This document shows positions 1-38,851 of a stretch of 38,851 nt of DNA, piece by piece. The position numbers and the translations under genes were made by a program. Numbering within the stretch: position 1 is the stretch's first letter; every line of letters starts with the position of its first letter. Origin of the DNA: Deltaproteobacteria bacterium (GTDB lineage Bacteria; Desulfobacterota; Desulfuromonadia; Desulfuromonadales; Geopsychrobacteraceae); contig JAADGW010000048.1 of NCBI GenBank assembly GCA_013152145.1, positions 1-38,851 of the forward strand, given 5' to 3'. The notes below the pieces were generated by a model. It did no database searches. It had not been told where the DNA came from and was given only the letters and a program-made list of their open reading frames with translations.

Positions 1-212
1 AGCGCCTGGCGGACATCCCGCTGCATCCTGCGCAGGGCCATTTCCGCCTGATCAACCAGTCGGGTGCGGCGTGACAGGTCGAGGTAACCGGTCACCGGTT
101 TGACAATCAGCGAGCCGCCGATGGCCGCAATAATTCCGGCGACCACAATGACGACGACCAGCTCGATCAGGGTAAAACCTTTATTATCAGCAACGCTGCA
201 CGATCGTGACAT
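1..212 (-). CDS. mshO: MshO-like pseudopilin, partial (runs off the window start)
   Basis: Reverse-strand translation MSRSCSVADNKGFTLIELVVVIVVAGIIAAIGGSLIVKPVTGYLDLSRRTRLVDQAEMALRRMQRDVRQA: prepilin motif G/FTLIEL plus a typical MshO-like N-terminus; no stop before the window edge. Confidence 0.75.
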   Translation of the reverse strand, partial: MSRSCSVADNKGFTLIELVVVIVVAGIIAAIGGSLIVKPVTGYLDLSRRTRLVDQAEMALRRMQRDVRQA

Positions 213-219
213 CACCACC

Positions 220-690
220 TCAGTACGGCGCCCGGTAACCGGTCAGGGTCAGGGCTTCACCCGCGGGATCGGTGACGGTAATATCTATTCTCAAACCATT
301 CACCACCGGAGAACCGAACGGCTGACCGGCAACCGAAACCGCAACCCCGTAACCGGCCAGGCCACTGATCGCGGTACCGGTCTGATCGGCCACGCCGCTA
401 TCGGCAAGTCCGTTGTAATCGCAAACATTATCGTACTGATTGCGGGTCGCCTCGGGCGTCGGGCAGAGAGTGCCGTCATCGGGATCGAGATAAGCCTTGA
501 GGGTCACTTCCTCCATATAGGCTTCAGCGACGGCAATCGCCTGCTGCCGCAGCAGCGGATCGGCAGAATGCCTGGTCGTGTAATTCATCACCAGCAGCAC
601 CCCACCCAGGGCAACGGAAATAACAATCATCGCCAGAACCAGCTCGATCAGGGTCACGCCGGCCTGCTTATTCAGTCGCTGTCGGCTCAT
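220..690 (-). CDS. mshD: MshD-like minor pseudopilin
   Basis: 156 aa, N-terminal prepilin signal QAG/VTLIELVLAMIVISVALGG; position in the msh cluster. Confidence 0.75.
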   Translation of the reverse strand: MSRQRLNKQAGVTLIELVLAMIVISVALGGVLLVMNYTTRHSADPLLRQQAIAVAEAYMEEVTLKAYLDPDDGTLCPTPEATRNQYDNVCDYNGLADSGVADQTGTAISGLAGYGVAVSVAGQPFGSPVVNGLRIDITVTDPAGEALTLTGYRAPY

Positions 691-1133
691 GGCGCATCCA
701 CATAACCGGTTTCAGCGATGACGCTGAAATTTTTATCGCCGAGGGTGATTGTCGCAGCACTGGAACTGCGGCCCATGGCATCAAAAATAAAACTGGCGGG
801 TGAGGCTGAAAAGCTGACACCGGAGACCGTCCCCCCGTTCACCGGGAAGCCGGTCAGGTCGGCAAAGGGACCGCTGCTGCAACCGCTGGAGTGCTGTCGC
901 AAAACATAACGATTGCCGGAGACCGCAAACTGGACCTCGCAACCGCTGGCCACGGCCAATTTCTGTGCATAGCGCACCGCCCCGGCAACCTCATCGTAGG
1001 CGGCGCGACTGCGGAAGGTATCAAAATCGACAAAGCGCGGCATGACAAAGACCGAAAGGATCCCCAGCAGCAGGATCACCACCACCAGCTCAATCATCGT
1101 AAAACCGGACTGTCGCCAGCGATAACCACACAT
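687..1133 (-). CDS. mshC: MshC-like minor pseudopilin (GspH family)
   Basis: 148 aa, SG/FTMIELVVVILLLGILSVFVMPRF; overlaps the next gene by 4 nt; position in the msh cluster. Confidence 0.75.
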   Translation of the reverse strand: MCGYRWRQSGFTMIELVVVILLLGILSVFVMPRFVDFDTFRSRAAYDEVAGAVRYAQKLAVASGCEVQFAVSGNRYVLRQHSSGCSSGPFADLTGFPVNGGTVSGVSFSASPASFIFDAMGRSSSAATITLGDKNFSVIAETGYVDAP

Positions 1134-1142
1134 CTCATCCCC

Positions 1143-1178
1143 AAAAAACAGAACGGGACCATATCGCAGGCCCCGTTC
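1143..1178 (-). terminator. Terminator-like hairpin between the mshA-like pilin and mshC-like genes
   Basis: GAACGGG (1151-1157) pairs with CCCGTTC (1172-1178); on the minus strand it is followed by an A6 run on + (1143-1148), i.e. a U-tract. Confidence 0.6.
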
Positions 1179-1233
1179 ACCGGATTAAAAACTATCTGGG
1201 CCCCTCAGACACAATCCAGGGCAGCAGCTCAGG

Positions 1234-1683
1234 TTACTGGCAGCCGGTTTTTGTCGCCGCCGCAGATGCCGCGGTGACAACGCCTCCTGAAGAGGTTGCC
1301 GCTGCGTAAACCACCGCACAGCTTGCCGGGGTCGGAGCACCAATAAGGTGGAACTCACCAGCAGCCGTCGTCACGTCAAAACCGTCGGCCGTTACGGCAC
1401 CGACAATCCCGGTAGATGATTTGGCCGGATAGCCGTAGACCAGGTCGACGTCGATCCCTTCCATCTTGATCGTGCCGGTCGCACCGGTCTGGCCTTTGAC
1501 CAGAGCCTGTGCGTGGGCGATGGCGGTTGCACTACGGACCGCACCGAGCATCCCGTCAACGGCGGATTCACGGGCATCAATCTGCATATCGACAAATTTC
1601 GGCACCGCAACGGCAGCTAAAATCCCCAGGATAACAATGACAACCACCAGTTCGATCAAGGTAAAACCTTTTTCATTGCGCAT
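1234..1683 (-). CDS. mshA: MSHA-type major pilin (MshA-like)
   Basis: 149 aa, MRNEKG/FTLIELVVVIVILGILAAVAVPKFVDMQIDARESAVDGM; two C-terminal Cys; SD GAGGAG upstream. Confidence 0.8.
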   Translation of the reverse strand: MRNEKGFTLIELVVVIVILGILAAVAVPKFVDMQIDARESAVDGMLGAVRSATAIAHAQALVKGQTGATGTIKMEGIDVDLVYGYPAKSSTGIVGAVTADGFDVTTAAGEFHLIGAPTPASCAVVYAAATSSGGVVTAASAAATKTGCQ

Positions 1684-1752
1684 TTTCAGACTCCTCTGTT
1701 TCGGCCTGACAAACAGTTTTTGTCAGCAACTATTGAGAACCTTAAACTTTCG

Positions 1753-1792
1753 GTAAACTATTCAGCCATCCATCGCGGCGCTGAATAGTTAC
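1753..1792. mobile_element. MITE-like palindromic element, copy 1 (short form, 40 bp)
   Basis: GTAAACTATTCAGC...GCTGAATAGTTAC terminal inverted repeats, flanked by a perfect 8-bp direct repeat AACTTTCG (1745-1752 and 1793-1800). Confidence 0.8.
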
Positions 1793-1800
1793 AACTTTCG

Positions 1801-2349
1801 TTAATCAGAAGTTTTCCGCCAATGATACGGTTCAATCGGCCGCAGTGACAGTCCCGACAGATAGCTTTTGGTTCCTGCGCCCTGCTTCTTTTCGGAATAA
1901 ACCGGGTAAATCCTGAACCTGGCCCGGGCCGGTTTCAGCTCGCTCGCAAAATAATCTTGATGAACCACCAGATAAATCAAGGCCTTGTCGTCAGTGTCGA
2001 AATACCAGCTGCCTTTTTCAACCTCGCCCGCATCCCGATGACTGACAGCGCCGATGTAACTTCTCGGCTTTTCCGCCAACAGGTCCATCGGGTTACTGTT
2101 CACCAGCTGTTGCAGGCCGACCATATTCCCGGCCAGAAAATGCCCGGCCACCTGCATACCGATCGCACTGCGCAGAGCACCCAGATCCTGTTCCACCGAC
2201 GTTCGTTCAACATCAACCAGCAATCGGTTGAAGCGATTCAGAGCAACCGCAATGAGAAGGCTGATGACGGTAATAACAATTAACAGCTCAAGAAAGGAGA
2301 AACCGCCATTCCCTACAATCGGCCTGTTTTTACCATAATGAGCTTTCAC
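1801..2349 (-). CDS. MSHA minor pilin (MshB-like position)
   Basis: 182 aa, NGG/FSFLELLIVITVISLLIAVALNRF prepilin motif; lies between mshG and the major pilin. Confidence 0.65.
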   Translation of the reverse strand: MKAHYGKNRPIVGNGGFSFLELLIVITVISLLIAVALNRFNRLLVDVERTSVEQDLGALRSAIGMQVAGHFLAGNMVGLQQLVNSNPMDLLAEKPRSYIGAVSHRDAGEVEKGSWYFDTDDKALIYLVVHQDYFASELKPARARFRIYPVYSEKKQGAGTKSYLSGLSLRPIEPYHWRKTSD

Positions 2350-2398
2350 TTATGAAGTATCCCTTAAGAAGACTAATTAATCAACTCTAAATTATCGC

Positions 2399-3622
2399 CT
2401 ATCTTGAAATACTGGACAAATTCCACATCGGCAGAAAAACACCGAGCGCCAGCACCAGCACCATGCCGCCGATAATGATGATCATGATCGGCTCGATGGC
2501 ACTGGAGAGATTCTTCAGGTCGTAGTCAACTTCACGCTCATAAAACTGGGCGACATCCTCCAGCATGGTATCGACGGCACCGGTCTCCTCACCGACGGCC
2601 AGCATCTGCAGTACCAGCGGAGTAAACATACCGGTCTGCGTAGCACTGCGGGTCAGGGTGTCACCACGCTCCACGCCATTTCTGATTTCCTCAATTTTTT
2701 CACCGACGTAAGTATTCCCAATCGCCCGAGCGGTAAATCCGAGCGCCTGGGTCAACGGCACACCGGCGCCGAAACTCATATTAAAAGCACGGGAAAAACG
2801 CACCAGGGTCGAACGCAGGATGATATCGCCGACCAGGGGCAATTTCAGCTTGTAGCGATCCCAGGCATAACGGCCCTGCCGGGTCTTCAGGACTTGCCTG
2901 ACAATAAAAAACAACGAAAAGACCAGACTAAGAACCAGCGGCCAGTAGCTCAGCATAAAATCTGAGATACCGAGCAAGATCCGCGTCGCCAGCGGCAACT
3001 CGGCGTGCAACCCGGCAAATACTTTTTCAAAGGCAGGGATGACAAACAGGCTGATAAAAATGATCGCAAAGAAAATGGCGATAATCACAAAGGTCGGGTA
3101 ACGCAGCGCTGACTTGACCCGGTTGATGGTGTCCTTTTCCCGCTCAAAATAAATCGCCAGCTGCCGAAACACATCATCAAGTTTACCGGTCGCCTCACCG
3201 ACCTGCACCAACCGACACAATAACGGGGGAAAGGCCTTGGGATGATTGGCAAAGGCACCGGAGAGTTCCTGCCCCCCCTCAAGACCTTCGACCACAGCGG
3301 CCAACGCTTCACCCAGCGTCGGGTTGCGGGCCGTTTCAACCAGCCCACGCAGAGCCCGGGTGATCGGCACTCCGGCGGTGGTCAGCGTGTACATCTGGCG
3401 ACAGAAAAGAATCAGATCGTCAAGCCCGACCTTGCTCCGCCGCCGGATTCTCAGCCGTTGGCCAAGCGGCAGGTCCTGTTTACCGGCGGTTTCGACAATC
3501 GTGATCGGGGTGACATGGCTGGCCTGAAACTGGCTGGCTACCGCCTCGGCAGAGATCGCCTCGACCTGCCCTTCGAGCAGCTTGCCGTCAGCATCTCTGG
3601 CTTTGTAATGAAAAAAGGGCAT
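2399..3622 (-). CDS. mshG: MSHA biogenesis inner-membrane platform protein MshG (GspF family)
   Basis: 407 aa; MPFFHYKARDADGKLLEG, duplicated GspF domains (AFANHPKAFPPLLCRLVQVGEATGKLDDV and TQTGMFTPLVLQMLAVGEETGAVDTML). Confidence 0.9.
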   Translation of the reverse strand: MPFFHYKARDADGKLLEGQVEAISAEAVASQFQASHVTPITIVETAGKQDLPLGQRLRIRRRSKVGLDDLILFCRQMYTLTTAGVPITRALRGLVETARNPTLGEALAAVVEGLEGGQELSGAFANHPKAFPPLLCRLVQVGEATGKLDDVFRQLAIYFEREKDTINRVKSALRYPTFVIIAIFFAIIFISLFVIPAFEKVFAGLHAELPLATRILLGISDFMLSYWPLVLSLVFSLFFIVRQVLKTRQGRYAWDRYKLKLPLVGDIILRSTLVRFSRAFNMSFGAGVPLTQALGFTARAIGNTYVGEKIEEIRNGVERGDTLTRSATQTGMFTPLVLQMLAVGEETGAVDTMLEDVAQFYEREVDYDLKNLSSAIEPIMIIIIGGMVLVLALGVFLPMWNLSSISR

Positions 3623-3633
3623 TTAATCTTCTC

Positions 3634-5427
3634 TCACAAAGTCGTGTCGGCCGGCTCCGCCGGGGCCGGGTTGAGCGCGGCTTTTTGTGCGGCCATGGTG
3701 GTTTCATCGATCTGCCCACCGATTCGCAGCACCTCTTCCATACTGGTCACCCCGTTGAGGGCCAATATCAGGGCATTCTCCGCCAGGCTGCGGAAACCCG
3801 GTTGCTGCTGAGCCAGTTCGGCAAACGCGGCACTATCGTTGTTGCGCAGGGCATTCGCCAACTCAAAATCAATTTCCAGCAGTTCAAAAATACCGATCCG
3901 CCCCGAATAGCCGGTATTATTGCAGGACGGACAGCCCCCCCCGGTCATGTATTCGGCCGCCGTCAGCGGCAGTTTCATCCGTCCGGCATAGCTTTCCAGC
4001 CAGTTACGACTGGCGGCATCGAGAGTATCGATCTTCTGGCAACTGGTACAGATCCGCCGGACCAGCCGTTGGGCCAGAACCGCACGCAGGGAACTGGCCA
4101 CCACGTACCCTTCAGTGCCCATTTCGACCAGACGCAGGGCGGTACTGACCGAATCGTTGGTATGCAGCGTCGAAAGCACCAGGTGACCGGTCATGGCAGC
4201 CCGCAGGGCAATATCACTGGTTTCCTTGTCACGCATCTCACCGACCATGACGATGTCGGGATCCTGCCGCAGTCCGGCGCGCAACACCCGGGCGAAATCG
4301 AGACCGATTTTCGGATGCACCTGCACCTGATTGATACGCGGCAGCCGGTATTCCACCGGATCTTCGACGGTGATGATCTTTTTCGTTTCCTGATTCAGCT
4401 CATTCAACGCACCGTACAGGGTGGTGGTTTTCCCGCTGCCGGTCGGCCCGGTGACCAACACCAGTCCATTGGGACGATGTAACTGCTTATGAAACCGGTC
4501 AAGCAACTCCGGCGGCATGCCGATCTGCTCCAACCTGAGGATTCCGCCCGATTGATCGAGCAGCCGCATAACCACCGCTTCACCATACTGCAGCGGCATG
4601 GTCGAAAGGCGGATATCGATACTCTTGCCTTTGACACGGATATTGAAACGGCCGTCCTGCGGCAGACGACGCTCCGAAATATCGAGTCCGCAGACCAGCT
4701 TCAGCCGCGACACCAGAGCCGGGGCAATCCGCTTCTCCTTCATCACCTGCTCATGGAGAATACCGTCGATCCGCTGGCGGATCCGCAACACCTTTTCATC
4801 CGGCTCGATATGGATGTCGGACGCGCCGACCTGAATCGCATCCTCGAAGAGAGACCGTAACAGGCGCACAACCGGAGCATCTTCGACATCGGCTTCGGCC
4901 AGCAGCTGGTCGAGGTTGCTGTCCCCCTGCGAAAGCTCCTCCCCCAGCTCTTCGGCAATGCTGACGATTTCCTGAGTCCGCCGGTAGACGATATCCAGCA
5001 CCTTGAGCAGTTCCGCCTCGTTGACAACCGCAATATCGATCGGGCGTTTAAGAATTTTCGCCAGTTCATCGTAGGCGTGAAGGTCGGTCGGATCAGCCAG
5101 ACCGACCAGCATGCGCTCATTTTGCAACGCCAGCGCGATAGCCCGGAATCGGCGGGCGGCGGTCTCCGGCATCAGCCGGACAACATCCGGCTGGTAGTTG
5201 TAGTGCTTCAGGTCGATGTACGGCAGATCCAGCTGGCTGGCAAGAAATTCGTGAAACTGTTGCGAGGTGACCAGATTCAGCTGCATCAGAGTATTACCCA
5301 GTTTGGCACCGGTTTTTTTCTGCATTGACAGAGCATGCAGCAACTGCTCTTCAGTGATGACGCCGCGGCGGACCAGCAGATCGCCGATCCGGATTTTTTT
5401 ACGTGGCGCAGGCTGTTCAGGTGTCAT
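3634..5427 (-). CDS. mshE: MSHA assembly ATPase MshE (GspE/PilB family) with MshEN-type N-terminal domain
   Basis: 597 aa; Walker A GPTGSGKTTTLY, Asp/His boxes, CxxC zinc motifs (CTSCQ, CPSCN); two N-terminal MshEN-like motifs. Confidence 0.92.
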   Translation of the reverse strand: MTPEQPAPRKKIRIGDLLVRRGVITEEQLLHALSMQKKTGAKLGNTLMQLNLVTSQQFHEFLASQLDLPYIDLKHYNYQPDVVRLMPETAARRFRAIALALQNERMLVGLADPTDLHAYDELAKILKRPIDIAVVNEAELLKVLDIVYRRTQEIVSIAEELGEELSQGDSNLDQLLAEADVEDAPVVRLLRSLFEDAIQVGASDIHIEPDEKVLRIRQRIDGILHEQVMKEKRIAPALVSRLKLVCGLDISERRLPQDGRFNIRVKGKSIDIRLSTMPLQYGEAVVMRLLDQSGGILRLEQIGMPPELLDRFHKQLHRPNGLVLVTGPTGSGKTTTLYGALNELNQETKKIITVEDPVEYRLPRINQVQVHPKIGLDFARVLRAGLRQDPDIVMVGEMRDKETSDIALRAAMTGHLVLSTLHTNDSVSTALRLVEMGTEGYVVASSLRAVLAQRLVRRICTSCQKIDTLDAASRNWLESYAGRMKLPLTAAEYMTGGGCPSCNNTGYSGRIGIFELLEIDFELANALRNNDSAAFAELAQQQPGFRSLAENALILALNGVTSMEEVLRIGGQIDETTMAAQKAALNPAPAEPADTTL

Positions 5428-5450
5428 TTGTCATCCTCAAAAAGTCATGG

Positions 5451-6896
5451 TTACAGGTTCTGCAACCGATCACGAATATAATCCTGCAGATCCGGACGCA
5501 AACCCGGCAGCAGCAGCGCCTGTCGATAGGCGGCCTTGGCCTTGGCATAAGCCCCCGCTTGATCTAAAGAGATCGCCAACCCCATCCACCAGAGCGATTC
5601 CTGGGGACGGTATTGCAGTAAGCGCATATAATTTTTCACCGCCGCCGAATGCTTGCCGACCTCCTGCTGCAAGGCCGCCAACAACGCATAGTATTCAAGA
5701 TCACTACCGATTTCAGGCCGTGGTTCGGTTTGCAGGATTTTTATCGCCTGCTCCTGCTGACCTGCGGCCAACAACTGCCGGGCATAGTTTTTACGCAGGT
5801 CAGGGTTGTCGGGGTGGAGCTGCAGACCGAGCTTCAGCTGTTTTTCCGCCTCACTCTGCCGTTGCAGCTTCTGCAGCAGCGCGATCAGCTGCAGGCGGGC
5901 GTCCAGCAAACGCGGCTGCAGGATCAGGGCATGCGACAAGGTCGCCTCAGCGGCGGGATAGTCTTTTCGTTGCAATAATTCGAGAGCTGACCGGTAAGCC
6001 TGCGCCGCCTGCTCTTCACGACTTACAACAGCCGTTTTTTTCTTTATCTTTTTCGCAGTGACGGAAACCTTTTTCGCTGCTTTATCCATCGCCGAAGCCA
6101 CATCAACCATACTCATCTGTCGTTCAGACTCGGAACCGACGGCCGGTTGCCGGGTATAAAACTCGACCAGCAGCCGCTGGCCGTGGAATTGATCCGCCGG
6201 TAACTTGAAGGTCTTCACCGCAAGCTTCCGGCTCAATCCAACCAGCAGCTGCAGACCCTCTTTTCCTGCCTGCAGACTGATCCGCTTGAGCAACGGCCCC
6301 TTTAACCGCGGAAGCTTCAAGGCCGCCCCCACTCCGGTCTTTTGAAACTGAATGCTCACCTGTTTGCCGGTTGGCCCCTGTAATTTCCAGAGATATTCGG
6401 GAAGCTGCTCAAATTCAAACAGCAAACGCGCTGAACCGATCGTTTCCAGAACTCCCAGGTTCAACAGCGTTGAGGCCGAATTGCCCGCGGCGACCTGCGA
6501 TGTTATCAGCACCGCCGGAGTCGGGGAGACCGGAGAGCTCGTCGCAGAGGATTTCGCTGCTGACGATTTCCTCCCGGGCGCAACCTGCTGCGGTACACCC
6601 TTCTCTTCCAGTGCGGCAAACAATTCCTGTCCCCGGACAATAGCAACCCGCTGCGACTGTTCATCCGCTGGGACCAGCCTGATCCCCGGTTTTGATATCA
6701 ACAAGTCCCGGGGGAAGAAATTCAGCCCGAACCAGATCAGTCCGATCAGCACCACTCCGCCGCCGATCATGATGATCAATCGCCGCGAAAAATTCCGCCG
6801 GCCGACCACAGCGGGCCGTTCACCACTCGGCAACGACCGACCATCCGTTTTGCGACGCTTTTCCAGGTCGCGCAACATCTGGTTGATCAGGCTCAT
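5451..6896 (-). CDS. mshN: MSHA biogenesis protein MshN (TPR)
   Basis: 481 aa; MSLINQMLRDLEKRRK start characteristic of MshN, one TM segment, C-terminal TPRs. Confidence 0.85.
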   Translation of the reverse strand: MSLINQMLRDLEKRRKTDGRSLPSGERPAVVGRRNFSRRLIIMIGGGVVLIGLIWFGLNFFPRDLLISKPGIRLVPADEQSQRVAIVRGQELFAALEEKGVPQQVAPGRKSSAAKSSATSSPVSPTPAVLITSQVAAGNSASTLLNLGVLETIGSARLLFEFEQLPEYLWKLQGPTGKQVSIQFQKTGVGAALKLPRLKGPLLKRISLQAGKEGLQLLVGLSRKLAVKTFKLPADQFHGQRLLVEFYTRQPAVGSESERQMSMVDVASAMDKAAKKVSVTAKKIKKKTAVVSREEQAAQAYRSALELLQRKDYPAAEATLSHALILQPRLLDARLQLIALLQKLQRQSEAEKQLKLGLQLHPDNPDLRKNYARQLLAAGQQEQAIKILQTEPRPEIGSDLEYYALLAALQQEVGKHSAAVKNYMRLLQYRPQESLWWMGLAISLDQAGAYAKAKAAYRQALLLPGLRPDLQDYIRDRLQNL

Positions 6897-7804
6897 AGCA
6901 ACGTCCTCAACAACAACAAGGTCGCCACGGCAACAACGATGATCGCACCTAGCTCGACAACAAAAGAATTCCCGCTGCCGGGTTCGGAAAGAGCCTGTTC
7001 TCCCCGGCTGTCTTTAATGGCCGCCACCACCAGAGACTTGTCGATCTGCTGCTGCCCCTTACCGTAAGCCGCGAGCAGGGATTTGTGGGCCAGCAGATTA
7101 ATCACTCGCGGTACCCCCTGACTGGCCTTGTACAGCAACCGCACTGCTGCCGGGTGAAACATCCCGGAGCCTTCGTAGCCGGCGACCTGCAGACGATGTT
7201 CGAGGTAACCGGCAACTTCCTGCGGCCGCAGTGTCGGCAAACGGTAGGAGTAGGTAATCCGCTGCCGCAACTGGCGCAAATCAGGCTGTGCCAGTCGCTG
7301 TTCGAATTCGGGCTGCGCAAAGAAAAAAATATGCAGCAGCTTCTCCTTCTCTGTTTCCAGGTTGCTCAGTAAGCGCAGCGCTTCCAGGCTCTGATACGGC
7401 ATCGCCTGGGCTTCATCGATCAGAACCACCAGCGGTCGGTTTAACTCGCGCAAACGGATCAACTCTTCAAGAATCCGCTGATTCAGATGTTGCACCGACG
7501 CCGCTGCCGGCACCTCAAGCTCCAGTTCACTGACGATCGCCTGATACAGTTCCCGGGGGGTCAGCAGGGGGTTGGGCAGGTAAACGGTGGCACAATCATT
7601 TTGCAGAACTTTCAACAGCTGCCGACAGAGCAGCGTTTTACCGGTGCCGACCTCGCCGATCACGCGGACGAACCCTTCACCGTTACGCAACGCCACCAGC
7701 AGCACATTCAGGGCTTCCTGATGACCACTGTAACGGTAGAAGTATTCAGTGTCCGGTGTCAGGGAGAAGGGTTTCTCCTTAAGGCCGAAAAACAGTTCGT
7801 ACAT
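6893..7804 (-). CDS. mshM: MSHA biogenesis AAA ATPase MshM (ExeA-like)
   Basis: 303 aa; MYELFFGLKEKPFSLTPDTEYFYRYSGHQEAL, Walker A GEVGTGKT, C-terminal TM. Confidence 0.88.
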   Translation of the reverse strand: MYELFFGLKEKPFSLTPDTEYFYRYSGHQEALNVLLVALRNGEGFVRVIGEVGTGKTLLCRQLLKVLQNDCATVYLPNPLLTPRELYQAIVSELELEVPAAASVQHLNQRILEELIRLRELNRPLVVLIDEAQAMPYQSLEALRLLSNLETEKEKLLHIFFFAQPEFEQRLAQPDLRQLRQRITYSYRLPTLRPQEVAGYLEHRLQVAGYEGSGMFHPAAVRLLYKASQGVPRVINLLAHKSLLAAYGKGQQQIDKSLVVAAIKDSRGEQALSEPGSGNSFVVELGAIIVVAVATLLLLRTLL

Positions 7805-7829
7805 GAATCAGATCCCATATGCTGACAAC

Positions 7830-9566
7830 TTAAGGCGACGGCTTTTTCTCCAGCCAACTGCGCTGAAATTGGGGAGCAATTCTATTGATCCGCCGCCGTG
7901 AAGCTTCAAGGCTGGCGGCCCAGTCTCCCGGGCTGCGAATGACTTGTGGACGGAGCAGAATCACCAGCTCACTCTTGCGGGAGCTGGATTTGGTGTGACG
8001 GAACAAAGCACCGATCCCGGGAAGCTTGCTCAAGATCGGCACACCGACCTCTTCGGTCGTGGTTTTTTCCTGCATCAACCCGCCGATAACCACCAGCTGC
8101 CCGCTACGGGCATGAACAACACTGTCCGACTCGCGCACCGTGCTGTATGCGACCGGAATCGTCTGGTTAACGCCGAAGACGTTAATTTCCTTGGTCTGAT
8201 CAATGACCTCGCTGACGGTCGGATGAATGTGCAGGGTAACCTGCCCGTCTTCGCTGATCTGCGGGGTCACATCGAGGGCAATCCCCGAGAAGAAAGGAGT
8301 CAGGGTCACATCCGTGGAATTGCTGGTGCTGGTGCCGGTGGTGGTATCACTGGAGATGTCGGTGACAAAAAATTCGTCGGAACCGACTTTGATAACCGCC
8401 TTCTGATTGTTGACTGTCGAGATGCGCGGACTCGACAGTACCTGCACATCCCCCTGACTTTGCAGCAGTTCGATAAAAGCCTGAAAGTCATTGAAGTTCA
8501 ACGCCAGACTGAACAGCCCACCGAACGCCAGAGCGTCCAGTCCATCGGGCAGAGTTTGACCCGGGGCCAGATTGCCGCTGTTACCCGCGGTCCCGGCAAC
8601 CCCCTGGGAGAACACCGAGCCGCCGCCGGTCTGGCCGACCAGAGCCGTCATACCATCCCGGTTTTCAGCCAGCGCCGCCCAATCGATGCCGGACTGAAAA
8701 CCGTCGGACAAGCTGACTTCGATAACCTTGGCTTCAATCACCACCTGCCGCTGCAGGTTGCGCTGAACCGTCTTCAGGTAGTCTCCGACCATCTGCAACT
8801 CATCCGGCATAGCGACCACCACCACGACACTGGCCTGTGGCTGAACAACGACCTTACGCCCGCCCTCGGTGCCGATCAGGTTCTCAACCGCGGTGCGCAA
8901 TCCGCCCCAGAAATCTGCCGTCGACTCAGTTTCGATGCTACTGCCGGAAACGGTTCCGGATTGGCCGGATTTGGAATCACCGGATGTCTTGTCACCGCTG
9001 CCGACCTGGGTAACCTGCCCGGAACTGACCCGGGTCTGCGACTTCCCCCTGCGGATCAGATTGATATAGTTGACCTGAAACGTCTGCGCCTGTAAACCGA
9101 TCGGCATCACCTGGTAAATAGTCCCGGTTTTAAAATATGGATAGCCGTAGACGTTATGAACAATCTCCAGGACCTCGGCAACAGTGGTGTTTTTTAAATC
9201 GATGCTGATTTTACCCTTGACGGCGGGGTGCACGACCATGTTGGCGCGGGTACCCGCGACCAGACTCATAAAAAACTCCTGCGCCGGTATCCCACTGGCG
9301 GCAATATCAAATTTCTCCGCGGCATCAGGTTCAGCTGCGGCGCTGATCTGACGAGCGGCCGGGATGAGCGCAGAGCGAACATCTGCCGGTGGCGGTGGAG
9401 GCGTCGCTTTGACCGCCGGCGGGATGGTGGGTGGGGCGACCAGAGCTTGATTGATCGATTCCAGGGGCTCCCCACCGCGCGGGGCCGGAGCACAACCGGC
9501 AACGAGCGACAGGCCGATCCCCAGAACAGCAAGTATCCCGGAGATTTTCAGCAACGACAATTTCAC
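7830..9566 (-). CDS. mshL: MSHA outer-membrane secretin MshL
   Basis: 578 aa lipoprotein (VAGC) with secretin core VLSSPRISTVNNQKAVIKVG and VVIGGLMQEKTTTEEVGVPILSKLPGIGALFRH. Confidence 0.92.
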   Translation of the reverse strand: MKLSLLKISGILAVLGIGLSLVAGCAPAPRGGEPLESINQALVAPPTIPPAVKATPPPPPADVRSALIPAARQISAAAEPDAAEKFDIAASGIPAQEFFMSLVAGTRANMVVHPAVKGKISIDLKNTTVAEVLEIVHNVYGYPYFKTGTIYQVMPIGLQAQTFQVNYINLIRRGKSQTRVSSGQVTQVGSGDKTSGDSKSGQSGTVSGSSIETESTADFWGGLRTAVENLIGTEGGRKVVVQPQASVVVVVAMPDELQMVGDYLKTVQRNLQRQVVIEAKVIEVSLSDGFQSGIDWAALAENRDGMTALVGQTGGGSVFSQGVAGTAGNSGNLAPGQTLPDGLDALAFGGLFSLALNFNDFQAFIELLQSQGDVQVLSSPRISTVNNQKAVIKVGSDEFFVTDISSDTTTGTSTSNSTDVTLTPFFSGIALDVTPQISEDGQVTLHIHPTVSEVIDQTKEINVFGVNQTIPVAYSTVRESDSVVHARSGQLVVIGGLMQEKTTTEEVGVPILSKLPGIGALFRHTKSSSRKSELVILLRPQVIRSPGDWAASLEASRRRINRIAPQFQRSWLEKKPSP

Positions 9567-9937
9567 GGCTGGCTCCCTTTCTTAACCCTCTCAAACGAGG
9601 ATATCTTTTTCAGACCGGTACCGGAGCGGTACAAAACGACCTGCTTCCGGTTATTCCGTAACAGGACTTTTTCCGGTTCTATCTTGACCAGTCTATAGCC
9701 ATCGAGCAGATCTCCCAGCTGCAAAGATTGTCCGTTAATCACCGCAACGGCACGATCCGCAGAAAGCAGAACTGCGCTTAACGACCAACTCCGCCGTTCC
9801 ACCTCGGCCTTTTTTTCGACAGCCGGAGCCTGATAACGGACCGGCCGCAGCGGGTCCTGTAATCGTCCCGTCTCCGCCGCCGACACCGGGCCACACAACA
9901 GCGCCAACAGGCAAAGTAGAGGCAATTTATTAACCAC
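9563..9937 (-). CDS. mshK: MshK-like protein
   Basis: 124 aa, signal peptide, LQDPLRPVRY ... AVINGQSLQLGDLLDGYRLVKIEPEKVLLR; position between mshJ and mshL. Confidence 0.75.
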   Translation of the reverse strand: MVNKLPLLCLLALLCGPVSAAETGRLQDPLRPVRYQAPAVEKKAEVERRSWSLSAVLLSADRAVAVINGQSLQLGDLLDGYRLVKIEPEKVLLRNNRKQVVLYRSGTGLKKISSFERVKKGSQP

Positions 9938-10595
9938 CGATCCACCCCCTGTTCAGGCTCAGCGTATAAACCTGCAGGCGAACCCTGGCCTGTGGGTATA
10001 CCTGAGTCTCGATTTCCAGTTTTTCCCAAACCATACCGCGTGGAAGCTCCTCGAGTTTGTTCAGATAGGCCAGAATTGCCAGATAATCGCCGACAAATTC
10101 GAGCCGCAGACGGTGGCGGTACAGAACCGGAGAGAGCGGATCTTCCGTAGCCCGTTCGTTGATCTGTAACGCTTCCGCCGGCAGGTTTTCCAGGCTGAGC
10201 AGCTGCAATTTCTGCTGCTGGGTGAGTAAATCTTTCAGCAATTCCGGCATCTCCTGCGGGGACACCAGATTAACCACGTTCGCCTCCAACTGCCGCTGGA
10301 TATCAGCGACTTCCGACTGCAATCGGGCCAGCTTCCGACGATTCTCCCGGTCGGGATCAAAATCCTTATGCGCTTCAACCAGCGTTTGTCGGGTGGTCAG
10401 TTCGGTCAACTCGATGCGCAACTCATTACTTTGCTTGCGGTCCCGCTTTTTACGCAGATCAAGCGGATTCATCACCGCGGTATCCCAGAGGAAAAACAGC
10501 ACCACCAGCAGGCAGACCAACAGTAAGATCCGCTCGCGGAGCGGTCGCGACTCATACCGGTGAATCAAGGATTGCAGGGAATGCAACGCCTTCAT
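9930..10595 (-). CDS. mshJ: MshJ-like protein (PilO-like)
   Basis: 221 aa, N-terminal TM, coiled coil, C-terminal PilO-like fold; position in cluster. Confidence 0.75.
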   Translation of the reverse strand: MKALHSLQSLIHRYESRPLRERILLLVCLLVVLFFLWDTAVMNPLDLRKKRDRKQSNELRIELTELTTRQTLVEAHKDFDPDRENRRKLARLQSEVADIQRQLEANVVNLVSPQEMPELLKDLLTQQQKLQLLSLENLPAEALQINERATEDPLSPVLYRHRLRLEFVGDYLAILAYLNKLEELPRGMVWEKLEIETQVYPQARVRLQVYTLSLNRGWIGG

Positions 10596-11199
10596 GGCCG
10601 CTCCTTGTCCGACGATTCAAGGCTGAAATCAACCTGCCCCGGCCGTTCCTGCAGGCGGGTCAGTTTCAGACGGGAAAAAACCTGGCCGCTCAAAACGCCC
10701 TTTTCACCGAGAAATTGCAGATACTGAGGAACCTGCTCCGGACGCATGGCGCTCCCGGCCAGCACCATTTTGCGACCGCTGCCATCCAGTTGAATCCGGC
10801 GCAACCAGACCCCCGGCTGAAGAGGTTCCGAGCTAACCCGTCGAGCAGATTAAGGATTCTCTCGTTACCCCCCTCTTCACGAACCGAAAAATATCCGAGT
10901 AACCGTTTCTGTCCTTCGAGGACACCTTCGGTACGCCGGACCTCCTCCTCAAGCAGGGCACTTTTCCGGCGCTCCGGATATTGCCGCTCCAACGTTGCGA
11001 CCTGCTCCGAAAGCCTGTCCTGTTGCTGCCGCAGCACAGCCAGCTGTTCACCGGCAGTGCGCATCTGCCAGAAGTTGAACAGACTCAGCAACGCCAGCAG
11101 GACCGAGAATAACAGCAGAATCAGTCCACCCTGCCGCAGCCGCAACGGCTCCGGTTTGTCAATCAAAACCGCCTGATAAAGATTGATCTGCTGGCGCAT
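10592..11199 (-). pseudogene. PilN/MshI2-like protein split by an apparent single-nucleotide frameshift
   Basis: ORF 10690..11199 carries the N-terminal part (MRQQINLYQ..., TM, coiled coil). ORF 10592..10804 in another frame carries the C-terminal part (LRRIQLDGSGRKMVLAGSA...LQFL). The span is 608 nt, i.e. one nt short of an integral codon number; a G5 run lies at 10810-10814. Confidence 0.75.
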
Positions 11200-12148
11200 C
11201 AGCCATCCTCCCGGCGCAACCGATCGCCAGCAGGTGACGGTTCAGCTCCAGTTGTTCGCTTCCCTCGGGGACGGTCATCACCGACGTAAAGCTGAACGGC
11301 TCAACCCGGGTCGTCAAGTAATCATCCAGATAGGTCGTGACCGCCGGGATTTCACGCTCGGACTGAGCCACCAGCAACCGCGAAACCATCGGCAGGCGGA
11401 AAGTACTTTCGCAATAATCGAAGCTGCGCTGAACTTCGAGCACGATCGAGTCAAGCTGTTCTGTCAGCGCTTCGTTGTCACCGTCGGCAAACGGAAGCAG
11501 CTCATTCATGCCGGAGGTCAGGTAGCGGGTCAGATAGTGGACTCCGTCCCGGACAATCGTCAGCAGTCCGCCCTGGTCCTGCAACAAGAGAATCGCCGTG
11601 CCACGGTCATCCTCGGTAAATAACTCGGCGATATTGCGCAGCGCAAACTCCGGAATATCAATGGCCAACGGCACCAGGTCAAGCTCCTGAAACAGCTCAA
11701 TCCGCTCACGCAGCAGGCTCTCCCGGGCGGCAACAACATACGTCAGCGGCCTGCTGTCACTGCCGAAAGGGACGACATCAAAGACATCGACGACAGCCTG
11801 TTCGACCGGGAACTCGAGCAGCTCACGGATCTGCCAGCGCGCTGCATCGCGCCGCTCCGCCGCCGGCAGTTGAGCCAGCTCGATCTGCATCAACTGGTAG
11901 AAATCAGGCGGGAGGACAGCAACCGCACTGTGTTTCTGCAGCTGCTGCTGACGAACCAGCGCTTTCAAGGCGTGAGTCTGGGCCTCCGGTGATTCAAACG
12001 GCTCCCAGGTTGCCTGCAGCAGAATCGGCAGGCTGCTTCTCTCACGCTGCACACAGACCATACTGCTTCCCGACTGCCGTTGACAGATGCCGACAACGTC
12101 TCCGCCCGAGCGGTTTTTTCTAGTCCAGAAACCCAGTTTCGCCTCCAC
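11159..12148 (-). CDS. mshI: MSHA biogenesis protein MshI (PilM-like); true start may be at 12136
   Basis: 329 aa; SVAVLPPDFYQLMQIE...; actin-like PilM/MshI fold inferred; first gene of the msh cluster. Confidence 0.8.
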   Translation of the reverse strand: MEAKLGFWTRKNRSGGDVVGICQRQSGSSMVCVQRERSSLPILLQATWEPFESPEAQTHALKALVRQQQLQKHSAVAVLPPDFYQLMQIELAQLPAAERRDAARWQIRELLEFPVEQAVVDVFDVVPFGSDSRPLTYVVAARESLLRERIELFQELDLVPLAIDIPEFALRNIAELFTEDDRGTAILLLQDQGGLLTIVRDGVHYLTRYLTSGMNELLPFADGDNEALTEQLDSIVLEVQRSFDYCESTFRLPMVSRLLVAQSEREIPAVTTYLDDYLTTRVEPFSFTSVMTVPEGSEQLELNRHLLAIGCAGRMADAPADQSLSGGFD

Positions 12149-12163
12149 CGGTTAAGGCTTTTT

Positions 12164-12269
12164 GTAACTATTCAGCAGGATGGCCTCGGGGTGCCCACTT
12201 CAAGGGTGGGTTCATGCGACCGTTGGAGTGGGCAGCGCGAGGTCAGCCATCGCGCCGCTGAATAGTTAA
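12164..12269. mobile_element. MITE-like palindromic element, copy 2 (long form, 106 bp)
   Basis: Perfect 12-bp inverted repeats TAACTATTCAGC / GCTGAATAGTTA; long imperfect internal stem; flanks GGCTTTTT (12156-12163) and GACTTTTT (12270-12277) match 7/8. Confidence 0.78.
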
Positions 12270-12335
12270 GACTTTTTTTGGCATGCACTAATATTACACA
12301 CAATTTACATTTATTATAGTTTAATAATCAATAAA

Positions 12336-12360
12336 AAAAGGCGGCACCAGGCCGCCTTTT
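12336..12360. terminator. Bidirectional intrinsic terminator downstream of the peroxiredoxin gene
   Basis: AAAAGGCGGC-ACCAG-GCCGCCTTTT, perfect 10-bp stem; A7 run on + gives a U7 tract on minus. Confidence 0.88.
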
Positions 12361-12409
12361 CTCTCAGACATAAATTCTAACCGCTCGGAAGCTGTAGAAT
12401 TTTTATTTT

Positions 12410-13012
12410 TTAGAGCTTTTCCGCCTCCTCCGCCAGGTAAGCGGCAACCCCCTGCCCGTCCGCAACCATGGCCTTATCACCCTTTACCCAACCGGCGGGG
12501 CAGACTTCACCATGTTTTTCATGGAACTGCAGGGCATCGATCATGCGCAACATCTCATCAATGTTGCGCCCCAACGGCAGGTCATTAACCACCTGATGAC
12601 GGACAACTCCGTTCTGATCGATCAGGAAGGAGCCGCGAAAAGCAACCCCCGCCGCATCAAACTCAACATCGTAAGACCGACAGATTTCATGCTTGACATC
12701 GGCAACCAGGGGATAGGTTACCGCACCGATACCGCCCTCAGCGATCGGTGTATTTCGCCAGGCAAGGTGCGTGAATTGAGAGTCGATAGAACAGCCGATG
12801 ACCTGGACCCCCCGCTCGGTAAAATCGGCGATCCGATGGCTGAAAGCGATCAGCTCAGTCGGACAGACAAAGGTGAAATCGAGTGGATAAAAGAACAGGA
12901 CGATATAGTTGCCCTTATAATCCGCCAGGCTGAAATTTTCGTTGATCGAACCATCAGCCATTACAGCAGTCGCAGTAAAATCGGGGGCTTGCTTGCCAAC
13001 AAGAACACTCAT
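12410..13012 (-). CDS. 2-Cys peroxiredoxin (AhpC/Prx family)
   Basis: 200 aa; FFYPLDFTFVCPTE peroxidatic motif, C-terminal GEVCPAGW resolving Cys. Confidence 0.93.
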   Translation of the reverse strand: MSVLVGKQAPDFTATAVMADGSINENFSLADYKGNYIVLFFYPLDFTFVCPTELIAFSHRIADFTERGVQVIGCSIDSQFTHLAWRNTPIAEGGIGAVTYPLVADVKHEICRSYDVEFDAAGVAFRGSFLIDQNGVVRHQVVNDLPLGRNIDEMLRMIDALQFHEKHGEVCPAGWVKGDKAMVADGQGVAAYLAEEAEKL

Positions 13013-13065
13013 CAGTCAAACTCCTTTCCTATTTGCAGATCGTTATGATCTCCTTGATTGCCGTC

Positions 13066-13093
13066 AGTCTATCGATTTAATAACGACTGTCAA
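13066..13093 (-). promoter_or_regulatory. Sigma70-like promoter for the peroxiredoxin gene
   Basis: Minus strand TTGACA (13093-13088), 16-bp spacer, TAGACT (13071-13066). Confidence 0.6.
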
Positions 13094-13100
13094 GGAAAAG

Positions 13101-13117
13101 ATGACCGTTTTGGTCAT
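13101..13117 (-). terminator. Probable terminator of xerC
   Basis: ATGACC-GTTTT-GGTCAT hairpin overlapping the xerC stop codon, followed on minus by CTTTTCC. Confidence 0.45.
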
Positions 13118-14016
13118 TTTTTCCGACTGCGGGGATGAGCCTGATCATAGACCTCGGCCAGATGGGCAAAACTGACCCTGGTGTACTTCTGGGTCGTCGA
13201 CAGCGATGCATGACCGAGCAACTCTTGAATAACCCGCAAATCGGCACCGGCATCGAGCAGATGGGTGGCAAAGGAATGGCGCAGGGCATGCGGGGTGACA
13301 TCGGTCGGCAGGCCGAGCAACAAGAGTCGCTTTTTCAGATTGCGCTGGATACTGCGCGCCGTCAGACGACCGCCCCGCTGATTGATAAACAACGGATCTT
13401 CAGCACTGAACGGACCCCGTTCTTCGAGATACTCCTGTAATGCACGGCAGGCCTGACGGCCGACCGGCAGCTGCCGCTCTTTCCCACCTTTCCCCAGCAC
13501 CCGGACGGAAGATTCGGCTAAACTGACCGCGCCGATATCAAGTCCGGTCAGTTCACTGACCCGCAACCCGCAGGAGTAGAGCAGTTCAAAAATCGCCAGA
13601 TCCCGCAGTATCAGCAGCCGTTTTCCCGGCAGGGGCCGATCCAATAGCTGACCGGCCTGTTCGGCACTCAGCACTTTCGGCAGATACTGTTCACGGCGCG
13701 GCGTCGACAAACCATCGGCCGGGGAGATCTGAAGTTCACCTTCGCGAACCAGAAAACGAAAAAAAACCCGTAGCGCCGAGAGCTTGCGGGCAACACTGGT
13801 CCGGCCGCAACCGGCATGCAGCCGGGCCAGATAGCGTCTGAGCAGCAACAGATCGATCCGCTCCGGCCAGTTTTCGGCAAAGTCGGAAAACTCCGCCTGC
13901 TGACGCAGAAAAAGCTGAAACTGGCGCAGATCACGCAAATAGGCCGCAACCGTCCGGGGCGACAGGTTGCGTTCAAGCGTCAGATGCTGTTCAAAACGCT
14001 GCAGCAGCTGGTCCAT
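13114..14016 (-). CDS. xerC: Tyrosine recombinase XerC
   Basis: 300 aa; N-terminal SAM-like domain, R...HALRHSFATHLL...LLGHASLSTTQKYTRV catalytic motifs. Confidence 0.9.
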   Translation of the reverse strand: MDQLLQRFEQHLTLERNLSPRTVAAYLRDLRQFQLFLRQQAEFSDFAENWPERIDLLLLRRYLARLHAGCGRTSVARKLSALRVFFRFLVREGELQISPADGLSTPRREQYLPKVLSAEQAGQLLDRPLPGKRLLILRDLAIFELLYSCGLRVSELTGLDIGAVSLAESSVRVLGKGGKERQLPVGRQACRALQEYLEERGPFSAEDPLFINQRGGRLTARSIQRNLKKRLLLLGLPTDVTPHALRHSFATHLLDAGADLRVIQELLGHASLSTTQKYTRVSFAHLAEVYDQAHPRSRKK

Positions 14017-14065
14017 CGTTCCTCCGGGCGGGCAGGTAAAAGCAACCGAATCGAGAGCTGATCAA

Positions 14066-14094
14066 TTGACGCTCACAGGTGAGCATGTCATACT
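14066..14094 (+). promoter_or_regulatory. Sigma70-like promoter with a perfect palindrome in the spacer
   Basis: TTGACG (14066-14071), 17-bp spacer, CATACT (14089-14094); GCTCACAGGTGAGC (14071-14084) is a perfect inverted repeat. Confidence 0.5.
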
Positions 14095-14188
14095 CTTGCA
14101 TCATATTGAGGCCTTTCCGGGAACCGTCAGGTGTCCTCTTGCAGAATTTCCAAAGACAGCTTCTTCTATCAGGAGAGAATCAATAACC

Positions 14189-15037
14189 ATGTGGTTTTTC
14201 TGGTCCACCCTGATTCCGAGCATATTCATTGCCTTTGTCACGATTAATCTGCTGATGGTCACTCTGAGTTATAGCATGTGCTGGTACGAGTATGCCAATG
14301 CCGACCCGCAGCTGCTCGACAAGCGGTTTCGCTGCCGCACGGTCCGCATGATTTTCTCGGTCATCACTCAGGAAACATTCTTCAACATCCTCACCCTGCT
14401 GGTTGTCCCTTTCGGCCTGCTCAACCCACGCAAACACCCCCAACTGCGTGGTGAAACCCCGATTCTTCTACTGCACGGCCTGTTCAACAATCGCGCCAGC
14501 TGGTTCTGGTTTAAATGGTCGCTGCGTAAACAGGGGTTCAACAATATTGCCACCATCAACCTCTCAGCCTGGCATAACGAAGAGGCCCTCACCGAACTGG
14601 TGGCAAAGAAGGTGGATGAGCTGAGACATCGGCTCGGGGTCAACAAGGTACACCTGATCTGCCACTCGATGGGTGGGATTATTGGCCGCAATTATATCCA
14701 GCTCCGCGGCGGTGCCGACAAAGTCGACCGCTGCATCTGCCTCGGCGCGCCTCATCTGGGATCAAAACTGACCCCCTTTGCCCTCTCCCCTCTCAGCCGG
14801 GTGCTGGTGCCCGGCTCCGACTTCCTCCGGCGGCTGAATGCGGCTCCCATCCCGGAAGAGGTCAAGATGACCAACATCTTCACCCGCAAAGACAATATGG
14901 TGCTGCCCAACAGCAATGCCCAACTGCCATGGGGCGATGCCGTTGAGCTGGACAACATGGGGCATACGGCACTGATCTATCGTCGCCCGGCGCTGGTCGC
15001 CGTCTGTGCAGCACTGCAGAAACAGGAGACGACATGA
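14189..15037 (+). CDS. Alpha/beta hydrolase (lipase/triacylglycerol-lipase-like), membrane-anchored
   Basis: In-frame ATG at 14189 with SD AGGAGAG; N-terminal TM segments; LLLHGLFNNRASW and nucleophile elbow CHSMGG; C-terminal GHTALI. Confidence 0.8.
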   Translation: MWFFWSTLIPSIFIAFVTINLLMVTLSYSMCWYEYANADPQLLDKRFRCRTVRMIFSVITQETFFNILTLLVVPFGLLNPRKHPQLRGETPILLLHGLFNNRASWFWFKWSLRKQGFNNIATINLSAWHNEEALTELVAKKVDELRHRLGVNKVHLICHSMGGIIGRNYIQLRGGADKVDRCICLGAPHLGSKLTPFALSPLSRVLVPGSDFLRRLNAAPIPEEVKMTNIFTRKDNMVLPNSNAQLPWGDAVELDNMGHTALIYRRPALVAVCAALQKQETT

Positions 15038-15432
15038 TCCTCGAGCTGCAGATCGAAACCGAACACCAGGTTCAGCTTTGCGAGATCACCCACGAAGTGC
15101 AGCATGCGGTCACCAGGGCTGCGATTAAGGAAGGGCTGGCAGTATTGTATGTCCCACACACCACCGCCGCTGTCACCATCAATGAAAACGCCGACGTGGA
15201 CGTCTCCATTGACATGGTCAACGGGCTCAACCAGCTGATCCCGCTGCAGAACCGCTATCGGCACCTGGAAGGGAACAGTGCGGCTCACATAAAAAGCAGC
15301 CTGATCGGTACCAGTGAACAGCTGATTATCCGCAACGGCAAACTGCTGCTCGGCACCTGGCAGGGGATCTACTTCTGTGAGTTTGATGGTCCGCGCAAGC
15401 GCAAACTGCACATCAAACTGCTCGAAGGCTAG
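15034..15432 (+). CDS. YjbQ/UPF0047 family protein
   Basis: 132 aa; VLYVPHTTAAVTINENAD and TWQGIYFCEFDGPRKRKLHIKL family signatures; ATGA overlap with the preceding gene. Confidence 0.9.
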   Translation: MILELQIETEHQVQLCEITHEVQHAVTRAAIKEGLAVLYVPHTTAAVTINENADVDVSIDMVNGLNQLIPLQNRYRHLEGNSAAHIKSSLIGTSEQLIIRNGKLLLGTWQGIYFCEFDGPRKRKLHIKLLEG

Positions 15433-15438
15433 CTACCG

Positions 15439-16602
15439 GTGTCCTCCACTGCTTGTGCCGCCGCTGAGCGCGTCTCGTTACAATCCCTCACGAGCTACCA
15501 ACCGACAGCCGTAAAAGCCGCCCTGGAGCAGTTACTCGAGCCGCTCGGAGGGATACGGCAGTTCGTTAAGCCCGGCCGGAAGGTTCTGCTCAAACCCAAC
15601 CTGTTAGCCGGCAAACCTCCCGAGAAGGCGGTCACCACCCATCCGGAAATTGTTCGCGCCGTCATCGAACTACTGCAGGCGGCCGGCGGCATCGTCAGTG
15701 TCGGGGACTCCCCCGGTATCGGCAGCCCGGAAAATGTCGCCCGGAAAAGTGGTATTCTCGACGTGATAGAGGCAACCGGTGCCCACTTTGCCCGGTTTGA
15801 AACATCGGTTAAAATCCGTCCGCGCGGCGGGACCTTTCAAGAGTTGGAAATCGCCCAGGACATTCTCGATGCCGATATTATCATCAACCTGCCGAAGCTG
15901 AAAACTCATCAGATGATGGGCCTGACCTGTGCGGTGAAGAACATGTTCGGTGCGGTGGTCGGCTTGCGCAAACCACGTCTGCATCTGCAGGCCGGCACCG
16001 ACAAAAGCTTTTTTGCCCTGATGCTGCTGGAACTCTGTGAACAGCTGGCGCCGACCCTGAATATTGTCGATGCGGTGATCGGCATGGAGGGAGAAGGCCC
16101 CGGCAGCGGCACCCCGGTACAGCTCGGGACACTGCTGGCCGGCAGCAACGCACAGGCGGTAGATACGGTCGCCACCGAGCTGGTCGGAATGCAACCGCAC
16201 CAGGTCTGGACCCAGCGAAAAGCGCTCGACACCGATCGCCCTTACACCAGAATCGCTCAATTGGAACTGCTGGGAACCTCGCTTGAGGAGCTGCGGGTCG
16301 ACAATTTCAGGCCGGCCAAGACAACCGATGTCAACTTCGGCCTCAAAGGCCCGCTGAAAAATTATCTGCGGCATTCGATCACGGCCCGACCGGTGGTTGA
16401 TCCGAACCTTTGCAGACTCTGCAACGACTGCGTCACTCACTGCCCGCCGGAAGCAATGAAGATAGAAAACCAGCGGTTGCAGATCGATTACGACCGCTGC
16501 ATTCGATGTTTCTGCTGTCAGGAATTATGTCCGCACGGGGCACTCTTCACCCGACAGGGTCTGCTCTTGAAGTTACATAGTTTTTTACACGGAAAACTGT
16601 AA
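15439..16602 (+). CDS. DUF362 domain protein with C-terminal 4Fe-4S ferredoxin domain
   Basis: 387 aa; KPGRKVLLKPNLL, LPKLKTHQMMGLTCAVKNMFG, CRLCNDCVTHCPPEAM and CIRCFCCQELCPHGA cluster motifs. Confidence 0.88.
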   Translation: MSSTACAAAERVSLQSLTSYQPTAVKAALEQLLEPLGGIRQFVKPGRKVLLKPNLLAGKPPEKAVTTHPEIVRAVIELLQAAGGIVSVGDSPGIGSPENVARKSGILDVIEATGAHFARFETSVKIRPRGGTFQELEIAQDILDADIIINLPKLKTHQMMGLTCAVKNMFGAVVGLRKPRLHLQAGTDKSFFALMLLELCEQLAPTLNIVDAVIGMEGEGPGSGTPVQLGTLLAGSNAQAVDTVATELVGMQPHQVWTQRKALDTDRPYTRIAQLELLGTSLEELRVDNFRPAKTTDVNFGLKGPLKNYLRHSITARPVVDPNLCRLCNDCVTHCPPEAMKIENQRLQIDYDRCIRCFCCQELCPHGALFTRQGLLLKLHSFLHGKL

Positions 16603-16630
16603 CCGTAAAAAAAAATGCGCCGCTGAAGTC

Positions 16631-17365
16631 TCAGGACTTGAGCTGGAGCAGATAATCGTCAGCCAGCTCGGCAATCGCGGCAACCTGCATGCGACTGTTG
16701 TTGATCAGCAGATGGTAGAGCAGCGGATCGTCGATCTTCTCATCCGCAAAACGTTCCAGAAAATCATCCCGCTGTTTCTGGTGCAGGTCGATGAACTTCT
16801 CTGCCTCGGCCTGTGTCAGGTGATGACCCTGGACAATCTTCCTCACCCGGAAATCATAAGGGGCAAACAGACGTAAGTGGATACAATTCGCCAGATCCTG
16901 CGTCGCTAATACGGCCCCGCCACCGACCAATACGCAATGACCGCGCTTGGCAAAACCGCGGATGACGTTGCGCAGGTGGGTGAAGACCTCCGTCTCTTCG
17001 GCGCGGCTGTTGTCCAGAAACATCGGGAAAATTGCTTTCAGTGAGGAGGGGGTATCCTGGGATTTTTCGATCTGCGCAACAGAATAACCGGACAGCTTGG
17101 CAACCTCACTCAACAGCTCCCGGCCGACAACCACCCAAGGCTCTCCCGTGGTGCGCTTATTGAGACGTTGGACCAGAGCTTCTGCCACGGGATAAGCCTG
17201 ACAGCCGAATTCCCGCGCAACGGTGAAACATACCCCCGGTTTCTGCTGACCGGGAATCTGTTGCCTTTTGTGCCATGCGAGAAGTTTAGCTTCCTGTCGC
17301 GGAGTCCAAAAGTTCATGCTCACCATAAACTGCCCCCTTTCTAGCTGGAAGAATCGATGTGACAA
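16631..17365 (-). CDS. Cytidylate kinase-like family protein (likely start ATG at 17326)
   Basis: 244 aa; REFGCQAYPVAEALVQRL, VLVGGGAVLATQ; purine-rich AAAGGGGG just upstream of the internal MVSMNFW start. Confidence 0.75.
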   Translation of the reverse strand: MSHRFFQLERGQFMVSMNFWTPRQEAKLLAWHKRQQIPGQQKPGVCFTVAREFGCQAYPVAEALVQRLNKRTTGEPWVVVGRELLSEVAKLSGYSVAQIEKSQDTPSSLKAIFPMFLDNSRAEETEVFTHLRNVIRGFAKRGHCVLVGGGAVLATQDLANCIHLRLFAPYDFRVRKIVQGHHLTQAEAEKFIDLHQKQRDDFLERFADEKIDDPLLYHLLINNSRMQVAAIAELADDYLLQLKS

Positions 17366-17380
17366 AAAGGAACCGATGTT

Positions 17381-17520
17381 GTAACTATTCAGCCGGATGG
17401 CCTCGGGGTGCCCACTTCAAGGGTGTCTGTCGCCTGGATGGCGACAGTCAAGCCCCATGGATGGGTTCATCCCTTGGAGTGGGTAGCGCGAGGTCATCCA
17501 CCGCGCTGCTGAATAGTTAT
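17381..17520. mobile_element. MITE-like palindromic element, copy 3 (long form, 140 bp)
   Basis: TAACTATTCAGC (17382-17393) / GCTGAATAGTTA (17508-17519); internal stem homologous to copy 2; extra nested hairpin CTGTCGCC-TGGAT-GGCGACAG (17427-17447). No clear TSD. Confidence 0.75.
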
Positions 17521-17547
17521 GTTTAAATTATAGCGGCTGTCGCATAA

Positions 17548-17570
17548 TTTTCCGGGATTCTCCCGGAAAA
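17548..17570. terminator. Hairpin, possible second terminator
   Basis: TTTTCCGGG-ATTCT-CCCGGAAAA, perfect 9-bp stem. Confidence 0.45.
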
Positions 17571-17573
17571 AGA

Positions 17574-17603
17574 AACAGCCCCGACATTTCTGCCGGGGCT
17601 GTT
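17574..17603 (-). terminator. Intrinsic terminator of the Met-rich protein gene
   Basis: AACAGCCCCG...CGGGGCTGTT, 10-bp perfect stem, followed on minus by TCTTTTTCC. Confidence 0.75.
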
Positions 17604-17627
17604 AAGGGTCATTTTCAGGATGTGCGG

Positions 17628-18098
17628 TTATTTGTTCTCATAATGCATGTGGAAGACCCGCTTCTTACCATCAGCCAGTTTGGTGCCGATCTTGAAGTGG
17701 TACGATCCCTTCTGGTCGAGGGTCAGGTCGACACCGAACTGGCCGCCCATTCCCATCATTTTTTTTGCGCTGCTCACCTTTCCGTCGGGAGCTTCAATCT
17801 TGACCGCGACCTGCCCTTTGCTGACCTTTTCCCCCGCGTCCGTCGTAAAACCGACCATCAGGTGATGGGTCGTCGACATGCCGTTCTCGGCCATCTTCGC
17901 CTTGACATCCATCAGATGGGCCGAAGCCGTGATGCCGTCAACCTTACTGCCCTGCAGCATGACCATATTACTGCCCATCGGCATACTGCTCCCACGACTC
18001 ATCTTGCTCATGTCGCCATCCATCATTTTCATCGCCATAACTGCGGCGGGAATCATCAACAGCGCGACCATCATCAACACAAAAATCTGCTTTTTCAT
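17628..18098 (-). CDS. Small secreted Met-rich protein, putative metal-associated
   Basis: MKKQIFVLMMVALLMIPAAVMA signal peptide followed by MKMMDGDMSKMSRGSSMPMGSNMVMLQG; SD CGGAGAA upstream of 18098; downstream of cusA-like gene. Confidence 0.75.
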   Translation of the reverse strand: MKKQIFVLMMVALLMIPAAVMAMKMMDGDMSKMSRGSSMPMGSNMVMLQGSKVDGITASAHLMDVKAKMAENGMSTTHHLMVGFTTDAGEKVSKGQVAVKIEAPDGKVSSAKKMMGMGGQFGVDLTLDQKGSYHFKIGTKLADGKKRVFHMHYENK

Positions 18099-18260
18099 TG
18101 TTATTCTCCGTTCATAATTTAGGTTGTTACTGAAAGATGTCTCCGGCTTTACCCACTGCAAAACCGCAAAAGACTGATTCATTGACCATCAAAACGAGTG
18201 TGAAAGTTTCGGGGACTACTGTCAGCAAACCGTATCCCGAGGTTAAATGGTACCTTCCTT

Positions 18261-18302
18261 GTAACTATTCAGCAGCGCGAGGCCATCCTGCTGAATAGTT
18301 AC
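18261..18302. mobile_element. MITE-like palindromic element, copy 4 (short form, 42 bp)
   Basis: GTAACTATTCAGCAG...CTGCTGAATAGTTAC perfect 15-bp inverted repeats, flanked by a perfect 8-bp direct repeat CCTTCCTT (18253-18260 and 18303-18310). Confidence 0.82.
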
Positions 18303-18321
18303 CCTTCCTTTCCCGCCAGGT

Positions 18322-21300
18322 CTATCTATGACTCTGCTCTGAAAACTGCTCGTCCAGCTGCTTCGGTCCGGCCAGGTGCTCACGACTCGGGCGATCAATA
18401 TAGGTTCCGTTCTCAACCAGGTCGCCAGGATCGGTCGGTGTCATATCTTTTTTCAGGCGCAGACCTCGCCACATGAAATAGATCACCGGGAAGACCATCA
18501 ACTCCATGATCCCGGAGGTCACTATCCCACCGACCATCGGTGCCGCGATCCGTTTCATCACGTCAGCACCGGCGCCGTGACTCCACATGATCGGCACCAG
18601 GCCGGCGATAATCACGCAGATGGTCATGACCTTCGGCCGAATCCGCTTGACTGCACCGTGATGGATCGCCTGCACCAGGTCACCCCGGGTGATCATCCGT
18701 CCCTTTTCTTTCCACATTTCATAGGCCAGATCAAGGTAGAGCAGCATCACCACCCCGGTCTCTGCGGAAATTCCAGCCAGGGCGATAACCCCGACCCAGA
18801 CGGCCACCGACATGTGGTAACCGAGCAGCCAGAGGAACCAGAAGCAACCGACCATCGACAGCGGCAGGGCGACAAAAATAATCGCCGTTTTAACCATCGA
18901 TTTGGTGTTCATGTAGATGATAACAAAGATGATCAGCAGGGTCAGCGGGATCACTACCTTCAGCTTGGCTGCCGCCGCCTGCATATATTCATACTGACCG
19001 CTCCAGACCAGATTGTAACCGACCGGCAACTTAACCTTTTCAGCGATAATTTTCTGCGCCCGCTCCACATAAGTACCGACATCGATATCCTTCAGGTCGA
19101 CATAGATCCAGGCAGTCTTCCGGGCGTTCTCAGTCTTGATCCCGGGAGGGCCTTTACGGATGCGGATTTTAGCCACCTGCGAGATCGGGATATGCCGACC
19201 GTCGGCGATCGGCACCAGCACCTGATTGAGGGCCTGCAGATCGTTACGATAGTCACGCGCGTAACGGATATTGATCGGATAGCGTTCCAGCCCCTCGACG
19301 GTCTGGGCAACGTTCATGCCGCCGATCGCCGACATGATGGTGTCCTGTACATCTCCCACGGTCAGACCGTAACGGGCGATGGCCCGTCGATCGATGTCAA
19401 AATCGAGATAATTGCCGCCGACCACCCGCTCGGAGAAGGCGCTCAGGGTCCCTGGGATCTCCCGCACCACCGCCTCGATCTCTTCACCGATGCGCGACAG
19501 GGTTTCCAGGTCATCCCCCATCACCTTGATCCCGACCGGGGTCTTGATGCCGGTCGAAAGCATATCGATGCGGGTTTTGATCGGCATGGTCCAGGCGTTG
19601 GTCAGTCCCGGAAATTTGATGGCGTTATTCAGCTCGGTCTTGAGCTCCTCAATATTGATCGTCCCCTTCTCCGGCCAGACGAACCGTAACGGAACCTTCA
19701 ACCAGTCATAACCTTCAGACCAATCAGAATAGAAGCGATGTTTCGGTATGACCCGCCACTCATCTTCCGGCTTGAGCATGATGGTGGTTTCCAACATCGA
19801 CAAGGGTGCCGGATCGGTTGCGGTCTGTGCCCGGCCAACCTTACCGAAAACGTGTTCAACCTCCGGAAACTGGCGAATGATGCGATCTGTCTGCTGCAAC
19901 AACTCACGCGCCTTGGTAATGGAGATCCCCGGCAGGGTGGTCGGCATGTAGAGCAGATCCCCTTCGTAGAGCGGCGGCATGAACTCACTGCCCATCCTCT
20001 GCAGTGGAAAGATAATCGAAAGGGTGGTCAAAACCGCCACCAGCAACACAAGTTTACGCCACTTGAGAACAAAATCGACCACCGGGTGATAAACCCGGAT
20101 CAGCAGTCGATTGATCGGATTTTTCTCCTCGGCCGGAATCTTACCGCGGATAAACCAGCCCATCAGCACCGGGACGATGGTAATCGACAGCAATGCCGCA
20201 GCGGCCATGGCGTAGGTCTTGGTGTAGGCCAACGGCTTGAACAAGCGTCCCGATTGCTCACCGAGGGTAAACACCGGAAAGAAGGAGACCGTGATGACCA
20301 GCAGCGAGTAGAACAACGCCGGACCGACCTCTTTCGAGGCATTGGTGATAATCTCCCAGTGCCCCAGTTTGCCCCGGTCTTGTTCCAGGTGCTTATGGGC
20401 ATTTTCAATCATGATAATCGCCGCATCAATCATCGCACCGATGGCAATGGCGATACCACCGAGGCTCATGATGTTGGCATTGATCCCCTGCCAGCCCATA
20501 ACGATGAAGGCCATCAGGATCGCTACCGGCAGGGTAAAAATCGCCACCAGTGCGCTGGGCAGGTGAAACAGGAACAGCACGGTAACCACCGCAACCACGA
20601 TACTCTCCTCGATCAGCTTCTCTTTAAGCGTGTCGACGGCGCGCTCGATCAGACCGCTGCGGTCATAGACGGTTTTGATTTTTACCCCTTCGGGCAGCCC
20701 CGCCTGCAGCTGTTCCAGCTTTTTCTTGACGTTCTCGATGGTTTTCAGGGCATTTTCGCCATACCGCATCACCACCACGCCACCGACCACTTCACCCTGG
20801 CCGTCCAGTTCGGCAACCCCGCGCCGCAATTCCGGCCCGATACTGATCCGCGCCAGATCACGTAACAGAATCGGGGTACCGCGATTGTTGGTCCCGACCA
20901 CCACCATTTCCAGATCCGCCACCGAGCGGATATAGCCGAGGCCCCGCACCATAAACTCGGTCTCGGCCATCTCCACCAACCGCCCGCCGACATCATTATT
21001 GCTGCGCTGGATCGCCCGGCGGATTTTCGGAATGGTCAGGTTGTAAGCGAGCAGCCGCTCAGGATCGATCGCGACCTGGTATTGCTTGACGTAACCACCG
21101 ATACTGGCCACCTCGGAAACCCCTTTCACCGAGGTCAGCTCGTAGCGTAGAAACCAGTCCTGCAGCGAGCGCAACTGCTGCAGATCATGATTATCACTCT
21201 CCAGCACATACTCGTAAACCCAGCCGACGCCGGTGGCATCAGGGCCGAGGCTCGGCGTCACGCCCTTCGGCAACTTGCCGGCGGCATAGTTGAGATATTC

Positions 21301-21639
21301 AAGCACCCGCGAGCGCGCCCAGTAGAGATCCGTACCATCTTCGAAAATAATGTAGACAAAAGAGAGGCCGAAGAAAGAGTAGCCGCGCACGGTTTTCGCC
21401 TTCGGCACCGCGAGCATCTGCGTGGTCAGCGGGTAGGTCACCTGATCTTCAACCACCTGCGGCGCCTGCCCGGGATATTTGGTAAAGACGATCACCTGCA
21501 CGTCCGACAGGTCGGGGATGGCATCAAGCGGTATATTCTTCAGGGAATAGAGGCCGCCGACGATCACGAAGAAGGTCAGCAACAGCACTATAAATTTATT
21601 TCTGATCGACCATTCGATGAGTTTTTCCAGCATATCCAA
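18322..21639 (-). CDS. cusA: CusA/CzcA family heavy-metal efflux RND transporter
   Basis: 1105 aa; IPLDAIPDLSDVQVIVFTKYPGQAPQVVEDQVTYPLTT, GGIAIAIGAMIDAAIIMIENAHK. Confidence 0.93.
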   Translation of the reverse strand: MDMLEKLIEWSIRNKFIVLLLTFFVIVGGLYSLKNIPLDAIPDLSDVQVIVFTKYPGQAPQVVEDQVTYPLTTQMLAVPKAKTVRGYSFFGLSFVYIIFEDGTDLYWARSRVLEYLNYAAGKLPKGVTPSLGPDATGVGWVYEYVLESDNHDLQQLRSLQDWFLRYELTSVKGVSEVASIGGYVKQYQVAIDPERLLAYNLTIPKIRRAIQRSNNDVGGRLVEMAETEFMVRGLGYIRSVADLEMVVVGTNNRGTPILLRDLARISIGPELRRGVAELDGQGEVVGGVVVMRYGENALKTIENVKKKLEQLQAGLPEGVKIKTVYDRSGLIERAVDTLKEKLIEESIVVAVVTVLFLFHLPSALVAIFTLPVAILMAFIVMGWQGINANIMSLGGIAIAIGAMIDAAIIMIENAHKHLEQDRGKLGHWEIITNASKEVGPALFYSLLVITVSFFPVFTLGEQSGRLFKPLAYTKTYAMAAAALLSITIVPVLMGWFIRGKIPAEEKNPINRLLIRVYHPVVDFVLKWRKLVLLVAVLTTLSIIFPLQRMGSEFMPPLYEGDLLYMPTTLPGISITKARELLQQTDRIIRQFPEVEHVFGKVGRAQTATDPAPLSMLETTIMLKPEDEWRVIPKHRFYSDWSEGYDWLKVPLRFVWPEKGTINIEELKTELNNAIKFPGLTNAWTMPIKTRIDMLSTGIKTPVGIKVMGDDLETLSRIGEEIEAVVREIPGTLSAFSERVVGGNYLDFDIDRRAIARYGLTVGDVQDTIMSAIGGMNVAQTVEGLERYPINIRYARDYRNDLQALNQVLVPIADGRHIPISQVAKIRIRKGPPGIKTENARKTAWIYVDLKDIDVGTYVERAQKIIAEKVKLPVGYNLVWSGQYEYMQAAAAKLKVVIPLTLLIIFVIIYMNTKSMVKTAIIFVALPLSMVGCFWFLWLLGYHMSVAVWVGVIALAGISAETGVVMLLYLDLAYEMWKEKGRMITRGDLVQAIHHGAVKRIRPKVMTICVIIAGLVPIMWSHGAGADVMKRIAAPMVGGIVTSGIMELMVFPVIYFMWRGLRLKKDMTPTDPGDLVENGTYIDRPSREHLAGPKQLDEQFSEQSHR

Positions 21640-21668
21640 TAACCTTTGCTAGACCGGTAGCGGTCGAA

Positions 21669-23159
21669 TTATTTAAACAGATCCTCGGAATTGTCCTTGG
21701 CCGATTGGTTTTCGTCGTCAAACAGATCCTCATCACCCGCCGCGCTGGTCGCCGAAACGGCCGCCTTCGGCTTCAGCATCTTCTGAATCGCTTCGCGCAG
21801 CTTACTCTCCGAATCGAGCAGGAACTGGGCGCTGGTCACCACCAACTCCCCTTCCAGCAGGCCCTGCTTGATCTCGATCAGACCATCCTCCCCCTGCAGG
21901 CCGACCTTCACCTCGCGCGGTTCAAAACGACCACCGTCCAGAGCGATAAACACCCGCGTATGCTCACCGGAGTACAGGACTGCTTCCTGCGGAATCAGCA
22001 GCGCCCCCGTCACTGTCTCCCCATGGAGATAGACGTTGACATACATGTCGGGACGCAGCTCGGAATCAGCGTTATCAAATTCGATTCGAGCCTTGACCGT
22101 ACGGGTTTTCGCTTCAACATAGGGGTAAAGATAACTGATCCGGGCGGAGAACTTGCGATCATGCACATAAGGCAGTTCGACAACCGCCTGTTGCCCGACC
22201 TTGACCCAGGGAAGTTGATATTCATAGATATCGGCCAGCACCCAGACCTTCGACAGGTCGGCCAGGTTGAGCAGCGCCACCCCCGGCTTGGCATAAGCCC
22301 CCTGCCGGGTCAGTTTCTTGGTGACAATGCCGCTGTAAGGCGCATAGAGGGTAACGGTTTTGCGGACTTCGGAGGTTTTTTCCAGCCGGGAGATCTGTTT
22401 TTTACTGACATCCCAGAGCTCCAGTCGCTTGCGCGAAGCCTCCAGCAAGCGCTTGGCATTTGCGACAATCTGCGGGAAGCTGCTCTTTTGCAGCGAACGA
22501 TAATTGTCGCGTGCCAGCAGCAATTCCTGCTGGGCCGTGACCAATTCGGGACTGTAGATTTCGAGCAGCTTCTGCCCTTTTTTGACCTTCTGACCCAGTT
22601 CAGCAACGTAGAGCTTTTCAATCCAGCCGGCGATCTTGGTGTTGACCACATACTGCTCCGGCTCATTGTAAGCGACCAGGCCGATGGTACGGATGGTTCG
22701 GGACAGATTACCGCGCAGGACCCTGGCGGTGCGCACCCCCATATTCTGGATGGTATTCGCGTCGATCTTGATGATAGCCCCACCGGTCGCCTCATCCTCA
22801 TACACCGGGACCAGGTCCATGCCCATCGGTGACTTGCCCGGCTCATTACGAATGTAAGTCGGGTCCATCGGCGCCTGCCAATACTTGACTTTGCGCTCGC
22901 CGGAAGCGGCACCGCCGGAAGCACCGGTTGTCGCTTTCAGAGGGACCAGGTCCATGCCGCAGATCGGGCAGTTGCCCGGCTCATCGACGACGACCATCGG
23001 GTGCATCCCGCAGGTATACTTTTCTGCTTCTGCAGCGCGACTCTGTTCGGTCCCGGCCAGCGGAGAACGGCGGAAACTCAGGTCGGCACTGAGAAAGATA
23101 CCGCCGGCCAGCAACAGGACGGTAAACAAGGACAAGGTTGGTTTCAGCAGTCTTCTCAT
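21669..23159 (-). CDS. cusB: CusB-type efflux RND periplasmic adaptor with heavy-metal-binding domain
   Basis: YTCGMHPMVVVDEPGNCPICGMDLVPL; membrane-fusion core; start at MRRLLKPTLS with SD AAGGAT (the longer ORF extends to 23273). Confidence 0.88.
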   Translation of the reverse strand: MRRLLKPTLSLFTVLLLAGGIFLSADLSFRRSPLAGTEQSRAAEAEKYTCGMHPMVVVDEPGNCPICGMDLVPLKATTGASGGAASGERKVKYWQAPMDPTYIRNEPGKSPMGMDLVPVYEDEATGGAIIKIDANTIQNMGVRTARVLRGNLSRTIRTIGLVAYNEPEQYVVNTKIAGWIEKLYVAELGQKVKKGQKLLEIYSPELVTAQQELLLARDNYRSLQKSSFPQIVANAKRLLEASRKRLELWDVSKKQISRLEKTSEVRKTVTLYAPYSGIVTKKLTRQGAYAKPGVALLNLADLSKVWVLADIYEYQLPWVKVGQQAVVELPYVHDRKFSARISYLYPYVEAKTRTVKARIEFDNADSELRPDMYVNVYLHGETVTGALLIPQEAVLYSGEHTRVFIALDGGRFEPREVKVGLQGEDGLIEIKQGLLEGELVVTSAQFLLDSESKLREAIQKMLKPKAAVSATSAAGDEDLFDDENQSAKDNSEDLFK

Positions 23160-23193
23160 CGTAGTATTATCCTTCATCAAATTTCGGTGAGTT

Positions 23194-24459
23194 TCAGAGT
23201 TGGTCAACGTCAAGACCGGCGGCCGCCTCAAGCGCGGCCAAGCTGCGCTGCTGGTCACTGAGGGTACGAACATAATCGATTTTGTAACGATAGAGCCCCA
23301 TCAAGGAATCGAGCAGTGAAAGGAAGTCAACCTTATCAACCCGGTAGGCGCTCAGGGTGGCCTGAAAGGTCTGATCGGCCTGGGGAAGGATGCCATTTTT
23401 GTAGAGATCGGCAAGTTGTGTTGCTTGGTTCAACTTGGTCAGAAAACGATGGATTGCCAGATTCACCCGGTTGTTGAAATCGTTGCGTTTCTGGTATGCC
23501 AGCCGCAACGAAGAATCAGCTTCGGCCACGGCGGCACGCCGGCGGGCCTTGCGTACCGGCAGGTTAAAACTGAGCCCGGCGCTGACAAAATCAGTGCCGC
23601 CGTCCCGCAGACCATCATCCCGGAACCGATAGCCCGCCCAGAGAGTGAAATCGGGGCGATAATCGAGGATGGCCAGTTCCCGTTGTGACTTGTACTGTTC
23701 AATCAGGGCCGCAAACGCGGCAAACATCGGACGTTTCTTTACCGCCTCCTGTTGTAATTTATCCAACGAAAACACAATATCCGCAAAGTCCAGCTGCCCT
23801 GAGACCGTCAGTTCATGGTCGGTCTCACGACCGGCCAGACTGTTCAACTCCGCCCGCGTTGCCTCCCGTTGCTGCTGCAGACGTAATAACTTGTCCATCT
23901 GTTTCGAACGCTGCAGCTGCGCCTTCAGCACATTCTGCTGTAAGCCCTTGCCGACCTCGTAGCGGGTTTCTGTCAGCTCGATAAAATTATCGATAATCTC
24001 CAGGTTACGGTCGGTCAACTCAATCGCCCGCTGCAGAAATAACAGCCGATACCAGGCGTCCTTGACCTGCCGCCGAACCTGCAACCGGGCATCCTGATAA
24101 GCAGCGGCGAACCAGCGACTCTTTTCTGCCGCCATTCTCCCTTTAGCATCAAGCTTGCCCGGAAAAGGGAACTTCTGCGCCAGACGGACTTCGTTACCGG
24201 TCATCGGCGAGACATCACTTTTGAGTTCATCAATCGGATAATTCGACAGCGCGATCGACAAGACCGGGTCCCGCAATGATGTCAGCTGATCAATTTTACT
24301 CTCGGCAACCGCAACCTTCTCGTCGGCAGCCCTCAACGAGGGGTTATTTTTATCTGCTTCCACGAGCAATTGCTGTAACTGTACAGATTCGGCAGCAACC
24401 GACTGCATGCTCGGAACCAGCAGCGCCGCCAGCAACAGGCCAACTAACTTCATACGCAT
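23194..24459 (-). CDS. TolC-family outer-membrane efflux protein (CusC-like)
   Basis: Start MRMKLVGLLLAALLVPSMQSVAAES; TolC-like helical repeats; upstream of cusB (ORF nominally extends to 24537). Confidence 0.85.
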   Translation of the reverse strand: MRMKLVGLLLAALLVPSMQSVAAESVQLQQLLVEADKNNPSLRAADEKVAVAESKIDQLTSLRDPVLSIALSNYPIDELKSDVSPMTGNEVRLAQKFPFPGKLDAKGRMAAEKSRWFAAAYQDARLQVRRQVKDAWYRLLFLQRAIELTDRNLEIIDNFIELTETRYEVGKGLQQNVLKAQLQRSKQMDKLLRLQQQREATRAELNSLAGRETDHELTVSGQLDFADIVFSLDKLQQEAVKKRPMFAAFAALIEQYKSQRELAILDYRPDFTLWAGYRFRDDGLRDGGTDFVSAGLSFNLPVRKARRRAAVAEADSSLRLAYQKRNDFNNRVNLAIHRFLTKLNQATQLADLYKNGILPQADQTFQATLSAYRVDKVDFLSLLDSLMGLYRYKIDYVRTLSDQQRSLAALEAAAGLDVDQL

Positions 24460-24516
24460 AATTATCAAAACAAACTCCTGTGGCACATAAAATTGTAAAA
24501 TCTTCACTGCACGCAC

Positions 24517-24532
24517 TCCATCTTTCGTGCCA
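24517..24532 (-). promoter_or_regulatory. Candidate sigma54-like promoter of the efflux operon
   Basis: Minus strand TGGCACGAAAGATGGA versus consensus TGGCACGNNNNTTGCW: -24 element perfect, -12 element imperfect (ATGGA). Confidence 0.4.
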
Positions 24533-24600
24533 AACATATTTTTACAAATAATTACACACAGTTATAACCTTAAAATAAGAGCCACAGACCAACAAATGCA

Positions 24601-24629
24601 GAATATTCAACAGCAATAGAAGAATATTC
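24601..24629. promoter_or_regulatory. Twin palindromic sites upstream of the efflux operon
   Basis: GAATATTC at 24601-24608 and 24622-24629, start-to-start 21 bp, each followed by a similar AACAG/TACAG. Confidence 0.5.
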
Positions 24630-24707
24630 TACAGTTACAGTGCAAAGCAAAACGAAGAAAACCGAGTGAATCGGTTGATAAAAATGATCATTTATCCTCG
24701 ATTATGA

Positions 24708-24735
24708 TTTACAGCCGTTCCATATCTGCTATAGT
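24708..24735 (+). promoter_or_regulatory. Sigma70-like promoter for the RNase E/G gene
   Basis: TTTACA (24708-24713), 16-bp spacer, TATAGT (24730-24735) with an upstream TG. Confidence 0.55.
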
Positions 24736-24741
24736 TCCGTG

Positions 24742-24949
24742 GAATTTGAGCGCCCTCCGGGTCTCCGCAGCAAGGCGTTGAGACCGGTAACGCATAGTTG
24801 AAACAAGTTCGATGCCGCAGGCTCACAAGCCTGACGGCATCCCCCGTTAAACCGGACTTCAGCAACAGACCCCGCAGCAGCGGAGAGGTCGGATACAGCT
24901 GAGTCCCGGTCTGACCCGCCGGAATCGGCGGCCGGAAAGGTTTTTAAAG
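24742..24949 (+). ncRNA. Long structured 5' leader of the RNase E/G mRNA
   Basis: Several hairpins: GGTCTC/GAGACC (about 24760-24785), GATGCCGCAGGCT-CACA-AGCCTG-A-CGGCATC (24811-24841), GACC-CCGC-AGCA-GCGG-AGA-GGTC (24868-24890), CCGCCG-GAAT-CGGCGG (24916-24931). Confidence 0.5.
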
Positions 24950-27250
24950 ATGAGTAAAAAGATGTTGATCAACGCCTCCCACCCGGAGGAAAATCGGGTG
25001 GCGATCGTTGTCGATGGCCTGTTAAGTGAACTTGATATCGAGATTGCCGGACAGGAACAAACCAAAGGCAACATTTACAAAGCGGTGGTGGTTCGGGTTG
25101 AATCCGGGCTGCAAGCCGCTTTCGTCGATTATGGTGCCGAAAAACTCGGCTTTCTGCAAATCGGTGAAATCCATCCCAGCCTGCTCCCCAAAGATGACTC
25201 CAAAGGTCGCCCCCGCATCAACGATATCCTGCACCGCGGCCGGGAAATCCTCGTCCAAATCGTCAAAGAAGAGCGCGGCAGCAAAGGAGCGGCGCTGACC
25301 ACCAATCTCTCGGTTCCCGGACGCTACATGGTCCTGATGCCGGACAGCACCACCAAGGGGGTCTCGCGTAAAATCCAGGATGATTCGGAGCGGAAAAAAC
25401 TGAAGCGCACCATGGCCGAGCTGGACCTGCCGGAACGGATGGGTTACATCGTCCGCACCGCCGGAATCGGCAAGGAAAAAGAGGAGCTGAAACGCGATTT
25501 TGATTATCTGGTACGGCTCTTCGAAGGGATTATTGCCCGCAAAGACCAGGTCAAGGCACCGGCCCAGCTCTATCAGGAATCGAATCTGGTGATCCGTTCC
25601 ATCCGCGACTATTTCAGCGCCGAGATGGACGAGGTCCTGATCGACGACCAGAAAGTTTATCAGGAAACAAAAGACTTTTTCGCCCTGGTCATGCCGGAAC
25701 TGTCCAACCTGGTCAAACAACACCGCGAGCGGCGCCCGATCTTCTCCCGCTATCAGATCGAAGAGCAGATCGACGGACTGGCAAAAAATCAGATCCCACT
25801 GCCGTCCGGTGGTTCCATCGTTATCGACCAGACCGAGGCGCTGGTCGCTATCGACGTCAACTCGGGCAAGCTTTCGAGTGAAAGCGGCATCGAAGCGACC
25901 GCGGTAAAAACCAACCTGGAGGCAGCGGCCGAAATCGGCCGCCAGCTACGGCTGAGGGATCTCGGCGGGCTGGTGGTTATCGATTTTATCGACATGCGGG
26001 ATCGCAAACATATCCGTGAAGTTGAGCAGGAACTGCGCAAATCCCTGAAAGATGACAAGGCCAAGGTGACCGTCGGCCGGATCAGCCAGTTCGGCTTGAT
26101 GGAAATGAGTCGCCAACGACTGAAACCGACGCTGAGCGTCGGTTCCTACCTGGAATGTCCACATTGTCAGGGCAAAGGCCGGATCAAAAGTGCCGAAAAC
26201 CAGGCGGTCGGATTGTTGCGTCAGATCCACGCCGCGGCATCCAAGGGGCATATCGGCCGGATTGAAGTCAAAGTCCCGATCGATGTCGCCAACGACCTGT
26301 TAAACAGCAAACGACAATCGCTGGTCGCGCTGGAACAACGTTTAAACCTGACCGTGACGGTCATCGGCTGCGCCGAGATGCTGCCGGGACAACTGGATAT
26401 TGAACTGCTCAAACGGGAAAAGAATGGCGATAATTCCCGTGAGATTGCCCCGGTCACCCATGCCAACCAGATAGAGAGCGCCTTGGCGGCCGCCGAACAG
26501 GCGGAAAAACATCCTCAGGAAAACAGCAGCAGTGAAACCATCGAAGAGCAGCCCGTCAGGCAGGAGGATGAGGCCGAAGTAAAAAAGAGTCGCCGCCGCC
26601 GCCGGAGACGGAAAAAAACTGACCGCCGCGATGAACCTGGGGCCGGGCAGACGAAACAGAGCAAACCGACCGAGGAACCGGCGAGCGAAGCAGCGGAGCC
26701 GGCCGCAGCTGAATCACCGCTGACAAAAGCAGAGCATTCTCCTGTCGCAGACCCAGAGAAAAAAGCAACCGGGGACTCGCCCAAAGAACAACCGCCACGC
26801 GAAACGACCGTGGAGAAAACTGCCGCAGTAGACAATGAGCAAACTGCAGGGCCAGAAGTCGAAGCGACCGAAGCGGCCGAGAAAAAACCGCAGCGGCGCA
26901 GCCGGCGGACGACCAAAAAGACAGCTGAGGAGATTCCGGCAGAAACAGCCACCGTGACCAGCGAATCGCCTGCTGAAGAAAAACCGAAGCGACGCACCCG
27001 CCGGACGACTAAAAAAACAACCGAGGAGACTCCGGCAGAAACAGTCGCCGTGACCAGCGAATCGCCTGCTGAAGAAAAACCGAAGCGACGTACCCGCCGG
27101 ACGACTAAAAAAACAACCGAGGAGACTCCGGCAGAAACAGTCGCCGTGACCAGCGAATCAGCCGCTGAAGAGAAACCGAAGCGACGCCGACCGGGCCGAC
27201 CGAGAAAAACCGTCGCCCCGGTTGAACCTGAATCCGGTCTGGAAACATAA
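24950..27250 (+). CDS. Rne/Rng family ribonuclease with Lys/Arg-rich repetitive C-terminus
   Basis: 766 aa; KMLINASHPEENRVAIVVDGLLSELDIE, S1 domain, CPHCQGKGRIKS zinc-link motif, catalytic VAIDVNSGK and GGLVVIDFIDM. Confidence 0.93.
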   Translation: MSKKMLINASHPEENRVAIVVDGLLSELDIEIAGQEQTKGNIYKAVVVRVESGLQAAFVDYGAEKLGFLQIGEIHPSLLPKDDSKGRPRINDILHRGREILVQIVKEERGSKGAALTTNLSVPGRYMVLMPDSTTKGVSRKIQDDSERKKLKRTMAELDLPERMGYIVRTAGIGKEKEELKRDFDYLVRLFEGIIARKDQVKAPAQLYQESNLVIRSIRDYFSAEMDEVLIDDQKVYQETKDFFALVMPELSNLVKQHRERRPIFSRYQIEEQIDGLAKNQIPLPSGGSIVIDQTEALVAIDVNSGKLSSESGIEATAVKTNLEAAAEIGRQLRLRDLGGLVVIDFIDMRDRKHIREVEQELRKSLKDDKAKVTVGRISQFGLMEMSRQRLKPTLSVGSYLECPHCQGKGRIKSAENQAVGLLRQIHAAASKGHIGRIEVKVPIDVANDLLNSKRQSLVALEQRLNLTVTVIGCAEMLPGQLDIELLKREKNGDNSREIAPVTHANQIESALAAAEQAEKHPQENSSSETIEEQPVRQEDEAEVKKSRRRRRRRKKTDRRDEPGAGQTKQSKPTEEPASEAAEPAAAESPLTKAEHSPVADPEKKATGDSPKEQPPRETTVEKTAAVDNEQTAGPEVEATEAAEKKPQRRSRRTTKKTAEEIPAETATVTSESPAEEKPKRRTRRTTKKTTEETPAETVAVTSESPAEEKPKRRTRRTTKKTTEETPAETVAVTSESAAEEKPKRRRPGRPRKTVAPVEPESGLET
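26885..27195 (+). repeat. In-frame tandem repeats of about 96 bp (32 aa) in the RNase C-terminus
   Basis: KPKRRTRRTTKKTTEETPAETVAVTSESPAEE repeated about three times, with a partial fourth unit. Confidence 0.85.
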
Positions 27251-27252
27251 AC

Positions 27253-27340
27253 CAAACAGGGCTAAAATATTTCAATCGGTATTCATTGATTGGTTTTGAC
27301 CCTGTTCTGTCTGGCTCCGGGCTGAACAGGGTTAAAAGCC
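27253..27340. terminator. Possible bidirectional terminator between convergent genes
   Basis: AACAGGGCTAAAA ... TTTTGACCCTGTT imperfect inverted repeat, followed by a further GAACAGGGTTAAAA copy. Confidence 0.4.
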
Positions 27341-27359
27341 GTCACCACCGACGCAAGAG

Positions 27360-29156
27360 TCATTCTCCGGCCAGAGAATGCTTGATATCTTCCAGCACCT
27401 GTAATGCCTTTCGCAGACTGATTTCCGTTTTTGAGCTCTCACGCGAGTGAGATTCACTGCGCTCGAGGGCCACTTCCATCGCCTTGCGGGTGGCGGCAAT
27501 GGTTTTCCCCAGCTGTTCACCCAGTTCACTGCCAAACTGGCGAAAGCTTTCATCAAGGCTCTGCCGTAAAGCCCAACTGATCTGCTCGATATTCCGATTC
27601 AACAGCTTGCGGCTCTCTTCGCGCAAGCGGTTGACGGTCCGCTTACGGCGATATTTCCGGGTGAAAAATTTACGGGATAATCGCTGCCCCAAAGGGTCCA
27701 TGTCGGAGGTGAAGAGATCGTTACTCCAGGCGGGCACGGCAAACGGTGAGTAGGAGGCCCCCGCTGCCGGAGCATGATAAGGGATATCGAACAACTCGGC
27801 AGCGGTCTGGCGGACTTGCTCGATCAATCGGTTACTGCGTTGCTGGTTGAGACTCAACAGCCGGGTCGCTTCCTGCCGGATCAGTTCGGCCGTGCTGCGC
27901 ATCGCCGGGGCGAAAAACTGCTCTGTCTCCGTGGCAATCGTTGCATGGACCAGCCGCTCCATCTGCTCCGGGTCCTCGACCACCACCAAATGCTCTTCCA
28001 CTTGACTGAGAATCTGCTGTTTGGCCTTTTTCCGCAGCACCTCTATCTCTTCGGCCAAGCGCGCTATAACCCGTTTCAGATCACCGGCCAGAACATCAAC
28101 GGCGGCCTGCTGCTCCCGCTCGACCGCGGGCAGAGACAGTCGGAATTGCTCAAGTCGGCGCTGGAGTTCAGCTTCGGGCAGTTTCAGGGCGCTTAGTGAC
28201 AATTGTAATTGCATGCCGGCGTCGCTGATCAAGTCCAGCGTCCGCCGGGCGATAGCCGTCTGCAGGGTCTGCTGCTTTTCCCGCGCAAAAAAATCGATCA
28301 AGCTCTGCTCAACCCGCTGCATGCCGCTTTCGTTCCAGGCGTGCGAGTCCCCTTCCAGGCGGGCCTGCAACCCCCTGCGAGCCGAAATCGGCAGCACCTG
28401 CGGCTCCCCGTCACAAAGCGTCTCCAGCTGTGATGCCAGAAATTTAAGCGAAGCCAGCTGCTCCTCGGCATTCAGAAAATCGACCTTGTTCAACAGGTAG
28501 AAAGTCCGCGGCAGCTGCTGTTTGATCTGCGCCAGATATTCAAGCTCTATCTCAGTGATCGGCGGATCGGGAGAAACCAGAAACAGAGCGGCATCACACT
28601 GGGGAAGGATCTGATGGGCAACTTCGGTGTTATGCTTCAGCGTCGAACCGATTCCCGGGGTATCAACCAGCACCACCCCTTGATGCAGCAATGCCGCCGG
28701 ATGGCTGATCTCGACTCGACTGACCTGATGCTGGTTGTGCGGGTTGCCGGCTTCGGTCACATAGTCGGCCAGAAAAGCGGCCAGACTGCGGTCATCATCG
28801 GTCGGAAAATAATCGGTTTCGCTGCGGTCGAAAAAATAGACCCGGACCGTAATTTCGGAACCGGAACTGATAAAAGTGGGGATTGCCGTCACCGGCAGGA
28901 TATCGGTCGGCAACAGATCATCACCGAGCAACGCATTAAGCAGGGTACTCTTACCGCGTTTGAACTGCCCCAGCACGGCCAGATGAAAACGCCCTTCCGC
29001 GAGACGTTGTTGCAGCAACTCCAGTTCAGCCCGGGAAGTTGAGTAGTCATCACCGAGCCCGGTGAGACAATCAATGGCTTGAACCAGCTGTTCAGTCAGC
29101 TTCCGCAGAGATTCGGTTGTGCTGATCGAAACACCCCCGGATTGAAAATCGGACAT
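27360..29156 (-). CDS. Dynamin-family GTPase
   Basis: 598 aa; Walker A GQFKRGKSTLLNALLG, VDTPGIGS, LNKVD; C-terminal helical region. Confidence 0.88.
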   Translation of the reverse strand: MSDFQSGGVSISTTESLRKLTEQLVQAIDCLTGLGDDYSTSRAELELLQQRLAEGRFHLAVLGQFKRGKSTLLNALLGDDLLPTDILPVTAIPTFISSGSEITVRVYFFDRSETDYFPTDDDRSLAAFLADYVTEAGNPHNQHQVSRVEISHPAALLHQGVVLVDTPGIGSTLKHNTEVAHQILPQCDAALFLVSPDPPITEIELEYLAQIKQQLPRTFYLLNKVDFLNAEEQLASLKFLASQLETLCDGEPQVLPISARRGLQARLEGDSHAWNESGMQRVEQSLIDFFAREKQQTLQTAIARRTLDLISDAGMQLQLSLSALKLPEAELQRRLEQFRLSLPAVEREQQAAVDVLAGDLKRVIARLAEEIEVLRKKAKQQILSQVEEHLVVVEDPEQMERLVHATIATETEQFFAPAMRSTAELIRQEATRLLSLNQQRSNRLIEQVRQTAAELFDIPYHAPAAGASYSPFAVPAWSNDLFTSDMDPLGQRLSRKFFTRKYRRKRTVNRLREESRKLLNRNIEQISWALRQSLDESFRQFGSELGEQLGKTIAATRKAMEVALERSESHSRESSKTEISLRKALQVLEDIKHSLAGE

Positions 29157-29285
29157 TACATACCCTCATCATCACAGTCAGTTTCTTTACCCGGATGAGG
29201 ATATCACAACTGTATATTCGATGTGGAGAGAAGCGATAAAAAAGTATCTTTATTGGGTCAGATAACCAGAGCTCCTGTCATGAAA

Positions 29286-30431
29286 TCAGTCCAACGCCTG
29301 GGCGAGATCGGCAATCAGCTCGTCAGGTTCTTCGAGGCCGACCGACAAGCGCAGCAGGCTGTTACAGATTCCCAGTCGTTGCCGTTCGGCTTCAGGGATA
29401 TCACCGTGGGTCTGGACTGCCGGCAGGGTCATCAGCGACTCAACCCCGCCGAGACTTTCGGCAAAGGAGATCAGTTGCAGCTTTTCAAGTATCTGTTCAG
29501 CCAGCTCCGGGCCGGCAACCCGGAAAGAGAGCATCCCACCAAAACCATCAGCCTGTTGTTTGCTCAATTCGTGCCCCGGATGCTCTGCCAGACCGGGATA
29601 ATAGACGCTGTCCACCTGCGGTTGCCGCTGCAACCAGTGCGCGACCTGCAGCGCGCTGGCAGAGTGCCTCTGCATCCGTAACGGCAGCGTTTTCAGACTG
29701 CGGATCAGCAACCAGCAATCCTGTGGGGACAGGATCGCACCGGTGGAGTTCTGCAGGAAATAAAGCCGCTCACCCAAAGCTTCATCTTTAGCCACCAGGA
29801 CCCCGGCACAAAGGTCGCTGTGCCCGCCCAGATACTTGGTCGCCGAATGCACAACGATATCCGCCCCCAGCTCCAGGGGCCGCTGCAACACAGGCGTCAG
29901 GAAGGTGTTATCAACGATAAAGAGCAGCCCGGCCGCTTTGCACAAATCACCGAGGGCCCGGATATCCGCAATCCCGAGCAGCGGATTGCCCGGTGTTTCA
30001 ACCAGCAGAGCCTTGGTCTTCGCGGTCACTGCCGCCGCAACCGCGTCGGTCGCGGTCGTATCGACATAAGAGGTGCTGACCCCGAGCTTGGCGAAAATCT
30101 GGTCGAGAACCCGGTAAGTGCCACCGTAAAGATCTTCGGACACCAGCAGGTGATCACCACTGGAAAAATGCAGAAACAACGAGGTCAGAGCGGCCATCCC
30201 GGACGAAAAGGCCAGACCCCGCGCGCCGCCCTCAAGTTCGGCGAGTGCTTCTTCCAGAATATCGCGGGTCGGATTGCCGCTGCGGGTGTAATCGTAACCG
30301 GTGCTCTGTCCATGGCGGTAGGTGGCACTGTGATAGATCGGAAAACTGATCCCTCCGGTTTGCTCATCGCGACCGACGCCGATCTGCACACTGCGGGTGG
30401 ACAGGCTGTTTCTGACGATTCTGGACATCAT
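29286..30431 (-). CDS. Trans-sulfuration PLP-dependent enzyme (cystathionine gamma-synthase/lyase family)
   Basis: 381 aa; YDYTRSGNPTRDILEEALAELEGG, VVHSATKYLGGHSDL PLP lysine motif; preceded by a SAM riboswitch. Confidence 0.9.
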   Translation of the reverse strand: MMSRIVRNSLSTRSVQIGVGRDEQTGGISFPIYHSATYRHGQSTGYDYTRSGNPTRDILEEALAELEGGARGLAFSSGMAALTSLFLHFSSGDHLLVSEDLYGGTYRVLDQIFAKLGVSTSYVDTTATDAVAAAVTAKTKALLVETPGNPLLGIADIRALGDLCKAAGLLFIVDNTFLTPVLQRPLELGADIVVHSATKYLGGHSDLCAGVLVAKDEALGERLYFLQNSTGAILSPQDCWLLIRSLKTLPLRMQRHSASALQVAHWLQRQPQVDSVYYPGLAEHPGHELSKQQADGFGGMLSFRVAGPELAEQILEKLQLISFAESLGGVESLMTLPAVQTHGDIPEAERQRLGICNSLLRLSVGLEEPDELIADLAQALD

Positions 30432-30462
30432 TCATTCCCTTTCAGATGGATACTGAAGAGAC

Positions 30463-30499
30463 AAAAAGCCCCTTCTCACAGAGGAACGAGAAGGGGCTT
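30463..30499 (-). terminator. Riboswitch expression-platform intrinsic terminator
   Basis: AAGCCCCTTCTC (30466-30477) / GAGAAGGGGCTT (30488-30499), 12-bp stem, followed on minus by TTTTTGTC. Confidence 0.88.
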
Positions 30500-30527
30500 C
30501 GGGAAAAAATCCAGGTTCTGAAGCTCC

Positions 30528-30655
30528 GTCCTCATCTTCCCCGACGCTTGCCGGCAGACAAGGTCGAGCAGGAATTAGCACATCTGTCCGAGCAAATGAT
30601 CGGACCGGTTGCTGTGGCTTCGCAGGGCCTGTCCCTCACCACTCTCGATAAAGAC
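30528..30655 (-). ncRNA. SAM-I (S-box) riboswitch aptamer
   Basis: Minus strand GTCTTTATCGAGAGTGGTGAGGGACAGGCCCTGCGAAGCCACAGCAACC...GATGAGGAC: matches the S-box core (ATCGAGAGnGGnGAGGGA, GGCCC...GAAnCC..GCAACC); P1 GTCTTTATC/GATGAGGAC pairs over 9 bp with G-U pairs. Confidence 0.92.
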
Positions 30656-30703
30656 TGACAATCCAATTCAGGATCGTCCACACATTAGTTGCTGTCAAAC
30701 AAC

Positions 30704-30734
30704 TAGTCAACCCATCTTTGTGACGGGTTGACTA
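30704..30734 (-). terminator. Hairpin at the cysK stop codon
   Basis: TAGTCAACCC (30704-30713) / GGGTTGACTA (30725-30734), perfect 10-bp stem including the cysK stop; no strong U-tract. Confidence 0.45.
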
Positions 30735-31685
30735 GACGCCTTCGAAGAGGACGCTCGACAGGTATCGCTCACCGGAATCGGGCAGAATCACGACGATATT
30801 TTTCCCGGCAAACTCAGGCTCAGCCGCCAGGCGTACGGCGGCAGCGACCGCTGCACCGGAAGAAATCCCCGAAAGGAGGCCCTCCTCTTTGGCCAGCCGC
30901 CGAGCATACTCAAGCGATTCCTCGTTGCTCACCCGTTCGACGCGATCGACCATCTGCAGATCGAGAGTGTCGGGGATAAAGCCGGCCCCGATCCCCTGGA
31001 TTTTATGCGGTCCCGGTTGCAATATCTCACCGGCCAGATGTTGACTGATGACCGGACTGTCGGTCGGTTCGACCGCGACCGAAACGATCTGCCGCCCTCT
31101 GGTATTCTTGAGATAACGGGAAACCCCGGTAATGGTGCCACCGGTTCCGACTCCGGACACCAGCACGTCGACCTGTCCGTCGGTATCATCCCAGATTTCC
31201 GGCCCCGTCGTCTGTTCGTGGATCGCCGGGTTGGCCGGGTTTTTGAACTGGTGCAGCAGCAAGTAACGATCAGGCTCAGCCTCGGCAATCTGCTCAGCTT
31301 CAGTAATCGCCCCCGCCATCCCTTTAGCCCCGGGAGTCAGAACCAGATTGGCGCCAAAAGCCTTTAACACCTTACGCCGCTCCATACTCATCGTCTCGGG
31401 CATGGTCAGGGTAATCGGGATCCCTTTGGCCGCCGCGACAAATGCCAGGGCGATACCGGTATTCCCGCTGGTCGGCTCAATAATTTCCATCCCGGGCTTC
31501 AGTTTTCCGGTTTTCAAAGCATCCCAGATCATCGCCGCCCCGATCCGGCACTTGACCGAATAAGCCGGATTACGCCCTTCGACCTTACCAAAAACCTTAG
31601 CACCATCCTGCGCTACGATTCGGTTTAAACGCACCAGCGGCGTATGCCCGATCGACAATGAGTTGTCATCATAAATTTGTCCCAT
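30732..31685 (-). CDS. cysK: Cysteine synthase A
   Basis: 317 aa; [26 protein letters not shown] lysine, [29 protein letters not shown]. Confidence 0.93.
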
Positions 31686-31782
31686 CAGTTCCTCCTCGAG
31701 TGCCTGCTTTTCGGTTAATATCCCTTACAAAAAAGTCCGTTTTATCCATTCGCCTAAACTCACCAATCATGTTGATTCATGC

Positions 31783-31811
31783 ACTATAGCCTATCCCATT
31801 AACTCGGTCAA
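31783..31811 (-). promoter_or_regulatory. Sigma70 promoter of cysK
   Basis: Minus strand TTGACC (31811-31806), 17-bp spacer, TATAGT (31788-31783). Confidence 0.7.
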
Positions 31812-31899
31812 GTATGGGCAGAACTAAACATCTATTATTGCAGTAAATTAGTAAAGAAACAGCGCCAAAGGGAAAGAAACCGGCTCAATCCTTACAAAC

Positions 31900-32565
31900 T
31901 TATCGCGGCTGCCTTCTTAAAAACAAGACCAGAGCCCCGGCACCGCCGTACTGTTTCGGCGCCCGCCCCCATTCGGCAACCCACTTGCGACCCTCGGCCG
32001 CCAGGTAGCGTTCCGCCTCAGTCCGCAGAACCGGTTCACCGTCGACAGAGTGCAGCCCACGACCGGTGACCACCAACAGGGTCCGGTTTCCCTGCCGGAC
32101 ACCATCCTGCAAAAAAAACTGTAATTTCCCCGCCACATCAGCTCGTTTCAGGCCGTGCAGATCGAGAGTCGCTTCCGGCACCAACCTCCCCTGCCGGAGC
32201 TGTTTCAACCGCCGCGCAGAAGCGGTCGGCGGCTCATCCTCTGCGGGGAGCCGGTCGCTGAAAGAAACCTGTAATTCTCCCATCGCCCGGAGAAATTCAG
32301 CCTCTTCACGTTGCACCGCCGACTGCGCAACCGGCCCCGGCGACAGCTCGTCAGCGTCATCAGCAGGGTTGAACTGAGCGACACCGAGCAGCGCCATTTC
32401 TTCAGCAAAAGTGCCACCTGCCGATTCCGACCCGGCCGTAGTAGAGGTGGTCTTATCCTCAGGTTCCTGCTCTGCGGCAGATACAGCAAACCCCTTCAGA
32501 TCACTGAAGGGGCGGCGACGGCACTCTTTTTTTTGCGGTTCGGAGACTGGTTTTTTTTTGCTCAT
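31900..32565 (-). CDS. Smr domain protein
   Basis: From MSKKKPVSEPQKKECRRRPF; C-terminal LDLHGLKRADVAGKL...LLVVTGRGLHS Smr signature. Confidence 0.85.
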   Translation of the reverse strand: MSKKKPVSEPQKKECRRRPFSDLKGFAVSAAEQEPEDKTTSTTAGSESAGGTFAEEMALLGVAQFNPADDADELSPGPVAQSAVQREEAEFLRAMGELQVSFSDRLPAEDEPPTASARRLKQLRQGRLVPEATLDLHGLKRADVAGKLQFFLQDGVRQGNRTLLVVTGRGLHSVDGEPVLRTEAERYLAAEGRKWVAEWGRAPKQYGGAGALVLFLRRQPR

Positions 32566-32591
32566 CTGTGCCTCTGAAAACAGTTTGCGGA

Positions 32592-33338
32592 TCAGCGCAC
32601 CACCTGCTTGCGACGGCCCGTCATCATCTTGGTCTGTTTCTTGATGAGAGCCCCCTGCTTTTCCAGATGGAACTGGTACCACATATCGCCGAAACCCTTC
32701 ATCTTCATCTTTTTTCCCGCTTGAAGCAGTTCGATATTTTCCTGTAACCGCTCATCGTTGGCGGTCTTCTTCAAACCCTTCTGCAGAATACTGATCGCTT
32801 TCTGCCGTTCACCGACTTTATCGAGGCAGAAGGCGTAAAGAGCGTAGACCATCGGTTCCTTGCGTGAGCTCGAGACCGCCTGGTCGAAGGTCTCAATCAT
32901 CTTTTTCGTCTTGTTCTTTTTCATGTAGGCAATCCCGAGCATCGCCATGCTGACCCAGTTGCGGACAAAACCCTTCTCCAAATAAGGGACCGCTTCATTG
33001 AAGTCACGTTTCATATACAGGATACTGCCGATCTGGGAAAAAATCTGCTGCTTGACATAAAACTGCCACTGCCCGTATTTGAGCCCCTGTTTGAGGGAGG
33101 CGATCGCCTTTTCTGCCCGATTGGCCTGAACATCGTGCTGAGCACTCATCATCAGCGCCTCCACTTTCTTCATCACCACCCGCACAATCAGGATGAAGGG
33201 CAGGAAGAAGCTGACAATTGACACCGCCATAACGATCGGCAGGCTATCGGTGACAAATTTCATCACCAGCGCTGCCGACAGGGTCGACAGAGTGAGGGAG
33301 ATAACCATATTAAGCATGAAAAAATCCTTTTCAGACAA
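32592..33338 (-). CDS. Membrane-anchored tetratricopeptide-repeat protein
   Basis: 248 aa; two N-terminal TM helices followed by TPR-like repeats. Confidence 0.7.
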   Translation of the reverse strand: MSEKDFFMLNMVISLTLSTLSAALVMKFVTDSLPIVMAVSIVSFFLPFILIVRVVMKKVEALMMSAQHDVQANRAEKAIASLKQGLKYGQWQFYVKQQIFSQIGSILYMKRDFNEAVPYLEKGFVRNWVSMAMLGIAYMKKNKTKKMIETFDQAVSSSRKEPMVYALYAFCLDKVGERQKAISILQKGLKKTANDERLQENIELLQAGKKMKMKGFGDMWYQFHLEKQGALIKKQTKMMTGRRKQVVR

Positions 33339-33523
33339 GTTTAATTTGTGTCGAACAGGCGAACAAACCGGCCACGTGACAACACATTTTAGCGGTGAAC
33401 TCTAGCAATCCACACCGAAAATGTCAAAGCAAACTCGTCGCGATAGCGGCGTCAGCGATGAGGGTGAAAGTTCGACCATATCCCGTCTCGACGAGTCAGA
33501 CACAGGGTGCTCGAAGTCACCCG

Positions 33524-35170
33524 TCAGCCCTGTCGACTGGCCGTCACCATGAGAGTTAACTTCTGCCCCGGGCGCAGGATATGGCCACGGGAGAGATCAT
33601 TCCAGAGACGGATCATCTCGGTCTCGACGTCAAACTGGCGACCGATCCCCCACAGCGTATCTCCGGGCCGAACCCGGTAGATCACCTTTTTTGCCGGGCC
33701 GACCTGCGTCGCCACCCGGGTTGCCCGTCTGCCCGGTCGGGAAACGGCCAGTTTCTGCCCCGGCCGCAGGAGATTGCTCCAACCGAGCCGGTTCCAGACG
33801 CGCAACTGCTTTTCAGTGACAGAGAAACGTTTGGCAATTTTCCAGAGGCTGTCCCCGGTCCGCACCCGGTAGGTCCGCCGATAACTGCGAACATAGTTAT
33901 CGGCCAGAGAATCGACCGGCAGACGGGTAAAATTCTCTTTCAGCGGCAGTATCAGATCGCGCCCGACCTGCAAGGCCCTGGGGTTCTTGATGTTGTTCAG
34001 AGTGATAATGTCATTGATCTGAATACGATACTTCTTGGCCAACTTGCCCAGGGTGTCACCTGGCCTGAGCTGGTGACGATGGTAGCGGGCCCGTTGATCT
34101 GCGGGAAGTTTGGCGTAGAGTCGTCTGAACTGCTCGGCCTTTCCGGCCGGAACATTCAACTGATAATCCCGGACCCCCGGCGGGGTACTCCAGCGTTTCA
34201 ACGCCGGGTTGAGGGCTTTTATGGTTGAATAATCGACATCGCATAACCGGGCGACAAGTTCAAGGTCGGTGCTGGTCGGCACCGTGACAACGTCATAATC
34301 AAGCGGCTCAGCAAAATCCAGGTCGGCAAACCCGCTGGTTTTCAGATCTTTGACAATCTTCAACGTCGCCAGTAATTTCGGCAGATAATTCCGGGTCTCT
34401 TCCCGCAGCACCTTGCCTTCGGTCAATTGCCAGAAATCCTTGCTGCCACGCTCTCTGATCGCTTTGCGGACTTTTCCACCCCCGGCGTTATAGGCAGCGA
34501 CCGCCAGATACCAGTTACCGTTGAAACGGCCATGTAAGTATTTCAGATGTTTCGCCGCCGCGTGTGTCGCCTTTTCGATATCACAACGTTCATCCCGCCA
34601 CCAGTCATTCTTCATGCCGTACAGCCTGGCGGTACTTTCAATGAATTGCCAGGGGCCGGCGGCATGCGCCCAGCTGTAGGCACGGACATTAAATCCCGAT
34701 TCGATCATGGCCAGATAGGCAAGGTCGCGCGGCACCCCTTCCTCGGCAAAAATTTTCTGAATCATCGGCGTATAGCGTCCGGCCCGCTCCAGCCAGCGAC
34801 TGAACATCTTGCGGCCGCTGCCGGTGTAGTAATTATAAAACTTGTCAACGCGCGGGTGATCGCTCAAAGGAAAGTCGGCAAAATAAGCCAGTTTTGGCGG
34901 TTCAACAACTTTTTCCGGGGCGGGCTCCGGTGGGGCGACCGGCTCAGGCGATAACGTCGAGACCTCGGGATGAGCCGGGGAAAGCACGGCCGTCACCGGC
35001 AGAGGTTCGGCATCGACCTTATCTGCAGCGGCGGTCACCACCGCGGTACCTTCAATCTCAGGGGCAAGCCGAACCTGCTGCGGTGATAGCGAGAAACAGC
35101 CCCCCAGAGTTAATAACAGCAACGGCGCAAAGAACCATTTAGACATATAAACTCCAACGAAAAACTTCAT
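33524..35170 (-). CDS. MltD-like lytic transglycosylase with three LysM repeats (lipoprotein)
   Basis: Lipobox LGGC; SLT motifs IESGFNVRAYSWAHAAGPWQFI, AVAAYNAGGGKV; three YRVRTGDSLWKIAKRF-type LysM. Start may be MSKWFF at 35146. Confidence 0.9.
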   Translation of the reverse strand: MKFFVGVYMSKWFFAPLLLLTLGGCFSLSPQQVRLAPEIEGTAVVTAAADKVDAEPLPVTAVLSPAHPEVSTLSPEPVAPPEPAPEKVVEPPKLAYFADFPLSDHPRVDKFYNYYTGSGRKMFSRWLERAGRYTPMIQKIFAEEGVPRDLAYLAMIESGFNVRAYSWAHAAGPWQFIESTARLYGMKNDWWRDERCDIEKATHAAAKHLKYLHGRFNGNWYLAVAAYNAGGGKVRKAIRERGSKDFWQLTEGKVLREETRNYLPKLLATLKIVKDLKTSGFADLDFAEPLDYDVVTVPTSTDLELVARLCDVDYSTIKALNPALKRWSTPPGVRDYQLNVPAGKAEQFRRLYAKLPADQRARYHRHQLRPGDTLGKLAKKYRIQINDIITLNNIKNPRALQVGRDLILPLKENFTRLPVDSLADNYVRSYRRTYRVRTGDSLWKIAKRFSVTEKQLRVWNRLGWSNLLRPGQKLAVSRPGRRATRVATQVGPAKKVIYRVRPGDTLWGIGRQFDVETEMIRLWNDLSRGHILRPGQKLTLMVTASRQG

Positions 35171-35229
35171 TTCAGCGGGCTGCAGATTTTCTTTACCGCA
35201 GGCAGACTAATGTATACTGTCGACTTCTG

Positions 35230-36876
35230 TCAAGCTTGGCCGGAGCCGCAATCATCCTCGTTCGGCCAGAAACGACGCTGCAATTCTTCGATCAGCGGCT
35301 TAAAGCTGCTGCGCTCAAAAGCGCTCAGTGGAATCGCCTGATAACGCCGACAGAGATGTGGAACGTCCGCCGGATCGACCTGATCGACTTTATTGAATAC
35401 CAGTAACTGCGGCCGGGTTGCCAAATCCAGATCCTGCAGAATCTTTTCGACGGAAGCGATCTGTTCCTTAAACCGCGGGTTGGACAGATCGACCAGGTGC
35501 AGCAATAGATCGGCGTCTTCCAACTCTTCGAGGGTTGCTTTAAACGCCCCCAGCAGGCTCTTCGGCAGGTCACGGATAAAACCGACCGTGTCGGTGATGA
35601 TCACCTCACGATCGAGCGGAAAACGCAACCGGCGCGTCGAGGTATCGAGAGTGGCAAACAGCAGATTCTCGGTAAACACCTCACTTTGGGTCATGGCGTT
35701 GAGCAGGGTCGATTTTCCGGCGTTGGTGTAGCCGATGATCGAAATGATCGGCAGCCCCGCCCGGATCCGCTTCTGCCGCCGCTGCAGACGTCCCCGACCG
35801 AAACCATCGAGCTGTTTTTCCAGTCGGCGAATCTTGTCACGGATGCGTCGCCGATCAATTTCCAGCTTGGTTTCACCGGGTCCGCGGCCGCCGATGCCGC
35901 CCATCAGGCGCGACATGGCAGTCCCCTTGCCGGACAGACGCGGCAGAATATATTTTAACTGCGCCAGTTCCACCTGCACCTTGCCGTCACGCGACTGGGC
36001 GCGATGGGCAAAGATATCGAGGATCAGCTGGGTCCGGTCGATCACCTTGATTTCGGTGACCGCTGAGATGGAACGGACCTGGTTAGGGGTCAGATCCTGA
36101 TCGAAAACCAGCAGCGTCGCGCGCCGCTGCAAGGCGCTGATGATAATTTCGCGCAACTTGCCTTCGCCGACCAGAAAGCGTGGGTTAAGCTTGCGCGGTC
36201 GTTGAATCATCGTGTCGATCACTGCCAGGTCCGCGGTCCGTGCCAGTTCTTCCAGCTCATCCATCGAAGCTTCGACCTGCTGTCGCGATCCCTGTCCGAC
36301 GGAGATCAGCAGCGCCCGTTCACGGTCATCCGCCAGATCAACCGTTTCGGCGGCAACCTGCACCATCTCCTGGTCGAGGGTCTGAATGAAGGCGGAAAAA
36401 TCGACCTGCAGCTGGTAAAAATCGTCCAGCGCAACCGTTTCAAGCTGACATTGCTTTTCCGTCGGCAGCAGATGGGCATATTCGAAGCGACCCGGCAGAC
36501 CGTCATCACGCACCCCGATCACCGCCATCAGGTCGAGGCGCAACAGCTCCAGGTCGGTCAGATCATCCCGGCTTAAAGGTTCTTGCTTGAGGTGGGTGTG
36601 GATACAGCGCAGACCGCGCAGGCCGCTGCGGCCGAGGCTGTATTTGGAGAGGTCGGGGATAACGATCTCCCGATCATCACCGGCAATAACGTACTGAACC
36701 ACTCCGGCGCGGTCGACAATCACCCCGAGCTGACGCTGAATTTCAGCGGAAAGTTCGGTCAGATAACGGGCCAGTTCTGCAGTAATCAACTCACCGGCCG
36801 GCATTTTACGCCGGTAGATCCGTTCCAGCGCATGAATCTGGCTGGCCTTGAGGCCGCTGGTCTTGCCTTCGATCAT
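35230..36876 (-). CDS. hflX: GTPase HflX
   Basis: 548 aa; GGIGGRGPGETKLEIDRRRIRDKI, GYTNAGKSTLLNAMT, DTVGFIRDLP. Confidence 0.93.
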   Translation of the reverse strand: MIEGKTSGLKASQIHALERIYRRKMPAGELITAELARYLTELSAEIQRQLGVIVDRAGVVQYVIAGDDREIVIPDLSKYSLGRSGLRGLRCIHTHLKQEPLSRDDLTDLELLRLDLMAVIGVRDDGLPGRFEYAHLLPTEKQCQLETVALDDFYQLQVDFSAFIQTLDQEMVQVAAETVDLADDRERALLISVGQGSRQQVEASMDELEELARTADLAVIDTMIQRPRKLNPRFLVGEGKLREIIISALQRRATLLVFDQDLTPNQVRSISAVTEIKVIDRTQLILDIFAHRAQSRDGKVQVELAQLKYILPRLSGKGTAMSRLMGGIGGRGPGETKLEIDRRRIRDKIRRLEKQLDGFGRGRLQRRQKRIRAGLPIISIIGYTNAGKSTLLNAMTQSEVFTENLLFATLDTSTRRLRFPLDREVIITDTVGFIRDLPKSLLGAFKATLEELEDADLLLHLVDLSNPRFKEQIASVEKILQDLDLATRPQLLVFNKVDQVDPADVPHLCRRYQAIPLSAFERSSFKPLIEELQRRFWPNEDDCGSGQA

Positions 36877-36894
36877 TTATCTGCCCGGAAACGA

Positions 36895-36921
36895 GGAAAG
36901 GCCCCTCAACGGAGCCCTTCC
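36895..36921 (-). terminator. Possible terminator downstream of fabI
   Basis: GGAAAGGCCCC-TCAAC-GGAGCCCTTCC hairpin with two G-U pairs; weak U-tract on minus. Confidence 0.4.
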
Positions 36922-36947
36922 AAAGGAGATTGCAAAGATACGCTGCA

Positions 36948-37715
36948 TCAACCGGCGGCGGTGTTAAAACCACCATCCACATAATGGATTTCGCCGGTGA
37001 CGCCGGAAGCGAGGTCGGACAGCAGGTAAAGACTCGATTTGCCGACTTCATCCTGGGAGACCAGACGCTTGAGAGGGGCGCGCTCTTCGGCGACCCGCAA
37101 TTTTTCCTTGAAGTTGGCAATTCCGGAAGCCGCCAGGGTTTTGATCGGACCGGCTGAAACGGCATTGACGCGAATCCCCTGCTCGCCCAGCTCGGCAGCC
37201 AGGTAGCGCACCGAAGCTTCCAGGGCAGCCTTGGCGACCCCCATGACATTGTAAGCCGGAACCGAACGAACCGCGCCCAGGTAGGTCATGGTAACAATGC
37301 TGCTGCCCTTTTTCAGGACCGGCAAGGCACAGCGGGTCATCGATATCAGCGAGTAGGCGCTGACGTCAAGAGCCAGCCGGAAACCGTCACAGCTGGTTTG
37401 ACTGAAGGGTTTTTTCAGATCTTCGCGGTTGGCGAAAGCGACCGCATGGACGACAAAATCGATTTCCCCCCAGGTTTCCTTGGCCGCGTCAAAAACCGCG
37501 ACCATTTCATCTTCATTCTGCACGTCACAGGGGAGAATAAGCCGCGCATCAACGCTTTCCGCCAGCGGCCGAACCCGTTTTTCCATCGCTGCGTTCAGAT
37601 AGGTGAAAGCCAACTCGGCTCCAGCTGCACGCAGCTGCTGAGCGACCCCCCAGGCAATACTTTTGTCGTTGGCGACACCAAAAATAATGCCCCGTTTACC
37701 GGTCATCAATCCCAT
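36948..37715 (-). CDS. fabI: Enoyl-ACP reductase FabI (NADH)
   Basis: MGLMTGKRGIIFGVANDKSIAWGVAQQL; YLGAVRSVPAYNVMGVAKAALEASVRYLA; start set at 37715 (ORF extends to 37835). Confidence 0.93.
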   Translation of the reverse strand: MGLMTGKRGIIFGVANDKSIAWGVAQQLRAAGAELAFTYLNAAMEKRVRPLAESVDARLILPCDVQNEDEMVAVFDAAKETWGEIDFVVHAVAFANREDLKKPFSQTSCDGFRLALDVSAYSLISMTRCALPVLKKGSSIVTMTYLGAVRSVPAYNVMGVAKAALEASVRYLAAELGEQGIRVNAVSAGPIKTLAASGIANFKEKLRVAEERAPLKRLVSQDEVGKSSLYLLSDLASGVTGEIHYVDGGFNTAAG

Positions 37716-37904
37716 GATTCTTCTGTCTCCTTGAGCTCGGGGTAAAGAATGGTCCTTTTTAGCAAAACTGCCCGGGGAAGGCAAGCGGGTTGCGCCGGCC
37801 GGGTGAAAGCCGTGCGGACGAAACCGGCCCGCCAAACTCCGGGACAGTCGGGTGGTCAGTCATGAAGCTGTCTCCAGCAGCACTTCACGGAGCAGAGCAA
37901 CGCG

Positions 37905-38851
37905 TCAACTCACAGGAATCGTACTGATGACAAACTTCAGGTAGCGTCCTTCGGGAAAACCGACCGGGCAGGGAAAATCCTCCGGCTGGCCGCTGGTGAA
38001 AATGGTGCGCAGCTCAGCGCCGACCTGCAAGGCGCCGCGACGCAGCTCTTTCAGGTAATCATCCATGGAAACCTTCTGATGATTGGACGAACTCATCAAC
38101 AGACCACCGTTCTCGAGCAGCGGCAGGGTTTCGGCAACCAGTTTCGCCGTGCCGCCATGGGTGGAAAAACGGCTCTTCCTGGTGGTGGAAAAAGAGGGCG
38201 GATCAAACAGGATGATGTCGAAACGCCGCCTCTGTTCGCGCATTTCAGCCAGTTCGGCAAAGACATCGGCGACGATGAACTGGTGCCGTTTCGGATTGAG
38301 CCGATTGCCGGCGAAGTTCTCGCGGGCGACATCCAGATACTTCTGCGAGACATCGACGCTGGTCACCTGCTTGGCTCCGGCGGCCGCCGCAGCGACCGAA
38401 AAAGCGCCGGTAAACGCGAACAGATTGAGCACCCGCTTACCGGCAGCCCGGGACATCAGCTCGCGGCGATTACGCCGCTGATCGGGAAACAGCCCGGTAT
38501 TCAAGCCTTCGCGCAGGTCGACCCGATAAGCGAGACCATTTTCCCGCACCGTTAACGGCACCGGCGCCGATTCGCCGAAGATAACCGTGCTGTACTGTTT
38601 ATTTTTATGCTTCGCTTCGAGCCGGCGGGTTTCCTGTGGGCGCAGCTTGCGATAAATCCCCCGAGGTTGATAAACCCGCTGCAGGGCCGTCGTCAAAGCA
38701 GAGAGATGACAATCCCAGGCAGCACTGTACAACTGCACCATCAGGTAATCACCATAGCGATCGACCGTCAAGCCGGGCAGCCCGTCACCCTCGCCGTTGA
38801 CCAGCCGATACGCATCGGTCTCCTCAAGCAGGGCGTGTTGACGCAGTTGCT
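37905..38851 (-). CDS. RlmI-like class I SAM-dependent 23S rRNA methyltransferase, partial (runs off the window end)
   Basis: Frame stays open past the listed Met (QLRQHALLEETDAYRLVNGEGDGLPGLTVDRYGDY...); RVLNLFAFTGAFSVAAAAAGA, FDIILFDPPSF. Confidence 0.88.
   Translation of the reverse strand, partial: QLRQHALLEETDAYRLVNGEGDGLPGLTVDRYGDYLMVQLYSAAWDCHLSALTTALQRVYQPRGIYRKLRPQETRRLEAKHKNKQYSTVIFGESAPVPLTVRENGLAYRVDLREGLNTGLFPDQRRNRRELMSRAAGKRVLNLFAFTGAFSVAAAAAGAKQVTSVDVSQKYLDVARENFAGNRLNPKRHQFIVADVFAELAEMREQRRRFDIILFDPPSFSTTRKSRFSTHGGTAKLVAETLPLLENGGLLMSSSNHQKVSMDDYLKELRRGALQVGAELRTIFTSGQPEDFPCPVGFPEGRYLKFVISTIPVS

Follow-up and report, generated by a model that had tools for sequence, protein, structure and literature searches.

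The DNA examined here, a stretch of 38,851 nucleotides that we call the window, contains four short palindromes that share the same ends. Are these hairpins ordinary regulatory repeats, or were they placed there by a transposase, and if so, by which one? A sequence-only reading of the same DNA had favoured transposition and proposed that the palindromes are IS66-derived non-autonomous elements that encode no protein. It had found no transposase in the window, and it suggested searching for target duplications at further copies in the genome, for empty orthologous sites, and for an IS with matching termini in the lineage. We put at about 0.93 the probability that the hairpins are copies of a non-autonomous MITE, the 13-bp ends of which are recognised by an IS66 transposase of a single-gene clade acting in trans.

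Four MITE copies in the window

A pattern search of the window for GTAACTATTCAGC at up to two mismatches gave nine matches, when shuffled sequence would be expected to give 0.36. Eight of the nine form four end pairs, i.e. the four MITE copies listed in Table 1. The sequence-only reading was thus right about the four hairpins and their common ends, which measure 13 bp, apart from a 1-bp insertion in the left end of copy 1 (GTAAACTATTCAGC). It was also right about the repeats that flank these elements, which are perfect over 8 bp at copies 1 and 4 and match at 7/8 positions at copy 2. Copy 3 lies between CCGATGTT and GTTTAAAT and shows no target duplication. Copy 2, in which little is left of the two central hairpins, is 38 bp shorter than the full form. 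All four copies are located between likely genes and none has a gene of its own, in line with the claim that the elements encode no protein. Elsewhere in the window, positions 30529-30654 (-) match a SAM riboswitch (Rfam RF00162, 67.7 bits), located upstream of an ORF at 29286-30431 (-) whose product looks like a cystathionine gamma-synthase-type enzyme.

Table 1. MITE copies in the window, with their target duplications and the structured core of the near full-length copy.
Feature	Position	Strand	Evidence
Target duplication left of copy 1	1745..1752	.	AACTTTCG, sequence
MITE copy 1, 40 bp, deletion derivative	1753..1792	.	ends; empty site in G001, G006, G003
Target duplication right of copy 1	1793..1800	.	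AACTTTCG, sequence
Target duplication left of copy 2	12156..12163	.	GGCTTTTT, sequence
MITE copy 2, 106 bp	12164..12269	+	ends; empty site in G007, G003, G001, G008
Target duplication right of copy 2	12270..12277	.	GACTTTTT, 7/8 vs GGCTTTTT
MITE copy 3, 140 bp (full form 144 bp), with the entire structured core	17381..17520	+	
Structured core of copy 3, closing stem and two hairpins	17411..17483	+	
Target duplication left of copy 4	18253..18260	.	CCTTCCTT, sequence
MITE copy 4, 42 bp, deletion derivative	18261..18302	.	ends; ~20 close genomic relatives of this size
Target duplication right of copy 4	18303..18310	.	CCTTCCTT, sequence

Copy number, target duplications and empty sites

The genome to which the window belongs (2.71 Mb in 294 contigs, 86.6% complete) has 344 ends matching GTAACTATTCAGC at up to one mismatch, of which 204 are exact. 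The reversed pattern, used as a control at the same threshold, has no match in this genome. Forty contigs chosen blind to the element, totalling 280 kb, contain 17 paired elements, which corresponds to approximately 165 per genome, and the MITE load of this genome is about 165-170 elements. Their sizes range from 35 to 152 bp, with no coding capacity.

If copies across the genome had no duplications, transposition would be hard to defend. In a sample of 70 elements (the statistics describe this sample, not the whole genome), the flanks are perfect 8/8 duplications in 33 and match at 7/8 in 16; if flanks were paired at random, 0.49 and 0.27 elements, respectively, would be expected. Flanks shifted by 1-20 bp gave no 8/8 repeats, i.e. 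the duplications are exactly 8 bp long and lie exactly at the ends. The perfect ones are A+T-rich (67% vs 44% for the genome). Insertions are mostly intergenic: 50 out of 58 elements have most of their length outside long ORFs, when 84% of random positions fall inside.

The sister species provide the empty sites that the sequence-only reading had asked about, for two of the four window copies. The site of copy 2 is empty in four genomes of the same genus (Table 1), and the window from which copy 2 and one duplication are removed aligns without gaps with G007 around this position. Copy 1 has an empty site in three genomes. The intergenic region of G002 orthologous to that of copy 4 is highly diverged. 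We discarded G009 as a control for copy 2, as it has a full-length MITE of its own ~25 bp from the site, which seems to have inserted independently. The region of G008 orthologous to that of copy 1 (L311) carries a different insertion of ~150 bp that lacks MITE ends.

A series of deleted forms

The sizes of the elements cluster at 35-43, 53-59, 69, 102-106 and ~144 bp. A single internal deletion of a full copy, with at most three mismatches, accounts for 27 of the 41 short copies, and in 23 of these 27 the breakpoints fall at repeats of 1-4 bp. The parents of the 69-bp copies differ in core orientation, hence the same deletion recurred. Within the IS66-MITE reading, the shortest forms (35-42 bp) might have another history: they could be mobile and amplified as such, instead of having been deleted in place. 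The 42-bp form is present around 20 times in the genome, with copies that are 88-100% identical and in several cases have perfect duplications, as expected if this form moves. Against this stand the recurrence of the 69-bp deletion in parents of different core orientation and the distance of 42 bp between the ends, which would be sterically hard to join. We take mobile short forms seriously but lean away from them. The natural series from 144 to 35 bp, in which both ends and often the duplication are kept, could be used to test the minimum length of a DDE-transposable element and the way in which palindromes decay.

An old structured core and unrelated counterparts

The full-length MITE has 144 bp and forms a long stem with two central hairpins, as deduced by aligning 22 copies taken from nine genomes. 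Copy 3 has a predicted folding energy of -89 kcal/mol (z-score of -10.5) and scores 83.3 bits against the core model. Of the cells in the core alignment, 97% are paired, with changes on both sides in 10 of the 24 pairs, and pairing drops to 30-55% when the partners are slid. Such compensating changes are not by themselves proof that the fold is selected, because the arms of a palindrome can be copied from one another during repair. Of 136 genomes searched within the order, the core model matches at least 45, which belong to seven families (up to 34 candidates were scored per genome), and the core is much older than the species of the window.

We considered other identities for this core. It has no Rfam match above threshold that would make it a known RNA. 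An independent repeat is also excluded by its distribution in the window's genome, where 29 of the 35 core matches have both ends, six have one recognisable end and none has neither; in other genomes, some copies that seemed to lack ends turned out to have decayed ones. Frequent flipping of the core was rejected as well, since only 2 of 29 full-length copies are flipped. Cores flipped relative to the outer arms are found at L034:6995-7138 and L006:1232-1375, and in some copies both arms have been made alike.

The same type of ends can enclose other sequences. Across the order, IS66-type ends are found on palindromic cores that fall into at least four groups unrelated in sequence; the elements mostly total 134-157 bp. 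For example, the same 13-bp ends flank unrelated palindromic interiors in elements of 151 bp (L212-L214, L216, L217 and L232, from G008, G004 and G001), 140 bp (L219-L223, from G009) and 134 bp (L242 and L253, from G048), with duplications that are mostly 7-8/8. Since the interiors are unrelated, the ends alone seem sufficient for recognition. Three different MITE variants lie in tandem at L231:2574-3057 (G021), with the same 8-bp AAATAATG between neighbours, a pattern that would suit either repeated insertion into one target or a circle-like intermediate.

The core could also be active instead of mere filler: it might form a hairpin or an RNA on which replication, transposition or tolerance by the host depends, and different cores might be exchanged between the same ends. 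The similar lengths of unrelated cores and the two-hairpin fold maintained by compensating changes would fit this idea, which we consider unlikely. Thanks to the conserved fold, selection on MITE cores and their mere copying could be told apart by direct tests.

A probable IS66 partner and its relic

The genome G009, from the same genus, encodes an element of 1723 bp (L078:1330-3052) with ends, GTAACTATTCAGTA and GTAACTATTCAGCA, that match those of the MITE. It has a single ORF of 472 aa and lacks the accessory genes tnpA and tnpB, presumably the layout of the single-gene IS66 subgroup of the ISBst12 type. The protein matches PF03050 (DDE_Tnp_IS66; E=3.9e-46, 158 bits vs a cut-off of 23.1) and also DUF6444. 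Its nearest named plasmid match is ISGka4 of Geobacillus, with 36% identity. The duplication around the L078 element is only 6/8 (GAATTTCT/GCTTTTCT), which counts against the IS66-MITE reading, although those of its close relatives L081 and L082 (below) are perfect. A database scan with this protein retrieved 80 loci from many phyla. In most of the 56 loci examined, the gene lies between two GTAACTATTCAGC-like sequences at a distance of ~1.7 kb from each other, and 20 of the 56 have GTAA-starting ends together with perfect 8-bp duplications. For example, L081 (protein 89% identical) is flanked by GATTGGTG and L082, from a Desulfuromonadales genome (85% identical), by CTTGTTTT, both perfect. 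The lineage thus has an IS with matching termini, in the same genus as the window, and a large related IS66 clade around it.

The proposed link with IS66 is supported, with one correction. Ends and duplications match those of IS66 elements, but the MITE is not a simple internal deletion of the L078 IS, because BLAST found no significant similarity beyond the ends, the only part common to both. Furthermore, the MITE core is absent from the IS66 elements at all 53 loci searched for it.

The window's lack of a visible transposase extends to its genome, which, at 86.6% completeness, has no intact IS66 transposase of the L078 clade. A search for the IS66 domain in this genome returned nothing. A direct protein search revealed one relic (L263, G000:C249:2696-2815) of 111 bp with 87% DNA identity to the L078 gene and one in-frame stop, which looks like a fossil of the partner's transposase gene. 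Reduction of the partner to this relic would explain why no transposase is seen in the genome. IS66 transposases are also missing from two other MITE-rich genomes, G021 (99% complete) and G028. The case of G021 suggests that genomes may commonly lose the partner once the MITE has amplified. The absence of an intact transposase from the window's genome and from G021 is, with the missing duplication of copy 3, a point against our reading.

These MITE-rich genomes devoid of an IS66 transposase might instead indicate that another enzyme, from a different DDE family or of the REP-type Y1 kind, happens to use the same ends. We regard this as very improbable, since the IS66 clade closely matches the MITE in its ends and 8-bp duplications. 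Two large end-to-end pairs inspected in the window's genome as candidates for a full-length IS (C67 and C80) each proved to be two separate MITEs that enclose ordinary genes and no other transposase. As for Y1 transposases, they leave no target duplications. That the hairpins are ordinary REP- or terminator-like palindromes acting in transcription or mRNA stability, and not transposable, would agree with their being strong hairpins that all lie between genes, but it is scarcely credible, because exact 8-bp duplications at the ends and empty orthologous sites contradict such an origin, and IS66 elements have identical ends. The same duplications and empty sites support the transposition put forward by the sequence-only reading. 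Once inserted, copies may have a secondary role as terminators.

We therefore retain the IS66-MITE reading and suggest the following course of events. An IS66-family transposase of the single-gene clade would recognise the 13-bp ends GTAACTATTCAGC. This enzyme would act in trans on the MITE, as we infer from the insertions, duplications and matching ends, which are themselves observed. Insertion into A+T-rich, mostly intergenic targets would produce the 8-bp duplication. The full form of ~144 bp is predicted to fold into a long stem with two hairpins, and this palindrome would then break down by deletions at short repeats into forms of 106, 102, 69, 54, 42, 39 and 35 bp, in which both ends and, in many cases, the duplication would be preserved. 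The autonomous partner was probably once resident, and would now be either lost or missing from the incomplete genome, save for the 111-bp relic.

Comparison with known elements

Our literature search, with most subscription papers outside its scope, returned neither the end sequence of the MITE nor a description of an IS66-derived MITE, which is not proof of novelty. We did not find the MITE in phage records. The family is new and its kind is known, with the Geobacter and Pelobacter repeats and Chunjie compared by description only. It is unusually abundant, old and structured.

The elements of the window resemble the IS66 family (single-gene type) in their GTAA-starting ends and 8-bp duplications; the latter are listed for IS66 elements (PMC3281130). 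Their partner has the DDE_Tnp_IS66 domain, as in this family. Unlike IS66 members, which carry genes, the MITEs carry none, and the partner clade lacks the accessory tnpA and tnpB that the family usually has.

Among elements of related bacteria, Chunjie, a MITE of Geobacter uraniireducens (Chen et al. 2008, in PMC10969869), is also described as having size variants and being mostly intergenic. By this description it differs in size, with 178-235 bp against 144 bp for the MITE of the window. For genomes of Geobacter and Pelobacter, there are also catalogues of multicopy intergenic palindromes (PMC2700814, PMC2996986, PMC3543383). Like our MITE, these palindromes form families of repeats between genes, in genomes related to that of the window; the portions of these catalogues that we draw on present them as multicopy or putative regulatory repeats, without a link to IS66, and some of the catalogues may include the present family. 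Our results would link an abundant class of intergenic palindromes in the order with a single transposase clade, which allows repeats that could be read as regulatory to be annotated as insertions. The ERIC elements of enterobacteria (PMC10969869) belong to a different host group and are likened here by description, not by sequence: like the MITE of the window, they are short, palindromic, intergenic, present in many copies and spread across a whole group.
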